Of a DNA stretch of 64,000 nucleotides, positions 1 to 64,000 are shown one piece after another. Every line of letters begins with the position of its first letter. Position 1 is the first letter of the stretch. The translations under genes and the position numbers were made by a program. Source of the stretch: Owenweeksia sp. Its GTDB lineage: Bacteria; Bacteroidota; Bacteroidia; Flavobacteriales; Schleiferiaceae. The DNA is taken from contig NZNV01000001.1 in assembly GCA_002695025.1 (NCBI GenBank), positions 124,001-188,000 on the forward strand, read 5' to 3'. Below the pieces are notes generated by a model that was not told where the DNA came from, searched no databases, and saw nothing but the letters and a program-made list of their open reading frames with translations.

Positions 1-2
1 AG

Positions 3-92
3 GCACTGGTATTACCGGTACTGGAACGTGAGGAGGAAGTTTATTTAACTATAAAAGCCGAGGATTATGAAAGATGTATGGAAGGAAGATGA
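3..92 (+). CDS. 3' end of an unidentified gene (partial)
   Basis: Frame 3 is open from the window edge to a TGA at 90-92 and encodes about 29 residues ending in EDYERCMEGR. The composition (charged, no low complexity) looks like a genuine protein C-terminus, whereas the other two forward frames stop earlier and read poorly. The gene would converge on the response regulator gene at 273-935, with a minisatellite between them. The family cannot be named from so short a piece. It could also be a chance open frame. Confidence 0.45.
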   Translation, partial: ALVLPVLEREEEVYLTIKAEDYERCMEGR

Positions 93-272
93 GTAGTAGG
101 GAGTTTTTAGTTGGTAGTAGGGAGTTTTTAGTTGGCAGTAGGGAGTCTGTAGTGTGGAGTAGAGAGTTTCTAGTCTCCAGTTTTTAGTTGGTAGCCGGGA
201 GTTGGGAGTAGGGAGTTTCTAGTCTCTAGTTTTTAGTTGGTAGCCGGGAGTTTGGAGTAGGGAGTCTGGAGG
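88..272. repeat. AG/GT-rich minisatellite between converging genes
   Basis: The interval is built from variants of GTAGGGAGTTTTTAGTTG. Shorter units (about 23 bp) occupy the left part. A larger unit with a 49-bp period begins at 159 and again at 208, carrying TTTCTAGTCTC and GGTAGCCGGGAG in both copies. There is no coding potential. The unit-to-unit variation suggests expansion by slippage or recombination. It fills the gap between two converging genes, so a role in transcription termination is possible but not shown. Confidence 0.85.
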
Positions 273-935
273 TTAAAGCAGATCATAATCCTTTACGAGG
301 CCTGTTTGAATGGCGTATCTGATAATACCAGCTACATTTTTTACTTCGAGTTTAGCTAGTATATGCTTGCGATGTGTATCTACGGTATGTTTACTGATAA
401 ATAATTGTTCTGCAATTTCTTCTGTGCTTTTTCCCCTTACAATCAAACGTATAACATCCTTTTCTCTTTCGGTTAATTCAACGTCTACATTAGTCCGGTA
501 GGAGAGAGGTTTTTTAAAGGTACTCATGATGGTTCTGGTAATTTCTTTTTCATAATAGGGTTCGCCACCGGCTACGCAGTTGATGGCTTCCATGAGTACT
601 TTTTTACCGGAATTTTTTAAGACGTATCCATCGGCCCCGGAGGCGATGAGGTTCTTCACGAATTCTTTTCTGTTATACATGGTTAATACGATAATCCCAA
701 TTTCAGGATAGTTTTCCTTTATTTTAAGAGTAGTATCAATACCATCCATTACGGGCATATTAATATCCATTAAGATAATATCTAATTCAGGAAGCTGCTT
801 TATCTGTGCCAACACCTCTTCGCCATTGATAGCTTCCGCAATAATGGTAATAGAAGGCTCCGGTTCCAGTAAAGATTTTAAGCCTTCCCGAATAAGGTCA
901 TGGTCATCGGCTATAAGTATCTTAACGGTTTTCAT
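273..935 (-). CDS. NarL/FixJ-family response regulator (module A)
   Basis: This 220-residue two-domain regulator has an N-terminal receiver domain (about 4-125) with the acidic pair D10/D11, phosphoacceptor D57 in LMDINMP and K107 region GYVLKN. A C-terminal LuxR-type helix-turn-helix follows (about 150-215, LTEREKDVIRLIVRGKSTEE, then KHTVDTHRKHI). It is a DNA-binding transcription factor switched on by phosphorylation. The start overlaps the 3' end of the upstream kinase gene by 4 bp, so the two are translated together and are very likely a cognate pair. It is the last gene of module A (caspase, partner, kinase, regulator) and has a paralogue at 20067-20741 in the same relative position. It is a candidate for binding the ATCC-N10-GGAT dyads found across the window; that link is inference. 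Confidence 0.95.
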   Translation of the reverse strand: MKTVKILIADDHDLIREGLKSLLEPEPSITIIAEAINGEEVLAQIKQLPELDIILMDINMPVMDGIDTTLKIKENYPEIGIIVLTMYNRKEFVKNLIASGADGYVLKNSGKKVLMEAINCVAGGEPYYEKEITRTIMSTFKKPLSYRTNVDVELTEREKDVIRLIVRGKSTEEIAEQLFISKHTVDTHRKHILAKLEVKNVAGIIRYAIQTGLVKDYDLL

Positions 936-2794
936 TGGTTAGTATTGATGCTGATGGTTACCTCTGTGCCGGTATTGGGTATAGAGTTTATACTACATGC
1001 TCCGTTGAACTTTGCCACGCGTGATTTCATGTTCTTAAGCCCCATTCCCGGGCTGTAATCAACGATATTAAAACCAATGCCATTGTCACTAACTTTTAAT
1101 ATTACCAGGTTTTCAAGTCTTTCCAAGGTGATGTTGATATGGCTGGCATGGGCATGCTTTAGCGCATTAGTAATTAATTCCTGAATAATGCGATAAAGGT
1201 TGAGCTCAAGTTCGGTATTGAGGCGCTGATCAAGGCTACTACACTCAATTTCTATAGATAGGTCCGTGACCTCTTCAATAGTAGATCTCAAATCATTAAG
1301 GGCTGGCTCAAGTCCAAATTTATTGAGTACCCCGGAAAACATATCATGGGCTATCTCACTAACTTGATTTAGAGCTTTGTTTAACAACCGTTGTGCAGAT
1401 TCTACCTTAGGGTTATCCTGATCTTCAGAAATACTTTCAAATGCCATACCAATAACGGAGAGGGTGCCACCTAATTTGTCATGTAAATCCTTTGAGATAC
1501 GTTCCCTCTCTGCATGCCTTACTTCCAAAGCCGTTTCCATAGAACGTATTTCCTGGTCTTTCATAAGCTGATTGATGCGTTGAGTCATTAGTTCTTTATC
1601 CTTTTTAGCCATCAGGCGTTGAAAACGCTGGCGCCAAATCAATAACAGGATTACTATTAAAACAGTAAATACAATCACTCCGGAAATCACAATTATGCTT
1701 TCCTTGTTTCGTTCAGCCACGGCCAGGTCCAATTTATGACGAACGGCTTCAGTTTTAAGTCTTTCCGTTTCATATTTAGCATTGAGTTCTTCAATATCTT
1801 TTTTGGACTGCAGGGTAAACCTGGTTTCTTTTAAAGCTGCATAGTCCGTGAGATAAATGATGGCCTTGGCCGTATCTCCTAATGCCAAATGCTGATGGTA
1901 CAATTCTTCTTTGATGTTGGTTTGAAGATTAAGGTCTTTTAATTGCCCAGCAAGAGAATCAGCTCTCAAAAGAAAGGTCAGTGCCGCTTGCGAATTGTTT
2001 TTTGTGTTTTTCTGGTCAGCAAGGTTAATGAGGTTGTGTATTTGCCTTCGGAGATCCTGATCCGCTGTGCCGAGGTTAGCGGCTAACTTATAATAATATC
2101 GGGCGCTGTCCGGTTTGTTTATAACATTATACACTCTGGCTATTCCTGTGTAACAATCCATAAGGTCGCGGCTGTTTCCTGATTTGGTATAAAAAACAGA
2201 TGCAAGCCGGTAGTTTTCAAGTGCCTGATTATCCATTGCCATTTGGAAAAAAGCCCGTGCCTTGCAGTAGCAGGCCACCCCCTGCTGGTATTCATCATTG
2301 TTAGATACAAAGTACCCACTAGCTTTCTGATAATAGTCAATAGCACGTTGAAATCCCGCATTCCTGGCCGAATCATTGTCCCAACTGTCTGCTTCTGTAT
2401 AGTATACATTTCCAATGTCGATCAGTGAACGTCCGATTTCAGAAGGCCAGTGATTTTCCTTTCGTATGGCGAGAGCCTTTTCCATGGAAGAGATCGCATC
2501 AGACCATTTACCCTTTTCGTGGAAAATAATACCTCTTCGATTGTAAGTCCGTGCCTCTAACCATTGATTGGGATTATTCCGCACAAGACCAAGGGCACTG
2601 TCTGTAAAAAGCAGAGCTGAATCACTATCTATACTGGTGTAGTTAAAGGCCAGGTCTAACCAAATGCATACCCTGGATGAATCCGATCTTACCGATCTTA
2701 ATTTTTTAAATAAAACAGGGTTATTTGAAACGGGTTGTGAAGACCCGTAATAAAAAAAAGATGTACTAAGGATTAATAGTATAATCCACTTCAT
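932..2794 (-). CDS. TPR-containing sensor histidine kinase, HisKA_3 type (module A)
   Basis: A 620-residue membrane kinase. In order: signal peptide (1-19), extracytoplasmic TPR-like helical repeats (about 40-310), a coiled coil (about 320-360), one membrane segment (about 366-388, VISGVIVFTVLIVILLLIW), a HisKA_3 dimerisation domain with the phosphoacceptor H438 in DLHDKLGG, and a HATPase domain with N-box ELITNALKHAHA and G-boxes DNGIGF and GMGLKN. It should sense something through its TPR domain and phosphorylate the regulator encoded immediately downstream (4-bp overlap). Its start lies about 30 bp after the stop of the small partner gene, consistent with one operon with the caspase. A paralogue with the same architecture is at 20796-22928. 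Confidence 0.95.
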   Translation of the reverse strand: MKWIILLILSTSFFYYGSSQPVSNNPVLFKKLRSVRSDSSRVCIWLDLAFNYTSIDSDSALLFTDSALGLVRNNPNQWLEARTYNRRGIIFHEKGKWSDAISSMEKALAIRKENHWPSEIGRSLIDIGNVYYTEADSWDNDSARNAGFQRAIDYYQKASGYFVSNNDEYQQGVACYCKARAFFQMAMDNQALENYRLASVFYTKSGNSRDLMDCYTGIARVYNVINKPDSARYYYKLAANLGTADQDLRRQIHNLINLADQKNTKNNSQAALTFLLRADSLAGQLKDLNLQTNIKEELYHQHLALGDTAKAIIYLTDYAALKETRFTLQSKKDIEELNAKYETERLKTEAVRHKLDLAVAERNKESIIVISGVIVFTVLIVILLLIWRQRFQRLMAKKDKELMTQRINQLMKDQEIRSMETALEVRHAERERISKDLHDKLGGTLSVIGMAFESISEDQDNPKVESAQRLLNKALNQVSEIAHDMFSGVLNKFGLEPALNDLRSTIEEVTDLSIEIECSSLDQRLNTELELNLYRIIQELITNALKHAHASHINITLERLENLVILKVSDNGIGFNIVDYSPGMGLKNMKSRVAKFNGACSINSIPNTGTEVTISINTNQ

Positions 2795-2825
2795 GCCTGG
2801 TTGCTAGACTATGAAGATAGTAAAA

Positions 2826-3224
2826 CTAGCCGCCTCCATGGTGTACCGGAGGGCTTACTCTTCTTTTTCGGTGTGTTTTTTTATCATTACCATCCTTATC
2901 AACTTCAGTACACAAAATAAAAGCTTCTTTTTTTTCAGGTAACTTCTTAATTTCTGTTCTGGTGATAATATGTGGATTTTGGTGAACAGTACCACTGGTG
3001 TCCCTATAAAAACGGACCGTTACTGTGAAGTAATTATCTTGTGGACGAGGTATACATAAAACGTTCTCATCATCACAAGAATCTTTTTCTATTACATCAG
3101 CAGCTTTCTTCTCCCACCCCACTTTTACGCTACTAAATTCCAGCTGTCTGCTGGGGTTGTGGATTTCAATTTGCATTTCACCATTGCTGGCGAAGTAATA
3201 ACTAAGAATATCAAAATCTGCCAT
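2826..3224 (-). CDS. Small hypothetical protein paired with caspase A
   Basis: A 132-residue protein with no signal peptide, predicted mostly beta strand (alternating hydrophobics around FTVTVRFYR). It ends in a basic tail, KKTHRKRR, followed by VSPPVHHGGG. I do not recognise the family. It starts 15 bp after the caspase stop codon, so it is probably co-expressed with it. The second module has a similarly sized protein (124 residues, 23031-23405) in the same place, also with a K/R-rich tail near the end, although overall sequence similarity is not obvious. Metacaspases cleave after Arg or Lys, so the tail could be a protease site, but that is speculative. Confidence 0.8.
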   Translation of the reverse strand: MADFDILSYYFASNGEMQIEIHNPSRQLEFSSVKVGWEKKAADVIEKDSCDDENVLCIPRPQDNYFTVTVRFYRDTSGTVHQNPHIITRTEIKKLPEKKEAFILCTEVDKDGNDKKTHRKRRVSPPVHHGGG

Positions 3225-3239
3225 TTTTTTAGATTTAAG

Positions 3240-4067
3240 TTAGAAAAGAGGTTTACGAACGGCTAATTCCGTATAATGATGTCCATGATAATAATGCCAA
3301 CGAGGTACCTGACGAGTTCCCTGATTGCACTGAGAGGAACTTTCTACCCATTTCTTTATTTTTTCGTAAAAGCTAAAGAAGTTCTGATCATTGCCAACTT
3401 TGCCCTCTTCCCAGGCTTTTTGAAAGGCCCACGCAAATACAGTTAAACTATGTCCAACACAAGGTAAAGCCTCCGTATCTCTTGTTGATGAGGATAATAT
3501 CAGCAAGGATGCGGGTACCTGATGTTGTAAGGGTCTGCTTTTTACGGAAAGAATAGGGTCATAAGTTTCCGGCCATCTTTCTATTAAGTTTTTCTTTGCG
3601 GCTAAAGGACCGATCATACCGGGTTCGGTATCCAGAGGACCAGCGTAGCAGCTATCGGCTATCACTATTATATCTACACCTGCTCTGAACAAACGTGCCC
3701 ATTGCCACAGCTCAATGAAAAACAAAATCCGGTCATAAAAACGCCATCCTCTATCATTTTTATAATTAAGTGAGGTTTGAACCTCTTTATCCATTTTATA
3801 CCCATGGCCTGTGAATGTAATAACCAACATATCCCCATGGTCTAATTCTTCAGCCCATTCAATAATCTGATTTTTGAACCTAAGGGTTGTTTTTTGCTGA
3901 GGGCGCCACCAGTAAATGGATTTATCAAAACCAATGTTACAGAAGAATTTCTCGTAAAACCCCGCAGTTGAATCAGCAGAAGAATAATGGCTTAGTTCTC
4001 CACCATAATGATTGTTTTCTAACTGATCTACACCTAAATGAAGTGCGTATTTTTTTGGCTTGCGCAT
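3240..4067 (-). CDS. Caspase-family (peptidase C14) protease A
   Basis: A 275-residue cytoplasmic protein with the caspase/metacaspase fold signatures: N-terminal strand YALHLGVDQL, the histidine motif TFTGHG (H88) and the cysteine motif VIADSCYAG (C140). Both catalytic residues are present, so it is predicted active as a cysteine protease. Family members usually cleave after basic residues. The protein is a bare catalytic domain, so activation must come from partners or processing. It is followed at 15 bp by a small partner gene and then by a TPR kinase and response regulator; an equivalent set lies at 20067-24190. The 37-bp gap upstream to the outer-membrane protein gene suggests a shared transcript. 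The physiological substrate is unknown. Confidence 0.92.
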   Translation of the reverse strand: MRKPKKYALHLGVDQLENNHYGGELSHYSSADSTAGFYEKFFCNIGFDKSIYWWRPQQKTTLRFKNQIIEWAEELDHGDMLVITFTGHGYKMDKEVQTSLNYKNDRGWRFYDRILFFIELWQWARLFRAGVDIIVIADSCYAGPLDTEPGMIGPLAAKKNLIERWPETYDPILSVKSRPLQHQVPASLLILSSSTRDTEALPCVGHSLTVFAWAFQKAWEEGKVGNDQNFFSFYEKIKKWVESSSQCNQGTRQVPRWHYYHGHHYTELAVRKPLF

Positions 4068-4104
4068 GGTTGGATAAGTTTATTTAAAATATACAGGTAT
4101 ACTA

Positions 4105-5550
4105 CTAGAAATTATACTGCAAACTAATATAAGCTTTTGGCGGCCAGGAGAATTCATATTTAAGATCCTTCTCGATGGCATCCTGATCGTTTACGGGGTC
4201 ACCTACTTCCAGGTCATTTAACTGCGGAAGCCAGGTCATAGCCAGGCCTACAGAGATGGCCAGCCGGTTAGTGCCATTGATATGACTGCGTACTCCGATG
4301 CCGGTAAAGAGTATGGGAACGCCCTCGTTAAGACCGGCACCAATTTGATAAAGCGGATGGATGTCTGAATTTGGAAGGTATAGCGTGAAGTTTATCAAAG
4401 CGTTTACATTGAGTCTGCTGGCATAATTGATAGTTGGTTTGGCTACATATTGCTGGCCGGTAGAATCGGCAGTGGTATGAAAGCTCTTATACTCAAAAGA
4501 AGTGTAGGCTACTCCCACGGCTACTTCCGGTACAAAGAGGCGGTAGCGCTTCAGTAAAATGGTTTTGCCGCTTAATTTTTTTGACTCTGTGGCTACAATT
4601 TCATTCTGTTCTGAAAGACTGTAGCCGCTGTGGTAAATTTGCACGGTATATTGATAGATCTTACCTCTTTTAAGCTGAATATTGGCCAGGTTTACAAACC
4701 AGCGGTTGCCAAATACATTGATCTCCGCTTCGGCCACCACCTCGTTGATCATCTTAAAGGCACTATCCAGATTGTTTAGTCTCTTTTTCTGTTCGGTAAA
4801 AATGGTACTAAGATCATTCAGAAAAGCCTGGTAAATACTATTGTTATCCAGTTTTCCACACCTGGCCTTACATTTTTCTTCCTTAATCAGCTGTGCCGTT
4901 ACGGTAAGCAGCTCCTGTATATTGTCAAAGTGCTTCTTAATGGCTGTTCTATTGGCTTCTGCTTTACTGATCTTTTGTTGAGTTACGGTTTTTTCACGAA
5001 AATCCAACTCTTTCAGGGTTTTAAAAACCTGGTTGATCTCTGTTTTGTGATTATTCTTAAGGCTGTCCTGAAGGGCCCTTATGTAATCTTCTATCGTATC
5101 ACAATCAGCTGCGAGGTCTTCCGCTGGCGATATGAATTCAGCAGAGGGGTCAAACATCAGGGCTTTTTCTATTCCAGGTAATAACGCCCCCTTCTTTAAA
5201 ATATCCAATAAAGAACTGAAGGTATTACTGGCCAGTTTATCCACGGGATCTTCCGCCTCAATTACCTGTTTGGTATAGGAATAAGTAAGCGGATTGAGCG
5301 GACTCAGGTAAATGTTGGCATTATCTCCCGAAAACAGGTAAAGAGCCGAGTCATCAGGGTTACTGAGAGTAAGGTATTGCCCGTCTACATTATGAGACAG
5401 GTAAAGAACATCCGGGCGATACTCGATAAATATCTTTTCGTCCTTATCCAGCTTTTCACTTCTTTCCAGGATGTCGGCAGCATTCTGACTATACATACAG
5501 AGTGGGAGTATGAATACACTGAAATGGATAAAGAGGTGGGAAGTTTTCAT
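4105..5550 (-). CDS. Secreted outer-membrane protein with helical N-terminal half
   Basis: A 481-residue protein with a signal peptide (1-21, ending CMYSQ). Residues about 25-300 are largely alpha-helical and charged, with coiled-coil stretches and two nearby cysteines (KCKARC). The last roughly 170 residues look like amphipathic strands of an outer-membrane barrel and end in aromatic Phe (ISLQYNF), the usual signal for barrel insertion. No known family is recognised. It lies upstream of and co-directional with caspase A, 37 bp away, so it may belong to the same operon. An alternative is a periplasmic protein with a small beta domain. Confidence 0.8.
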   Translation of the reverse strand: MKTSHLFIHFSVFILPLCMYSQNAADILERSEKLDKDEKIFIEYRPDVLYLSHNVDGQYLTLSNPDDSALYLFSGDNANIYLSPLNPLTYSYTKQVIEAEDPVDKLASNTFSSLLDILKKGALLPGIEKALMFDPSAEFISPAEDLAADCDTIEDYIRALQDSLKNNHKTEINQVFKTLKELDFREKTVTQQKISKAEANRTAIKKHFDNIQELLTVTAQLIKEEKCKARCGKLDNNSIYQAFLNDLSTIFTEQKKRLNNLDSAFKMINEVVAEAEINVFGNRWFVNLANIQLKRGKIYQYTVQIYHSGYSLSEQNEIVATESKKLSGKTILLKRYRLFVPEVAVGVAYTSFEYKSFHTTADSTGQQYVAKPTINYASRLNVNALINFTLYLPNSDIHPLYQIGAGLNEGVPILFTGIGVRSHINGTNRLAISVGLAMTWLPQLNDLEVGDPVNDQDAIEKDLKYEFSWPPKAYISLQYNF

Positions 5551-5648
5551 AATTAATAATTTGAATTGTGACCAAAATTTGTTGACCTTACTTTCAGTAA
5601 GTTATTAGTGGGTTGGAAATGATTTAACCGGAATCAGGAGAGTGCTAA

Positions 5649-5675
5649 AAAGTACCCGGAATTTCCGGGTACTTT
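5649..5675 (-). terminator. Hairpin terminator after the GG-leader-like peptide gene
   Basis: The arms AAAGTACCCGG and CCGGGTACTTT pair perfectly around a 5-nt loop; read on the minus strand the hairpin is followed by a short T run. It lies 14 bp downstream of the peptide gene (stop at 5690) and upstream of the outer-membrane protein gene, so it should separate the two transcripts or attenuate read-through. Confidence 0.75.
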
Positions 5676-5689
5676 GTGTTTAAGGCACC

Positions 5690-5959
5690 TTATGACCGGC
5701 CACAAAATGCATCCAAAGCCCGGCACAGCAGATCTACGGCTCTTTTAACCGGAGCAGGAATAAAGGGGATAAGTACAATACCTTTTAAGATAGGTTTAAC
5801 CTTACCATACACCCGGCAAATAGTGTCTTTAACTCCGGAATCTGCCATGGTGTGTACGCCTCCGCTTTCCATACTTTTTACCTCGTTTTCCAACTCATCC
5901 AGGGAGGATATGGAAAGGCTTGCTTCCAGGTTTTCGTAGTTCAAGTTTTCATCAGACAT
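5690..5959 (-). CDS. Small protein with double-glycine leader-like N-terminus
   Basis: I take the ATG at 5959 rather than the one at 5992, because a TAnnTTTG promoter box overlaps the upstream start. The 89-residue product begins MSDENLNYENLEASLS and has an acidic leader-like segment (SLDELENEVKSMESGG) ending in Gly-Gly at residues 33-34, as in peptides processed by C39 peptidases. The remaining 55 residues are hydrophobic and basic, with a GIVLIPFIPAPVK core and three cysteines. No ABC/C39 exporter or modification enzyme is nearby, so processing is uncertain. It has its own promoter, an operator-like dyad 83 bp upstream and its own terminator. It may instead be a non-secreted regulatory protein. 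Confidence 0.7.
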   Translation of the reverse strand: MSDENLNYENLEASLSISSLDELENEVKSMESGGVHTMADSGVKDTICRVYGKVKPILKGIVLIPFIPAPVKRAVDLLCRALDAFCGRS

Positions 5960-5989
5960 TTCTTTAGTTTTTATGATTAATATGCTGAC

Positions 5990-5997
5990 CAAAATTA
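5990..5997 (-). promoter_or_regulatory. -7 promoter element TAATTTTG for the small peptide gene
   Basis: On the minus strand this is TAATTTTG, an exact match to the Bacteroidota TAnnTTTG consensus, 30 bp upstream of the chosen ATG. No clear -33 TTTG is present. The dyad at 6042-6059 ends 44 nt upstream of it, so an activator may substitute for the -33 element. Confidence 0.6.
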
Positions 5998-6041
5998 GAG
6001 GGTATCAGATGTCACCAGGTCACTTATTGGGGTGGTCCTTT

Positions 6042-6059
6042 ATCCCTATTTGTAGTGAT
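6042..6059. promoter_or_regulatory. Operator-like dyad (variant site 1)
   Basis: ATCCCTATTTGTAGTGAT. It matches the ATCC-N10-GGAT motif except at one position of the right half. It lies in the divergent region between the peptide gene (-) and hsdR (+), 44 nt upstream of the TAATTTTG box, the same spacing as the site at 44456. Confidence 0.45.
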
Positions 6060-6158
6060 TAAAGGGGTTAAGGGTAAGTTTTAAAAGCTTTAATGGTAAA
6101 AAACTTATTTTTAGCGAGTAGAAATGTGTCTGTACGCTGAAAGCCAATTTCCTTCCCT

Positions 6159-9100
6159 ATGACATCCTCCAACTTTACCTACCTGGAAAATGAATTTCCC
6201 CTGTTGTATAACCTGGCCCAGGCAGCTGAATATAACCTGCACCGGGATGCGGTAACCAGCCTCTTTAAACTACGGCAGTTCGGGGAAAAGCTGAGTGAGC
6301 TTCTCTTTGAAGAGCACCACCTGGAATTCCCCAGGGAAAATACCTTTCACAACCGCTTGAGAACCCTGGGTTTTGAAGGCGTTTTACCCGCTGCGGTGCG
6401 CGACCTGCTCTTTGCCATTAAACAAAAAGGCAACCAGGCTGTGCACGGTAACCAGGGAGGACAAAAGGAAGCCCTTACCATGTTGCAGGCCGCCTATAAA
6501 GTGAGTATCTGGTTTTATGAAACCTATGCCGAAAAGGCGGAGGGAACTGAAGTTGGCGAGTTCCAAGAACCACAGGACCTGGATACCCGTCATGCCCTGC
6601 ACGAGCTGGAAAAGCAGTACCAGCAGCTGGAAGAAAAATTCAATCGACTGCTGGAAAAGCGTAGTACGGAAGCGCTGAGTGAAGAAAAGAAAACCGAGAT
6701 ACGCCAGCGTTCTGAAACAGCCGTGAGCAAGATCCATATGAACGAAGCCGAAACGCGCGAGATCATAGATGGCCAGTTACGGGACGGAGGCTGGAAGGCT
6801 GATACCGCACAATACAATTACAAGCTGAACAAGACCCTTCCGGAGAAGGGACGTAACCTGGCCATAGCGGAATGGCCGGCCGGTAGTGGCTGGGCCGATT
6901 ATGCCCTCTTTATAGGCACCGAACTCTATGCCCTGGTGGAAGCCAAGCGCTACGGTCAGGATATTTCCACAGACCTGCGACAGGCCAGGGTTTACGCTAA
7001 AGATATTGAGCAAAGAGATGAAGAGATAATCCTGGGGGAGTGGAACAGCTTTAAAGTACCCTTTCTGTTTTCCACCAACGGGCGTCCTTACCTGAAGCAG
7101 ATTGAGCACAAAAGCGGTATCTGGTTCCTGGATGTGCGGAAAGAACGGAGCCGCTCGCGGGCCTTGCAGGGCTGGTATTCGCCTGAAGGTTTACAAAAAC
7201 TGCTGGAGCAGGATACCGAAGCGGCCAATCAAAAACTGAAGGAAACAGCGGCCGATTTTCTACAAGACGAAACGGGCCTTGGCCTGCGGGATTACCAGAT
7301 GCAGGCCATACAAGCGGTGGAGCAGAGGATCATCAACGATCCGGACAACCGCAGGGCTCTGCTGGCCATGGCTACCGGTACCGGAAAAACCCGTACCGTA
7401 ATAGGCCTGTGTTACCGCCTTATCCAAACCAACCGCTTTAAGCGCATCCTCTTTCTGGTAGACCGCACTATGCTGGGTACCCAGGCCCTGAATAACTTTA
7501 ACGATAATAAAGTAGCGGGCCTCAATACCTTTGCGGAGATCTACGAGGTAAAAGGCCTTTCCGAAGCCCTGCCGGATATGGATACCCGCCTGCACCTGGC
7601 TACCGTACAGAGCCTGGTAAAACGCTTGTTCTACAATGAAAATACCGAAACCAGACCTTCGGTTGATCAGTACGACTGCATCATTATTGACGAAGCCCAC
7701 CGGGGTTACCTGCTGGATCGCGAAATGGATGAGGACGACATGGATTTTAAGGATCAGCAGGACTACGTAAGCAAATACCGCAGGGTACTGGAGTACTTTG
7801 ACGCCTACGCCATAGGGTTGACCGCCACTCCGGCTTTGCACACCCGCGAGATATTCGGCAGCCCGGTATTTACCTATTCCTACCGAGAGGCGGTGATAGA
7901 CGGCTTTCTTACCGATCACGAGCCACCCTACACCATAAAAACCCGGCTGAGCGAGGAGGGCATAGTGTGGGAGAAAGGTGCAAAGCCCAAGGCCTATGAC
8001 CAGGAAACCAACTCCATAGTAGAACTGGAAGAACTGGAGGATGAATTGGCGCTGGAAGTAGCCCATTTCAACAAACTGGTGCTTACCGAAAACTTTAACC
8101 GCACCGTAATTAAATATCTGGTGCAGGAGCTGGATCCCGAAGGCGATGAAAAAACCCTGGTATTTGCGGTAACGGATGAACATGCGGATGAAGTGGTGAA
8201 GATCTTTAAAGAGGAGTTTGAAGCGATAGGAGTAGATCTGTCGGACAATGCTATTGAAAAGATTACCGGCAAGGCCTATAAGCCGCAGGAATTGCTCAAT
8301 CGCTTCCGCAACGAGAAATTCCCCAATATAGCGGTTACGGTAGACCTGCTGACCACCGGGATAGATGTACCGGCCATTTGCAACCTGGTATTTTTGCGGA
8401 GGGTAAAGTCGCGGATACTGTACGAGCAGATGCTGGGGCGCGCCACGCGTAAATGTGACGAGATCGGCAAAGAGGTATTCCGCATATACGATGCGGTGCG
8501 GATATACGAAGCCCTGGAAGATTATACCCAAATGCGGCCGGTGGTGAAAAACCCGGATACGAGTTTTGCCGAGCTGGCGGCTGAGGGCGAGCGCATCAGT
8601 AATGAAGATAAAGCCCGCAAACAGGTGGAGCAGGTGGTGGCCAAACTGCAGCGCAAGGTGAGGAAGCTGAGCGATGCCGATGAGCAGCGCTTTAAATACC
8701 ATACGGAGGATAGGGACCCCGGATCCTTCATTGATATGCTAAAGCATACACCGCCCCGGGAGAGCCTGGATAAAATTGTGGCCATGAGCGGGCTGTGGAA
8801 ATTTTTGGATGAGCTGAAAACACCGCAGGGGCCAAGGCTATGGTCTGATCATGCGGATGAATTCCGCGAAGCGGAAAGAGGATACGGTAAAGGCAAAAAG
8901 CCGGAAGATTACCTGCAGAGTTTTGGGGAGTTTATAAAAACCCATCAAAATAAAATTGCCGCCCTCAACATCGTGTGCACGCGTCCCAAGGAGCTGGACC
9001 GCAAATCCCTGCGGGAACTGAAGATACTACTGGACGAAAAGGGCTACAGCGCCCGCAGCCTGAATGCCGCCTGGAAAGACACCAAAAATGTAGATATTGC

Positions 9101-9404
9101 GGCCGACATTATCTCCTACATCCGCACCATGGCCCTGGGTACGGCCCTGGAAAGCCATGAAGACCGTATTAAACGGGCTATGAACGGTATACGGGAGATG
9201 AAAAGCTGGAACAGAGTGCAGCAAAAGTGGCTGGACCGCTTTGAAAAGCAACTGCTGAAGGAAACCGTTTTGCGAAAGGACGATCTTGACGATGCACCCT
9301 TTAAGAAAGACGGTGGCTTTAGCCGCCTGAACAAGATCTTTGGGGAAGAGCTGGAGGAGGTGATGGAACGGCTGAACGAGGGACTGTATGGAAGTACGGG
9401 TTGA
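6159..9404 (+). CDS. hsdR: Type I restriction enzyme, R (motor/nuclease) subunit
   Basis: A 1081-residue subunit that translocates DNA and cuts unmodified DNA in complex with HsdM and HsdS. An N-terminal DUF4145-like helical domain (about 1-125) and a short coiled coil (about 140-175) precede a PD-(D/E)xK nuclease (D247, E261-A-K263 in LVEAKRYG). The SF2 helicase follows: Walker A ATGTGKT (405-411), DEAH box (511-514), motif III TATP and motif VI QMLGRATRKCDE. The C-terminal part (about 850-1081) resembles the EcoEI R C-terminal domain. All catalytic motifs are intact. The base composition is visibly richer in G+C than the flanking caspase and TIR regions, which fits horizontal acquisition. 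hsdM follows only after an intervening secreted-protein gene. Confidence 0.97.
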   Translation: MTSSNFTYLENEFPLLYNLAQAAEYNLHRDAVTSLFKLRQFGEKLSELLFEEHHLEFPRENTFHNRLRTLGFEGVLPAAVRDLLFAIKQKGNQAVHGNQGGQKEALTMLQAAYKVSIWFYETYAEKAEGTEVGEFQEPQDLDTRHALHELEKQYQQLEEKFNRLLEKRSTEALSEEKKTEIRQRSETAVSKIHMNEAETREIIDGQLRDGGWKADTAQYNYKLNKTLPEKGRNLAIAEWPAGSGWADYALFIGTELYALVEAKRYGQDISTDLRQARVYAKDIEQRDEEIILGEWNSFKVPFLFSTNGRPYLKQIEHKSGIWFLDVRKERSRSRALQGWYSPEGLQKLLEQDTEAANQKLKETAADFLQDETGLGLRDYQMQAIQAVEQRIINDPDNRRALLAMATGTGKTRTVIGLCYRLIQTNRFKRILFLVDRTMLGTQALNNFNDNKVAGLNTFAEIYEVKGLSEALPDMDTRLHLATVQSLVKRLFYNENTETRPSVDQYDCIIIDEAHRGYLLDREMDEDDMDFKDQQDYVSKYRRVLEYFDAYAIGLTATPALHTREIFGSPVFTYSYREAVIDGFLTDHEPPYTIKTRLSEEGIVWEKGAKPKAYDQETNSIVELEELEDELALEVAHFNKLVLTENFNRTVIKYLVQELDPEGDEKTLVFAVTDEHADEVVKIFKEEFEAIGVDLSDNAIEKITGKAYKPQELLNRFRNEKFPNIAVTVDLLTTGIDVPAICNLVFLRRVKSRILYEQMLGRATRKCDEIGKEVFRIYDAVRIYEALEDYTQMRPVVKNPDTSFAELAAEGERISNEDKARKQVEQVVAKLQRKVRKLSDADEQRFKYHTEDRDPGSFIDMLKHTPPRESLDKIVAMSGLWKFLDELKTPQGPRLWSDHADEFREAERGYGKGKKPEDYLQSFGEFIKTHQNKIAALNIVCTRPKELDRKSLRELKILLDEKGYSARSLNAAWKDTKNVDIAADIISYIRTMALGTALESHEDRIKRAMNGIREMKSWNRVQQKWLDRFEKQLLKETVLRKDDLDDAPFKKDGGFSRLNKIFGEELEEVMERLNEGLYGSTG

Positions 9405-9586
9405 TAGGTTTTGCTTTTGGCTTGATCCAAAAGCAAACAAAAGATCAAGGCTCCCAAAAAATAAAGCTCCTGCCGGTTGCCGAACCTAAGTTCGGCCGGG
9501 TGATTTCCGGAGCGGGTCCGGAACTTCCCGGTCTCCCTAAGTTCCGGCTTACGTCATGAATACTTTATTTTTTGAAGGCCGTTTCC
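9405..9586. repeat. Intergenic hairpin repeat, copy 1 (after hsdR)
   Basis: It begins with a hairpin at 9413-9434 (GCTTTTGG, loop CTTGAT, CCAAAAGC). It then carries TAAGTTCGGCCGGG, GGAACTTCCCGGTCTCCC and an end TTTGAAGGCCGTTTCC. It is nearly identical to 10591-10761, apart from a short deletion in that copy, and is related to 15525-15690. It has no coding capacity. The hairpin could act as a terminator for hsdR. Confidence 0.85.
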
Positions 9587-9646
9587 CGCAACGGAATAAG
9601 TATTTTAAAGTGAAATTGAATTGAAAAAGCCTTAACCCATATTAAA

Positions 9647-10528
9647 ATGAAACGAATTCTGATCGTACTATTAAGCACAACCCTCTTTACGGTTAACGCC
9701 CAAACGGAGCTGGACTCCCTCAGCTTTCGAAACCTGGTGAAGATCAGCGAAGCCTATTCCCAAAATCCGAATGCCCGGGGGAAAGACTTTGAAAATACAA
9801 TAAATTCTTTGCGCACACCGGCCCTGAATCCTGTGGCTGATGCTTTAATAGCCATTGGTAAAGCGGATGAGGTATTGCTCAGCCACCGCTTTTTAGACCG
9901 GCCAAACACGGAAGAATTAAAATACTGGTACGTGTTGCGCGAGATCCATTACAACCGGGTGCGCGATAGTTTGAGCCGGAGCCCGGAAGAAGTGGCCGGG
10001 GAAGTGCTGGAGCAGGACATAGACGAGCGTTTTTTGCTGGATAATTACTATTACCGCATTCACAGTGGCATAGCCATGCTTTTTAACAAGGCTAACCTCA
10101 AGAAAATGGATATTGACCTGGATAGCTACGGGCTGAAGAATGATACCGAAAAAGCTATTCTCTACTTTAATATTTGCGGGGCACTCATCCAGCGGTTCCG
10201 GGTATTAAATATGATGAAGAACGATAAAAAGCTGTTGGCTTTCGCCAAAAAGCTCCCCACTTTTAACGGTGAGCCCTACTATGCCTATACGGACTTTGAC
10301 TTTGAAGACTTTGAATTTATGGGTTATGATAAAACAGAGTGGTATAAAGAGCGGCATTTGGGTGAATTGTACCAAAGCCTTATGTCGCATTTTGGTGCCC
10401 TGGCCAATAGCGGGGATAAAAAGGAGGCGCGGGAACTATACGCATTATCCATTATGGCGAAGCCCGCTTATTTCAGGTATTCCGGGATGGAGGAGCAACT
10501 GAATAAGTGGTACGGGCAGTATAAATAG
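9647..10528 (+). CDS. Secreted protein of unknown function inserted between hsdR and hsdM
   Basis: A 293-residue protein with a clear signal peptide (1-18, ending TVNAQ). The mature part is mainly helical and charged, with a Tyr/Phe/Asp-rich stretch near 215-230 (YTDFDFEDFEFMGYDK). I do not recognise a family, and nothing links it to restriction. A secreted protein inside an R-M operon is out of place. It is flanked by direct repeats: copy 1 covers the hsdR 3' end plus the intergenic repeat, and copy 2 directly abuts this gene's stop codon. That arrangement suggests the gene came in with a second hsdR-type 3' end by recombination. Confidence 0.88.
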   Translation: MKRILIVLLSTTLFTVNAQTELDSLSFRNLVKISEAYSQNPNARGKDFENTINSLRTPALNPVADALIAIGKADEVLLSHRFLDRPNTEELKYWYVLREIHYNRVRDSLSRSPEEVAGEVLEQDIDERFLLDNYYYRIHSGIAMLFNKANLKKMDIDLDSYGLKNDTEKAILYFNICGALIQRFRVLNMMKNDKKLLAFAKKLPTFNGEPYYAYTDFDFEDFEFMGYDKTEWYKERHLGELYQSLMSHFGALANSGDKKEARELYALSIMAKPAYFRYSGMEEQLNKWYGQYK

Positions 10529-10590
10529 AGAAAGACTTGAGAGAAGTAAAGGAGCTCCTGAACGAAAGACTGTACGGCAACATGGGTTGA
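10529..10590 (+). pseudogene. Remnant of a second hsdR 3' end
   Basis: The frame from 10531 encodes KDLREVKELLNERLYGNMG and a TGA at 10588-10590. It aligns with the last 19 residues of HsdR (ELEEVMERLNEGLYGSTG) at 11 of 19 positions and is followed, as in the real gene, by the hairpin repeat. It starts right after the TAG of the secreted-protein gene and has no start of its own. It is the scar of a duplication or allele exchange. Confidence 0.8.
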
Positions 10591-10761
10591 TATATTTTGC
10601 TTTTGGCTTGATCCAAAAGCAAACAAAAAAGCAAGGCTCCCAAAAAATAAAGCTCCTGCCAGTTGCCGAACCTAAGTTCGGCCGGGTGATTTCCGGAACT
10701 TCCCGGTCTCCCTAAGTTCCGGCTTACGTTAGGAATACTTTATTTTTTGAAGGCCGTTTCC
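10591..10761. repeat. Intergenic hairpin repeat, copy 2 (before hsdM)
   Basis: It is nearly identical to copy 1 at 9405-9586, with the hairpin at 10599-10620 and the same TTTGAAGGCCGTTTCC end, but it lacks about 11 bp in the middle (AGCGGGTCCGG region). Together with the hsdR remnant it forms the right-hand direct repeat around the secreted-protein gene. Confidence 0.85.
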
Positions 10762-10817
10762 TGGTGATGGGTATTTTACAGGAGAATATTTAAACTGCAA
10801 CAGCATTAAAACACTAC

Positions 10818-12278
10818 ATGAGCGCAGAAGAAATAGCGAATAAACTGTGGGGCCTGTGTAATGTGCTCCGCGATGACGGGGTAACTTACCACCAGTACCT
10901 CAATGAACTGACGTATATCCTGTTCTTAAAACTCTCGGAAGTGCGGGATTTTGAAGAGCAGATACCGGAAGAATACCGCTGGAGCAAGCTGAAGGCCATC
11001 AAGGATAATAAGGTGTTGTTTGACACCTATCGCGACCTGCTGGCCAACATCAGCCGTAAGGCGGATAATGCTACCATTACCGAGATCTACACCAACGCCT
11101 CCACCAACCTGCGCAAGCCGGTAAACCTGAAAACGCTGGTGAGCAGCATTGACCAGATCGAATGGTTTGAAGAGGGGGAGCAGGATAAGATTGCTACCAT
11201 ATACGAAGAGCTGCTGGAAAAGAATGCCGGAGAAAAGAAGAGCGGGGCCGGGCAGTACTTCACACCCCGCCCGTTGATCAACGTGATGGTAGACCTGCTG
11301 GTGCCCCGCCTGGGCGAGCGCTGGAACGACCCGGCTGCCGGAACCTTTGGCTTTATGATAGCCGTCAATGAGTACCTGAAGGCCAAATACGATGACTATT
11401 ACGAGCTGGACAGCCGCGAAAGGGAATTTCAACTAACCAAAGCGTTTAGTGGGTGCGAACTGGTGCAGGACGCCCACCGCCTGGCCCTGATGAACGCCAA
11501 GCTGCACGGCCTGGACAGTAGCATAGTGATGGGCGATACCCTCTCTGACCTGGGCAAGAGCTTCAGCAATTTTGACGGGGTACTGGCCAATCCTCCTTTT
11601 GGTACCAAAAAAGGCGGGGAACGCCCCAGCCGCGATGATTTTACCTTCCCCACCAGCAACAAACAGCTCAACTTTCTGCAGCACATTTACCGCTCGCTGC
11701 ACCGCAGGGGCGGAGCACGCGCAGCCGTGGTACTGCCGGATAACGTATTGTTTGAAGACGGGGACGGGCAGCGCATCAGGCGCGACCTGATGGATAAATG
11801 CCAGCTGCATACCATATTGCGGCTGCCTACCGGTATTTTTTACGCAGCGGGGGTAAAAACCAACGTGCTCTTTTTTACCCGCGCTACCACGGAAACCGGC
11901 AATACCCCGGGTGTATGGTTTTACGATATGCGTACCGATGTACCCAGCTGGGGTAAGCGCACGCCTTTTACGCGGGCGGCCTTTGCGGAATTTGTGGAAG
12001 CCTATACGGGCGGTATGGCCCTGGAGGAGGTAAGGGGTAAGTACGATGGGAGCATTGACGAAGCCAAACGCCAGGCCATTGACAATAAACGCTGGAGCTA
12101 TTACAGCCGGGAAGAGATCCGCGCTAAGAACGACTCGCTGGACCTGGGGCTGCTGGGCAGCCGGGGCGGGGAGGAAGGCCCGGAGCTGGGCGAACCGCTG
12201 GAGATAGCCAAGGAAGCCCAGGCGGAGATCCAGGGTATTTTGAAGGAACTGGAACACATTATGAAAGAGCTGGGCTGA
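10818..12278 (+). CDS. hsdM: Type I restriction-modification system, M (methyltransferase) subunit
   Basis: A 486-residue N6-adenine DNA methyltransferase that protects the host site and is also needed for restriction. An N-terminal helical HsdM_N domain (about 1-130, EIANKLWGLCNVLRDDG) is followed by the Rossmann methyltransferase domain. This has the SAM-binding motif DPAAGTFGF (from 171) and catalytic motif IV NPPFG (N258). The C-terminal tail is helical, as expected for contact with HsdS. The stop codon overlaps the hsdS start by one base (TGATGG), so the two are coupled. hsdR lies upstream, separated by the inserted secreted-protein gene and repeats. Confidence 0.97.
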   Translation: MSAEEIANKLWGLCNVLRDDGVTYHQYLNELTYILFLKLSEVRDFEEQIPEEYRWSKLKAIKDNKVLFDTYRDLLANISRKADNATITEIYTNASTNLRKPVNLKTLVSSIDQIEWFEEGEQDKIATIYEELLEKNAGEKKSGAGQYFTPRPLINVMVDLLVPRLGERWNDPAAGTFGFMIAVNEYLKAKYDDYYELDSREREFQLTKAFSGCELVQDAHRLALMNAKLHGLDSSIVMGDTLSDLGKSFSNFDGVLANPPFGTKKGGERPSRDDFTFPTSNKQLNFLQHIYRSLHRRGGARAAVVLPDNVLFEDGDGQRIRRDLMDKCQLHTILRLPTGIFYAAGVKTNVLFFTRATTETGNTPGVWFYDMRTDVPSWGKRTPFTRAAFAEFVEAYTGGMALEEVRGKYDGSIDEAKRQAIDNKRWSYYSREEIRAKNDSLDLGLLGSRGGEEGPELGEPLEIAKEAQAEIQGILKELEHIMKELG

Positions 12279-13537
12279 TGGAGAAGGAATTACCGGAGGG
12301 GTGGGTTTTAACCAATCTTGAAATGCTATTTTCTCTGAAGTATGGAAAGGGATTGGCTACAAAGGAATTATTAGCAGAGGGATATCCAGTTTATGGAGCA
12401 AATGGGGTTATAGGGCGATATAGAGATTTCATGTACGATAATGCCAAGGTTATCATATCCTGTCGAGGTGCGGCTAGCGGTGCAATACATAAAACTGTTC
12501 CTAAGTCTTTTGTTACAAGTAACTCTATAATTTTAGATGAAAAAGATCAATCTGTAATTGATATCGAGTTCGCTAAGTACGCCATGATTAATGCAGACAA
12601 ATCCAGCATAATAACGGGTACTGCCCAGCCTCAGATAACCATACAATTATTAAAATATTTGCCTTTTCCATTAGCACCTGTTTCTGAGCAAAAGATTATT
12701 GCAAATAAACTGGATACTCTTTTCGGGCATTTGGATGCGCTGCGTGAGAAGTTGGACCGTATTCCCCCACTGCTGCAAAACTTCCGCCAGCAGGTACTCA
12801 CCCAGGCGGTTACGGGTAAGTTGACCGAGGAGTGGAGGGGGAGTGAGGAGTTAGTAGATTGGGAAGAGTTGCAAGTATCACAAATTGGAAAGGTTACTGG
12901 AGGTTTAACCAAGAATGCCAAGAGAAGAGATCATAAATTAAAACTTCCATATTTGCGCGTGGCGAACGTGTACGCGAACGAACTTCGTTTAGAGGAAATT
13001 TTGGAAATTGGTTTGACGGAAAAGGAGTTCGAAAGAACAGCCTTAAAAACTAATGATCTTCTGGTTGTTGAAGGAAATGGCAGTCCTGATCAGATTGGGA
13101 GAGTGGCTTTGTGGGACGGTACTATAAATCCTTGTGTTCATCAAAATCATTTGATTAAAATAAGGTTTACAGATGGTAGCATGGCTAAATATACTTTGCT
13201 TTACCTGCTTTCTCCTCTTGGACGTAATCAAATAAAAAATGTTAGTGTATCAACCTCAGGTCTATATACTCTCAGTATAGGTAAAGTTTCTAAACTAGCT
13301 GTTAATCTCCCTCCACAAGAAGAACAACAAGAGATCGTCCGCAGGGTAGAGGGCCTGTTTAGCGCAGCGGATGCGCTGGAAGCCCGTTACCAAAAGCTCA
13401 AAGCCCAAATAGATGCCCTGCCGCAGGCCATACTGGCCAAAGCTTTTAAAGGGGAGCTGCTGCCCCAAAACCGGGAGGATGAACCGGCAGGGGTGTTGCT
13501 GGAGCGGATCAAGGGGGAGAGGGGTGTAAAGTTGTAA
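12278..13537 (+). CDS. hsdS: Type I restriction-modification system, S (specificity) subunit
   Basis: A 419-residue subunit that chooses the bipartite target sequence for HsdM and HsdR. It has two target-recognition domains (about 5-140 and 200-345), each followed by a conserved helical spacer (LDTLFGHLDALREKLDRIPP and EGLFSAADALEARYQKLKAQ). The recognition domains are more AT-rich than the spacers and than hsdM, typical for domains exchanged between strains. The last codons (GVKL-stop) lie inside a 32-bp tandem repeat that continues past the gene, so the original C-terminus may have been altered. The recognition sequence cannot be read from the protein. Confidence 0.96.
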   Translation: MEKELPEGWVLTNLEMLFSLKYGKGLATKELLAEGYPVYGANGVIGRYRDFMYDNAKVIISCRGAASGAIHKTVPKSFVTSNSIILDEKDQSVIDIEFAKYAMINADKSSIITGTAQPQITIQLLKYLPFPLAPVSEQKIIANKLDTLFGHLDALREKLDRIPPLLQNFRQQVLTQAVTGKLTEEWRGSEELVDWEELQVSQIGKVTGGLTKNAKRRDHKLKLPYLRVANVYANELRLEEILEIGLTEKEFERTALKTNDLLVVEGNGSPDQIGRVALWDGTINPCVHQNHLIKIRFTDGSMAKYTLLYLLSPLGRNQIKNVSVSTSGLYTLSIGKVSKLAVNLPPQEEQQEIVRRVEGLFSAADALEARYQKLKAQIDALPQAILAKAFKGELLPQNREDEPAGVLLERIKGERGVKL

Positions 13538-13600
13538 GGTTTTAAAGTTGTAAGGGTGTAAAGTTGTAAGGTTTTAAAGTTGAAAGTTCAAGGTTGAGGG
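13522..13600. repeat. 32-bp tandem repeat overlapping the hsdS stop codon
   Basis: GGGTGTAAAGTTGTAAGG begins at 13522 and again at 13554, giving a 32-bp period; a degenerate third part (AAAGTTGAAAGTTCAAGG) follows to about 13600. The hsdS TAA at 13535-13537 is within the first unit, and the helicase remnant begins at the far edge. Confidence 0.8.
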
Positions 13601-14187
13601 TTGAAGGTTTTGGTGGGTTTCCGGTTGTATGGATGAGTGACAAGACCTACCAGGTGATCAAAGAGACCGATCACGACATGTTACTGGAAGAAGAGCGCAG
13701 GCTGTTTTATGTAGCTGTAACCCGGGCGCGGGATACTTTATATCTGATGACCGTTAAGGGCAATGAATCGCAGTTCTTGGAAGAGATACCCAAACATCTT
13801 TTTAATCCGGGTGATCCACCTCTTGGAGCTATTTTAGAGGAACTAAAAACCTGCCCCGAATGTGACACTCAGATCAATGAAAGTTATACGTTTTGCCCCT
13901 CCTGTGGTTTTAAATTAAAATTCACTGAGAAGGAAAAGCAAGTTGTTTTGGATGCCCTGGAAGAGATCCCATTTACACCTGGCCGAAACTGGCTAAGCAA
14001 ATATCTGTGCGGTAAAAATGGGGATGATGTTCAGGAAAAGCATATACATGGAGAGCTTTTCGGATATTTTGAGCACTTCAGTAAAAATACGGTTATCGCA
14101 CTTATCGACCAGCTTATAGAGGAGGAGAAGATCGAAAAATTTGAGCGGAACAGTTATCCTGTTTTAAAGCTTAGGGATAGGGGGTGA
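13594..14187 (+). pseudogene. C-terminal remnant of a UvrD/Rep-type helicase with zinc ribbon and RQC-like domain
   Basis: The open frame begins with a TTG in repeat DNA. Recognisable protein starts at FPVVWMSDKTY and contains SF1 helicase motif VI, EEERRLFYVAVTRARDTLYL, the arginine-finger motif near the C-terminus of UvrD family enzymes. There is no Walker A or other ATPase motif. A four-cysteine zinc ribbon (CPEC...CPSC, about 88-105) and about 70 residues resembling an RQC winged helix (LSKYLCGK, ELFGYF, IDQLIEEEKIEKFE) follow. It is the 3' end of a much larger helicase gene whose 5' part has been lost. Expression as an independent Zn-ribbon/winged-helix protein cannot be excluded. Confidence 0.75.
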
Positions 14188-14257
14188 GTGTTAAACCGCC
14201 ATTCTCCAATGAAGCCAGTCAATTGATCAAGCCAGGTGTTAACGAATGGGCTTTTAA

Positions 14258-14998
14258 TTAAGCTCTGGCGTGCCTGGAGATAATCACGTTGGTTATCCAG
14301 CCCAGTACTGCCTCCTTAGCAGAGCCGGTTTCTGTTATAAACACATCCTGACACTTGGGTATAGCCTCCATAGCTTTTTTGGCATCGGCCAGGGTAGCAT
14401 TTTTGTTTACGTAGGCAATGGTTTTGGAGGCAAAGTCGCTCAATTGCTGATTGTTCAATATATCGGCCAGGGTAAGGTTGTTTTTATCAGGGGTATTACC
14501 TTCTGAACTGTGAAAAAACCGGTATAAGGCACTTTCATGAAAAATGTATTTTCCAATATTGTTATGGTCCAGTACGGGTATACGCGTGATACGCTCATCC
14601 AATAAAGACAGCATGTTTTTTTCAAGATTAAGGGTTGATCCCTTAGGATCCGCCTGTGTCAGAGTTACCTTTACCATACTGGAAAAGGGGATCATTACTT
14701 CTTCAACCTTGATATTTTTCAGTTTTTCATCCACCACCTGACCGATTAGTTTGCTTACGGACTCGTTGGCCTTTTTAAAGTTTTCACCGGAAAAGTAAAA
14801 GGCCAATACCGTGCCCACCCAGGTGCTGACAACGGGAATCATGGTGGTGAAGATTTTTTCGGCCGTATCACCTGTAGGCTTTATAAACAAAAAAGACAAA
14901 CTATACAGGGCCAGTAATCCCGTGGAACCGATCAATACATATTTGGCAATCTGACTGCGATCTTCCCCGGGATTTTTATCCTCATTTGAAGTTTCCAT
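14258..14998 (-). CDS. Membrane-anchored CBS-domain protein
   Basis: A 246-residue protein with two N-terminal membrane segments (about 20-38 and 50-72) and a cytoplasmic C-terminal part resembling a pair of CBS motifs: one around VEEVMIPFSSM and RITRIPVLD, the other around AYVNKNATLADAKKAMEAIP and VLGWITNVII. CBS pairs usually bind adenine nucleotides and regulate an attached or partner protein. No enzymatic domain is present. It converges with the helicase remnant and is divergent from the TIR remnant, with an ATCC-N10-GGAT dyad 92 bp upstream of its start. An inverted repeat with 9-bp arms (15016-15039) lies in its leader region. Confidence 0.8.
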   Translation of the reverse strand: METSNEDKNPGEDRSQIAKYVLIGSTGLLALYSLSFLFIKPTGDTAEKIFTTMIPVVSTWVGTVLAFYFSGENFKKANESVSKLIGQVVDEKLKNIKVEEVMIPFSSMVKVTLTQADPKGSTLNLEKNMLSLLDERITRIPVLDHNNIGKYIFHESALYRFFHSSEGNTPDKNNLTLADILNNQQLSDFASKTIAYVNKNATLADAKKAMEAIPKCQDVFITETGSAKEAVLGWITNVIISRHARA

Positions 14999-15015
14999 GA
15001 ACGAATGGTTTGGTT

Positions 15016-15039
15016 GAACTTTTTAAAAATAAAAAGTTC
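15016..15039. promoter_or_regulatory. Inverted repeat upstream of the CBS protein gene
   Basis: The arms GAACTTTTT and AAAAAGTTC flank AAAAAT. It lies 18 bp upstream of the start at 14998, between the gene and the dyad at 15090. It could be an operator or a leader hairpin. Confidence 0.4.
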
Positions 15040-15089
15040 TGCTTAAATGAACAGATCATTTTGTTGAAAACATCTAAAAATAGAAATAT

Positions 15090-15107
15090 ATCCTTATTTG
15101 TATGGAT
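15090..15107. promoter_or_regulatory. Operator-like dyad ATCC-N10-GGAT (site 2)
   Basis: ATCCTTATTTGTATGGAT, a perfect match to the shared motif. It lies in the divergent region between the CBS membrane protein (-) and the TIR remnant (+), 72 bp before the latter's ATG. Confidence 0.65.
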
Positions 15108-15178
15108 TAATTTATAGATTTTTTGAAGGATAGAGATCATATATTTCCCCTTCATATTTGCTCATAATCTTTTCTAAA

Positions 15179-15406
15179 ATGAGCACTTACCCTTACGATA
15201 TAGCTATATCCTTTGCGGAAGAAGACCGCAACATTGCGGTGGCCCTGCAATGTGCCTTTAAGCTGAAGAATATCAGCACTTATTACTATGCGGAAGCCTT
15301 TACTGAAACACTCGGTTATAAGTAGGAAGAGCGGTTGGAAGGGTTATATCGTAAGGAGGCTCGGTATGCGCTTATAGTATTATCCCAACCCGCTTCAGTA
15401 AGCTGA
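15179..15406 (+). pseudogene. Truncated TIR-domain gene with internal stop
   Basis: The ATG at 15179 opens a frame MSTYPYDIAISFAEEDRNIA, closely matching the N-terminus of the TIR proteins at 24337 and 26555. An in-frame TAG at 15323-15325 ends it after 48 residues. The same frame continues as EERLEGLYRKEARYALIVLSQ to a TGA at 15404-15406, which matches the next TIR block (LHEILPKIYESEARYALIIL). The rest of the TIR domain, the membrane segment and the extracytoplasmic domain are missing. It retains its upstream operator-like dyad. It is a decayed third member of the TIR family in this window. Confidence 0.85.
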
Positions 15407-15524
15407 AGGTCTATGGTTTGGGCTTCGTGCATGCTCAGGTTACAAGATGGCTGAAAATAGGAATATTCTTATTTCATTTTTTTGGTTAATTACTTTATAT
15501 TTCTTTAACTGAAATTTTTGATTA

Positions 15525-15690
15525 GCCCTTTTGGCTTGATCCAAAAGGGCGAAAAGATCAAGGCTTACAGCCTAAAAAGAACAGTGTTCTTCCTAAAGTC
15601 TAAGTTCGGACGGGTGATCTCCGAAGCAAGTTCGGAGCTACCCGGGCTCTCTAAGCTTTCATTTTGATCAGAACCCTTTTATTACAGATG
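15525..15690. repeat. Intergenic hairpin repeat, copy 3 (degenerate)
   Basis: It starts with a perfect 10-bp-arm hairpin at 15525-15550 (GCCCTTTTGG, loop CTTGAT, CCAAAAGGGC). It continues with AAGTTCGGACGGGTGATCTCC and GAGCTACCCGGGCTCTCTAAG, clearly related to copies 1 and 2. The arm bases differ from those copies but stay complementary, so the stem has been conserved through compensating changes. Confidence 0.75.
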
Positions 15691-15715
15691 GAAAAACCTG
15701 GTGTTTGTTTCTCTT

Positions 15716-17104
15716 TTAATTAAAAACCAGGGAAGCGGATCTTTTCAAACTCTTTCCGTCAGGCAACTCTATTTCAAGGGTACATAGGTCTTCAATTCCT
15801 GATTCTGCCCCGGGTACGGTCAATACAAACTTTCCAAATTTTTCCGGTTGCGAAACAAAATAGGTAACGGAGTCATCATACCCGTCTGTACCACTTATGG
15901 ATATAGTAACCTTTGAAGCCAGGGGAAGGCAAAAAGCTTCCGATAAAGCCTGGTAACTCTGCCCTGCTACGGGTGCTGATGGTTCCAAAACAAACCCGCT
16001 GATACGAGGTGTTGATCCCATATTCATGTGAATATCTGGATACGGACCATCCGGATCTACGGTATATATCGTGCTGTACAGGTTATTGGGAAGTCCGGCT
16101 ATTACACCTCTCAGTTCTATGTCTTCTGTAAAGTCTTTATTGAGAAGGTTGGCATTGCAGAGTTGGGAGGCCAGGCTGGGGGATCCGGGAGTGGCAGAAC
16201 TACCCAGGGTGTTACAATAGAGAGCAAGTCCTACTGCCAGTGCTTCACAGGCAGCCATTACCGGGGCCGCTGCGGTTCCGACACTTACAGTACCTGCTGC
16301 TCCTGAAAGTCGTACACACATGGCTGTGGCCATAGCGATTCCTCCGGAGCCCATCTGGGTAATATCACATAGCAGGTCGGCCATAGAGGCTATTTTACCA
16401 CATATTTCAGATGGATTAACAGAGCCGGCAATATTGTTGGGTATGCCAGCCTGGTAGTGGCCCGTGTTTATTTTCTTAGCCGGAATGTTACGGTTAAAAT
16501 TACCCAGGTCTGCCCTTACATTAATCCAGGCGTGGGCATCAGACGCTATATCACATTGCGTTACGTATAAATTGCATTTTCCTGTGGTAAAGGTTTTATT
16601 GACTGTAGAGGGTTGGGTTTTGAATTCCAGTTTTAGCTTTCCAGTACGTTTCTTCAGGGATGTTGGCGTAGATTTTTTCCCTGGTGATTGTTGCAGATCT
16701 ACCAAGGTATTTATCTGGGTTTCTCCGTCATTACTATAAGCAGTAAGTGCAAATTCATAACTGGAAAGCCAGTTTAAATGAAATCTAACTCCGTTATTGG
16801 CGAAAATGTCAGTCGGTCTTAATAAGTCGTCCAGCAGGAAGGTTTGCTCCCCGTTGGTATTACTTTTTATAATAACCTGGTTAATATTAAGGGGAATGCC
16901 GTTCTCATCACGTTCGCCATACAGGTCAATTATATCGCCTTCAGGAGTGATTGCTGAAAGTAGTTGAGGGTCGCTGGCATTGGTCATAACCGTAAACTGC
17001 GCTTGCGTATCTCCGGTGTTGTTTTCTTTCTTTTTGCATTGAAGGACAATGACGCAAAGGGAAAATGCCAATAAAAGTCTGAGGGTAATATTTAATCGTT
17101 TCAT
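15716..17104 (-). CDS. Lipoprotein of unknown function
   Basis: I prefer the start at 17104 (MKRLNITLRLLLAF) over 17119. The 462-residue product has a lipoprotein signal with Cys after IVLQ, then a KKKENN tether. The mature protein is Ser/Thr/Gly-rich. It has a cysteine-rich central portion (about 165-310: GKCNLYVTQC, SEICGKIASMADLLCD, MAACEALAVGLALYC), which probably forms disulfides outside the cytoplasm, and a beta-rich end. No family is recognised. An exact TAnnTTTG box lies 27 bp upstream of the start, and the operator-like dyad 21 nt further, giving the clearest regulated promoter in the window. Confidence 0.8.
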   Translation of the reverse strand: MKRLNITLRLLLAFSLCVIVLQCKKKENNTGDTQAQFTVMTNASDPQLLSAITPEGDIIDLYGERDENGIPLNINQVIIKSNTNGEQTFLLDDLLRPTDIFANNGVRFHLNWLSSYEFALTAYSNDGETQINTLVDLQQSPGKKSTPTSLKKRTGKLKLEFKTQPSTVNKTFTTGKCNLYVTQCDIASDAHAWINVRADLGNFNRNIPAKKINTGHYQAGIPNNIAGSVNPSEICGKIASMADLLCDITQMGSGGIAMATAMCVRLSGAAGTVSVGTAAAPVMAACEALAVGLALYCNTLGSSATPGSPSLASQLCNANLLNKDFTEDIELRGVIAGLPNNLYSTIYTVDPDGPYPDIHMNMGSTPRISGFVLEPSAPVAGQSYQALSEAFCLPLASKVTISISGTDGYDDSVTYFVSQPEKFGKFVLTVPGAESGIEDLCTLEIELPDGKSLKRSASLVFN

Positions 17105-17130
17105 GATGTTTTTTAACAAAATATTTATAA

Positions 17131-17138
17131 CAAATTTA
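17131..17138 (-). promoter_or_regulatory. -7 promoter element TAAATTTG for the lipoprotein gene
   Basis: Exact TAnnTTTG on the minus strand, 27 bp before the start at 17104. There is no -33 TTTG; the -33 region abuts the dyad at 17160-17177, as expected for an activator-dependent promoter. Confidence 0.65.
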
Positions 17139-17159
17139 TGATTGATTAGTATCTTTTTT

Positions 17160-17177
17160 ATCCCTGAATATGGGGAT
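17160..17177. promoter_or_regulatory. Operator-like dyad ATCC-N10-GGAT (site 3)
   Basis: ATCCCTGAATATGGGGAT, with both half-sites perfect. It ends 21 nt upstream of the TAAATTTG box of the lipoprotein gene. Confidence 0.65.
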
Positions 17178-17265
17178 TTTGTCTGCCTGTAAGAGGTAGC
17201 TAAGGAAATCCTTACCGGTATTTTATACTATCCAAGAGTTATGTGTGAAGTACCAAGCTCTTTTG

Positions 17266-17781
17266 TTAGGGGAGGACGTAGGTTATTCCGATCTTCGCCA
17301 CTGCTATATATTCTCCGAGTAAGGCAAATTCCAGTAATGTACCGAACTGATCACTGAAAAAGTAACGCACACCGCTCCTAAGGCAAAAACGCAGTTTTTC
17401 GTCACCCGCGGTTATGATCTCATCTCCATCACTTGCGCTTAAGAGATAATAATTTGCCGAAATACCTGAATACAAATCCCAGGGTTCGGAAATGCCCAAC
17501 AGCTCATTCCAGTGTAAATCGGCCACGGCCCCTAACTCAAATGCGGATATTGTGAAATAGGTGAAATCAATGGGTAAATAAGTAACCCGGCCACCTACGG
17601 TGATTAAGTCGGTGGTACCAATGGGGAAATCTGCATGAATAAAATAAGAAGTGCCAGGGGTCCAAAAACCGATACCCCCACTTAAAGCCAGTTTGGTACC
17701 TCCTCCTGGATTGTTAAACTGAGCTTTAACTGTAAATAAGGTTAGAGTAAGGATAGTCAAGGAATAAATGTACTTTTTCAT
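17266..17781 (-). CDS. Small secreted outer-membrane-like beta protein
   Basis: A 171-residue protein with a signal peptide (1-20, ending TVKAQ). The mature part alternates hydrophobic and polar residues with Gly and aromatics (GGIGFWTPGTSYFIHADFP, GVRYFFSDQFGTLLEFALLG), as in a small eight-strand outer-membrane barrel. It ends YVLP rather than in Phe. No specific family is recognised. It lies between the lipoprotein and a multi-pass membrane protein, all on the minus strand, with gaps of roughly 100-160 bp, so co-transcription is possible but not certain. Confidence 0.8.
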   Translation of the reverse strand: MKKYIYSLTILTLTLFTVKAQFNNPGGGTKLALSGGIGFWTPGTSYFIHADFPIGTTDLITVGGRVTYLPIDFTYFTISAFELGAVADLHWNELLGISEPWDLYSGISANYYLLSASDGDEIITAGDEKLRFCLRSGVRYFFSDQFGTLLEFALLGEYIAVAKIGITYVLP

Positions 17782-17884
17782 ATCGGTTTGGATTTAATTA
17801 AAATGATTAGTTCAAATTTCCAATGGAAGGAATGTTTTTTGATCGATAGTATTATGGATATTTAATCCTTTGATCAATGAATTT

Positions 17885-18541
17885 TTATGAGTTTCCGAAA
17901 GTGCTCCTCAAAAACTTAAAAGTTGTAGCACTGTAAACCAGTGAAGCTATAATCAGCAGGTAAAGTCCCGCCTGTGGTGCCAGGCTAAGCTCTACATCTA
18001 CTCCAAAAGCTCCGTAATTACCAGTTCCACCTGCTCCTCGTCCCAGCCACCCGGCCAGGTAGGCTATGCCAATTAGCAAGACAAGAAGACCTACGGTAAA
18101 GGCAAACTTCACCTTTTTAAAGGCCAGAAAAGCAGCGGCCAGGGCAATCACAATCAATAGCGTTGGCACTATACTGTCGTCATAATCAAATAGCCCAATG
18201 GCAGGTGATTTTTGTGTTTTGCCCATGATGGAAGCTTTAGCAGCCATCCAGGGCAGAAATAAGGAAACGAGCAGGAGGAAGCTGGCTATTAAGGGGATAA
18301 GAGGAAGCTGGGAAAAGAGATCTCTGTTATCTTGCACCCCCAGGGAGCCCTGTAAAGAAGTAAGTTTTTTGGAATGAAGAATAGCTTTAAACTTAGGCTC
18401 TGTCTGATATAGAAGATATAAGCCAAGGCCCAATAAGAATAGTGATCCTAGAATTAAAGGAATACCGTTTTCATTAACGGTGAAGATAAAACTCAGGATA
18501 CCGTACGAGATCAGGATGTAGGCAATGTTTTTTGGATTCAT
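17885..18541 (-). CDS. Multi-pass membrane protein of unknown function
   Basis: A 218-residue protein with about six hydrophobic segments: two near the N-terminus (7-45), one about 75-95, two about 128-165 and one near 190-208. A hydrophilic loop near 48-70 and a Gly-rich loop (GWLGRGAGGTGNYGAFGVD) separate them. No catalytic motif or known family is seen. It lies 39 bp downstream of the RipA-like membrane protein and caspase 2, so it may be the last gene of that operon. Confidence 0.8.
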   Translation of the reverse strand: MNPKNIAYILISYGILSFIFTVNENGIPLILGSLFLLGLGLYLLYQTEPKFKAILHSKKLTSLQGSLGVQDNRDLFSQLPLIPLIASFLLLVSLFLPWMAAKASIMGKTQKSPAIGLFDYDDSIVPTLLIVIALAAAFLAFKKVKFAFTVGLLVLLIGIAYLAGWLGRGAGGTGNYGAFGVDVELSLAPQAGLYLLIIASLVYSATTFKFLRSTFGNS

Positions 18542-18580
18542 GATGAATTGGTTTTTTAAAGATTGTAGTTAAGAATGTGG

Positions 18581-19009
18581 TTATAGCAGCAGGCTTGTAG
18601 TTATTAACATCGCTGAAAGCACTATAATGACCAATGGCACGTACCCCTCCACCTTACTCAACTGCCGGTATAGTTTGCCATTTTTGCCCCGGCCCAGGTA
18701 ATCCCACTCCCGGTCATAGCAGGCAAAGGGGAGTTGCTGCTCCATTTCGTGGATCACTTTGAATTTACCGCTGTTGAGCTGGCGGTACGAGTTGATAGTG
18801 AGCCACCACAGCAGGGAAATGATAATGATGAGGATGGCCCAGATGATGATGTTGGGCTGTGTGTTCAGGATTTCTTTCAGGAGTAAGTACAGTCCACCTA
18901 AACCCGAAAGCAGGGAAATGTAAAAGCGGTTGGCGGTCTGCCTGCGCTGGCTTACCCGGTCGGCCATTTCCACGTAAAGCTTGTATTGTTCCAGGAGTTT
19001 GTGGCTCAT
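18581..19009 (-). CDS. RipA-like (8xMP) small membrane protein coupled to caspase 2
   Basis: I take the start at 19009 (MSHKLLEQYKLYVEMADRVS), one base after the caspase stop (TAGTATG), rather than an overlapping upstream ATG. The 142-residue product has two or three membrane segments (about 32-50, 56-76, 118-140) and the features YVEMADRVSQRRQTAN, NSGKFKVIHEMEQQLP and YDREWDYLGRGK. From memory these match the RipA-family octameric membrane proteins (8xMP); a profile search is needed to confirm. The tight coupling suggests the protease and the membrane protein act together, for example as regulator and membrane effector. That is inference. Confidence 0.8.
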   Translation of the reverse strand: MSHKLLEQYKLYVEMADRVSQRRQTANRFYISLLSGLGGLYLLLKEILNTQPNIIIWAILIIIISLLWWLTINSYRQLNSGKFKVIHEMEQQLPFACYDREWDYLGRGKNGKLYRQLSKVEGYVPLVIIVLSAMLITTSLLL

Positions 19010-19010
19010 A

Positions 19011-19979
19011 CTATTCCTGGTAACGTAAATGTCCTTTATCAATGAGCTTCCAGTAGGATTTTCCGGTGGGTGTTAAGACACAGGTTTTGCTGTTAATGGC
19101 TGCATAGTACATGAACTTTTCTTCTACGGGATGCACAAGTCCCACGCTGGTCATTTTCTGAAGCAACTTGAAAATTTGCACATTTTCCTCGGTGGAGCAT
19201 GGTTCCGTGTCTTCATAGGATGGATCAAGCTGGTGAGGTTCCGTGGGACTGGTAAAGAACTCCGTAATCCTGGATAGTTCTTCAATGGTAATGCGGGGCG
19301 TAGTCTTGCGTAGGCGCGTCATACGTGAGACATTGGTTTTGAAAATAGGCCTTTGCTCAAAAGCACCCAGCATATTGTCTACGTAGTTGTATACAGCAGC
19401 TACATCGATGTTACCCAGAATATCGGCTGCCTCACCTTTCAAGGCATCATACAGCAGGGAAGTAAAAAGTCCGGCTCCATTTTCTTCAAGCGAACGCTGT
19501 TCGGCACCGCTGGATGTTAAAATGGATACCCCGGATGGAAGCTGCGACAATCTTTTATTGCCGATTATGCTGCCAAATTCCCCGGAGTAACAACAATCCA
19601 GCACAATAATAATTTCCGGAATGCGGGATTGCGAGCAAATGTGTAGCAGGTCGCTCATTTCAACCCCCTGTGCATATTTTGAGGCATTCTGGCTGACCAG
19701 GTAGCCATCCAGTCCATCCACATAACCATGGCCGGCAAAATATAAGAGTGCGGTGCGAATGGCTCCGGTATCGTCATCCAGATACTGTTGTATTTTTTCG
19801 TACATCAGCTCGGTGGTGATCTCTTCCTGATCTGAAGTGAAAACTTCACATTGAAAGTTTCCGGTGGGAGGAATATCATTCACTGATAGAACTTCTTGCA
19901 TTTTAAGTGCATCGGCCACACAACCTCTAAGGGGTGCAAAAGGGTAGTTGTCAATACCAAACAGTAAAGCTCTTTTCAT
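19011..19979 (-). CDS. Caspase-family (peptidase C14) protease 2 with C-terminal winged-helix-like domain
   Basis: Start chosen at 19979 (MKRALLFGIDNYP), since caspase domains begin at this strand; an ATG at 20000 would add seven residues. The 322-residue protein has the catalytic motifs YFAGHG (H84) and VLDCCYSG (C130), both intact. After the protease domain (to about 225) comes a linker and a C-terminal domain of about 90 residues (VQIFKLLQKM, AAINSKTCVLTPTGKSYWKL), which looks like a small winged helix for partner binding. It differs from caspases A and B, which lack this part. It lies downstream of the response regulator and has an operator-like dyad 71 bp before its start. The RipA-like gene follows one base after its stop. 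Confidence 0.92.
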   Translation of the reverse strand: MKRALLFGIDNYPFAPLRGCVADALKMQEVLSVNDIPPTGNFQCEVFTSDQEEITTELMYEKIQQYLDDDTGAIRTALLYFAGHGYVDGLDGYLVSQNASKYAQGVEMSDLLHICSQSRIPEIIIVLDCCYSGEFGSIIGNKRLSQLPSGVSILTSSGAEQRSLEENGAGLFTSLLYDALKGEAADILGNIDVAAVYNYVDNMLGAFEQRPIFKTNVSRMTRLRKTTPRITIEELSRITEFFTSPTEPHQLDPSYEDTEPCSTEENVQIFKLLQKMTSVGLVHPVEEKFMYYAAINSKTCVLTPTGKSYWKLIDKGHLRYQE

Positions 19980-20049
19980 AAGGTGATTTCTTTTTCTCAA
20001 AAATCACGCGAAACAAAAGAAAGAGGTAGGGTAGTTGTGTGGAAAATGG

Positions 20050-20067
20050 ATCCTTAAAAGTGTGGAT
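20050..20067. promoter_or_regulatory. Operator-like dyad ATCC-N10-GGAT (site 4)
   Basis: ATCCTTAAAAGTGTGGAT, with perfect half-sites. It occupies the short gap between the response regulator's stop and caspase 2, 71 bp before the caspase start. A weak -7-like TTCTTTTG (20014-20021, minus strand) follows at a 29-nt spacing. Confidence 0.65.
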
Positions 20068-20741
20068 TATTCTATATCATCCACATAGCCATTTTCACGG
20101 GCAAAAATGATGATCTCCTTTACGTTCTTGAGGTCCAGCTTCTCACGAATGTGGTTCTTATGCGTTTCTACCGTTGACTTTTCAATGAACAGTTTTTCGG
20201 CTACTTCCCTGGAGGAGTGCCCTTTGCCAAGTAGTTTCAGTACATCCACTTCGCGGCTGGTGAGTTTTACCACTCCGTGGTCGGCTTCCACCCGGTTGGC
20301 GATAGTGTCCATCACGGTTTTAACAATGGCCTTGCCGTAGTACTCCTCACCCTTGGCCAGGGTTTGAATAGCTTCCAAAAGCTCATCCTGGCCTTTTTCC
20401 TTTAGGATATAACCATTGGCTCCGGCTTTTACCAAAGGGGTAATGTATTTGGACTGATCGTGCATGGTCATGATCAAAACCCGGATATGTGGAAAGTTTT
20501 CGCGTATTTCCTGGCACAACCGCAGCCCGGCCAGTGGTTCTTTATTCATGCTGATATCCAGCACCGCCACGTCTATCTCCTGGTTTTTATCACGGATGGT
20601 TTTAAGGGCTTCATCCTGGTTGTCAAAACAGGCGAGGAGCTTTATGCCCGGATTTTTTTCTATCAGGTTGGCGATACCATCAAGTAATATTTTATGGTCA
20701 TCTACAAGAATGACACGGATAGGGTTAGTTTGGATTGTCAT
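20067..20741 (-). CDS. NarL/FixJ-family response regulator (module B)
   Basis: A 224-residue regulator: receiver domain (about 8-130) with D14/D15, phosphoacceptor D62 in VLDISM and the conserved Lys in GYILKE, then a LuxR-type helix-turn-helix (about 155-220, LTSREVDVLKLLGKGHSSRE, KSTVETHKNHI). It is a paralogue of the regulator at 273-935 and follows the TPR kinase gene by 54 bp, so the two are the likely cognate pair. An operator-like dyad overlaps the end of the gene and precedes caspase 2, which would place the caspase under this or a related regulator. Direct binding is inference. Confidence 0.95.
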   Translation of the reverse strand: MTIQTNPIRVILVDDHKILLDGIANLIEKNPGIKLLACFDNQDEALKTIRDKNQEIDVAVLDISMNKEPLAGLRLCQEIRENFPHIRVLIMTMHDQSKYITPLVKAGANGYILKEKGQDELLEAIQTLAKGEEYYGKAIVKTVMDTIANRVEADHGVVKLTSREVDVLKLLGKGHSSREVAEKLFIEKSTVETHKNHIREKLDLKNVKEIIIFARENGYVDDIE

Positions 20742-20795
20742 TTTACTTTAATTTGATCATAAAGGTAAATGGGTATGTTGACTAGGTTTTCCTCA

Positions 20796-22928
20796 CTACT
20801 GTTTATTTTCATCCCCATAGTTTTCAGTGGGTTGTAATTTGAAATCCATCATAATGATGGTACCGCGGTTTTTCTTGCTGTCAATCTCAAAAGAACCGTT
20901 ATACTTTCGGGTACGGGCTTTCATGCCCTTTAAACCCAGGCTTTGGCGATTTTCACTTTCTTTTAGCTGTTTAGGGTCAAAGCCTACTCCATTATCTTCA
21001 ATGGTTACTGAAATATGATCTTTACCTTGAAAGATCTGTACGATCACTTTATTGGCCTGGGCGTGTTTGAGAATATTATTGAGTGCTTCTTCGGTATTGC
21101 GGTAAATGGTCCACTCCAGATTGGGGTTTAATTGTCCCTTCACACTTTCGGTGTGCACTTCCACTTCAATTTTACCGGTGTCCTGCGCTCGTTGGCAAAT
21201 ATCCTCAATAGCGGGTATCAGGCCCATTTCATCCAGTACGCCCGAACGTAAATTCTGGGATATTTCGCGGATGGCCTGGGCGGCCTGGTCAATCAAAGTG
21301 TTTACTTCACTTACTTTACTCTCTGTTTTTTGTTGTATGGATTTAAACTGTTGGGTAACTTCTCCGAAGTGGATCTTAAGAACGGAAAGCAGAGAGCCCA
21401 GTCGGTCGTGAATATCCTGGGCTATCCGTATACGCTCGCTCTGTTGTCCTTCAATTAAAGCATCCATTTTATGTACCTTCTGGTCCTGCATCAATTGATT
21501 GATCTCCTGCTGGCGCTGTTGCTCTTTTTCTTTAGCCTTTTGAAGTCTTGCTTTTTGCTTGAAATTTACCCACGAGATAAAAAATAATAGAAGCATAGCC
21601 CCGCCCACCAGATACAGGATGTAAAGCTGCAGAGTCTGACTGCGGGTTATAGCCTTTTCTTTATTCAGCTTTTCACTTAGTATTTGCTGTTTCTGTTCAG
21701 CTAGTTCCCTCTGGTATCTTTCGTTTACCAGTTGTTGGAGGTCAAGCGCATGTTTTTTATACACTTTTTCACTTTTCATCTTATAGGCAAAGGCTTGCCG
21801 GTAATTTTGCTGCTGACCGTAAGCCTTGGCAAGCCCATCATATACATTGGTTAATAAATAGGCTGAGGAGAGTTGTTGAGCCAAACCCTCCGCTTTGGTA
21901 AGATATTCAATGGCTTGGGTAAGGTCATTTTGCTTTATAGCCAGTTGCCCCAGGTGGTTATAAGATTCAGTCATTCCATCACGGTCGTCAATCTTGCTGT
22001 AAATAGAAAGAGCCGTTTGCTGATCCTGAAAGGCTTCTTCAAAATTGCCAGTGGCTTCTTCCAGATAGCCTAAACTGGAATAGGTTCCGGCTACTTCTTG
22101 TTTATCATCTTCCTGTAGAAAGATATTTTTAGCCCGGTTATAATACTGACGAGCCTGGCTGTAATTAGCTTCAGCCATATAAATGTCGGCCAGGCTTTTA
22201 TAACATTTAGCTGCCTTAAAAGTATAACCATAGTCATTATAAGTGTGGAGAGCGAATTGGTATAACTTCCGCGCTGTTTTATAATCATGGATCAATTCAT
22301 GAAGATGACCAAAATTGAGAGCAGATTTTGCCAGGTCCAGATCGCTGCCGTTATGAGTGCGGAGTTGATAGGATTTGGAGAGTGCTTCAAAAGCTTCTGA
22401 AAGCCGCCCTGTCTCCATGTAGATCACCCCCAGCATATTAAGGACTGATGATTTTATTGTCAGAGAGTCACCTTGATAAGGTTGAGTGTTAAGCAAGATC
22501 ACAGCTTTTTCCAGGGTATCAATAGCTTGTATAGGATTGCCCTGATCATAATATAAACTTCCCAGGTTAAGATATACATTGATGAGGGGAATAGTGTCAG
22601 CTAACCTTTTACGTATCTCTAAACTTTTGCTAAAATGATAGGTTGCGGAGTCGTATTTGCTGGTTCGCTGGAAATAGGTGCCCAATGCGTTGTGAGCTAT
22701 TGAAATTTGGTAGGGTGTTTTGGGAATGTTGCTTAGAAGGCCCTTTTTGGCAAAATATTGGGCTGAATCAAGATCTATATCCAGATAATGCCAGGCCGAA
22801 TCATTCAGTCTTTTCATATCCTGCCCCTCCTTAGGGTTTTGTGCGTAAAGGACTGTATTTAATACGATGATTAATACCAGCAAAAAGCCAAGGCATAGGG
22901 TTTTAAAAAAAGAACTATAGAAAAACAT
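20796..22928 (-). CDS. TPR-containing sensor histidine kinase, HisKA_3 type (module B)
   Basis: A 710-residue kinase. A hydrophobic N-terminal signal (about 8-29) leads to at least six TPR units (about 60-390; for example SALNFGHLHELIHDYKTA and SSLGYLEEATGNFEEAF), then a coiled coil and one membrane segment (about 430-452). HisKA_3 with H507 in DIHDRLGS and a HATPase domain (EEALNNILKHAQA, DNGVGFD, GLKGMK) follow. The TPR domain is longer than in the module A paralogue (620 residues). It precedes its response regulator. A perfect palindromic terminator (22971-23000) lies between the upstream partner gene and this gene, so it may be transcribed partly on its own. Confidence 0.95.
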   Translation of the reverse strand: MFFYSSFFKTLCLGFLLVLIIVLNTVLYAQNPKEGQDMKRLNDSAWHYLDIDLDSAQYFAKKGLLSNIPKTPYQISIAHNALGTYFQRTSKYDSATYHFSKSLEIRKRLADTIPLINVYLNLGSLYYDQGNPIQAIDTLEKAVILLNTQPYQGDSLTIKSSVLNMLGVIYMETGRLSEAFEALSKSYQLRTHNGSDLDLAKSALNFGHLHELIHDYKTARKLYQFALHTYNDYGYTFKAAKCYKSLADIYMAEANYSQARQYYNRAKNIFLQEDDKQEVAGTYSSLGYLEEATGNFEEAFQDQQTALSIYSKIDDRDGMTESYNHLGQLAIKQNDLTQAIEYLTKAEGLAQQLSSAYLLTNVYDGLAKAYGQQQNYRQAFAYKMKSEKVYKKHALDLQQLVNERYQRELAEQKQQILSEKLNKEKAITRSQTLQLYILYLVGGAMLLLFFISWVNFKQKARLQKAKEKEQQRQQEINQLMQDQKVHKMDALIEGQQSERIRIAQDIHDRLGSLLSVLKIHFGEVTQQFKSIQQKTESKVSEVNTLIDQAAQAIREISQNLRSGVLDEMGLIPAIEDICQRAQDTGKIEVEVHTESVKGQLNPNLEWTIYRNTEEALNNILKHAQANKVIVQIFQGKDHISVTIEDNGVGFDPKQLKESENRQSLGLKGMKARTRKYNGSFEIDSKKNRGTIIMMDFKLQPTENYGDENKQ

Positions 22929-22970
22929 TGTTTTATATATGAGTAGAGTGCTGGTAAATGTAAAAAATTA

Positions 22971-23000
22971 AAAGCCTGGATTGGATCCAATCCAGGCTTT
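22971..23000 (-). terminator. Perfect 30-bp palindromic terminator between partner B and the kinase
   Basis: AAAGCCTGGATTGG and its exact complement CCAATCCAGGCTTT meet around AT, giving a stem with almost no loop requirement. On the minus strand TAATTTTTT follows, a U-rich tail. It lies 31 bp after the partner gene stop and 43 bp before the kinase start, so it should reduce read-through from the caspase/partner transcript into the kinase/regulator genes. Confidence 0.8.
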
Positions 23001-23030
23001 AGGCAGACCTACATTATGGCAAAAAGAATG

Positions 23031-23405
23031 TTAAACAGGTCTGGCGTTTTCATCGGCTACGGATTTATGTAGTTTTCTTTTCTTGCCCATTAACTGCCCG
23101 TTTTTCTTTACACTGAGTTCAATGGTGGGATTGGTTTCGGAGAGCTGTATCCCATCCAGTTCAGCTATGTGTACTACTGGTTTCAGATACTCCATATCTA
23201 TAGGAATGGAGGTATCCTGGCTTATTTCCAGGGTTACGTCATAGTGGCCGTCATCATTCAGGGTATACACCGTTTGGTCATATTCCTCTGCGATATACTG
23301 GCTATGATCGGTCATGGTGACGGAGTAGATCATATATTTCCACTCCTCCGGGTCATCGGAAATCTTTTCTTTTACGAGTACGGCATTAGATTGGTACAAT
23401 TCCAT
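23031..23405 (-). CDS. Small hypothetical protein paired with caspase B
   Basis: A 124-residue soluble protein without a signal peptide, predicted beta-rich (YDVTLEISQDTSIPIDMEYL, PTIELSVKKNGQL). A lysine/arginine-rich stretch near the end, GKKRKLHK, is followed by SVADENARPV. The family is not recognised. It lies 17 bp after the caspase B stop and takes the same place as the 132-residue protein of module A; both are small, probably beta-rich and carry a basic cluster about 10-15 residues from the C-terminus. It may be a substrate, inhibitor or adaptor of the caspase; nothing in the sequence decides between these. Confidence 0.8.
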   Translation of the reverse strand: MELYQSNAVLVKEKISDDPEEWKYMIYSVTMTDHSQYIAEEYDQTVYTLNDDGHYDVTLEISQDTSIPIDMEYLKPVVHIAELDGIQLSETNPTIELSVKKNGQLMGKKRKLHKSVADENARPV

Positions 23406-23422
23406 AGTTTAGTTTTTAATTA

Positions 23423-24190
23423 TTAATTGATTTGAAAAGGTTTCTGAAGGTTAAAGTCATTGTTGATGATTCCTATATCCATGCAAGCCGGTGAATTATG
23501 ACGAGGCATTTCCAGACGGATAGCTTTAAAAAAAGCGGTATAATCTCCCTCAAAATTTCCGTGGTTCCATGCTTTTAAAAGTGCTTTGGTAAAAGTGCCA
23601 TGCCTTCCGGAATTCTGGGCGTAGCGATTTTCTTTGGCCGCTGCCAGTAATTTCACATGGGCCTTTACTGAAGAAGTAAAGGGATCGGTTTCCAGGCCAC
23701 GGGAAGATGATCCATATGAAGGTGAGGAGACTTTGGCAGCAAAGGGGTCGTGGTTAAAAATATCCCGCAGTATAGTACCGCTGTGGCAGCTATCCGAAAT
23801 AACCAGTATGCGCACGCCCGACTTGAAATTATGCCACAATTGGAACAATTGGTCGTCCAGTACCTGATCATCGTAAAAACACCAGGTTTCATCCTGCCCA
23901 TCCGGCTCGGTGGCTGAAGGTCTTTTGCTACCATGACCGGAAAAGGTAAGCAAGAAGAGGTCCCCCGGCTGTATTTGACGGCTGATCTGTTTTACCTCCG
24001 CATAAAAGTTGGAGGAAGAGGCACGGTCATCCAGCAGCATTTTAGAGTGATAGAACCCCTGATCAGAAGCTATCTTTAAATAGCTGACCGCATCATTATG
24101 GCAGGAGTTTAAAAGTTTTACCTGTTTTTGATAACTCAGGTTATCCACTTTGTTGAGTCCGATATGTAAAGAGTATCCGGTTGGTATCAT
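23423..24190 (-). CDS. Caspase-family (peptidase C14) protease B
   Basis: Start chosen at 24190 (MIPTGYSLHIGLNKVD), because the upstream extension from 24250 does not resemble caspases and contains promoter-like DNA. The 255-residue protein is a bare caspase domain with TFSGHG (H86) and VISDSCHSG (C135), the canonical metacaspase cysteine motif. NDAVSYLKIASDQGF and LLDDRASSSN match the family's strand and loop before the histidine. Both catalytic residues are present. Together with the partner, kinase and regulator downstream it repeats the gene order of 273-4067. The divergent TIR gene starts at 24337, and an operator-like dyad lies between them. Confidence 0.93.
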   Translation of the reverse strand: MIPTGYSLHIGLNKVDNLSYQKQVKLLNSCHNDAVSYLKIASDQGFYHSKMLLDDRASSSNFYAEVKQISRQIQPGDLFLLTFSGHGSKRPSATEPDGQDETWCFYDDQVLDDQLFQLWHNFKSGVRILVISDSCHSGTILRDIFNHDPFAAKVSSPSYGSSSRGLETDPFTSSVKAHVKLLAAAKENRYAQNSGRHGTFTKALLKAWNHGNFEGDYTAFFKAIRLEMPRHNSPACMDIGIINNDFNLQKPFQIN

Positions 24191-24273
24191 GAAAGTCAAA
24201 ACTAGGAGAGTGGAGGTGGGTGCAGGTACCCAATTATAACGCATTCGCATCCTGATAATTGACTAATTCATAA

Positions 24274-24291
24274 ATCCATAGAAGTAAGGAG
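24274..24291. promoter_or_regulatory. Operator-like dyad (variant site 5) between caspase B and TIR 1
   Basis: ATCCATAGAAGTAAGGAG; the left half is perfect and the right half has one mismatch. It lies 84 bp before caspase B (-) and 46 bp before TIR 1 (+). On the plus side it ends 21 nt before AATATTTG, the same spacing as at 17160. Confidence 0.5.
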
Positions 24292-24312
24292 AAGGACTCC
24301 CTTACTGCGTGC

Positions 24313-24320
24313 AATATTTG
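24313..24320 (+). promoter_or_regulatory. -7-like element AATATTTG for TIR 1
   Basis: One mismatch to TAnnTTTG, 17 bp upstream of the TIR 1 ATG and 21 nt from the dyad. It implies a very short 5' leader. Confidence 0.4.
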
Positions 24321-24336
24321 CTGGTAGCAAATACTA

Positions 24337-25578
24337 ATGATCACCAAGCAGAAATATAAATACGATATCGCTATATCCTTTGCGGAGGAAGATCGGGATA
24401 TTGCAATTGCTGTACGAACGGCTTTCAAGTTGGAAAAGCTTAAAGAGCTTCATTTTTACTACTATCCCGACCAACCTCATGAAGTGGCCGGTTATAAAAG
24501 CCTTAATCAAAGGTTGCATGCTATTTATAATAATGAATCTCAGTATGCCATAATTATACTTACCAAGACCTACAGTAAAAATGATGGTTATCGCCAGATT
24601 GAACTGAAAGCAATAAAAAAAAGACTTGCTACTGAGGAAGGTCGTTACCTATTTGTATTGGCCAAGGCAGGTACTTCACCTAAGGACATCGGTCTGGCTG
24701 ATGATTTTCCGGTAATATGGTGGGATCATAATCCGGAATTTTTGGCCAACATTTTTCTTAAGATACAGAATGGCGAGGAAATACCTGAAGAGATACCGAA
24801 AGACAAGAGATGGGGGATTTCAATTAATAAAACGATCATTTTCAGTATTCTGACTCTACTATTATTTGTTTTATACAGGGTGGACTTTTATGCTGATATA
24901 GGAGATTGGCTTATTCAAGACACTACAACCTCTCCTGATTCTGGTGAGGTTGAAACAGATTCAATAACTAACCGTCCTTTTCCTTCCTCAAATGAGGATA
25001 TTAAAGAAACCACTTCGGGACAGGAAGTGGAAGACGAAGTAAAGAAAGACCAAGAAGAATACCATTATGATCAGGTAACTAAAGATCCTTTGTTTGATTC
25101 GAGCCTGTTTACCGACAAGAACTTGCGACAAAGCAATCAAAAAGACATTGCCATTCTTATACTGGATGATCAGTACCTTACTCCACAAAACCTTCTGGCT
25201 TCGGATATTTCGGAATTGTTACAAGCAGAAGATCGGAAGATCTACACCGGACTTCTTGCATCCGAGGCCGTCAATGATGATGGTTGGCAAGAATTACTGT
25301 CACTAAATACCCGCTTGTTATCCGCGTTTCAGCCGGAGAAGGTATTGGACTATATTATGGTAGGCCGTTTAAAAAAGGACTTGCATAAAAATATCCATGA
25401 TGCCTATACACTGAATTTGTACCTGCAATTGTCAGTTATCGACCTGAGGGATAAATCCCATTCTACGAGTAAATCATTCACGGGCTCCGGCATTCATTTC
25501 CAAAAAGAAGCGGTGGAAACGGAAGCTCTTACCGACCTCACTAAAAACATCGCTAAAGAACTACACTATGTATTTTAA
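24337..25578 (+). CDS. Membrane-anchored TIR-domain protein 1
   Basis: A 413-residue protein with a cytoplasmic TIR_2-type domain first (about 7-150): KYDIAISFAEEDRDIA strand/loop, AIIILTKTY strand, and YRQIELKAI, whose Glu lies where TIR NADases carry their catalytic glutamate. One membrane segment follows (about 166-182, TIIFSILTLLLFVLY), then an acidic linker. The extracytoplasmic domain (about 265-413, DIAILILDDQYL...LDYIMVGRL...LNLYLQLSVIDLRD) resembles the alpha/beta domain of CsgG/FlgO-like proteins. It should couple an envelope signal to a cytoplasmic enzyme. NAD hydrolysis is inferred from family only. The gene overlaps the next by 11 bp and has a paralogue at 26555. Confidence 0.88.
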   Translation: MITKQKYKYDIAISFAEEDRDIAIAVRTAFKLEKLKELHFYYYPDQPHEVAGYKSLNQRLHAIYNNESQYAIIILTKTYSKNDGYRQIELKAIKKRLATEEGRYLFVLAKAGTSPKDIGLADDFPVIWWDHNPEFLANIFLKIQNGEEIPEEIPKDKRWGISINKTIIFSILTLLLFVLYRVDFYADIGDWLIQDTTTSPDSGEVETDSITNRPFPSSNEDIKETTSGQEVEDEVKKDQEEYHYDQVTKDPLFDSSLFTDKNLRQSNQKDIAILILDDQYLTPQNLLASDISELLQAEDRKIYTGLLASEAVNDDGWQELLSLNTRLLSAFQPEKVLDYIMVGRLKKDLHKNIHDAYTLNLYLQLSVIDLRDKSHSTSKSFTGSGIHFQKEAVETEALTDLTKNIAKELHYVF

Positions 25579-26500
25579 AACCCTGTTGCTGGTGGTGGGG
25601 TTGGCTATGGCCGGCACTACCATTAAAGGCCAATCAGATTATGATGTGCGGATCAAGGAACTGGCCGATGAAATGGCTCAACAGATCAAAGCTTCTGGCC
25701 TGAAGAACATCGGGGTACTCGGATTTTTCACGGATGCTGGGGAAGAAGGTCGGCTGGGGCAGTTATTGGCCGAGGATTTCAGTGTTCATCTCACCAAGCC
25801 GGATTACGGTTACTCGCTGTACAACCGGGATTATATTGAGGCACTTATCGAAGAAAACAAACTGGGTACGGTGCAAGGCCTGGTGGAACGGGAAACTATA
25901 ACGGAACTGGGTAAATTAAAGGGCCTGGAAGGCTTTGTGGTTGGGACATATAGCCATATTGGAGACGTGGTGCGAGTACGCATAAAATTATTGGACGCCA
26001 AAACCGCTCTTCAGATAGGGGCTACTATGCAAAACCTGGAGTTTGACGATAATTTGAAGCAGTACCTGGGTTTGAATTACGGTAAATCCGAGAACAATAG
26101 CAACCGTGGGTTTAACGGGCCGCTGAGTTCCAATGAACAATACAATAACCCTGAAAAGGTAGCGGATGGGTGTAAGGAGTATAAGTTTGGGGATATCTGC
26201 TTTTATAATTCTACAGGAGAGGCCTTGGAGTTGAGGTTTATTGAAAACTTCAATCCATACGGTAGAGGGCGCCCGCGACAGGCTACTGATAAGGATGGCA
26301 AAAACATAAGTATCTACTACGAAATTTACACCCTTACATTACAGCCCGGTGAAACGCAGTGTATTTATGCCGTAGGAGTTGGACCGGGAGAGTACCAGAT
26401 AAATAGAAAAGACCAATTGCGTATTGTAGGCCAATCTGCACTAAGAACAGGCCAGATCCTTATCGAGCAGTGCAAATCCAAAACTTTTACCATCAAATAA
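25568..26500 (+). CDS. Secreted FlgO/CsgG-like protein between two TIR genes
   Basis: A 310-residue protein with a signal peptide (1-20, TTIKGQ). The first half (about 25-170) is a CsgG/FlgO-like alpha/beta domain: ADEMAQQIKASGLKNIGVLG, then YSLYNRDYIEALIEENKL, LEGFVVGTYSHIGDVVRV and IKLLDAKTALQIG. This domain builds oligomeric outer-membrane channels or lipoprotein partners in other systems. The second half is beta-rich with three cysteines and is not recognised. Its start lies inside the end of TIR 1 (11-bp overlap), and TIR 2 follows after 54 bp, so the three form one operon. It probably meets the extracytoplasmic domains of the TIR proteins. Confidence 0.85.
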   Translation: MYFKTLLLVVGLAMAGTTIKGQSDYDVRIKELADEMAQQIKASGLKNIGVLGFFTDAGEEGRLGQLLAEDFSVHLTKPDYGYSLYNRDYIEALIEENKLGTVQGLVERETITELGKLKGLEGFVVGTYSHIGDVVRVRIKLLDAKTALQIGATMQNLEFDDNLKQYLGLNYGKSENNSNRGFNGPLSSNEQYNNPEKVADGCKEYKFGDICFYNSTGEALELRFIENFNPYGRGRPRQATDKDGKNISIYYEIYTLTLQPGETQCIYAVGVGPGEYQINRKDQLRIVGQSALRTGQILIEQCKSKTFTIK

Positions 26501-26554
26501 TTCTCCGATACATCTTCAACCCGCTCCTGAACCGAAATACTCTCAACAAGACTT

Positions 26555-27898
26555 ATGGCTGATAAAAAGAAATACAAGTACGACATCGCCATTTCCTTTG
26601 CGGAAGAGGAGCATGATATCGCCAAAATGCTGGATTTCGTTTTCCGCTCCAGAAGATTCCGGAAGATCAAGGCTTTTTACTATCCCAGGTTTAAGAGCAG
26701 GCTAATGGGCGAGGATCTGCATGAAATCCTGCCAAAAATCTATGAGAGTGAGGCACGGTATGCCTTGATCATACTCTCTGGAAAATATTTAACAAAAGAA
26801 TATTGCCAAATTGAACTAGAGGCGATCAGAAAAAGAAGACATATTCAGGAAGATCGCTACGCTTTTGTGGTAAAAAAGGATTTGACAAAATTGACAGATA
26901 TAGGTTTCCCGGAAGGCTTTGTGTATTATCAATGGAATCATGATCCTGAGCAATTGACGGAGATCCTAAGCCAGATCCTTAAGCCAAGAAAGGCTTTCTG
27001 GCCAATCGCGGTCATGGTTATTTTAATTGTGGCTTGTATTGGAGGCGTGAATATGTACCATAGCAAGGATGGAAATTCCGAACCACTGGTAGGGGATGAG
27101 GCGGAAAGTGTTGAAAATATTGATGAATCTGCAGACAAGCAAAATGGTATATACCGGAATAATACGATTACAAATACTGATTCTAACGAGACTTCAAGTC
27201 TGGATGACGCTATGCTGGATAAAAGCCTGCAAGAGAAAATGAATCCAGGTAGTCAAAATATTAAATCGCCAGAAGGGCTTAAAAAAGTTGTTAATGAAGG
27301 AGCCGGAACAAGCAGTAATGCAGATGTGGGAGACAATATGTATGATGCAGGTGAAACATATCCATACTGGGATATTGATAGCAAAAATCGAGACACAGGG
27401 CAACAGTTTGAAAAAGAACTAATAGAACAAGCTCTTTTTACCCAGGATATTGAAGCTACCTCAAAAGCGGATATCGCCATCCTGATTGTGGATTCAGTTC
27501 ATAATCAACAAACTGAATTAGCGCGGGCTATGGATAAAAAACTTAGAGAGGAAGGATATAATGCTTATTGGGGCTTACTAAACACGGAGATTGTAAACCC
27601 ATTCGTTTTCAGGAAGCTTGCTTCCAATAATATTTGGTTCCTCAAAAAATATAGCCCTGAACAAAAACTGGATCATATTATTTTAGGCGAGCTTACCTGG
27701 TTTTCAAGCATCAATGATTTGGGGTCTCCTTCGTTAATAGCAACTTTAAAATTGACGGTGCTCAACCTAAAAGGTATTTCAAGTTGTGATCCGGTCTCTT
27801 TCACAGCAGAAGGAAGTGACAGAGATAAGAAGGAGATTTTAAAAGGATTGGCTAATAAAATAGCGCTCGAATTGTCATGTAACTTCAGCGAAGACTGA
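26555..27898 (+). CDS. Membrane-anchored TIR-domain protein 2
   Basis: A 447-residue paralogue of TIR 1. TIR domain about 6-130 (KYDIAISFAEEEHDIA, YALIILSGKY, YCQIELEAI with the candidate catalytic Glu), membrane segment about 148-166 (IAVMVILIVACIGGV), then a long Asn/Ser/Asp/Glu-rich linker (about 170-295). The extracytoplasmic domain (about 305-447, ADIAILIVDSVHNQQ, LDHIILGELTWF, ATLKLTVLNLKG) is the same as in TIR 1. The linker is longer than in TIR 1. It is the last gene of the TIR operon and converges with a DUF6175-like gene. Predicted role: signal-gated TIR effector, with the trigger outside the inner membrane. Confidence 0.87.
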   Translation: MADKKKYKYDIAISFAEEEHDIAKMLDFVFRSRRFRKIKAFYYPRFKSRLMGEDLHEILPKIYESEARYALIILSGKYLTKEYCQIELEAIRKRRHIQEDRYAFVVKKDLTKLTDIGFPEGFVYYQWNHDPEQLTEILSQILKPRKAFWPIAVMVILIVACIGGVNMYHSKDGNSEPLVGDEAESVENIDESADKQNGIYRNNTITNTDSNETSSLDDAMLDKSLQEKMNPGSQNIKSPEGLKKVVNEGAGTSSNADVGDNMYDAGETYPYWDIDSKNRDTGQQFEKELIEQALFTQDIEATSKADIAILIVDSVHNQQTELARAMDKKLREEGYNAYWGLLNTEIVNPFVFRKLASNNIWFLKKYSPEQKLDHIILGELTWFSSINDLGSPSLIATLKLTVLNLKGISSCDPVSFTAEGSDRDKKEILKGLANKIALELSCNFSED

Positions 27899-27949
27899 CC
27901 TCTTAAATGTGTAATTGTGATGGACTCTTTTCCGCTAAATGGTACCTAT

Positions 27950-28840
27950 TTATTTCAGAATCCCCTTTAATTTAAACAAGGCCTGTTGTCCCACCAGATT
28001 TGAGGTCATGTCTAATTTCTTTTCTCTTAAAGTCCGGATTACTCCGTTACAAATGGTGGCACAGGGTTGTACATAATAGCCGTTTTTGTCAATGATCGGT
28101 TCCTGGCTAAACCCCTGGAGGAACGAGGAGCTCTCCCCGATAATTCGGTAGAAGCCGTTAAGAGCATTTTGTTGCAGCGCTTGCTTGATCCAGTCTTTGA
28201 TCATCTTTCCTTCAATATAATACTGGTAATCTACCGGGCTGGCTATGGCCAGGTCAAAGCGAAAAGGTAATTGTCTCCCTCTTTTCAAAGATTGCTCCAT
28301 TAAGGTCAGGAAATCGTCAAACTCCTTTTTTCCATCACGGACAAGTGCTGTTTCTGCGGCCTCACTCAAGTCCCGATATGCCCGGGGAGAAGATCTGATA
28401 CGCGCACTGCTGGCGTACAGAGAAGAAGTGTGTTTGTCCTTGGCTTTCAGAAGGATCTGTACTTCCCGGTCTTGCGGTCTGCCCGGAGGATCGGTCCATA
28501 TTAATTCCGCTTCAATAACTATATCAGCCGGAACTTCTTCTATAAGTTTTTTGAGTTGATCGCGCTGTGTACCTTTCTCCGTTGCTGCTCTTACGCGTTC
28601 AATAAGTTCCTGGTTTTCCCGTAGATCGCGGGTATTACTATATCCTTTATGTAACAGGGCATTATTAATCTCTGCAATAGCGGTACGGTAGGCCACATCA
28701 TTTTCAAATTTGGCGAGTACATCCTCGTCTTTACTGGTATAGGGTAGCACCATTACGGTGAGGTAGGAGCGGTTAATTTCCTGTGCCGGCAAAACCAGAG
28801 TAACCAGTACAAGGCAGGTGGTCCATACTAATCTAGACAT
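27950..28840 (-). CDS. Secreted DUF6175-like protein
   Basis: A 296-residue protein with a signal peptide (1-20, LVLPAQ). It starts with a strand LTVMVLPYTSKDEDV and a helix-rich segment (YRTAIAEINNALLHKGY, RDLRENQELIERVRAATE). It then has ADIVIEAELIWTDPPG and ILLKAKDKHTSSLYASS, the layout I associate with DUF6175 and related CsgG-like periplasmic proteins; this assignment is from memory. Near the C-terminus are two cysteines (QPCATICNG). It starts one base after the stop of the upstream CsgG-like gene (TGATATG), so the pair is coupled. It converges with TIR 2, whose extracytoplasmic domain is of similar type. Confidence 0.8.
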   Translation of the reverse strand: MSRLVWTTCLVLVTLVLPAQEINRSYLTVMVLPYTSKDEDVLAKFENDVAYRTAIAEINNALLHKGYSNTRDLRENQELIERVRAATEKGTQRDQLKKLIEEVPADIVIEAELIWTDPPGRPQDREVQILLKAKDKHTSSLYASSARIRSSPRAYRDLSEAAETALVRDGKKEFDDFLTLMEQSLKRGRQLPFRFDLAIASPVDYQYYIEGKMIKDWIKQALQQNALNGFYRIIGESSSFLQGFSQEPIIDKNGYYVQPCATICNGVIRTLREKKLDMTSNLVGQQALFKLKGILK

Positions 28841-28841
28841 A

Positions 28842-29774
28842 TCAGTTCAAGTTAAGAGCAAAAATGATACGCAGGTTTTCATCCTCCAGGTACTTATCAA
28901 TATCCTTATCTTCCTTTACTACTCGGCAAACCGAGGTTTCTGCCCGTACTTCTATGATCTTAAGGGTTGCTATCGGCTGTTCATTGAGAATTCTATTGCC
29001 ACGGATACCGGTAAATTCCTGATCCAGGATCATTTTCAGTTTCAGCCCTTTCTCCAGACCTACATTACGGCCTCCTTCTATTAATATGTTTTTCACCTTT
29101 CTGGAGTTTCCCTCATTGGCAACTTTAAGAAAATAGAAACTGGAGAGGGAGGTGTTCAGTACCCATTTGAAGACTTCATCTGCAGAGTTATCTACGGCAT
29201 CAATCATTTTACCGCTTACCGAAGCCTCCAGCCTTTTGTCCATATTGTTTATCAGGTCTTGGCCATCATTCAAAAGTTTTTTACCAATATCTATCCCTAG
29301 ATCTACTCCAACATCAAGGTTGGAATAACTACTTCCGGTAAAACTCTGAGCGTGTAGTGTTTCTCCAGATTTTACATCGATATACTTTACCTCAAAATCA
29401 ACCCGAACCTGAGCATTATTGCTATCGATATAAAAGACTTCCGTATTGCGAATAAAACCGATCAATAGGAATTCAGCAGGGGTGCTATTACCAGCATGGA
29501 TAATCTCCTGTTCGATAAATTCTCTGCGTTTCATGGTTTCTATTTCGGCCTCCGCATTTTCCCTTTTAGGAATATCGATTATCCGGAACTGTTTACTCTG
29601 CACTAATCTGCGGGTCACGGCTTCGTATAAATCCTTAGAGAGCTTAAGGTTGTCCTTGTCCCCACTGTAGAACGGGCTAATACCAAGTGCGGGGGGAATA
29701 ATAATCTCCTGACCTTTTAAAGAGGCGTTCCATACAGTTGTTGTAATTAATAAGAGGATAGCTAATTGTCTCAT
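28842..29774 (-). CDS. Secreted CsgG-like protein
   Basis: Start chosen at 29774 (MRQLAILLLITTTVW), which gives a proper signal peptide; the longer frame to 29831 adds unrelated residues. The 310-residue product contains LGISPFYSGDKDNLKLSKDL, FRIIDIPKRENAEAEI, AEFLLIGFIRNTEVF and VDFEVKYIDVKSGETL, the CsgG core pattern. A C-terminal domain of about 110 residues (VKNILIEGGRNVGLEKGLKL, PIATLKIIEVRAETSVCRVV) resembles the small barrel found at the end of some CsgG/LpoB-like proteins. It heads a two-gene operon with the DUF6175-like gene. Two operator-like dyads lie 80 and 162 bp upstream of the start. Confidence 0.85.
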   Translation of the reverse strand: MRQLAILLLITTTVWNASLKGQEIIIPPALGISPFYSGDKDNLKLSKDLYEAVTRRLVQSKQFRIIDIPKRENAEAEIETMKRREFIEQEIIHAGNSTPAEFLLIGFIRNTEVFYIDSNNAQVRVDFEVKYIDVKSGETLHAQSFTGSSYSNLDVGVDLGIDIGKKLLNDGQDLINNMDKRLEASVSGKMIDAVDNSADEVFKWVLNTSLSSFYFLKVANEGNSRKVKNILIEGGRNVGLEKGLKLKMILDQEFTGIRGNRILNEQPIATLKIIEVRAETSVCRVVKEDKDIDKYLEDENLRIIFALNLN

Positions 29775-29853
29775 AAGCAATAAACTTAGTTGATAAGGAT
29801 TCAAAAATGTGTGAATTCTATTTTCAGGCAAACATTAGTAGTGTGGCTATTGA

Positions 29854-29871
29854 ATCCATAAAAATGTGGAT
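29854..29871. promoter_or_regulatory. Operator-like dyad ATCC-N10-GGAT (site 6)
   Basis: ATCCATAAAAATGTGGAT, with perfect half-sites, 80 bp upstream of the CsgG-like start. A near-consensus -7 box AATGTTTG (minus strand, 29829-29836) lies 17 nt away. Confidence 0.65.
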
Positions 29872-29932
29872 AATACTGAATTAGGATACAACTAATTTAT
29901 AACTAGTAAATGGGCTTTATTAAAATCCATTT

Positions 29933-29956
29933 TTTATCCATAGATCTATGGATAAA
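29933..29956. promoter_or_regulatory. Perfect 24-bp palindrome containing operator-like dyad (site 7)
   Basis: The core 29936-29953 is ATCCATAGATCTATGGAT. Symmetry extends three bases further each side (TTT/AAA), so all 24 positions pair. It lies in the roughly 580-bp divergent region between the CsgG-like gene and the lectin gene, 64 bp beyond site 6. The rest of that region (about 29957-30345) holds nothing else I can identify. Confidence 0.65.
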
Positions 29957-30358
29957 TGTGTAATACCAGCTATTTAGATTTGATGTGAAAATTTCAACTT
30001 TACCAGGTTACAACCTATCGCTCACCTTTAAAACCGGATAACAGCTGCGGACTTCACTTTCCTTATCAAATTTTATTTGGAGTAAAGCCGGTGACCGTAA
30101 GAGTATTATTCAATAAATGGAGCAATTATTAAATAAACCCTGCCTCAGGGAGTGCAATAAAACCCTAAAACCAATCTCTTTGGTAGGCATTTGCTGCAGG
30201 AGGGGCCGCTAGATCGGATAATCCCATGAGAGGGCTATCCAGCTCTGAGGTAGCTATTCCAATAGATCTGAAAAATGAATAATATAAATGCAATGAATCC
30301 AATTGGTCTCAATTGACCTGGAAGTAAGGAAGTGAGTATGAATGTGGGAGGTTTTTTA

Positions 30359-31339
30359 ATGGAAAAAAGTGTAGCTAAACGTAATAAAAGGATCATGTAT
30401 TTTAAGCTTTTTTGGATTTGTATTGCTGCATTGTACGTGGCAGAGGCAGAAGCCAGAGTATTGCGCGGGACGGTAAAAAGTGCTTATGGATCGGTAGTAC
30501 CGGATATTTGGGTATCTGTTTTAGGAAGTGGTAAGGCCAAGACCGATGCTACCGGTGAGTTTGAGATCGATATATCCAGTTGTATCAACTGTTTGCCTGG
30601 CAAAACAATTACGTTGATGGTTTTTAATGAAGAATTTGGTTTCCATAAGTTGTCCGAAACCTTGAATGAAGATTATTCTCTTTTACTGGAGATTACCCGG
30701 CAACCCGGAAAAATGGGCATAGTAGGTACTCTAAAAGATTCCAAAAGTCAAAAATTATTGGAAGGGATCAGCGTAAAAATACTCTCCGCTCCTTATGCCG
30801 ATAAAATCCCGGTGGTTAAAACCGATCAATACGGAACGTTTATTATTTACCTGAAAAAGGACCTACTGGGTGCCAATCAATACCTGGAAATGATCTTTTC
30901 AGATGCGGAGGGCCGGTACATGGACAAAAAGGAAACCAAAAATATCCTGGCGCCCTTTGATGTGTATATGGACAAAACCAGTGAGGTGCATAACCTTCAG
31001 GTCAACAGTCTTACAAAAACCGATATACATGTAAACCCGGGTGATGTAATATTTATTAAAGCCACCGGTAGTATTAAAGTAGGGCCTTGGGTGGGTCATT
31101 CCGGACCTAACGGAAGAATGTCGGGTGTAGGCGGTGCGGACCTTAGTTTTTACAATATCATTGAGGACATGAATCATGCTGCATTAATGTGCAGGATAAG
31201 TGGGGATAATACCTGGCGTTTTGCCGGAGAAGAACTGGAGTTTTATGCTCAGAGCAGCGGTTTTCTGGAGTTTGAGGTAAATGATCGGGATCAGGCGAAT
31301 AACTCAGGGGCTTACCAGGTAAAGATTATTTTAAAGTGA
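30359..31339 (+). CDS. Secreted protein with LecA-like C-terminal lectin domain
   Basis: The start at 30359 is supported by GGGAGG seven bases upstream (unusual in this window); the frame also opens at a GTG at 30332. The 326-residue product has a hydrophobic signal (FWICIAALYVAEAEA). Two carboxypeptidase-regulatory-like beta-sandwich units follow (about 33-115 VLRGTVKSAYGSVVPDIWVS and 120-205 GIVGTLKDSKSQKLLEGISV). The C-terminal domain of about 120 residues has VNPGDVIFIKATGSIKVG and VNDRDQANNSGAYQVKI, the pattern of the galactose-binding LecA/PA-IL family with its calcium-site Asp/Asn cluster. It probably binds glycans outside the cell. The GDPD gene overlaps its stop (GTGA). Confidence 0.82.
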   Translation: MEKSVAKRNKRIMYFKLFWICIAALYVAEAEARVLRGTVKSAYGSVVPDIWVSVLGSGKAKTDATGEFEIDISSCINCLPGKTITLMVFNEEFGFHKLSETLNEDYSLLLEITRQPGKMGIVGTLKDSKSQKLLEGISVKILSAPYADKIPVVKTDQYGTFIIYLKKDLLGANQYLEMIFSDAEGRYMDKKETKNILAPFDVYMDKTSEVHNLQVNSLTKTDIHVNPGDVIFIKATGSIKVGPWVGHSGPNGRMSGVGGADLSFYNIIEDMNHAALMCRISGDNTWRFAGEELEFYAQSSGFLEFEVNDRDQANNSGAYQVKIILK

Positions 31340-32121
31340 AATTACTACTTCAAGCAGCCTGTATCGTAATAATTATGGGAAGGTGCTCCAGTAATCATAT
31401 AAATGATAGTGATCAGCGGCAGTTAAGTCCTGAACTTATTATAACCGGCCATCGTGGAGCAGCGGGGATAAGTCCTGAAAATAGCTTGGAAGGGATTAAT
31501 ATAGCATTGAGTCTTAAAGCGGATCGTATAGAGGTAGATGTACATCAAACCAGGGATAGAGTAGTGGTGCTGATGCACGATAAAACAATTGATCGGACTA
31601 CGGCTGGCAGCGGAGAGGTTAAAACGTATTCTTTTGAAGAATTATCAGCTTTCGGACTAAAGGAAAATCAGCAGATACCTAGCCTGGAACAAGCAATCCA
31701 AAAAGTTAATGGCCGGTCCGTTTTACTGATTGAAATTAAAGAAGGAGGGGACTATTATCCGGGTATTGAAGCCAGTGTAGTGGAATTGATTCGAAAATAT
31801 GAGGCCTCGGATTGGTGCATTATACAATCCTTTAAAGATGAGATTCTTCAGAAAGTGCATGAGTTAGATGCTTCCATACCTCTACATAAGTTAATGGTTA
31901 CGGCTTGGTTTTATGATTTGGAAGAGCGGCCCTATATAAAGGAATTTTCTGTTCACCATTCCTTTATTTCCAGTCGATTAATCCGTAAGGTTCATGCTCT
32001 CGGTAAAAAGATCAATGCCTGGACGGTGAATGATCGTGAGAAGATGGAAGATCTTGCCCGGAAAGGCGTGGATGGTATTATTACGGATTTCCCCTCTTTA
32101 AAAAATAAAGTGCGACAATAA
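31336..32121 (+). CDS. Glycerophosphodiester phosphodiesterase, probably exported
   Basis: A 261-residue GDPD enzyme that hydrolyses glycerophosphodiesters to glycerol-3-phosphate and an alcohol. The TIM-barrel motifs are present: GHRGAAGISPENS (His and Arg of the active site, then the Glu), RIEVDVHQTRD (metal-binding Glu/Asp), MHDKTIDRTT (second catalytic His), LIEIKE, and the end VNDREKMEDLARKGVDGIITDFP. The N-terminus is a signal with a possible lipoprotein Cys (IIMGRCSS). The start codon is GTG and shares bases with the stop of the lectin gene, so translation is coupled. Together the pair suggests binding and breakdown of lipid- or polymer-derived substrates. Confidence 0.93.
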   Translation: MKLLLQAACIVIIMGRCSSNHINDSDQRQLSPELIITGHRGAAGISPENSLEGINIALSLKADRIEVDVHQTRDRVVVLMHDKTIDRTTAGSGEVKTYSFEELSAFGLKENQQIPSLEQAIQKVNGRSVLLIEIKEGGDYYPGIEASVVELIRKYEASDWCIIQSFKDEILQKVHELDASIPLHKLMVTAWFYDLEERPYIKEFSVHHSFISSRLIRKVHALGKKINAWTVNDREKMEDLARKGVDGIITDFPSLKNKVRQ

Positions 32122-32175
32122 CCGTAAGTATTGTCCTCAATGGTTTAAGTCACTTCCTCCTTTATAAAAAAGCTC

Positions 32176-33702
32176 CTACCTGCTATAAACCAGGTCGCCA
32201 GGACTCATCCTACGTATTTTCAAAAAGAGGTAAGCAGCGACTCCTGTGATGGGGACTACAACAAACCAAATCACATGATCAATACTGAGGGATAAGCGAA
32301 ATATACTTTCATCCTGATGCATAGAATTGCCAAAACGTTCCAGTATAAGACGGTTAGTGTATATACCCAATAACTCGGCCATACTGAAACCAATAACAAA
32401 AAGAGGTATAATAATGGCCGTGGCAATGAGGGAGTATAATATCGCTATGAGCAAGTTAGACATCCCCAGGGCTTTCAGAGTGCCTAAGGCCACCGAATTA
32501 CGATCGATATGCACCACGATTAGGTTGGATATAACATAGATCATCAATACAATGGAAAGCAGGGTTAAAGCCTGAGACAGAAGGCTCATGAGCTTACTGA
32601 AAAGACCAAAATTCTTCATGCTTTCCAGTGCGCTCAATTCAGCTTCCAGTTCAAAACCATCTTGCAAAAATTCTGCACTTATTGCGTTGACAAAGGCTTG
32701 TATGGAGTCCAGTTCATTAAAATGTACTTCCAGGAAAGTGGCTGAATAGAGCCCATCAGACATGGTGCGGTGAAGACGGTGATAGTCATTAAACACATGA
32801 AAATAGGTGGCGCGTAAGCATTTTTCCAGGGATTCCAGACATTTTTTCTTACCGTTTTCCTCGGAAAAAGTCTTGTAGATAGATGAGCCGCTTTTAATAT
32901 TGTCATAACGTGTGGCCGGAGGGCCGGAAGAACCTTGCCTGCAAGGAGGGCACTTGTTTAAAACAGTTTTCAGACTATCCTGATCCACCCCCTCTGCAAA
33001 AATAATCGCGGAACTTTGAAAGCGCGGATTATCCGGGTCTAATACATCTTTTTCAAATTTGCGCAGCATGGCATAAAAAGCAAGGGGAGGGGCAAAGAGA
33101 TCGTTACCCCGGGGAAGGGTCTTTACAATTGCGGCAATCGGAAGGCTTACCGATTGCGAATCACTGTGCCAGTATTGTAAAAATCCTGGCCAGCTCGATT
33201 CATCATATCCTAGTTTTTTCAGGAAGCCTGAAGTCACCACCACAGACCAGGGCGAGGCCTGAAGATCTACTTCCTTGGTCGTAAGTAATAAATCACTTCC
33301 GTTTTCCCGCAATAGAAAGTCGTATAGATAACTGGAGGTATCAATTAAGCGAATATGCGCTCTTACTGCTTCACCACTCTGGGATTTAAAGTCATCAAAA
33401 ACCTCAGAAACCAGTCCATGAGTTTTAAAATCGAAACGGGATTTGGCCGTGCTGTCGTTCAAAAATTCTGCAACTTTGTTGTGAAATTTTGCCGAGATAT
33501 TATGGCTGGGGATATTGAGTTCCAGGAATTTTATGAATGGACTGTTCATCCGCTTGTATAAGAGCTCAGAACTTCCGGTATTGAGGCCTATGGAGCAAAA
33601 AGCTACGATAACCGTTACCAGCAGGATAATAAGTTGTGGCTTTTTGATCATAGCCATTAGCTCCGGAAAGAAAAAGGTGGATAAGAGAGACCGTATTTTC
33701 AC
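32176..33702 (-). CDS. ABC transporter permease, FtsX/MacB-like
   Basis: Start taken as the GTG at 33702 (VKIRSLLSTFFFPELMAMIKKP), 22 bp after the stop of the ATPase gene; the longer frame would overlap the ATPase by 170 bp and encodes no plausible protein. The 508-residue permease has one N-terminal membrane segment (about 25-45), a large extracytoplasmic domain (about 45-345, containing CPPC) and three C-terminal segments (about 370-395, 420-445, 470-495), the FtsX topology. MacB/Lol-type pumps use such permeases for mechanotransmission rather than simple transport. It is the last gene of the operon starting at 44287. Confidence 0.87.
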   Translation of the reverse strand: MKIRSLLSTFFFPELMAMIKKPQLIILLVTVIVAFCSIGLNTGSSELLYKRMNSPFIKFLELNIPSHNISAKFHNKVAEFLNDSTAKSRFDFKTHGLVSEVFDDFKSQSGEAVRAHIRLIDTSSYLYDFLLRENGSDLLLTTKEVDLQASPWSVVVTSGFLKKLGYDESSWPGFLQYWHSDSQSVSLPIAAIVKTLPRGNDLFAPPLAFYAMLRKFEKDVLDPDNPRFQSSAIIFAEGVDQDSLKTVLNKCPPCRQGSSGPPATRYDNIKSGSSIYKTFSEENGKKKCLESLEKCLRATYFHVFNDYHRLHRTMSDGLYSATFLEVHFNELDSIQAFVNAISAEFLQDGFELEAELSALESMKNFGLFSKLMSLLSQALTLLSIVLMIYVISNLIVVHIDRNSVALGTLKALGMSNLLIAILYSLIATAIIIPLFVIGFSMAELLGIYTNRLILERFGNSMHQDESIFRLSLSIDHVIWFVVVPITGVAAYLFLKIRRMSPGDLVYSR

Positions 33703-33724
33703 AAGGTTTGTTTTACAGATTATT

Positions 33725-34591
33725 TCAGGACAGCTCTTTGTTGGTGGCTGCATTAAACCAGCCTGATGCGGTTTTATGAAACACACTGTTTTCATCAATG
33801 AAACCGTAGCTATGCATTTTTCCGTTCCACTCCTTTTCTCTTTTTTGCAATACCACAATCCGGTCACCGTATTCCCTTGCCAGGGCAAGATCATGCGAAA
33901 CTATAATGGCCGTACCTTCTTTGGCTTTGATGTGATCTTTCAGTTGGGTCATAAGGTTTACGGCATTGGCATGATCCAGGTTACCGGTGGGTTCGTCCGC
34001 AAAGAGAATATCGTAGTCTATGATCATGGCCCGCACAAAAGCAAGCCGTTGCCTTTGTCCGCCTGAAAGACTACTGGCCGAGATCTTATTTTTAGTGATG
34101 CGGTTTACCGTGGCTTCCAGCTCCTTTTTTTCTTTACCGATGGCTTGTTTTCTAATGAAAATTTTTCGGAGCATATCCGTGGCCGATTTTTTAGCCGTGT
34201 TCAGATCATCGGCTTGCAGTACTCGACCGATGTAGGCATTCTGGTAGGCACTGAGCGTATTCAACATATTGGTGTTTTGGAAAATAAAGCTCAGGTGTTT
34301 TCTGCGAAAACCGGCCACCCCATTGCGAAAGGATTTCCATAATCGAAAGGCATCGTAAGTATGACCATCAATGAAGTAGTTAAATTCAGAATCTCCGTTG
34401 TTCTTAATAATATTATTCATCAGGCCAAGAGCTTCAAGGGCTGTACTTTTCCCCACTCCGGATTCTCCGATAAAGAAGTAAATGTTACCTTTTTCAATGT
34501 CTAAACTCAGTATCTCCAAAGCCGGTGCTTCCTCTTTGGGGTAGTGGCAATAGATGTTCCTGATTTTTACTATGAGTTCCTTAGTTTGCAT
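33725..34591 (-). CDS. ABC transporter ATP-binding protein (LolD/MacB type)
   Basis: A 288-residue ATPase with Walker A GESGVGKST (42-50), a Q-loop FIFQNTNM, signature LSGGQRQR (near 176), Walker B DILFADEPTG and H-loop VSHD. All motifs are intact. A C-terminal extension of about 45 residues (KREKEWNGKMHSYGF to the end) is longer than usual for LolD. It overlaps the upstream VWA gene by 11 bp and precedes the FtsX-like permease, so the three are co-translated. The transporter is probably powered to act on envelope or periplasmic partners encoded in the same operon. Confidence 0.95.
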   Translation of the reverse strand: MQTKELIVKIRNIYCHYPKEEAPALEILSLDIEKGNIYFFIGESGVGKSTALEALGLMNNIIKNNGDSEFNYFIDGHTYDAFRLWKSFRNGVAGFRRKHLSFIFQNTNMLNTLSAYQNAYIGRVLQADDLNTAKKSATDMLRKIFIRKQAIGKEKKELEATVNRITKNKISASSLSGGQRQRLAFVRAMIIDYDILFADEPTGNLDHANAVNLMTQLKDHIKAKEGTAIIVSHDLALAREYGDRIVVLQKREKEWNGKMHSYGFIDENSVFHKTASGWFNAATNKELS

Positions 34592-37100
34592 TACCCGGGA
34601 ATTTATCCAGTTGAACCCAGTAGTAAATAGAGTTATGCATTTTAAACTGGTCTTCCATGAGGTTATTCATGGAAAATCGTGGAATGGATTTGTTGAATTG
34701 GGAAATGAAATCATCGAGCTTGCTGTGTTTGGATTTTTCAATATTCCCTAGTTTTTCAGCGTGCAGGTCTCCGTAATGCCGGTCCAGGTCAAAAGGGAAT
34801 CCAAAAACTACGGTCCACAGCTCATCCAGGGTTTTGGTATTGACCACTTCCTCATTTTGTTCACCCAGGGCATTCATGGTCATTGTTTTCAGGTTATCGT
34901 AGAACTGCTTGCGGGCCTTCAAGTCTGTAGCATCAGGGTCAAACTTCCTGAACTGCCGCATGATATTGGAAACTTCGGTATGGGTTAAAAAAATCACGGG
35001 GGTAAAACATTCCTTTTTACCGTAAAAGCTCTTGCTGGTATAGCCGATCATGGCGTATTCCTTCACTTTATTGAAGAACTGTTCTATTTTATCACTGGAA
35101 AAGCCGTATTCCTCAAGCATGAGTTTCATGGCGTTTACTTCAGCCTGTACAAAGTGATCCGGGACTTCCACCTTTCCTTCCTTTACCACGGTTTGCCTTA
35201 CGGTAGTCTGCTGTTCCATAGCACGGAAATAATCATCCATGGCTTCCACGAGGTTAGATTCTAACTCAGTGAAGGGCATTTCACTGTTAGAGTCCGCAAA
35301 AATGTAACGCCCAAAGCCGGAGGTGACAAAATCCTGTTGAATTCCGGTTTGCTCATCCTGAAACTGAATAACCCAGGCATTTTTCCTGTCTTGCAGTTCC
35401 TTAAAGAGTGGTTTGAGCTTATCCTTTTCCTTGCGGCTGTTGGCCATAGAGCGTATATATTGATTGGCATCGCGATTAAAGTAGAGATAGGAGGGATCAT
35501 CACCGTAATACACCTGGAACGCAATTAAACTGGCATGATGTTGATTTAGGGCATTAACAACATCCTTCATTTGTAATCCCCTGGGATCTTGGCGGTAATT
35601 GGCCGCATCACCTATCAGAATTACAATGTTGCTTTCTTCTTTGCTAAAGTTGCAGTCTTCCATTCCTCTAATTAGTCCGTAGTATTGCGATTCGAACCTG
35701 GTTTTACCTTTACTGTCAAATTCACTGTTTTCCACAAACCCACTCACTTTGGCAATATCCTGGGGGCCATTGATAGCCAGAGGTTGGAAAATCTCATATT
35801 CTCCTTCATTATCCTCCTTATCCCGATAAAGAACTACGCCATAGTTTATCTTTTTATCCTTATAAAACTTATTTCTAAGCTCCATGATTTGTTCCAAGCC
35901 TTTGATAACCGATTGTTTGTAAGGTTCCATGCTGTGGGTGGCATCTACTACAAAAAGGATGTTTACGTTTTGCTTCAGTTTGCTATTTTCATCAAGTGTC
36001 TCCTCGATCTTAACGATTTCGGTTTCCCCGGTCATTACACCCTGGCTACCCATTACGGCCACTTTTACATTGGGTAACTCTCGGTTATATTGGAGTACCG
36101 GCATGCGCATTTGCAGTATGGGAGGCCGCTCTTTTTTTATCGTGTATTTGGCCACGGCTTTTTGCAATACATCGGTATGACCCCGGGTGTATTCATTCAG
36201 GTAATTTTGATTCATAAAAACCGGGATGGGTTCCTCTGATTTGTAGCCGTCAGGATTCCGTTTCTGGTCGTAGATATTGAAATCATCATGTACAATTTCA
36301 TAGCAATATCTCGTATCCCAGGGCGTTAATTTGGTGTTGGGCATCCACCCACTTACATCCTGGTTTATTTGGCGGATAGAAATGGTATTGTCCAGAATAT
36401 CGGACTTGGAAAGCAGTTGCATGCCATCTTGTTCCTTTAACACAAAGCGTATTTCCAAAGCGGTTTCAACCTCTCTTTTGTAGTGTTTATCCACTCGCGG
36501 GACAGCATAGAATTGATAGGTCTCCAGCTCTTTACCATCATTTCTGTCCAGTGCACTTTCCAAAGCTTTGAGTTGCGAATTGGTTTCTACCTTGATGAGT
36601 ACCAGGGCTTTTTTAGTGGTGGAAAAAGAATTGAGCTGTGCATGACTGTTGAGAATGAGATTCCTGGCGTGGATAAACCCCAGCTCCGTACATTCTTCCC
36701 GGTTACCAATTCTTTTCACGGAACTTACTTTCAGCCAATTGTTACTGTTTTCTACGATTCCCGTCACATAAAGCTTCTGCATGAAATCAAGCGTGGACTT
36801 GTTGATGGAGGTGGTGTCCGGCTTTGAGTAGATGGGATTATTAGCCCGGTCGCTGTAAACGATCCATTTGTTTTCGTCTTTTTTGGAATCTTTATACTGT
36901 AAAGTAAGCTCGGCCAGTTTATGAGTGCCTTCATATAAGCCTTCCATGGTTTCAGCCCTTACATACGATCGTAACTCGTCCGGGATGGCCAGGCAATCAC
37001 AGTCCCCTGCTTTTGTACTTATAGTACTAACCAAAAGTAAAAGTGTGCCGATGCAGGCAGCGGAAGAGCGTTTAATATAAGGTAAATTGATATTGGTCAT
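34581..37100 (-). CDS. Secreted SH3-like / von Willebrand A-domain protein
   Basis: An 839-residue exported protein with a signal (about 10-31), then a possible SH3b-like domain (about 60-150, LYVTGIVENSNNWLKVSS). A VWA domain (about 380-590) carries the MIDAS motif DATHS (from D386, Thr in place of the first Ser), plus GKTRFESQYYGL and NIVILIGDAAN. The last 230 residues are mostly helical. It should bind a protein ligand through a metal. It overlaps the upstream gene by 29 bp and the ATPase gene by 11 bp. VWA proteins often pair with ATPases as assembly or remodelling factors, but here the VWA is outside the cytoplasm, so contact with the ATPase must be through the FtsX-like permease. Confidence 0.87.
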   Translation of the reverse strand: MTNINLPYIKRSSAACIGTLLLLVSTISTKAGDCDCLAIPDELRSYVRAETMEGLYEGTHKLAELTLQYKDSKKDENKWIVYSDRANNPIYSKPDTTSINKSTLDFMQKLYVTGIVENSNNWLKVSSVKRIGNREECTELGFIHARNLILNSHAQLNSFSTTKKALVLIKVETNSQLKALESALDRNDGKELETYQFYAVPRVDKHYKREVETALEIRFVLKEQDGMQLLSKSDILDNTISIRQINQDVSGWMPNTKLTPWDTRYCYEIVHDDFNIYDQKRNPDGYKSEEPIPVFMNQNYLNEYTRGHTDVLQKAVAKYTIKKERPPILQMRMPVLQYNRELPNVKVAVMGSQGVMTGETEIVKIEETLDENSKLKQNVNILFVVDATHSMEPYKQSVIKGLEQIMELRNKFYKDKKINYGVVLYRDKEDNEGEYEIFQPLAINGPQDIAKVSGFVENSEFDSKGKTRFESQYYGLIRGMEDCNFSKEESNIVILIGDAANYRQDPRGLQMKDVVNALNQHHASLIAFQVYYGDDPSYLYFNRDANQYIRSMANSRKEKDKLKPLFKELQDRKNAWVIQFQDEQTGIQQDFVTSGFGRYIFADSNSEMPFTELESNLVEAMDDYFRAMEQQTTVRQTVVKEGKVEVPDHFVQAEVNAMKLMLEEYGFSSDKIEQFFNKVKEYAMIGYTSKSFYGKKECFTPVIFLTHTEVSNIMRQFRKFDPDATDLKARKQFYDNLKTMTMNALGEQNEEVVNTKTLDELWTVVFGFPFDLDRHYGDLHAEKLGNIEKSKHSKLDDFISQFNKSIPRFSMNNLMEDQFKMHNSIYYWVQLDKFPGNAN

Positions 37101-37674
37101 ACAGTTTGATTTTATCTCTTAAGGGGTGATTTAGTGACGTTTTTTTGTTAGACTCTTCCAGGGCATCGATGAACACTTTTACCGATACACCTTTTTTTAG
37201 CTTACCGCCTTCCATAAGAAGCCCGTGAGTCAGTAATATCCTTTCCAGGATGGTTTCGATATGATTTTCGTAACCGGTCACTTGTTCTGCGCCAAAAAAG
37301 AAATACAGTTCAACATCACCGTCCATCTTCAGGAACTTATCGCTTAACTTCAGTATTGTGTCCAGGTCTGCATTGGGGTTGGGGAGGCTTATGTTTTGGG
37401 CGGTACGTATCACTCTCTTGATTTCACTGGAGTATTCACCGGTTACATCTACCACGGGTGGAGTTCCACCCCTGCTCAGGAAAACCAGGAACTTCTGCTG
37501 TTTATCTGACCAATTATTATAAAGAGAATCGAGGTAGACATTAACAGAGGTACGATTTCCTTCACCGGCTATGTCCAGGTAAACTAGAGTCTCCTTCTGC
37601 CCTGATAGATTTCCGGCAATCAATTGTGTTAAGAGGATGCAGAACCCTATTTTTTTGAATAGACCAGTTTCCAT
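37072..37674 (-). CDS. Secreted protein of unknown function
   Basis: A 200-residue protein with an N-terminal signal (about 6-24, IGFCILLTQLIAGNLSGQ). The mature part has the alternating strand/helix pattern of an alpha/beta fold (KETLVYLDIAGEGNRTSVNV, KFLVFLSRGGTPPVVDVTG, DVELYFFFGAEQVTGYENHI). It may be a degenerate VWA-like or Rossmann-like domain, since an Asp-x-x-Gly sits after the first strand. No family is recognised. It overlaps both neighbours (28 bp with the lipoprotein, 29 bp with the VWA gene), so it is firmly part of the operon. Confidence 0.82.
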   Translation of the reverse strand: METGLFKKIGFCILLTQLIAGNLSGQKETLVYLDIAGEGNRTSVNVYLDSLYNNWSDKQQKFLVFLSRGGTPPVVDVTGEYSSEIKRVIRTAQNISLPNPNADLDTILKLSDKFLKMDGDVELYFFFGAEQVTGYENHIETILERILLTHGLLMEGGKLKKGVSVKVFIDALEESNKKTSLNHPLRDKIKLYDQYQFTLY

Positions 37675-38603
37675 CTTTTGCTATTTGCTTCTTCCAGTAT
37701 TTCGGGTCTTCCGATAAGCTTATACGTGGTGTTGTGGTCCAGGTGCTGATTGTAAAAGCGATTCTCCCAAACCGTTATTTCCTCTATTGGATTACCATCC
37801 ACCACGATCAGAGGGTTGGTGCCGACAAAGGAATTTCGAATAATGTCCTTGATGGCCAGCAAAGCTTCCAGGTCTTCCGGATTATCTCCAAAATCGCTAG
37901 CGTATTTGGCTAGAGCGGTTCTTAGCTCTTCTATATCATGTTCCGGCATATCACAAAAGGGTATTTTGGATTGCTTATTCATTTTAGAGCCTATGGTGTC
38001 CTGCCCTTCAATAGCTACCCACACATCCACCATTTTACCAGCCCTATCTTTGATATCCCACTGCAACTTCCTGTCTCTGTAGTCGTTTGATGCTTTGCCA
38101 TTAATGGATACCTGGTACTTTTTTTGGCCATTCCGCAAAAAGGAGGGAAGCTCAATAATCATCTGACAGCCGGAAAATCTCACCTTTATGTGGTGTGGCA
38201 TTATGGTGCAATCTTCTGACAATGAGTTTTTATGGTCTTGTAAACTAAAGAGGAAAGGTTCGGTTAGCGTATCCTTTAAAGGAGTATTCTTCCTATACGT
38301 TATTTTAAGCCGTACTTCACTGGCCGAAACGTCTTCCTCACAAAAAAAGAGCTGGCCGTTTTTGGAGTCCCACGCAAAGTTTTTTTTGCCGGAAGCATTT
38401 TTGATATCTTTTATATTGGACAGGTCGATAGCTCTTTCCTCGGCAGAGTCCAGTAATTCAAAGGCTTTTATATACAAGGCGTTATCACGTGTTTGTACTT
38501 CTACACGGGTGGCTATGTTTTTTTCACCACTTTCTCCTTTATCACAGCGGATGGCGATAAAAAGGATAAAAGTGAACAAGAGGTATGGTTTGAGTTTATT
38601 CAT
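37647..38603 (-). CDS. Lipoprotein of unknown function
   Basis: A 318-residue lipoprotein: signal MNKLKPYLLFTFILFIAIRC with Cys20 as the lipidation site, then DKGESGEK. The mature protein has beta-sandwich-like segments (VRLKITYRKNTPLKDTLTEP, HHIKVRFSGCQMIIELPSF) and a more helical C-terminal part with a segment VGTNPLIVVDGNPIEEITVW. The last resembles the plug-type VVDGxP motif seen in TonB-dependent receptors. The family is not recognised. It lies in the operon between the outer-membrane barrel and the overlapping secreted protein, consistent with a periplasmic or outer-membrane accessory role. Confidence 0.83.
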   Translation of the reverse strand: MNKLKPYLLFTFILFIAIRCDKGESGEKNIATRVEVQTRDNALYIKAFELLDSAEERAIDLSNIKDIKNASGKKNFAWDSKNGQLFFCEEDVSASEVRLKITYRKNTPLKDTLTEPFLFSLQDHKNSLSEDCTIMPHHIKVRFSGCQMIIELPSFLRNGQKKYQVSINGKASNDYRDRKLQWDIKDRAGKMVDVWVAIEGQDTIGSKMNKQSKIPFCDMPEHDIEELRTALAKYASDFGDNPEDLEALLAIKDIIRNSFVGTNPLIVVDGNPIEEITVWENRFYNQHLDHNTTYKLIGRPEILEEANSKRWKLVYSKK

Positions 38604-38618
38604 GGAAGTTGAACAGGT

Positions 38619-40190
38619 TTATAGTCCTACATAAATCTTTAGTCCTAAAGCATAAGATGCTAAAGTGAAGCGGGTATCGGTGCTGAGGCTGTAGATATCG
38701 GTAAAATCATTTCGTGTGGTGGTCAGGGCGGTGGGCGAAAACTCGGAATAGGCTTTCATGCTTTCATACCGGTAGGCAGCGGTGGCAAACAACCATTTGT
38801 TTAGTCTTAACTCAAGGGATACACCCGCCTGAAAAGAGTTAAACCCATCGATACTTAGTTCACTGTTGCGTGAAACCCGTTCATCGTTATACACATCATA
38901 GGCCTGTTCATACGCTTCACTGGTTCCGGTAATTTCGATGTTGAAATTTTCAGGCCCGTACAGGGCAGCATAGGTAGCTATGCCACTGGCCTCATAGTAA
39001 CTTTTGGTAATGGAACTCCTTTGATAAGCTATGCTTAAACCCACTTTCAAATATTTAGAAGCCTGATAATTGGTCAGCAGGCCCAATCCGTAAGAGCTCA
39101 TCGAAAAATTATGCGCTTCATGGAAATCCACCACTTTGATTTTGCGCTGATATTCATCACCGTCATTGTCGGTAGCGGTAAGGGTAGTCTTGTATTGATC
39201 AAAATGGTAGTTTCCGGTGTAATTCCTATTGGAAAGGGCCAGATAGGGGGAAATATAAAACCTGCCGAAGCGGTAAAGGTCATAGCCTAATCTCAAGCCG
39301 GTTCCACTGTAACTTAGCTCTCCGGTTATGGTATTGCCACTCTCATCGGTATTGATGGTGAAGCTCATCATGGGTGAAGTACCGTTCCCGTAACAGGGTT
39401 CAATAAAAAGGCGTTTTGATTTTATATTGATGGTGGGCTTGGCATAGTTTACAGTACCGTTTTCGGTGAGTTCGCGGGGATTGATAGCGAAGGTGGTACG
39501 GCCCAGGTAATCTTCGGAATACACGGTAACCTTGAGAATGCTATCTCTTTGTAAACCGCTTAGAACACCATATCCTCCCCTTTGTAATGTGATTTTTTTA
39601 CCGTTAATCAGCAACGCTTGCGGTGGATTTTCACTTTGCATGAGTTGCTTACGGTTAAGATGTATGACCAAATATTTTCCAGGCTCTTTTTTGTAATCCA
39701 CAGACCGGATGGTATAGCTTTCATTGCGTGGATCATGAACGATGGTATAGCGTAAATCCAGGGTGTCTTTGAATTGTATGCCTTCCGCATTGGTTACGGT
39801 TAAGGTTTTATGGGCATCGAGAAAAATTACCTGGCCTTTGGAGTCCCGTTCTCCCAGGCTTATATAATAGGGTCTGATGTTATCAACCGTAAGGGCTAGG
39901 GTTTTAGCTCCGTAACGGTTAAAAAGTTCAAGGTATTCGTCCAAACTTACCGGGGCTTTTAGCTTATTGGAGGGTAAGAATTCGTTGGCTATGGCTACAT
40001 CCCGGTCTTCAAAAAGATTCAGGAAACGGTATTTTTGGTTTTCATCGTGCAGACGATCCCTGACACTGAGTTCCTGGATCAATCTTAAGGACTCCAGCTT
40101 CATGACCTTTAGCTCATAAGAGGAATGTCCCTGACCTTGAGCCAAAAAGCTCACTATTAAACCAATGATTATGGATAGCGGTCTGACCAT
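38619..40190 (-). CDS. Outer-membrane beta-barrel protein
   Basis: A 523-residue protein with a signal peptide (1-19, LAQGQ). The N-terminal third is a periplasmic beta domain. From about residue 250 on there are repeated amphipathic strands (GTGLRLGYDLYRFGRFYISPYLAL, YLKVGLSIAYQRS, SLELRLNKWLFATAAYRYESM, SYALGLKIYVGL) typical of an outer-membrane barrel of 10-12 strands. No specific family is recognised. It starts two bases after the T9SS protein's stop and is followed 15 bp later by the lipoprotein. It could anchor the large Ig-repeat protein encoded just upstream. Confidence 0.83.
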   Translation of the reverse strand: MVRPLSIIIGLIVSFLAQGQGHSSYELKVMKLESLRLIQELSVRDRLHDENQKYRFLNLFEDRDVAIANEFLPSNKLKAPVSLDEYLELFNRYGAKTLALTVDNIRPYYISLGERDSKGQVIFLDAHKTLTVTNAEGIQFKDTLDLRYTIVHDPRNESYTIRSVDYKKEPGKYLVIHLNRKQLMQSENPPQALLINGKKITLQRGGYGVLSGLQRDSILKVTVYSEDYLGRTTFAINPRELTENGTVNYAKPTINIKSKRLFIEPCYGNGTSPMMSFTINTDESGNTITGELSYSGTGLRLGYDLYRFGRFYISPYLALSNRNYTGNYHFDQYKTTLTATDNDGDEYQRKIKVVDFHEAHNFSMSSYGLGLLTNYQASKYLKVGLSIAYQRSSITKSYYEASGIATYAALYGPENFNIEITGTSEAYEQAYDVYNDERVSRNSELSIDGFNSFQAGVSLELRLNKWLFATAAYRYESMKAYSEFSPTALTTTRNDFTDIYSLSTDTRFTLASYALGLKIYVGL

Positions 40191-40192
40191 AG

Positions 40193-43100
40193 TTATTCGA
40201 TTATGATCTTTTGCGTGTGATAATGTCCTTTGGCCTTGATCATCAATAGGTAGTAGCCCGGGATGGCTTGCTGTAAGTGAATCTTCTGTTCGTTTTTGTC
40301 AAAAGTGATCGGTATAGTAATGCCTATTGAGTTAAACAGCCGGATTGCGGAAATAGCATCCATATCTCCTTTTAAGTTGAACACATCGGTGCCCGGGTTG
40401 GGGTAAACCTCGTATAACGGAGTCTCAGGAGCAGGAGGCAATTCACGTGTATTTATCAACCTTTGGGGCAGGGAAGGCCAAAAGCTGAAGGTGTAACATT
40501 CTGTTGTATCGGTTGCTTTTATGACGTAATACACGTATCTCGAAGTATCAATAGTCGGATAAAAGTGGTATCGAATGGTGTCCCATAAGGACACGTTTTC
40601 CAGGTTTCCGTACCAACGATCCAAGCGGCCCCAGCGGTAGTAAACCGTTTTGTTGGTAATACCCGCTGTCCTGTCGATATCACATAACAGTATCGAAGTT
40701 CCTTTTTTCCGGATTTCCGTGGTGTCCGGAGCGATGGTATTGATCACCGTTACTTCGCGGCTAACATCAATATTACACTGCTCTGCATGGGTGTTGTCAG
40801 TTATACGGAGGACCAGATTGCCGGTTCCGGTCTGTGAAGCCTTTGGAATAAAGGCAAAGGTTGAGTCTCCCAGGGGCTTGATGGTAATTCCCGACAGTGG
40901 TGAGGCTGTTTCCCAATACCATACGTAAGAGTAACTCTCTTTGTCCGTTTTATTGAGTTTAAAAATCACATTTCGCTGATTGCGGCATAGTTTTACCGTG
41001 CTTCCAGCCTGATAGAGATTTGGGTCAGTTACTTGCAGTTCCACCGTTTCATCCTGGTAAGGAGCGGGTAAAACGGTAACGGCTATTCTTTTGGTTAGCA
41101 CAGTATCCCCGCAAAGGGAATCTACCACTCCGAGCCGATAATAGTTATTACCCGGTTTTTGATTTGCGGGAATATTCAACGTTAATGAGTCGGATGAGGG
41201 AATAGTTATGAAGCCACTTGGTAAAGAAGTTGAATCTACCTGCCAGAATCTTTGGTAATCCAAGTTTTGATGAGCTTCGGGGTAGCCGCCTGCGGGTAAG
41301 GTATCGGTTTCCAGGACCAGGCCCTGACCGTAACAGATGGCAATACTATCGCTATTGGGGCTGCTACGTCTGGCCTTTACAGAACCAGGGCTTAGCTCAT
41401 CATACACATAGATGTTAAATATACCGGAGCTATCCTTATTGCCGCATTTATCTTCCAAAACGGCCTGGAAGTAATACGTTGAACCACCGAGCAATTTGCC
41501 AATAGAACTACCCGGAAGAATGTTTGTAGAACCCGAAGAATTGAATAATACGGAATCTTTTATGGTTGAAAAGCTGCTGTCGGCAGAATAGAACCAAGCA
41601 ACCCGGTAGTCGTTATCAAAATTACCTCCGGCCGCTTCTATCCAAAGCTTGTCAAAGTTGGTATTATGACAAATAGAATCAGAACGTTTGCCGTTTATTC
41701 CTGATATGCCGGAATTATAAATGGTAGGCAAAGAATACGTTTCGATCTTCAGGCTGTCACTGTAAAGCGCGGTCCCACATCGCAAAGAGTTGGATCTTAA
41801 GCGATAGTAAATAGCGGTATCGGGTAAGAGGTTAGTATTAAAAACATAAGCCTGAGGTGCTGTGCCACTGCTGAGATCCATCCAGGTGTTGGTTCCGGCA
41901 AACTTTCTTTGCCAAGTATAATTAAATTGACCGTTCCCTCCACTAGCTATTGTGGTTATCGGGATTGTTTGAGGAAGACTATTGCTGCAGATCAGGCGAG
42001 AGGCAGTGTCTATTTCGGCCCGGTTCACCGGTGGGTAAAGGGTTAGCTTAATGCTATCCGTTTCCACTACCGCGCAATCGTCAATCACCTGCAATTTGTA
42101 ATAATAGGTGCCGGGTTGCAGCACTCCGTTATGATCAATAAACAAAGAGGCGTTGTGCGCACCAGTTCCCGTTAAGGGCTGAAAACTACCCGTGGCGGTT
42201 CTTCTCAACCATTGGTACTGATAGGCGGTAAAATCATAACCCGATTTACCCCCAGCGGGTAACTGGTCAAAAGTGAGGCTAAGGCTTTCGCCCGTACAAA
42301 GGGCAGTGTCTTTAGCGGAAGTAGAACCATATACTTGCAATGTGCCGCCCTGTAGTGAATCATAAACAATGGCCAGGAAAGTATCCGAGATGGCAGATTG
42401 GCTACAATCATCGGTTACCACCACCCGGTAGTAATTTTCAGGATCTTTAAGATTGCTAAGTCCGGCCAGTAGCACGGATGAATCCAATGCTCCGTGGATG
42501 GTATTAAAGGACAGGCCATCCGAAGAATACTGCCAGTTATAGTGAAAATTGCCATCACCCTCACTTGCCAAAACCGTAAGTGAATCCAGACTTTGGCCAT
42601 AGCAGATAATCAGGCTATCCTGGAAGGGTTGGCTTTTAACTCCGGTGACAGAACCTAATTGAATCTGCGGAAAAGTATATAGCGTTACCGGATCACTTAA
42701 TACGCTATCCTTGCAACGGGGACAGTAAACCTTTAGGCGGTAATGCAGCGTAGTATCAGGGCTGAATTCCGATATACTGGAATTGGACGAATTAAAGCTG
42801 AAAGTGTCTGGATTGGTTGAAGTATTTCCTGCTGCTATCCAGTTAATAAGGTCCGGGGATTTTTCCCATTGGTAAACAAATTGACCACTTCCTCCGCTGG
42901 GGAGCTGGCTTATGGTGATAGATGCAGTTGGAAAATTTCCGGGGCAAAAGATCGTATCGGTAAGGTTGATGGAAGGTCTTCGCAATGTATCATAGGCCAT
43001 CACCTTAACACTATCTGTTAAAGCAATTCCGCAACTGTCTTGTACTTCCAGCCTGTAATAATAAGTGCCCGCAGAAAGGCTGCTATCGTTGATGATTTGC

Positions 43101-44287
43101 AGAGAGTCCGAGTTAGCCTGTAAACCCTGGACAGGGGAATAGTTGCCGGAAATGGTTTTTCTGAGCCATTGAAATTTATAGTTTCGGGAAGGAGAATCGC
43201 CCCCATAGCCCCCTGGTGCAGAAACCTGAGGCACCAGAGCAATGCTTTCACCAATACAGATGTTGGTATCTTTTCTCGATGTTGTATTCTGCACTTTTAT
43301 AGTGCCGGCTTCCAGTGAATCGTAAACCAAAACGGTTAACGGAGCAGAAGTAAAAGTTTGTCCGCACCCATCGGAAGCGATCACGCGGAAGAAGTTCTGC
43401 GGGTTTTTAAGGTTGTCCAGACCACTGCTTAAAATAAGGCTATCAGCGCAGCCATTGATATCCGCATAAAGGCTTCCATTAGTTGAGTATTGCCATTGGT
43501 AATGGTAATTACTATCCCCTCCGCTGGCATTTATCCTCAAGGGAGGAAGGGAACTGCCAAAGCAAAGGGATAAAGTATCATTAATACTAAGTCCGTTGGT
43601 ATCGGTAAGTGAACCGGATGTTAGGCTATCATAAGCATGCAGGACTACGGGTTTACTGAAAAGTTCGCTTCCGCATAGATTGGAGGTTGCTTTAAGGCGA
43701 TAATATTTTACAAGTCCGGCAACAAGACCATCGGTAAAAATATATGGTGAAGGGGTGTTGTGTGATGAGCCTATATCCTGCCAATTCTGGTTGGTAACTG
43801 AATCTTGCCACTGATAAATAAAGTCATTAAATGCACCTTGAGCTGCCTGGCTAATAAAGAGATTCTCTGGAATTTGAGCCGGACATATAAAGGATGTTGG
43901 AGTATTTAGTACAGGGGGGCTGAGACTATCGGAGGTAGTAAGATAAATTGTTATTGCCGCCACAAGGTTTTGAGAAGCCGTACCCACGGAATCGTATAAC
44001 TTTAAGGTGAGACTTTCTGTACCGGGCCATTTAAAGGATATTTTGATTTCCTTAGTAGAATCTTGTTGTAAGGAATCTGTTGGGGTGAATAGCCAATAAC
44101 CAGTAAGGTCGGAATTATGACTTGTAGAGTCTGACAACGTCAATAAATCACCCGGGCAACTAAAAAGAGTGTCCATGGTATTTATGATTTCACCATTAGC
44201 ATACAAGGATATCTGAAGTGATTGAGCCTGCATACATGTAAAGGAGTAAATACTGAGGAATATTATTTTGGATAATAGTAGTTTCAA
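40193..44287 (-). CDS. T9SS-secreted Ig-like repeat surface protein
   Basis: A 1364-residue protein with a signal peptide (about 1-21). It has about nine Ig/PKD-like repeats of roughly 110-140 residues, each with YQWQ or FQWLRK strands, a YYRL strand and an AYDSL/VYDSL boundary, with conserved Cys (DSCG, DDCS, DKCG). The C-terminal sorting domain (about 1290-1364) has YEVYPNPGTDVFNL, IRLFNSIGITIPI and GYYLLMIKAKGHYHTQKIIIE, the type A T9SS signal. It should be exported through the outer membrane and attached to the cell surface. It is the first gene of the seven-gene operon reaching 32176. An exact TAnnTTTG box and an operator-like dyad lie upstream. Confidence 0.92.
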   Translation of the reverse strand: MKLLLSKIIFLSIYSFTCMQAQSLQISLYANGEIINTMDTLFSCPGDLLTLSDSTSHNSDLTGYWLFTPTDSLQQDSTKEIKISFKWPGTESLTLKLYDSVGTASQNLVAAITIYLTTSDSLSPPVLNTPTSFICPAQIPENLFISQAAQGAFNDFIYQWQDSVTNQNWQDIGSSHNTPSPYIFTDGLVAGLVKYYRLKATSNLCGSELFSKPVVLHAYDSLTSGSLTDTNGLSINDTLSLCFGSSLPPLRINASGGDSNYHYQWQYSTNGSLYADINGCADSLILSSGLDNLKNPQNFFRVIASDGCGQTFTSAPLTVLVYDSLEAGTIKVQNTTSRKDTNICIGESIALVPQVSAPGGYGGDSPSRNYKFQWLRKTISGNYSPVQGLQANSDSLQIINDSSLSAGTYYYRLEVQDSCGIALTDSVKVMAYDTLRRPSINLTDTIFCPGNFPTASITISQLPSGGSGQFVYQWEKSPDLINWIAAGNTSTNPDTFSFNSSNSSISEFSPDTTLHYRLKVYCPRCKDSVLSDPVTLYTFPQIQLGSVTGVKSQPFQDSLIICYGQSLDSLTVLASEGDGNFHYNWQYSSDGLSFNTIHGALDSSVLLAGLSNLKDPENYYRVVVTDDCSQSAISDTFLAIVYDSLQGGTLQVYGSTSAKDTALCTGESLSLTFDQLPAGGKSGYDFTAYQYQWLRRTATGSFQPLTGTGAHNASLFIDHNGVLQPGTYYYKLQVIDDCAVVETDSIKLTLYPPVNRAEIDTASRLICSNSLPQTIPITTIASGGNGQFNYTWQRKFAGTNTWMDLSSGTAPQAYVFNTNLLPDTAIYYRLRSNSLRCGTALYSDSLKIETYSLPTIYNSGISGINGKRSDSICHNTNFDKLWIEAAGGNFDNDYRVAWFYSADSSFSTIKDSVLFNSSGSTNILPGSSIGKLLGGSTYYFQAVLEDKCGNKDSSGIFNIYVYDELSPGSVKARRSSPNSDSIAICYGQGLVLETDTLPAGGYPEAHQNLDYQRFWQVDSTSLPSGFITIPSSDSLTLNIPANQKPGNNYYRLGVVDSLCGDTVLTKRIAVTVLPAPYQDETVELQVTDPNLYQAGSTVKLCRNQRNVIFKLNKTDKESYSYVWYWETASPLSGITIKPLGDSTFAFIPKASQTGTGNLVLRITDNTHAEQCNIDVSREVTVINTIAPDTTEIRKKGTSILLCDIDRTAGITNKTVYYRWGRLDRWYGNLENVSLWDTIRYHFYPTIDTSRYVYYVIKATDTTECYTFSFWPSLPQRLINTRELPPAPETPLYEVYPNPGTDVFNLKGDMDAISAIRLFNSIGITIPITFDKNEQKIHLQQAIPGYYLLMIKAKGHYHTQKIIIE

Positions 44288-44403
44288 GACTCTTCTTTTG
44301 AATTTCCAGATCAGTTTTCAGTATATGAATGGCTTTTCCATCCCGGCAAGGGACATGGTATTTGCCTTTCCCATTACTTATGTTGATTTTTAATAGATAT
44401 AAA

Positions 44404-44411
44404 CAAATTTA
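44404..44411 (-). promoter_or_regulatory. -7 promoter element TAAATTTG for the T9SS/VWA/ABC operon
   Basis: Exact TAnnTTTG on the minus strand, 117 bp before the start at 44287. The dyad at 44456-44473 ends 44 nt upstream, the same distance as at the peptide gene promoter. Confidence 0.6.
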
Positions 44412-44455
44412 TATTGAGTCCAATCGGTGTATATAGAGAGTGATGTGGATTTTAT

Positions 44456-44473
44456 ATCCTTAATAATGTGGAC
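44456..44473. promoter_or_regulatory. Operator-like dyad (variant site 8) of the T9SS/VWA/ABC operon
   Basis: ATCCTTAATAATGTGGAC; all positions but the last match ATCC-N10-GGAT. It is 169 bp upstream of the first gene of the operon and 44 nt from its -7 box. Confidence 0.55.
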
Positions 44474-44567
44474 GTTTGGAATTCTGTAGAAATACCTACT
44501 TATTTTTTAATCAAAAAAATATTTTAGACAATTTAAATGTTATTCATGATGCCATTTAGTTAATAAT

Positions 44568-44921
44568 CAGGACCAACCTGTTCTGGATTTTGCCTATGCG
44601 CTGGAAGGCGGTACAGGTGGTGGTGAAACGGGTTATGCCCTAGCCACTGATAATAACGGAAATATAGCGGTGGGTGGCAGCTTTACCAATTACCTGGATT
44701 TTGACCCGGATCCCACTAATAGTGTCCCGGTTTTTGCCCCCAATACTTCCAATAGTTTTGTTGCCAAATACGATTCTACTGGGCAGGCACTTTGGGCGGT
44801 AAGCCTTACGGCCAATGTATAGAATCGTGTTTATTCGCTTGATCTGACAGGCGGGATTTACTTTTTGAGGATAGATACGAAATAGGGTAACCAATTTCGA
44901 AAGCTGAATAAAGTAAACTAA
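44568..44921 (+). pseudogene. Decayed T9SS-secreted SBBP-repeat protein gene
   Basis: One frame reads QDQPVLDFAYALEGG, YALATDNNGNIAVGGSF, LDFDPDP and SFVAKYDSTGQALWAV, the beta-propeller SBBP repeat of long Bacteroidota surface proteins. It then reaches a TAG at 44820. The same frame goes on as RVYSLDLTGGIYFLRIDTK, a TAG at 44883, then GNQFRKLNKVN and TAA at 44919, which is the end of a T9SS sorting domain. A large in-frame deletion has joined the first repeat to the C-terminus, and two stops have followed. There is no start codon. The remaining stretch 44922-45241 holds nothing I can support. Confidence 0.8.
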
Positions 44922-45241
44922 GGCAATGTGATTGTAAAGTTTCTTCTGAAGGTTGGTAAATGTTACAACAGGAAGTTTATTTGACGTTGACGCACACAAT
45001 CACTAGTTAGTTCAGGATTATGGAGGAGTTGAAATGTATAGTAGCGCTATGATTGTGAAAGGCTTTTGCCGTAGTTTTTTTCTTTATGACCAAGAATTCT
45101 TTGGCGGGTGCCTGTATAGTTTCTACGTGGTTTTATACTAATTACCTGGCCCGGAACGTTTTAAGGCCATTGAATTACTAAACCCGGCTGTGATAATTTT
45201 ATTTAGTATCATTGGCCCCTTCTAAAAAGCCTTAACTAAAA

Positions 45242-46807
45242 ATGAAGAAATCGTTATTGTTTCTCCCTCTGGGATTATTATTCTTTGGATGTAAGAAAGA
45301 CCTTAAAGAGTCGGATAAACCGGCCGTTCAAAACCTGAATATCGTAACCACGCCTATTGCGTTTGATTCATCCGATATTGCTCCCCTTACTACCCAATTG
45401 ACTTTCAGTACTTCGGAAGCGGTATATATGGAGGTAAGCGTTTTGGGGAAGCATGGGACTGATACGGATATCTCGTATCGGTTTGATACGCAAGATCGTG
45501 ATCATGAACTCACGGTATTGGGACTTTACCCGGATTACCTCAATACCATTGCATTGGCCATGATTAATAGCGAAGGCAACATTATTGATTTGGATACCGT
45601 GCAGGTACAAACCAAATCTGAATTACCAGAAAATCTGCCTGAAATTACTATTAAAACGGCCCAGAAAACTGCTATGGCGGATGGTCTTACCCTGATAAGT
45701 AATTATGGCAAAGGTATGCACGTACCTTTTATGATAGACCACCACGGTGATATCCGTTGGTACCTGGATTATTCGGGGCACCCGGAATTAAATAACCTGT
45801 TCTACGATTGTGGTATAGAGCGCCTGCAGAATGGCAATATGTACTTTGGGAACAACAATAGCAGCCATATATACGAAGTGGATATGCGTGGTGAAATAGT
45901 TAACTCCTGGCCTTTGAGTGGCTACTTTTTTCATCATAATGTACAGGACAAGCCCAATGGTAATTTGCTTGTTACCGCAAGTAAGTCGGGTAGTTTACAC
46001 GATAATGGCAATGGTACAATAGAAGATTATGTGGTGGAACTGGATCGTAATGGCGGGGGAATCATTCAGGAATGGGATCTTAAAGAATCATTGGATGAAT
46101 ACAGGACGGTAATGCGGGACGAACTCAATGAAAGTACGATTGATTGGTTTCACGGAAATGCTGTGATCTATGATGCCCGGGACAATACTATCATTGTATC
46201 GGGCCGGACCCAGGGATTGGTAAAGCTGGATTACAATAATAACGTGAAGTGGATACTGGGTCCGCATAAAGCCTGGGGAACCGATCGCGCAGGCAATGAC
46301 CTGAATCAATATCTGCTTACTCCTTTGGATGCTTCAGGAAACCGGATTACTGATGTGGAGGTATTGGACGGTAATATTCCCCATGCCGATTTTGAGTGGA
46401 ACTGGTTTCAACATGCTCCTGAACTGATGCCCAACGGCCATATTATACTGTTTGACAATGGTGACAGGCGTGAATGGGACAATGGAGGTAAATACAGCCG
46501 TGCCGTAGAATTTAATATAGATGAAGAAGCTATGACGGTACAACAGATCTGGTCGTATGGTCAAAACAGAGGTACCGAGACTTTTTCATTTATTGTTTCA
46601 GACGTGGATTACCTGCCAAAAGAGAATCATGTGTTATTTGCCCCGGGTTGTATACGGGATAATACCTCGCAGGGAAGGAATGAGGGGCGTGTTATTGAAG
46701 TGGACTATGATACACAGCAAGTACTTTTTGAAGCACAGTTTATAACTCCACCCGGAGGCTTTGTTGCACTGCACAGGGCTGAAAGGATGACGATATATGC
46801 CGATTAA
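45242..46807 (+). CDS. Arylsulfotransferase (ASST)-family lipoprotein
   Basis: A 521-residue lipoprotein (signal MKKSLLFLPLGLLFFGC with Cys17 as lipidation site). An N-terminal beta domain (about 30-125) is followed by a six-bladed propeller of the ASST family (about 135-515): HHNVQDKPNGNLLVTA, DWFHGNAVIYDARDNTIIVS, VKLDYNNNVKWILGPHKAWG, HAPELMPNGHIILFDNGD and ENHVLFAPGC. These repeat the characteristic His and Gly-N-hydrophobic strand pattern. Members transfer sulfate between phenolic compounds in the periplasm, but many Bacteroidota homologues are untested. It is a single gene followed by a strong terminator. Confidence 0.88.
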   Translation: MKKSLLFLPLGLLFFGCKKDLKESDKPAVQNLNIVTTPIAFDSSDIAPLTTQLTFSTSEAVYMEVSVLGKHGTDTDISYRFDTQDRDHELTVLGLYPDYLNTIALAMINSEGNIIDLDTVQVQTKSELPENLPEITIKTAQKTAMADGLTLISNYGKGMHVPFMIDHHGDIRWYLDYSGHPELNNLFYDCGIERLQNGNMYFGNNNSSHIYEVDMRGEIVNSWPLSGYFFHHNVQDKPNGNLLVTASKSGSLHDNGNGTIEDYVVELDRNGGGIIQEWDLKESLDEYRTVMRDELNESTIDWFHGNAVIYDARDNTIIVSGRTQGLVKLDYNNNVKWILGPHKAWGTDRAGNDLNQYLLTPLDASGNRITDVEVLDGNIPHADFEWNWFQHAPELMPNGHIILFDNGDRREWDNGGKYSRAVEFNIDEEAMTVQQIWSYGQNRGTETFSFIVSDVDYLPKENHVLFAPGCIRDNTSQGRNEGRVIEVDYDTQQVLFEAQFITPPGGFVALHRAERMTIYAD

Positions 46808-46824
46808 AGAATAAGTAAAGCAAT

Positions 46825-46852
46825 AAAAAAGCCGGGGATCCCCGGCTTTTTT
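46825..46852 (+). terminator. Intrinsic terminator after the ASST-family gene
   Basis: A-run, stem GCCGGGGA/TCCCCGGC, T-run: a perfect 28-bp palindrome 18 bp downstream of the ASST stop codon. It can work in both directions. The remaining gap to the giant gene at 47107 shows no further feature. Confidence 0.9.
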
Positions 46853-47106
46853 AGTTTTGATGATCTTCGCTCAAATCCGATACCGGCCTTGCATCATGTT
46901 CTGATTGATCCTTTACAGGTACTGCCTTAATGGGTATTTAATAGTATTTACGCGGCATACAGGGTGTTTTAAAGGTTAATGCAAACCACTCAACCAAATC
47001 ATCCAATTGCTAAATTATACTGATCCTCCTTAAATAGATGAGCCAGTTTTGAAGCCTTAACTCCTCCGGAAGCTTTTCCGGGACGGCAAAACTAAACTTC
47101 GCTCTG

Positions 47107-50100
47107 ATGGAATATCAACCGTTACTCCGCAGTATTTCCTGCTTTTTCCTTGTTTTATATTCATTTCTGGGTCATGCTCAAACTCTGCAATTAGGTAGTG
47201 GTACCTCTATAACGGGTACCCAGGAGGCCTCTCCCGTTAATATTTACTACCGCAGCATGCACATGCAGATCGTATACCGTGCTGCAGAGCTGAATGCCGC
47301 AGGTGTTTTTTCGGGGAAACTGACTGAGCTGGGCTTTTACATTGAAAACGCTCCAATCCATAACTTGCCGGATTTTACCATCTCCGTAGGGCATACTTCG
47401 GCCAATGATGCTTCTTCGCACATTGCTGCCCCTTTGAAGCAGGTTTATAAGCGTTCCGCTTATTCGCCTTTAGCGGGCGGCTTTGATATGCTGAGCCTGG
47501 ACAGCGTGTTTGATTGGAACGGCACGGATAATATTGTTGTGGACGTTTGCTTTGATCGCGTATTCGACTATACTTCCACCGGAAGGGTAAGGTATTACAA
47601 TGATGGAAGTAATAATGCAGGCTTTACCCGGAGCGATGGTTCTGACCAATGCGGAATACCGGTCTCTTCAACCACCAACAACAAACCACAGGTACAGATG
47701 ACCTTTTTACCGGACGTGGCCAATAATGCCGGTGTGGTTTCCACCAACATCACAGATATTACCTGTGCCGGATCATCAGCTGTTAAAGCTACTGTAGGTA
47801 ACTTCGGTAATAACCAGATTGATAGCCTGATGATAGGCTGGGAAGTGAATGGTGTGGCTCAAAACCCGGTAAAATACACCAGTATGCTGGATACCTTATT
47901 GGGCAGTGGCTCTCACACCGCTGAGGTAAGTCTGGGTAACTATAATTTTATTTCCGGGGTAGCCTATAACCTTACCGTTTATACCTATCAGCCCAATGGC
48001 CTGGCTGATGCCCAGACTTCCAATGACAGCGTGGAGGTGAGTACTACCGTAGGTTTGGGTGGTAATTACACCATTGGTGGAGTAGGCGCAGACTACGGGA
48101 GCTTTACCGCAGCCGTTAATGACCTGATCGCTAAAGGAATTTGTGGTACCACCACTTTCCAGGTGGCAGCAGGAACCTATTTTGAGCAAATTTCATTACC
48201 ACAGATTGAGGGTGCCGGTCCTGGTTCAGAGATCATTTTTGAAAGTGTTGCCCTGGACAGTAGCACAGTTACTTTATCCAACAATTCCGCTACGTTCTCC
48301 AGCAATTACACCCTCCGTTTTAACGGGGCGGGTTATGTAAGCTTCCGTCACATGGGCATTGCCTCCAATAATGCTACTTATGACCGGGTAGTTTATTTTG
48401 AAGGTGGTTCCAACCACATCACTTTCCACAACAGCGTCATTAAAAACGTAGATGTTGCCAGTCCTTATAATTATCAGTTGGTGGAGGTTAATAGTGCAGC
48501 AGAATGTGATTACCTGGAATTCAGCCACAGCTATTTCCTGAATGGTTACTCCGGAATTTATAACAACGGTAGTGATGCCGATCATTTTACCATTACCCAT
48601 AACCAGTTCATCAACCAGCGCTACGATGGTGTCTATCTTTATGGAGCCAATTTTGTGACCATAGATGATAACCTGATCAATACCAACTCAACCAGCTCTT
48701 TCATTGCTATTGAGCTGAGGTATTGTGACAGTACCCTTTCCGTGCAGCGCAACCACATTATGAACGTAGAAGGCGGGCAGGGTATTAACCTGGATTATTG
48801 CGATGCCACCGCAGCGCAGCCTGCACGGGTGGCCAATAACTTTATCCATCTCAACAGTGCCAGCAGTTCCGCGGAAGGTATTTATATATTGGGCTCGCTG
48901 AATGTGAATGTGGTCTTCAATACTGTGAACCTGGTCAGCACCAACACTAATAACATTGGTTTGCATTTGAGTGGAGGCGGTGCGATACACCTTCTCAATA
49001 ACAACATTGCGGTTAAGGGTGGTGATGCGCTGTACGTGCATTCCGGACTAAGTATTGATCAATCGGACTTCAATAACTTCTACAATGCCAATGGCGATGT
49101 AGGGTACTGGGAAGACGAAGTAAAAACCCTGTCCGATCTTATAGCCGCTTCCGGGAAGGATAGCAACTCCATCTCCGAGCCACCTTATTTTTACAACGAT
49201 ACTTCCTACCAGAGTGCCCAGGTGGCACTTAACAACAATGGAAGCCCGGTAAGCGGAATTACCACCGATATTGAAGGTGAAACGCGCGATGCTTCCAATC
49301 CGGATATCGGAGCCGATGAATTTTCTCCTACTTCCCAGGATGCCGGGGTGTATGCGCTTGTGGTACCCGAAATGCCTTTTGCAGCGGGTAGCCTGCCGGT
49401 AAAAGCGGTGATCCGTAATTTTGGCGGGGTCACTCTCACCAGTGCTACCATTAACTGGAGTGTGAATGGTGTGGCGCAAAGTGCCGTAAACTACAATGGT
49501 TCATTAAATACCGGAGATACGGCCTGGGTTTTATTGGGTAACGTAAACTTTGCCGAGACCACGGTTTACAATCTTGAGGCTTATACCTCCATGCCCAATG
49601 GTGGTGCCGATGCCCTGGCAGTCAATGATACGGCTTTTGTTGGTCCCATAACTCCTGCATTAGCTGGCACCTACACCATAGGTGGTACTACTCCTGATTT
49701 TACCAGCTTTACCGCTGCTGCGGATATCCTGAACCTGGGTGGTATCCGCGATCATGTATTCTTTGATGTGCGTAGCGGTACCTATTCCGAACGCCTCGAG
49801 TTTACCCGTTTCCCCACGCTCAACGTTTCCGATACGGTTACCTTCCGCTCTGAAGCAATGGATAGCGCAGCGGTAACACTCAATGCCGGCTATACCAATT
49901 CTTCCGAGAATTACGTGATCCGTATCAACGGTAGCCAGCGTATGAGCTTTGAACATCTTACCATCGAGAACACCAGCGCCAATTCCTATAGCCGCGTGCT
50001 GTACCTGGATTCCAGTGCGGCTTATATTACCCTGGATAATTGTGCATTGATATCCGGTTCTACCAGCAGCTCATTAACCAGTGTGGTATACGTCTACAAC

Positions 50101-53100
50101 AGTTCGAATATGGCCGAACCTCACCACATCAGCATTAATGCATCTACCTTACTAAACGGTTATTATGGTCTTTACACCAGCGGGCGATCCGGGCGAAGCA
50201 GTCACCTGAATGTTACCAATTCCAATATACTGGGTGGTTATAACTTTGGATTATACCTCTCCGCCCAGGATAGTATTACCGTCCGTAACAACCTCATTAT
50301 ACCGCGCTCCGGTGCCAGTGCCTCGTATCAAGGACTTTACGTATACTATTCCACTGGGGGTAGCATAATCAAGAACCGTATTTATGCCGTTAACGCCAAT
50401 GATGGTATGTATGGCTTTAGCTTGCAAGGTCATCCTTCAGACCCTTATCTCATTGCTAATAACTTCATCTCCACCGGAGGCAATAACAGCGGTGGCTACA
50501 CCATGGAACTTCAATCCCTGGATTATGTAAAAGTGGTGCACAACAACCTGTTGACCACTAATACTGATCCAGATGGTGCTGCCTTTAATGACGACTATAG
50601 TTACTACAACGGTAGCAATGGGGTAGAGGTGTTGAACAACGTTTTCCAGAATGAAGGAGGAGGCTATGCTGTAAAAGTAGATCATAGCAATACCACCACT
50701 TCTTTTAATTACAACAACCTGTACACTACCGGTAGCAAATTGGCGCGTTGGTCTACCACTGATGCAGCAGACCTTGCCGACTGGCAGAGTGTGAGCAGCC
50801 AGGCCGCTAATTCCGTGTCAGCAGATGCGCAATTTTTGAATGATACCAATCTACACGTAAACGCCAGTATTTTAAACAAAGCTGCTACACCTTTGGCGTA
50901 TGTAAGCGATGATATTGATGGTGAAAGTCGGGATGCTTCCACACCCGACATTGGAGCCGATGAATTTGAACCGCTAGGCGATGATGCCGGCCTTCTGGCC
51001 ATCCAGGGACCGCAAATACCCTTTGAGCCTGGCAACCAGAACGTATACGTAGAACTGCTCAATAATGGAGCCGACACTCTTACGGCTGTTACTATTAACT
51101 GGGAAGTAAACGGTGTGGCTCAAACGGCTTATAACTATTCCGGGAATTTACCCACCGGACAAAGCCAGGACTCCGTAAACATCGGGACCTATAATTTCCT
51201 GACAGATACGGTATACACCATTAAGGCTTACACCTCTTTACCTAATGGTAATGCCGATGTGCTGGCTACTAATGATACCATTGAGCAAGATGGCCTGATT
51301 ACGGCTCTCTCCGGTTTGTATACCCTGGGAGGTGCCAATCCTGATTTTGCCGATTTCACCGCGGCCAATACTGCTCTTAGCGAAAGAGGTGTTTCCGGTT
51401 GGGTAACCTTTAGTGTTAGGGACGGAGAATACAACGAAACATTGTTGATGCGGCCGGTTCGCGGTGCCAGTGCTACGGATTCCATTCTGTTTGTCTCCGA
51501 AAGTAACAACCCAGAGTTGGTAAAACTGAGAACCAACACCTACAGTCCTGTGCAGTTAGAGCTTAGAGGTGCCAATCATTTCAGTTTTAAGGATATCACC
51601 TTCCGTAGTGATTACATCTATACTGGTTTGGGCCTGGTTTTACTGGACAGTAACGCCAGTCACATCAATTTCATGAATTGTGTATTCAGTGATACCATCT
51701 TCGGAACTAACGGTGAAGTATTGCTGGCAAGTGAGTACGGCAGCCGGAGCGATTCTTTAAGCGTGATGAACTGCACCTTTAAAGGCGGTCGTTACGGTAT
51801 CAATGCCTACGGTGGTGTGAGTGGCACCGTGACCGGACTTCGGGTTATCAACAGCAATTTCGTGGATCAGTATTACCGGGGTATTTACTTTGAAGACCAA
51901 TCCGATTTTACCGTAAGCGGAGACTCGGTGTATACCAATCGTGGTAATACCAGCTATACCGGAATATACGGCTATTTTTCCCGCGAGGGTGGCCGGGTAA
52001 GCGGCAATTACATTTTGGCTACCGATGATGGCATTTATCTCTCGGACGTAGATGGAACCAACGGTGATGAAGTCTTATTGACCAATAACTACGTTGGTTT
52101 GTCCGGTAGCAATTCCGGTTCAGGGATCTATGCAAGCTCCTGTGACTATTTGAACGTGGCCTATAATTCCGTGCGGTCTTTCAACAGTTCTACGTCCACC
52201 GAAGCTTTTTACGAAAGCAGTTGTAGCAATATGAAGGTCTACAATAACATCTTCCAGAACGAAGGGCAGGGTTACGCCATTGATATGGATGGTTATTCAT
52301 CGTATGAGCAGGATCATAACAACCTGTACAGCAGTGGAGCTACGCTGGCCCGCTATCGCAACTCAGCCTATAGTGACTTGTCTGCTTTCCAGGCCGTCAG
52401 TAATCTGGATACCAACGGTGTTTCGCAACTGGCCCAGTTTTCCGATACCAATGATGTACATGTAGAGTCTGTAGGGCTTAATGCCGCAGGAACACCGCTG
52501 CCTTATGTGAATACTGATTTTGACGGTGATACCCGTGATCCTTCTCGTCCTGATATTGGTGCCGATGAATTTACCGTGAATACCGATGATGCCGCTCTTA
52601 CCGCACTAACCGGTCCGGTGATACCTTTTGCCTCCGGCAACAATACGGTATACGTGAGTATGCTTAACAACGGTTTGGATACGCTCAAAACTGCGCAGAT
52701 AACCTGGAAGGTGAATGGTGTAGCCCAAACCACCTACAACTGGGTAGGTAGCCTTGCCACCGGTGCGCAGGATGATTCCGTGGCTATAGGAACTTACAAC
52801 TTTAGCCCGGGTACCTCGCACAATATTGTAGCCTGGGTATCGCTGCCCAACGGCAACCCGGACATCCTGAATGCCAATGATACTGCCGGTGCGCCAGATC
52901 TGTATCCTGCTCTTTCCGGTTACTACAGTTTGGGAGGTGGTTCAGCCGATTTTCCCACTTTTGTATCAGCCGTTGATGCCTTGCATGCCGGAGGGGTACT
53001 CAGTTGGGTTACGTTCCGAGTAAATAACGGCACCTATACCGAGCAGATCACGCTACACGAAGTAGCCGGTGCCTCACCTACAGATAGCATTGTTTTCCAG

Positions 53101-56100
53101 TCGCTGAGCGGAGATTCATCCCTGGTGAAACTCACTTTTAACGGCAATAGTACCAACCGTACTACGGTTAAACTGAATGGTGCGGACTACTTCAGTTTTA
53201 AAGACATGACCCTGGAAGGACAAAGTTCCACCTATGCCTTGCTGGCCGAACTCTCCAATGATACCCGCGGAATTCAGTTCTTGAACTGCGTATTCAATAT
53301 GCCGGCTACTACCAACTTTAATGTACAGGGTGTTTCGGGAATCGGGGACATAGAAGACCTGCACATCCGGAATTCTCTTTTTGTGAATGGTAATGCCGGT
53401 ATTTACATTGATGCTACCAACTCCACCGGGCTGAAAATTATAGACAACCGCTTCAGCGAACAGTATCGTTATGGCGTGTATGCCTATGATTTTGTAGCTC
53501 CACAGATCAGCAGAAACTACATAGAAGTTACCAACTCAAATAGCTCCTACAACGGTTTTTACCTGGTCAATTTTTCAGATGGTTTCAGGATCAACGCTAA
53601 CCAGGTACTTATTGATAAGATGGGTGTAGGATACTACCTCTACAATATGGATGGTGCTGCACAAGACAGGGGCGTGGTAGCCAACAACTTTGCCAGTATC
53701 GGTGCACAGTATAATGGTACCAACAGCATGGATGCTTTCTATATCCTTTACAGCGGTTATACCGATGTGGTGTACAATAGCGCCAACCATCTTTCCAGCA
53801 ACGGTAGAGCATTTTACATGGTCAATAACACCAATAGCCTTCAATTCAAGAATAATATTGCCATGGCTGGAGGTGGTGGTTACGCCTACTACAGTGTCAA
53901 TAGCACGGCTATATCCGATTACAATAACTTCATCAGCAACGGCACGTATACTTTTTACAACTTTTCCGGGGGTGGTGATCTGGCTGATCTTGCGGCCTGG
54001 CAAGCGGCTACCGGAATGGATGCCCATTCTGTTTCCGTAGACCCACTCTTTGTTTCAGACAAGGATCTGCACATCACCCAATCCGCTTTGGATAGCACCG
54101 GAACCCCTATAACGCTTGTCACCACTGATATTGATGGTGAAAACCGTAATGCCAGTAAACCTGATATCGGTGCGGATGAGGTAAATTATTTCCCCGGAGA
54201 TGTAAGCCCCATAACGGTATTGAGTCCAACCTCAGGCTGTCTTTTGGGCGCCAATGAACAGTTTACCGTGCGGGTAGCCAATACCGGTTCGCAGGCTCAG
54301 GGTAATTTTGATGTGAGTCTGGTGGTAAATAGTGATACCCTGACCGAAACCATTACTTCCAACATTGACGGGGGTAACACCCTGGATTTTACCTTCTCAA
54401 CCGGTGTTGATCTTAGTGCCGTAGGTAGCTATGCCATTGAAGTATACACCAGTTTGCCTTCGGACAATAACCTGGCAAACGATACTATTAAGAATACGAT
54501 CATCAATAACCCGGCTCCGGCTATCAGTATTACCAATGATACGGCCATTTGTGAAGGCAGTGCTATAACCTTAACGGCTTCAGGAGGTAATAGCTACAAC
54601 TGGAGCAACGGACTTTCCGGCTCTTCCATTACCGTGGGGCCAACGGTTACCACTACCTATGTGGTTACCATAGATAACGGAAATAACTGCATAACCCAGG
54701 ATTCAGTAACTGTAAGCGTGAATAATATCACCGATACAGTAGAAGTAAATTTAACCACTTGTGATCCCGGTCAGGCAGGGAGTTCTACCCAAGCTTTTAC
54801 CAACCAGTACGGCTGCGACAGTGTGGTAACTACCATCGTTAACCTGTTACCCACCAGCGATTCCACCCTCATACCGGTAACCATTTGTGAAGGCGAAACC
54901 GCCAGTATTTTTGGTTCGCTGCGGTCTATGGCCGGTTCGTATTACGATACACTTACGGCCGTCAACGGCTGTGACAGCATACTTACCCAGGATCTGGTTG
55001 TTCTGCCGGTAGATTCAATCATGCTGTCTGCTGTAACGATATGCCAGGGAGAAAGCGCCAATATCTTTGACACCTTACGAACTTCAGCAGGGACTTATTA
55101 CGCCACTTATACTGCCCAAACCGGTTGCGATAGTATTACCGCCATAGAGCTGGTAGTAAACCCGGTAGACACCTTTAGGCTGGGAAGTCCGGAAATATGC
55201 CAGGGAGATAGTGCGCTTTTGTTTGGTGCTTACCGCCAAACGGCTGGTGCCTACTACAATGTATTGCAGGCTGTTACAGGCTGTGATAGTGTGGTTTATT
55301 ACGATCTGGTGGTAAATCCGGTGTATAACCACAATGTGTCGCTGGACATTTGCAAAGGGCAGTCCGTAATTCTGGAGGGAGCACCACGCAGTACTTCCGG
55401 TGTATATACAGATCTTCTCACCAGCATAAGCGGTTGCGACAGCACCGTGGTAACCACACTCACCGTATACCCGGTAGATACATCTTCTTCCGCGCAAACC
55501 GTGGCTATTGGCGATAGCGTAATGGTGGGCGGAAGCTATCAAACTACTTCTGGTGTGTATACCGATGTGTTCACCAGCATAAATAATTGCGATAGTGTGC
55601 ATATCACCACGCTGGATTTTGTGCCACCCCAACGCTATTTCACCTTTACCGGCAATGCCAACTATTCCAGCTCCCTGGTATACCCGGAAACCGGTGATGA
55701 GTACACCACTTTTAATTTTGAAGTCACCTATTACGATACTACCGGTGCTTTGCCACCCTACGGCTTCCCACGAACTATATTGGATTACGAAGGTAACGGT
55801 CAATACAACAATGCTAAAGACCGCACCATCGTAATGTCCCAGGCAGATCCCACTGATCAGGACCCCAGGGACGGTAAGGTGTATCTGGCTTCCATTAATT
55901 CCCTGGAAGTAGGTATGAACTACCATATACTCACCCAGGTAGTGGAGAACAATAAGGAAGTGATCTTCGGACCGTTTGATAACCTGGATGTACTGGCCCA
56001 GCCCGACCTGGAGATCTTTGCCAACAACATCACCTTCAGTAATCCCAACCCACCGGTAAGTTCACCTTTAACCGTGTCGGCCACCATTACCAATACTTCG

Positions 56101-59100
56101 GATTATACCGCCCAGAATTTTGTGGTACACCTGGTGAATCAATACGATACCACCCTGGTATATCCTGATATTACGGTGCCCAGCCTTTCACCAAGGAGTT
56201 CTACCACCGTTAGCTGGAACATTACCACTCCTGCAGTAGATGCCTGGTGCCCCATGGAAGTTACGGTAGACTATACCAACGTAATAGCTGAATCCAACGA
56301 ATTGGATAATGTAGCCAGGCGTCCGTTCATTAACGGAGATTACAACCTGCCGGGTGCTATTGTGGTGTATCCTACAGCCAGCCCATCATCACGATGTTCA
56401 ACTCCCGGTAGTTATACACGGATATCCGGTTACGCCTACTACACACAAACAGCCGTTCCTCTGCAGGATAGCAGCGTGGCCGGGGCTACCGTAACCATGA
56501 ACAGGGGAGGAGCTACCTATACCGGTTTAACTAACTCCCGGGGATACTTCTCCATCAGTATTCCTGCACCGGTGATACCCGGCACTTATTCTACCAATGT
56601 AGAAGTAACGGACTTTACCCTTACCGGGGATTCTACCACTACTTTTGACATACTGAGTTGCCCATGTACCACGCCCGATCTGGCGGCCTACCTCTCGCTT
56701 TCGGATTATTCCATTATTGTAGGGCAATCCATTGATGGTACCGCTACCATCCGCAACATAGGTTGTGATACCGCTATTGCACACATCATGAGCTTTACCC
56801 AAACCGGAGGTGTGCCGGTACTGATGGATCAGAATATGCCACAGATGGGCCCCGGTGAAAGCACATCTTACAGCTTTAACAATATTACATTTAACAGTCC
56901 GGGAACCTATACAATATGTGTTATTGCCGATGATGCCCGCACCGTAGGTGAAACCAACTTCAGCAACAACCGTTATTGCCGCACGATACGCGTATATCCT
57001 GCGCTGCCGGATATTGTACCCACCAACGGACCCTATACCAGTCAGTACCTGTGTAACGCATCCGGGGCCGGGTTCCGGGTTTCCAACCGTGGAGCAGTAG
57101 CTACCGGAGCTTTTGACTGTGACATTTATGTAAGCTTCAACGGAACTCCCATTGATACCTTACATCATAGCATTGCCAACATCAACGCATTCAGCAGTGT
57201 GAGCTTTAACAAAGCCTTTACCTACACCGCAGCGGGAGTGTACACCTTCAACATTCATTGCGATACTACCGTAGCTACCGGAGGTGTAGTTACCGAAACC
57301 GATGAAACCAACAATACAGCCACCTACTCACGAACCATTCTGGAGTGTAAGCCTGATCTGACCATCAGTGGTTGTGGCAATGTTCAGGTAGACCCCTTTA
57401 GTCCAACGGCTCCCGGAGGAGCGGTGGTCTTTGAAGCTACCGTGCGCAATACCGGTAATGCCGTTGCCACCGGTCCTATGGATGTGGACTTTGTGGTGAG
57501 CACCGGAGCTACTTATACCGTAACCATTGGCGATATCCAACCCGGTCAAAGTCTGTTGGTGCAAACCAATGCCGTGGCTACTGCTTCGGGAGCAGCCCAG
57601 CTCACCGTTACAGCGGATGCCCGCAATACGGTAACCAATGAGTTTAACGAAAACAACAATAGCCAGACCGATAACCTGTGCTGGGAGTTTCAGCCGGTGC
57701 CACGCTGTGGCGGAGCTGACTTCTGGAATCGTACTTACAACGTAAATGAAACGGCCTTCCTGGCGGTGGCGGTAGATGTAGATCACCTCTACAAAGCCGA
57801 TAGCCTGGAAGTGCAGTTTGAAGTAAGCGGTCCCGGGATAGCAGGTACCCAAAACCTGGGGAATGCCCTGCTCACGCAGGTGCAGAAAACTTGCGCCTGT
57901 CCGCGTTTGGCCGTATTGCCCACTAACTTCGTATTCAATCAGGTGGGTACCTATACCTTCACCATGACGGTAGACCCGGATAATGCGTATCCTGAGTGTG
58001 ATGAAACCGATAATGTGCTGGTAAGGCAGGTAACGGTGAATAACCGTCCGGATATGCGTATCCTTTCGCAATTCATCAACCCCAGCGTGATCAACCCTGA
58101 TCTCAATGATACCGTAGACTTTGTGATCTCCTACGAGAACATCGGTAAGTCCAATATCAATGACCTGATGGAACTCAAGGTGTTGATTGACGGAATGCCC
58201 TTTGACTCCATTAAGCCTGTTGTTGGCCTTGTTAACGGAGACAACACCAGCTACAGCCTCAATGAGCGTTGGTCATCCAACATACCGGGCGTTCACGTTA
58301 TACGCGCTATTATTGATAGTGATAATGAGATCCCTGAAAATGACGAACTCAATAACGAAGCTACCCGTGCCGTAGTAGTAGGGGAGGCTGCGAACCTCAT
58401 GTGGGTGAATTTTAAGAGTAGTGATATTGCTCCGGCCCTGGGCGATACCATCCAGGTATTCGGTTACGTGAAAAATAACGGAGATCTGGCTACGGAAGCA
58501 GATGCTACTATATCCTACGTGAATAACGTGCTGGATACCATCAATATCAGTACGGTGCCCCTGGGCAACATAAACCCCGGAGATAGCGTGCTGGTCAATG
58601 TAGATTGGCCCGTGGTGGATAACCAGACTACCCTGGTGGGTGAGATCGTGAACTCCACGCAACTCGAATTCACCTATAATGATAATGTAGACTCCACTCA
58701 GATCGGTAAGTTCAACCTTAGCTTTACCACCACTGCCGCCTGTTATGGTGATACCGGTTCGGCTAAAGTAACGGTAAGCGGGAACGGTATAGCGCCCTAT
58801 ACCTACCAGTGGAGCAATGGTGCCGGAACTGATTCCATAGCCGCGCGGCCCGGTATCTATACGGTAAATGTGACGGATGCCAGTGGCTTTACAGTTACGG
58901 GAACCGCTACCATCAATGTATTATCCGGTGGTATTTACACCACGGCTGATGCAGAAGTTTGTGCCGGAGACAGTGCCCTGATCTTTGGTACCTATCGCAA
59001 TACAGCCGGATATTATTACGATACCCTGCAAAGCTCGGGTGGTTGCGATTCTATTATACGCCAGGCGCTGAGCGTGAATCCGGGTAAGCAGTATGTTTTC

Positions 59101-62100
59101 TCACCACTAAACCTTTGTGGCGTGGATAGTGCCTTAATATTCGGAGAGTACCATCATCAGAGCGGATTATATTACGATACTCTTATGGCAGCAAGTGGCT
59201 GTGATTCCGTGCTTTCCCGTCAATTGACGTTGAACCCGGTGTATGAGATCACTCTTCCCGATGCGGTAGGATGTGACAGTGCCCAGGCCTTTGGCAATTA
59301 CGTATACACCAGTGGAATATACCGGGATACCTTACAAGCTACTACTGGTTGCGATAGTATACTGGTGGTGAATGTGAGCATACTGGAAGGTGATACGGTG
59401 AACGTTTCCGAAACGGCCTGCGATTCTTATACCTGGCCGGTGAATGGAATAACCTATGATGACGGAGGTATCTACTACGCCAATCTCACCAATGGTGATG
59501 GTTGCGATTCAATAGTGATACTGGATCTAACCGTTAACTATAGCGATACCGTAGCGGATACCATTACAGCCTGTGATAGCTATACCTGGCCAGCCAATGG
59601 AGTTACCTATATGACCAGTGGTAATTATAGTGCTACGCTAACCAATGTAACAGGTTGCGATTCGGTGATCAACCTGGCTCTCACCATTAATAACAGCAGT
59701 GATACCAATGCCGTAAGCTTAACTGCATGCGACAGCTACCGATGGGCGGATGCCGGCTACGATACCTCTTTCACAGCCAGCGGAACGTACTTTAAGACGC
59801 TGACTAATGCGGTGGGCTGTGATTCTGTATTGCGATTAGATTTGACGATTAATCATAGTGATACAGTGAATATTAGCGATACGGCCTGCGACAGTTACTT
59901 CTGGGCAGCCACTGGCCTCACTTATGATGACCGCGGAATTTACACGGCCACTCTTACGAATGTTGCCGGTTGTGATTCCATAGTGATCCTGGATCTGATG
60001 ATCCATTACAGTGATACCGTAGCAGATACCATTACCGCTTGCGACAGTTACACCTGGCCGGTCAATGGAATGACGTACACCAGCAGTGGTGATTACAGTA
60101 CTACCCTAAGTACCGTGAACGGTTGTGATTCCGTATTGAACCTGGCTCTTACCATTAATAACAGCAGTGATACCAATGCCGTAAGCCTCACCGCTTGTGA
60201 TAGCTACCGTTGGGCGGATGCCGGCTACGATACCTCTTTCACGGCTAGCGGAACGTACTTTAAGACGCTGACCAATGCAGTAGGCTGTGACTCGGTGCTG
60301 AGATTGGATCTCACCATTAATAGCAGTGATACCGTAAATATTACAGACACGGCCTGCGATAGTTACTTCTGGGCGGCCACCGGCCTCACTTACGATGATC
60401 GTGGTATTTATACCGCAACTCTAACCAATGTGGCTGGTTGCGATTCTGTGGTAATCCTGGACCTGATGATCAACTCCAGCGATACGATCAATGATACCAT
60501 CACGACCTGTGATAGTTACACTTGGCCGGTCAATGGCATGACCTATACCAGCAGTGGTGACTATTCCACCACATTGACTAATGCGGTAGGCTGTGACTCG
60601 GTGTTAAATCTGGCATTGACCATTAATAATAGTAGTGATACTAATGCAGTAAGCTTAACCGCTTGTGATAGTTACCGTTGGGCGGATGCTGGTTACGATA
60701 CCTCTTTCACGGCCAGTGGCACCTACTTTAAAACGCTGACCAACTCCGCAGGTTGCGATTCTGTGCTCAGGCTGGACCTGACCATCAACACTAGTGATAC
60801 GGTGAATACTGCAGCCACGGCTTGTGATACCTATTTCTGGCCGGTTAATGGTAACACGCTGAATGACGGAGGTATCTATCAGGTGACGCTGACCACCATC
60901 AGCGGTTGTGATTCAGTAGTGATCCTGGATCTTACTCTGAATCATAGCGATACTATCAAAGATACGATCACCGCTTGCGATAGTTATACCTGGCCGGTAA
61001 CCGGAATGACCTATACCAGCAGTGGTAATTACAGCACCACGCTGACCAATACTGCCGGTTGTGATTCGGTACTAAATCTCGCCTTGACCATTAACCACAG
61101 TGACTCCACCGGTACCAGTGTAACCGCCTGCGATAGCTACGATTGGTACGTAGGCAATGCTACTTCACCCATTACCTATACCAGTAGCGGGGTGTACACG
61201 GTTACTTTGACCAATAGTAATGGTTGCGATTCGCTGGTAAGCCTGGATCTGACTATCAATAATAGTGATACGGTGAATACATCGGCTACCGCCTGCGATA
61301 GCTACTTCTGGCCGGCTAATGGTACTACTTTGAATGATGGAGGTATATACCAGGTTACGCTGACGAATTCGGTAGGTTGCGACTCGGTGGTGATCTTAGA
61401 CCTTACACTCAACCTCAGTGATACCATAAATGATACGATTACTGCCTGTGATAGTTATACCTGGGCGGTGAATAGTATGACGTATACCAGCAGTGGTAAT
61501 TATAGTCATACATTGACTAATGCCAGCGGTTGCGATTCAGTGATCAATCTGAACTTAACCATTAACAACAGCTTCCATGATGTGGATTCTGTCAATGGAT
61601 GTGAGGGTTACCTATGGTCGTTCAACAGTCAACTGTATACCCAGAGCGGAACCTATTATGACACCCTGACTACGGTTAACGGCTGCGATTCATCCATGAC
61701 GCTGCATTTAACCCTGGATTCCATCAATACGAGTGTAAGTCAGAGCGGAGCTACACTAACCGCTTTAAACACTTCATCTACCGCTACCTTCCAGTGGTTG
61801 GATTGTGATAATTCATTCACACCCATAACGGGAGCTGATAGTTCATCTTTTACGCCAGCGGTAAACGGAAACTATGCTGTGCTCATCCTGGATAATGGTT
61901 GTGCGGATACATCCGCCTGTTACGAAGTGAATAACGTAGGTCTGGAAGGTGGTTTTGCTCTTAGCTCAATCAGTGTATTCCCCAACCCCACCACCGGTGA
62001 TTACCAGGTAGATTTCGGAAGGGCTTACAATAAGGTAAGGATCACCGTTACAGACCTGGCCGGTAAAGTCTTGGAAAAACATCATTTGGAGAACAGTCAA

Positions 62101-62199
62101 AGCTTTAATAGCACTCTGGATGGTCCTAAAGGTATGTACATGATATGGATACAAACGGAATACCGTAAACAGCAGGTATTCAGGATCGTGAAGGATTAA
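47107..62199 (+). CDS. Giant T9SS-secreted surface protein (beta-helix, CARDB, tandem Cys repeats)
   Basis: A 5030-residue uninterrupted frame with a signal peptide (about 1-25). Four right-handed beta-helix modules (about 315-735, 851-1281, 1398-1818, 1931-2354) each start with YTIGG/YTLGG-type motifs, end in PDIGADEF/PDIGADEV and are joined by CARDB-like domains with VNGVAQ. Then come an Ig-like domain (about 2470-2540), Cys-containing repeats with GCDS motifs (2545-2838), a CARDB array (about 2970-3865), an SprB-like repeat (about 3875-3940), more Cys repeats and 15 tandem ACDSY..W repeats (about 4098-4875). A type A T9SS sorting domain ends the protein (SVFPNPTTGDYQVDF to FRIVKD). It is probably a surface adhesin or polysaccharide-binding protein. 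Confidence 0.93.
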   Translation: MEYQPLLRSISCFFLVLYSFLGHAQTLQLGSGTSITGTQEASPVNIYYRSMHMQIVYRAAELNAAGVFSGKLTELGFYIENAPIHNLPDFTISVGHTSANDASSHIAAPLKQVYKRSAYSPLAGGFDMLSLDSVFDWNGTDNIVVDVCFDRVFDYTSTGRVRYYNDGSNNAGFTRSDGSDQCGIPVSSTTNNKPQVQMTFLPDVANNAGVVSTNITDITCAGSSAVKATVGNFGNNQIDSLMIGWEVNGVAQNPVKYTSMLDTLLGSGSHTAEVSLGNYNFISGVAYNLTVYTYQPNGLADAQTSNDSVEVSTTVGLGGNYTIGGVGADYGSFTAAVNDLIAKGICGTTTFQVAAGTYFEQISLPQIEGAGPGSEIIFESVALDSSTVTLSNNSATFSSNYTLRFNGAGYVSFRHMGIASNNATYDRVVYFEGGSNHITFHNSVIKNVDVASPYNYQLVEVNSAAECDYLEFSHSYFLNGYSGIYNNGSDADHFTITHNQFINQRYDGVYLYGANFVTIDDNLINTNSTSSFIAIELRYCDSTLSVQRNHIMNVEGGQGINLDYCDATAAQPARVANNFIHLNSASSSAEGIYILGSLNVNVVFNTVNLVSTNTNNIGLHLSGGGAIHLLNNNIAVKGGDALYVHSGLSIDQSDFNNFYNANGDVGYWEDEVKTLSDLIAASGKDSNSISEPPYFYNDTSYQSAQVALNNNGSPVSGITTDIEGETRDASNPDIGADEFSPTSQDAGVYALVVPEMPFAAGSLPVKAVIRNFGGVTLTSATINWSVNGVAQSAVNYNGSLNTGDTAWVLLGNVNFAETTVYNLEAYTSMPNGGADALAVNDTAFVGPITPALAGTYTIGGTTPDFTSFTAAADILNLGGIRDHVFFDVRSGTYSERLEFTRFPTLNVSDTVTFRSEAMDSAAVTLNAGYTNSSENYVIRINGSQRMSFEHLTIENTSANSYSRVLYLDSSAAYITLDNCALISGSTSSSLTSVVYVYNSSNMAEPHHISINASTLLNGYYGLYTSGRSGRSSHLNVTNSNILGGYNFGLYLSAQDSITVRNNLIIPRSGASASYQGLYVYYSTGGSIIKNRIYAVNANDGMYGFSLQGHPSDPYLIANNFISTGGNNSGGYTMELQSLDYVKVVHNNLLTTNTDPDGAAFNDDYSYYNGSNGVEVLNNVFQNEGGGYAVKVDHSNTTTSFNYNNLYTTGSKLARWSTTDAADLADWQSVSSQAANSVSADAQFLNDTNLHVNASILNKAATPLAYVSDDIDGESRDASTPDIGADEFEPLGDDAGLLAIQGPQIPFEPGNQNVYVELLNNGADTLTAVTINWEVNGVAQTAYNYSGNLPTGQSQDSVNIGTYNFLTDTVYTIKAYTSLPNGNADVLATNDTIEQDGLITALSGLYTLGGANPDFADFTAANTALSERGVSGWVTFSVRDGEYNETLLMRPVRGASATDSILFVSESNNPELVKLRTNTYSPVQLELRGANHFSFKDITFRSDYIYTGLGLVLLDSNASHINFMNCVFSDTIFGTNGEVLLASEYGSRSDSLSVMNCTFKGGRYGINAYGGVSGTVTGLRVINSNFVDQYYRGIYFEDQSDFTVSGDSVYTNRGNTSYTGIYGYFSREGGRVSGNYILATDDGIYLSDVDGTNGDEVLLTNNYVGLSGSNSGSGIYASSCDYLNVAYNSVRSFNSSTSTEAFYESSCSNMKVYNNIFQNEGQGYAIDMDGYSSYEQDHNNLYSSGATLARYRNSAYSDLSAFQAVSNLDTNGVSQLAQFSDTNDVHVESVGLNAAGTPLPYVNTDFDGDTRDPSRPDIGADEFTVNTDDAALTALTGPVIPFASGNNTVYVSMLNNGLDTLKTAQITWKVNGVAQTTYNWVGSLATGAQDDSVAIGTYNFSPGTSHNIVAWVSLPNGNPDILNANDTAGAPDLYPALSGYYSLGGGSADFPTFVSAVDALHAGGVLSWVTFRVNNGTYTEQITLHEVAGASPTDSIVFQSLSGDSSLVKLTFNGNSTNRTTVKLNGADYFSFKDMTLEGQSSTYALLAELSNDTRGIQFLNCVFNMPATTNFNVQGVSGIGDIEDLHIRNSLFVNGNAGIYIDATNSTGLKIIDNRFSEQYRYGVYAYDFVAPQISRNYIEVTNSNSSYNGFYLVNFSDGFRINANQVLIDKMGVGYYLYNMDGAAQDRGVVANNFASIGAQYNGTNSMDAFYILYSGYTDVVYNSANHLSSNGRAFYMVNNTNSLQFKNNIAMAGGGGYAYYSVNSTAISDYNNFISNGTYTFYNFSGGGDLADLAAWQAATGMDAHSVSVDPLFVSDKDLHITQSALDSTGTPITLVTTDIDGENRNASKPDIGADEVNYFPGDVSPITVLSPTSGCLLGANEQFTVRVANTGSQAQGNFDVSLVVNSDTLTETITSNIDGGNTLDFTFSTGVDLSAVGSYAIEVYTSLPSDNNLANDTIKNTIINNPAPAISITNDTAICEGSAITLTASGGNSYNWSNGLSGSSITVGPTVTTTYVVTIDNGNNCITQDSVTVSVNNITDTVEVNLTTCDPGQAGSSTQAFTNQYGCDSVVTTIVNLLPTSDSTLIPVTICEGETASIFGSLRSMAGSYYDTLTAVNGCDSILTQDLVVLPVDSIMLSAVTICQGESANIFDTLRTSAGTYYATYTAQTGCDSITAIELVVNPVDTFRLGSPEICQGDSALLFGAYRQTAGAYYNVLQAVTGCDSVVYYDLVVNPVYNHNVSLDICKGQSVILEGAPRSTSGVYTDLLTSISGCDSTVVTTLTVYPVDTSSSAQTVAIGDSVMVGGSYQTTSGVYTDVFTSINNCDSVHITTLDFVPPQRYFTFTGNANYSSSLVYPETGDEYTTFNFEVTYYDTTGALPPYGFPRTILDYEGNGQYNNAKDRTIVMSQADPTDQDPRDGKVYLASINSLEVGMNYHILTQVVENNKEVIFGPFDNLDVLAQPDLEIFANNITFSNPNPPVSSPLTVSATITNTSDYTAQNFVVHLVNQYDTTLVYPDITVPSLSPRSSTTVSWNITTPAVDAWCPMEVTVDYTNVIAESNELDNVARRPFINGDYNLPGAIVVYPTASPSSRCSTPGSYTRISGYAYYTQTAVPLQDSSVAGATVTMNRGGATYTGLTNSRGYFSISIPAPVIPGTYSTNVEVTDFTLTGDSTTTFDILSCPCTTPDLAAYLSLSDYSIIVGQSIDGTATIRNIGCDTAIAHIMSFTQTGGVPVLMDQNMPQMGPGESTSYSFNNITFNSPGTYTICVIADDARTVGETNFSNNRYCRTIRVYPALPDIVPTNGPYTSQYLCNASGAGFRVSNRGAVATGAFDCDIYVSFNGTPIDTLHHSIANINAFSSVSFNKAFTYTAAGVYTFNIHCDTTVATGGVVTETDETNNTATYSRTILECKPDLTISGCGNVQVDPFSPTAPGGAVVFEATVRNTGNAVATGPMDVDFVVSTGATYTVTIGDIQPGQSLLVQTNAVATASGAAQLTVTADARNTVTNEFNENNNSQTDNLCWEFQPVPRCGGADFWNRTYNVNETAFLAVAVDVDHLYKADSLEVQFEVSGPGIAGTQNLGNALLTQVQKTCACPRLAVLPTNFVFNQVGTYTFTMTVDPDNAYPECDETDNVLVRQVTVNNRPDMRILSQFINPSVINPDLNDTVDFVISYENIGKSNINDLMELKVLIDGMPFDSIKPVVGLVNGDNTSYSLNERWSSNIPGVHVIRAIIDSDNEIPENDELNNEATRAVVVGEAANLMWVNFKSSDIAPALGDTIQVFGYVKNNGDLATEADATISYVNNVLDTINISTVPLGNINPGDSVLVNVDWPVVDNQTTLVGEIVNSTQLEFTYNDNVDSTQIGKFNLSFTTTAACYGDTGSAKVTVSGNGIAPYTYQWSNGAGTDSIAARPGIYTVNVTDASGFTVTGTATINVLSGGIYTTADAEVCAGDSALIFGTYRNTAGYYYDTLQSSGGCDSIIRQALSVNPGKQYVFSPLNLCGVDSALIFGEYHHQSGLYYDTLMAASGCDSVLSRQLTLNPVYEITLPDAVGCDSAQAFGNYVYTSGIYRDTLQATTGCDSILVVNVSILEGDTVNVSETACDSYTWPVNGITYDDGGIYYANLTNGDGCDSIVILDLTVNYSDTVADTITACDSYTWPANGVTYMTSGNYSATLTNVTGCDSVINLALTINNSSDTNAVSLTACDSYRWADAGYDTSFTASGTYFKTLTNAVGCDSVLRLDLTINHSDTVNISDTACDSYFWAATGLTYDDRGIYTATLTNVAGCDSIVILDLMIHYSDTVADTITACDSYTWPVNGMTYTSSGDYSTTLSTVNGCDSVLNLALTINNSSDTNAVSLTACDSYRWADAGYDTSFTASGTYFKTLTNAVGCDSVLRLDLTINSSDTVNITDTACDSYFWAATGLTYDDRGIYTATLTNVAGCDSVVILDLMINSSDTINDTITTCDSYTWPVNGMTYTSSGDYSTTLTNAVGCDSVLNLALTINNSSDTNAVSLTACDSYRWADAGYDTSFTASGTYFKTLTNSAGCDSVLRLDLTINTSDTVNTAATACDTYFWPVNGNTLNDGGIYQVTLTTISGCDSVVILDLTLNHSDTIKDTITACDSYTWPVTGMTYTSSGNYSTTLTNTAGCDSVLNLALTINHSDSTGTSVTACDSYDWYVGNATSPITYTSSGVYTVTLTNSNGCDSLVSLDLTINNSDTVNTSATACDSYFWPANGTTLNDGGIYQVTLTNSVGCDSVVILDLTLNLSDTINDTITACDSYTWAVNSMTYTSSGNYSHTLTNASGCDSVINLNLTINNSFHDVDSVNGCEGYLWSFNSQLYTQSGTYYDTLTTVNGCDSSMTLHLTLDSINTSVSQSGATLTALNTSSTATFQWLDCDNSFTPITGADSSSFTPAVNGNYAVLILDNGCADTSACYEVNNVGLEGGFALSSISVFPNPTTGDYQVDFGRAYNKVRITVTDLAGKVLEKHHLENSQSFNSTLDGPKGMYMIWIQTEYRKQQVFRIVKD
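59405..61730 (+). repeat. In-frame tandem repeats with a 468-bp higher-order unit
   Basis: About 15 repeats of roughly 43-52 codons, each with ACDSY.W near the start and GCDSV..L.L.IN at the end. A three-repeat superunit (RWAD, FWAA, TWPV types) recurs exactly every 468 bp: the same codons start at 59731, 60199 and 60667, and a diverged one at 61132. Near identity of neighbouring superunits indicates recent duplication, so copy number may vary and assemblies may collapse here. Confidence 0.9.
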
Positions 62200-62213
62200 T
62201 AAACACATCAGCG

Positions 62214-62241
62214 GACATGGCCGGAAACTTCCGGCTGTGTC
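62214..62241 (+). terminator. Hairpin after the giant gene
   Basis: GGACA/TGTCC and GCCGGAA/TTCCGGC arms pair around AC, with a TG/TG mismatch between the two stems. It lies 15 bp after the giant gene stop. There is no clear T run, so it may stabilise the mRNA end or pause RNA polymerase rather than fully terminate. Confidence 0.5.
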
Positions 62242-62338
62242 CCTTGGTATGGGGAGAAAACCGGAGTTCCGATCTTTTGCAACGAAAGAGAAATGATTTC
62301 GGCATTTAGATATAACTTGCCTTACCTGATCAGGAAAT

Positions 62339-64000
62339 TTGAATCGGACTATTAAACATATTGGTCTTTTAATAGGTGTACTCTGCAGCTTTTTGACTTT
62401 GGCCAAAAGTGGTGATACTCTTTTGATAAGCCAGTTGAATAGCGAAGGGTACTATGACCTGAGGGCTCACCAGGAGGTATACCAGACAGATACCGTCTTA
62501 AGCCCCATGGCTTTTCTGCAAAACCGAGGAGTACTTTCGCAGGCCAAAGAAGGCTATTCTCAACAATACTGGTATGAATTACGGTTATTAAATGATTTAC
62601 CGGATACGCAATACTGCTATGTGTCGTTAAGCTGGAGTTTACAGATACATGCTTTGTACCAATACAATGGTAACTACATAATGGATACTTTGCAGGCCGG
62701 CTATCTTACTTCGATGGATGACCGCAGCCTGGAGGCTTCACCTGATTTTATAAAGCTTACTCTACCTCCGGGAGAGTACCACCGCTATCTGGGGCTTAGT
62801 TACAGCCGTACTAACCACCAGGCTAGCCTGTACTTTAGTGTTTATTCTCACATTACTTTTCTGGAGTTCATGCAACAGAGAAGGCAGCGCGGTTTAATCC
62901 ATGTAAGCCTCAGTATTTTTTTTCAGGGAGCCGTGTGGATCATGATGCTCTACATGCTGTTCCTGTACTTTCAGAATAACCGGGATAAAGTATATCTCAG
63001 TTATGCAGCTTATCTCTTCTTTGCTATGTTGTACCTGGGGCTTAAACTGGAAAGTTACCTGCCATTACGCAGTGTTTTCGGGGATGCGCAGTACTTGAAG
63101 TTAACCCTCAATGAGCCTTTGCAATTTGCTATGGCTTTGTCTTATAACGTTTTTGCTCTTCACTTTTTACGCATTCGCAAGCTCAAACCCTGGCTTTATC
63201 GTCTGGTATTTTGGGTTAATGTGGGTTATGCTGTGTATGGAACCCTGGTTTTTGCGTATCTCTACACTACCTCTGATATGGCCACTATTCAGGCACTTTT
63301 TGCTCCCACTCGTGGAGTTATGCTGCTCATGGGGTTGGTGCTTATATGCGTGGCTGGTCTTACCTTAAAAAGTCCCGTGGTTCCCTATTTCATAGCTGGT
63401 AGCCTATCTTTTTTGATCGGGAATCTTTTGGCAATAGTCTCCACGGTAGGCTATGATTTTTTTCCAGGACTGGACCTTGTAGGGGTTAGTTTTACCCAGA
63501 TCGGCATTTTTGTGGAGATCCTTTTCTTCAGTTTAGGTATTGGGAAGCTTATCCAGATCAGTAATCGCGAAAAGGAAGATATCAATGACGCTTATATAGA
63601 GCAGCTTCTTGAAAATGAAAAGTTGAACCAACAAATCAATCAAGAACTGGAACAACAGGTAGAAGCGCGCACCAATGAAGTGCTCAGAGCACATAGGGAA
63701 CTGGAAGAATCTAAAGCCAGCCAGATACGGTCCGAATATGAAAAGCAACTGATGGAGAGCGAAATGAACAGTCTGAGGCTTCAAATGAACCCGCATTTCA
63801 TATTTAATTCGCTTAATTCCATTCGGTATTTTATCCTTAAGGAAGATGGCGATAAGGCGGCAGACTACATTACTTCCTTTGCTAAGCTGCTACGCATGAT
63901 ACTACATCACAGCAAGCAAAAGGAAATTGCCCTGGAAGATGAATTGGAAGCCCTGGAACTCTACATGATGTTTGAGGCTGAAAGATTTAGTGAAAAGTTC
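62339..64000 (+). CDS. 7TM-DISM sensor histidine kinase, LytS/YehU type (partial)
   Basis: The frame opens after a TGA at 62327, and its only sensible start is TTG at 62339 (AGGA lies four bases upstream), giving a signal peptide (LNRTIKHIGLLIGVLCSF). The next ATG would remove it. At least 554 residues are visible. An extracytoplasmic DISM beta domain (about 25-180) leads to seven membrane segments (about 190-390) and a coiled coil (about 405-475, INQELEQQVEARTNEVL). The His_kinase domain has phosphoacceptor H486 in QMNPHFIFNSLNSIRYF. The ATPase domain runs off the window. A LytTR-type response regulator would be expected downstream. The DISM domain suggests carbohydrate-type ligands. Confidence 0.9.
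   Translation, partial: MNRTIKHIGLLIGVLCSFLTLAKSGDTLLISQLNSEGYYDLRAHQEVYQTDTVLSPMAFLQNRGVLSQAKEGYSQQYWYELRLLNDLPDTQYCYVSLSWSLQIHALYQYNGNYIMDTLQAGYLTSMDDRSLEASPDFIKLTLPPGEYHRYLGLSYSRTNHQASLYFSVYSHITFLEFMQQRRQRGLIHVSLSIFFQGAVWIMMLYMLFLYFQNNRDKVYLSYAAYLFFAMLYLGLKLESYLPLRSVFGDAQYLKLTLNEPLQFAMALSYNVFALHFLRIRKLKPWLYRLVFWVNVGYAVYGTLVFAYLYTTSDMATIQALFAPTRGVMLLMGLVLICVAGLTLKSPVVPYFIAGSLSFLIGNLLAIVSTVGYDFFPGLDLVGVSFTQIGIFVEILFFSLGIGKLIQISNREKEDINDAYIEQLLENEKLNQQINQELEQQVEARTNEVLRAHRELEESKASQIRSEYEKQLMESEMNSLRLQMNPHFIFNSLNSIRYFILKEDGDKAADYITSFAKLLRMILHHSKQKEIALEDELEALELYMMFEAERFSEKF

What the first reader, a model, noticed from the sequence alone, without database searches (positions are those of the whole stretch)
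32176..44287. Seven-gene envelope operon joining a T9SS Ig-repeat protein to a VWA protein and an FtsX-type ABC transporter
The genes overlap or nearly touch from the surface protein (40193-44287) through barrel, lipoprotein, secreted protein and VWA protein to ATPase and permease. The products span outside, outer membrane, periplasm and inner membrane, like a trans-envelope machine. An exported VWA protein next to a MacB/FtsX-type pump is an unusual pairing, and the operon carries the shared dyad and a -7 box.
Basis: partly seen in the sequence, partly recalled or inferred. Interest (0 to 1): 0.62.

Follow-up and report, generated by a model that had tools for sequence, protein, structure and literature searches.

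The report
T6SS-like envelope machine without the weapon
Seven neighbouring genes in a Bacteroidota bacterium look like a device spanning the whole cell envelope; one of its core proteins is related to the membrane base of a bacterial injection weapon (the type VI secretion system), yet key parts of that weapon were not found in this genome, so the device may hint at where that base came from.

Summary
The seven minus-strand genes are real and their order is conserved. The VWA protein (34581-37100) is a homologue of TssR, a component of the Bacteroidota type VI (T6SSiii) membrane complex, but the T6SS markers TssC, TssF and TssN were not found in this genome. Of 17 ABC-linked TssR loci examined (seven families, two classes), the ATPase gene is adjacent in 17 and the FtsX-type permease visible in 16. 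Of 16 such genomes tested, 14 lack all three markers. Eight T6SS-linked TssR loci lack the ABC pair. Intermediates exist: in three loci of two other families gene 3 is TssP itself, and one genome (G725) carries the surface-protein, barrel, TssP, small-protein and TssR genes inside a T6SSiii locus. In the main tree T6SS TssR forms one clade, with ABC-linked forms on both sides. Best reading: a surface-to-cytoplasm relay powered by an FtsX-type ABC ATPase, related to and possibly ancestral to the T6SSiii membrane complex. Five relatives, not this genome, also carry a kinase of one family. Homology and synteny are shown; mechanism and direction of evolution are inferred.

The parts
40193..44287 (-). 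Gene 1: 1364-aa surface protein, PKD-like repeats, T9SS type A C-terminal signal
   Evidence: K319L-like_PKD 4.4e-11, Por_Secre_tail 8.6e-9; TTG start
38619..40190 (-). Gene 2: 523-aa exported protein, perhaps an outer-membrane barrel in its C-terminal part
   Evidence: only a sub-threshold OMP_b-brl match, residues 354-479, 13.1 bits against a cut-off of 28.7; conserved position
37647..38603 (-). Gene 3: 318-aa envelope protein at the tssP position; N-terminal anchor ambiguous, then an Ig/FN3-like part and an alpha/beta C-terminal domain
   Evidence: conserved position; AlphaFold2 model, mean pLDDT 75.0, residues 133-218 Ig/FN3-like; no sequence relation to TssP found
37072..37674 (-). Gene 4: 200-aa secreted protein, alpha/beta by a low-confidence model
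   Evidence: no Pfam family; profile homologous to the equivalent gene of other families, hhalign 97%; model pLDDT 56.8
34581..37100 (-). Gene 5: 839-aa exported TssR homologue with a VWA domain that carries a DxTxS motif
   Evidence: TssR_VWA 5.6e-15 and TssR N-barrel 1.3e-9, both over cut-off; profile aligned with T6SSiii TssR, hhalign 99.1%
33725..34591 (-). Gene 6: 288-aa ABC ATPase
   Evidence: ABC_tran 4.6e-20; GESGVGKST, LSGGQRQRL, ILFADEPTGNLD
32176..33702 (-). Gene 7: FtsX-type permease, 508 aa from GTG 33702
   Evidence: FtsX 4.5e-6; hydropathy: one N-terminal hydrophobic region, about 325-340 aa, then three more (overlapping segments merged for the window)
44397..44414 (.). AT-rich dyad upstream of gene 1 that contains a -7-like TAAATTTG; function unproven

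Best explanation
The operon encodes a trans-envelope complex related to the T6SSiii membrane complex but, in this genome, without the sheath, baseplate and TssN hub that were tested for. A T9SS-exported Ig-repeat protein would face the outside; a barrel-like protein would sit in the outer membrane; gene 3, the small gene 4 protein and a TssR homologue would form the periplasmic part; [quoted passage not shown] The most likely job is contact or adhesion sensing, or repositioning of the surface adhesin, by mechanical transmission rather than transport. In relatives the cytoplasmic side can be a Ser/Thr kinase, PP2C phosphatase and FHA proteins; no orthologue of that kinase was found in the window's genome, so its output is unknown. 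Shown: homology, gene order, no hit for the T6SS markers, kinase co-occurrence. Inferred: physical complex, direction of signal, ligand, output.
For: TssR identity: Pfam over cut-off, hhalign 99.1% over 414 columns of the N-terminal part and VWA. Synteny: 17 of 17 ABC-linked TssR loci have the ATPase next, 16 of 17 the permease (L017 ends first). T6SS-free: TssC, TssF and TssN not found in 14 of 16 ABC-linked genomes tested, the window's included; TssC found in 6 of 6 T6SS control genomes, TssF and TssN in 3 of 3. FtsX-like topology by hydropathy. T9SS signal in 6 of 6 surface proteins scanned, with differing repeats. Kinase full-length in 5 of 88 family genomes, all 5 operon bearers (hypergeometric 5.4e-7 ignoring phylogeny). 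TssP is gene 3 in L096-L098, and T6SS TssP co-purifies with TssR (PMC10781749, passages).
Against: No physical interaction was tested and no co-fold was run. The window's own genome and its congener G003 lack the kinase. Gene 3 of the window's family shows no sequence relation to TssP. The barrel is only weakly supported. Gene 1 could be an unrelated T9SS cargo. In G767 and G646 the same kind of operon may serve a T6SS. In G602 the second gene has a T9SS tail rather than a recognised barrel, and genes 2-4 of G602/G716 show no detectable relation to the others; in G815 no Ig or barrel gene was recognised. The T6SSiii TssR profile that finds the window protein gave no hit at 1e-3 for L018, the window's own genus, although the window-type profile does.
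Confidence: 0.5

Rival explanations
1. Orphan remnant: the operon descends from a complete T6SSiii; the sheath, baseplate and TssN were lost, and the ABC pair and surface protein were added or kept for a new use.
For: G767 and G646 have both the operon and T6SS genes, while G469 and G669, of the same genus as G767, have the operon without the T6SS markers; T6SSiii is described as frequently transferred, lost, or both (PMC10781749, section 16). The VWA motifs are also degenerate in the six ABC-linked rows of f36, f75 and f77, so they do not separate the two contexts cleanly.
Against: DxTxSM with GDxxN is kept in 9 of 9 Flavobacteriales ABC-linked rows and in none of the T6SS rows, and loss is easier than regain; the ABC link reaches another class, G815; with MIDAS columns dropped, outgroup plus T6SS held as one clade is rejected only at p-AU 0.040.
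Confidence: 0.25
2. MacAB- or Lol-like export or assembly machine: the ABC pair moves a lipoprotein, peptide or the surface protein itself across the envelope.
For: The ATPase's best NCBIfam matches, all far under their cut-offs, include LolD, FtsE and MacB, with PhnC first; a barrel-like protein is encoded in the operon (sub-threshold).
Against: No MacA or TolC family hit in the seven proteins; the surface protein has a T9SS signal of its own; the TssR relative is a structural part of the membrane complex in T6SSiii (PMC10781749).
Confidence: 0.15
3. FtsEX-like control of cell-wall enzymes at the site of contact.
For: FtsX-type topology; an M48-type peptidase gene follows the permease in L013 (PF01435 3.2e-24), and similar genes stand at that place in L014 and L015.
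Against: No wall hydrolase recognised in the window operon; a profile of these three M48 genes hit nothing at 1e-3 in the other loci scanned.
Confidence: 0.07

Closest known systems
T6SSiii membrane complex TssNQOPR (PMC10781749)
   Same: TssR homologue; TssP homologue as gene 3 in three loci of two other families; same order of gene 3 before TssR, with gene 4 between them
   Different: ABC pair, T9SS surface protein, barrel-like and small secreted genes added; TssN, sheath TssC and baseplate TssF not found in the window's genome
Type VII (FtsX/MacB/LolCDE-type) ABC systems
   Same: permease with four hydrophobic regions and a large periplasmic part; separate or fused ATPase with Walker A and signature motifs
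   Different: the constant partner is a TssR protein; none of the papers listed by my searches is about such a pairing, as far as titles and abstract starts show
TagQRST-PpkA-Fha-PppA pathway of Pseudomonas H1-T6SS
   Same: ABC ATPase-permease with envelope partners; a Ser/Thr kinase of one family in five relatives, with PP2C and FHA genes beside it in the three whose locus is intact (L013, L016, L014/L062), and another kinase-PP2C-FHA set in G125
   Different: nothing among the seven proteins recognised as TagQ or TagR (no dedicated search); kinase not found in the window's genome; no T6SS target there

Membership tests
TssR family | TssR N-barrel and VWA domains over Pfam cut-off | tested here: met
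   38.5 bits over 25.7 and 55.6 over 25.7
TssR family | TssR C-terminal domain (PF20781) | tested here: inconclusive
   not listed for the window protein at E up to 1, but over cut-off in ABC-linked L134, 35.6 bits over 25.7
T6SSiii | sheath TssC (PF17541) in the genome | tested here: not met
   no match in the window's genome; found in controls G105 and G379
T6SSiii | baseplate TssF | tested here: not met
   no match in the window's genome; found in G105, G630, G576
T6SSiii membrane complex | TssN hub | tested here: not met
   no match in the window's genome; found in G105, G630, G576
T6SSiii membrane complex | TssP partner | tested here: not met
   gene 3 of the window's family not related to TssP by hhalign, and no TssP-profile hit among window ORFs; met in L096-L098. 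A relation visible only in structure is not excluded
T6SSiii membrane complex | TssO and TssQ | tested here: inconclusive
   no profile hit at 1e-3 among window ORFs; whole genome not searched with them
Type VII ABC | FtsX domain; four hydrophobic regions with a large periplasmic part after the first; Walker A and signature motifs | tested here: met
   (hydropathy, not a structure)
MacAB-TolC pump | MacA adaptor and TolC | tested here: inconclusive
   no such family among the seven proteins; the rest of the genome not searched
TagQRST-PpkA pathway | kinase of the relatives' family in the genome | tested here: not met
   no match at E up to 1e-20 in G000; other kinases not searched
T9SS substrate | type A C-terminal signal | tested here: met
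   Por_Secre_tail 36 bits over 27; TIGR04183 33.2 over 23
anti-phage defence | PADLOC model match beyond generic ATPase | tested here: not met
   of the seven proteins only the ATPase matched, over part of its length, to models such as mad3 (1.7e-25) and ATPase-type families

The most novel reading that the evidence does not exclude
The operon is a living relative of the envelope machine from which the T6SSiii membrane complex was built: an FtsX-type ABC relay with a surface adhesin and a TssP-TssR periplasmic core, which a T6SS tail adopted (intermediates G767, G646 and G725) before the ABC pair, adhesin, barrel and small protein were dropped.
Probability: 0.4. Interest if true: 0.92.

Novelty: new variant of a known kind. 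Interest (0 to 1): 0.78.

Why it matters
The 2024 study that defined the T6SSiii membrane complex states that no membrane-complex homologues are detected outside T6SS loci (abstract) and that its origin is hard to identify because no independent locus encodes this set of genes (section 16) (PMC10781749). Here TssR occurs at 17 loci with an ABC pair, and 14 of 16 such genomes tested lack the T6SS markers. TssP together with TssR occurs at three of these loci; one of the three genomes (G469) is without the T6SS markers. This is not a complete TssNQOPR set, so the paper's narrower statement about complete complexes stands. It gives specific genes and loci with which the origin of the complex, and the power source of a possible new envelope relay, can be tested.

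Tried and rejected
Gene 3 of the window's family as TssP: rejected at sequence level (hhalign 1.1-3.0%); its model suggests a comparable domain order (Ig-like parts, then an alpha/beta domain), but I could not fold TssP for comparison. The pdb and pdb_via searches with the gene 3 model gave only common Ig/FN3 arrangements (best Z 6.8 over 75 residues; no Foldseek E of 0.001 or less); I conclude nothing from families that are not listed. Gene 4 was not fold-searched because its model has pLDDT 56.8. Gene 4 related to TssR or TssP: no (0.8% and 0.1%). No PDB sequence matched the window TssR homologue (E up to 1) or the A1 profile (E up to 0.01); TssP matches PKD domains of collagenases and others. 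Defence system: no support. The one genome-contig scan returned the same six other genomes, now with record titles.

Limits on counts. The VWA-only proteins of about 365-455 aa (G013, G014, G016, G019 and others) were treated as outgroup, not as operon bearers. Rows dropped: G153's truncated TssR from all trees; G125's TssR is split over two frames in the assembly and only the longer frame was used; two outgroup sequences (minus-strand loci missed by the script), eight. The three T6SS-marker searches do not cover G815; only about 57 kb of its contig was scanned with the T6SS profiles, without a T6SS hit. In some searches at most two candidates per genome were scored, so a second TssR in G767 or G646 is not excluded; I checked contig C24 of G767 from base 2001 to its end, and C86 whole and C100 from base 22001 to its end of G646. 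The profiles contain the window and L013-L018 sequences, so their E-values on those loci are not independent; (BLASTP) is. Kinase: 15 of 88 genomes matched at E up to 1e-20, 5 of them over the full model; the other 10 matched the kinase domain only (G085 with a 235-aa open frame that may be a fragment). Tree caveats: several branches over 1.5, long branches meeting, and adding G815 and G238 leaves the order near the T6SS clade open. In the VWA-only trees the T6SS rows are not one clade: G669's ABC-linked row falls among them. The clade tested by AU was chosen. hhalign pairwise probabilities are not database-calibrated.
Full report
What is there. Seven minus-strand genes between 32176 and 44287 form a tight run (spacings). 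The permease is best read from GTG 33702 (508 aa): relatives begin there, and the ATG at 33894 would overlap the ATPase by 170 nt. Pfam gives a T9SS C-terminal signal and PKD-like repeats for gene 1, nothing over cut-off for genes 2, 3 and 4, TssR_VWA and the TssR N-terminal barrel for gene 5, ABC_tran for gene 6 and FtsX for gene 7.

The VWA protein is a TssR homologue. Both Pfam TssR domains are over cut-off. A profile of the window protein and six relatives aligns with T6SSiii TssR over 414 columns, hhalign 99.1%, E 2e-18. A profile of six T6SSiii TssR proteins finds the window protein at 2.6e-34; the same profile did not reach 1e-3 for L018 of the window's own genus, nor for L057 (a partial gene) and the longer frame of L056. 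T6SSiii TssR is one of five membrane-complex proteins, TssNQOPR, and the periplasmic part of TssR pulls down that of TssP (PMC10781749; abstract, passages and sections 11, 16 and 33 seen).

No T6SS found here. VipB (PF05943), TssC (PF17541), TssF and TssN gave no match in the window's genome, which is 99.99% complete by the tool's figure. VipB was found in the E. coli control genome; TssC, TssF and TssN in the Bacteroidota T6SS controls. Other T6SS genes were not searched genome-wide.

Synteny. In the window's family, 7 of 88 genomes (own included) carry a full-length relative; 4 more matched only over part of the VWA domain. All seven genes are found in the same order in L013, L014, L015 and L018 by BLASTP; L016 has six, with a 187-aa ORF at the place of the small gene; L017 is a short contig with only TssR and ATPase hit by BLASTP and ORFs for genes 3 and 4 at their places. 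In L015 the Ig gene is split over two ORFs, and in L013 it runs to the contig end. In L018, from the window's own genus, ATPase and permease are fused. The records of these six relatives are titled Cryomorphaceae, Flavobacteriales or Bacteroidetes MAGs. Wider samples: in the order, 395 genomes, three more carriers (G181, G125, G153) beyond the family. In the class, 395 genomes, six ABC-linked carriers outside the order (G767, G646, G469, G669, G602, G716). In the phylum, 395 genomes, one from another class (G815), where TssR, ATPase and permease are adjacent. The samples overlap and must not be added; I looked at the surroundings of the strong matches only, not of every match. Over the 17 ABC-linked loci examined the ATPase follows TssR in 17 and the permease is visible in 16. 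The eight T6SS-linked loci (L058, L059, L095, L102-L105, L135) have TssP before TssR or one gene away and no ABC pair.

T6SS presence in carriers. Of 17 ABC-linked genomes 16 were tested; 14 lack TssC, TssF and TssN, and G767 and G646 have all three. Completeness of the 14 is 70 to 100%, so absence in G125, G153, G181 and G015 (70-89%) is weaker.

Intermediates. Gene 3 of L096, L097 and L098 is TssP (profile E 4.2e-31, 8.7e-22, 1.5e-28; hhalign of these three with T6SSiii TssP including that of L095, 99.7%). In G767 and G646 the T6SS genes on the contigs examined include TssN and a TssQ-like gene but no tssP or tssR; a PKD-repeat protein of 824 aa there also matches the TssP profile and is not counted. 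In G725 the contig reads tssG-N-K-Q-O-Ig-barrel-tssP-small-tssR-PAAR with no ABC pair (PAAR named from its sequence, not from a search), and its barrel protein is homologous over full length to that of L096-L098 (99.9%). The small gene 4 is homologous between the window's family and the L095-L098 set (97%). The barrel link between those sets is weaker (89%, 113 columns), and L055's second gene gives 18%.

Direction. In a tree of 22 TssR proteins the six T6SS forms are one clade (100/99), next to G725 (98/97), then ABC-linked forms (G646 with G669; G767 with G469); the other half of the tree is 11 ABC-linked forms without T6SS markers (100/99). With G815 and one divergent T6SS form added the order near the T6SS clade is open and the seven T6SS rows have 78/89, though the half that holds T6SS plus the f36/f75 ABC forms keeps 91/98. 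With VWA outgroups and MIDAS columns removed, seven of eight outgroup rows attach on the ABC side and one falls inside it; holding outgroup plus T6SS as one clade is rejected at p-AU 0.040, with lnL 19.9 lower, which is borderline. The DxTxSM plus GDxxN motifs occur in 9 of 9 Flavobacteriales ABC-linked rows. They are degenerate in the six other ABC-linked rows of the class (DGSERL, DGSDKV, DGSEKL, a gapped DG-SQ, EGTRQL twice), G815 has DGSASM without the second Asp, G725 has DGGNSM with GNTGN, and the seven T6SS rows have DISAPN, DVSAPN, DGGSSM twice, EGSPAM, DGGDQT and ENNGST. Loss of such motifs is easier than regain. Together these favour, without proving, ABC-linked forms as older.

Kinase module. 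In L013, L016, L056 and L014/L062 the operon lies beside FHA, PP2C and Ser/Thr kinase genes. Full-length orthologues of the L013/L016/L062 kinase occur in 5 of 88 family genomes, all operon carriers (in G015 and G011 on another contig); the window's genome and G003 have none; 10 further genomes matched the kinase domain only. Chance for the overlap is 5.4e-7 if genomes were independent, which they are not. The arrangement recalls TagQRST-PpkA-Fha-PppA of Pseudomonas, where outer-membrane damage is sensed (PMC11881912 and PMC6565705, passages).

Mechanism. FtsX-type ABCs typically transmit conformational work to periplasmic partners without moving substrate across the inner membrane (PMC12646458, passages). 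The permease has that topology by hydropathy and the ATPase its motifs. The conserved partner is TssR. I infer a relay between a T9SS-displayed surface protein and the cytoplasm. The surface repeats differ among carriers while the T9SS signal is kept in 6 of 6 scanned (window, L018, L095, L096, L097, L099), as expected of an adhesin with changing specificity. Physical contacts and output are not shown.

In print. Searches of the library for TssR, TssP, T6SSiii, TssN, TssO, membrane complex, von Willebrand, ABC transporter and type IX secretion listed no paper that, from titles and abstract starts, describes a TssR-ABC locus; of the papers listed I read only parts of PMC10781749. The library lacks most subscription papers and preprints.

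Noticed in passing
L143 with L095 (G725): A T6SSiii locus with a T9SS-tailed surface protein and a barrel gene inserted between tssO and tssP.
   Followed up: partly
L018:10889-13450; L096, L097, L098, L101: ATPase and permease fused into one ORF in one member of the window's genus and in two other families; the window has them separate, so fusion probably arose more than once.
   Followed up: no
L055:4259-7505: Tubulin_2 (2.7e-39) and trypsin-like genes downstream of the operon in G181.
   Followed up: no
L013:4155-8375; similar genes in L014 and L015: M48 peptidase, FHA-ABC2 transporter and LEA_2 genes continue the run after the permease.
   Followed up: partly
window 47107-62199 (+): 5030-aa ORF with beta-helix and CARDB domains and a T9SS tail just under cut-off, 26.8 bits against 27.
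   Followed up: no
window 23423-29831: Caspase-domain gene, two TIR-like genes with sub-threshold matches, FlgO-like (sub-threshold), LpoB and DUF6175 genes close together.
   Followed up: no
window 6159-13537 (+): Type I restriction-modification genes with higher G+C than the immediate flanks.
   Followed up: no
L060:8505-9644 and similar in G014, G016, G019: Separate VWA proteins of about 380-400 aa; the one scanned has a T9SS tail.
   Followed up: partly
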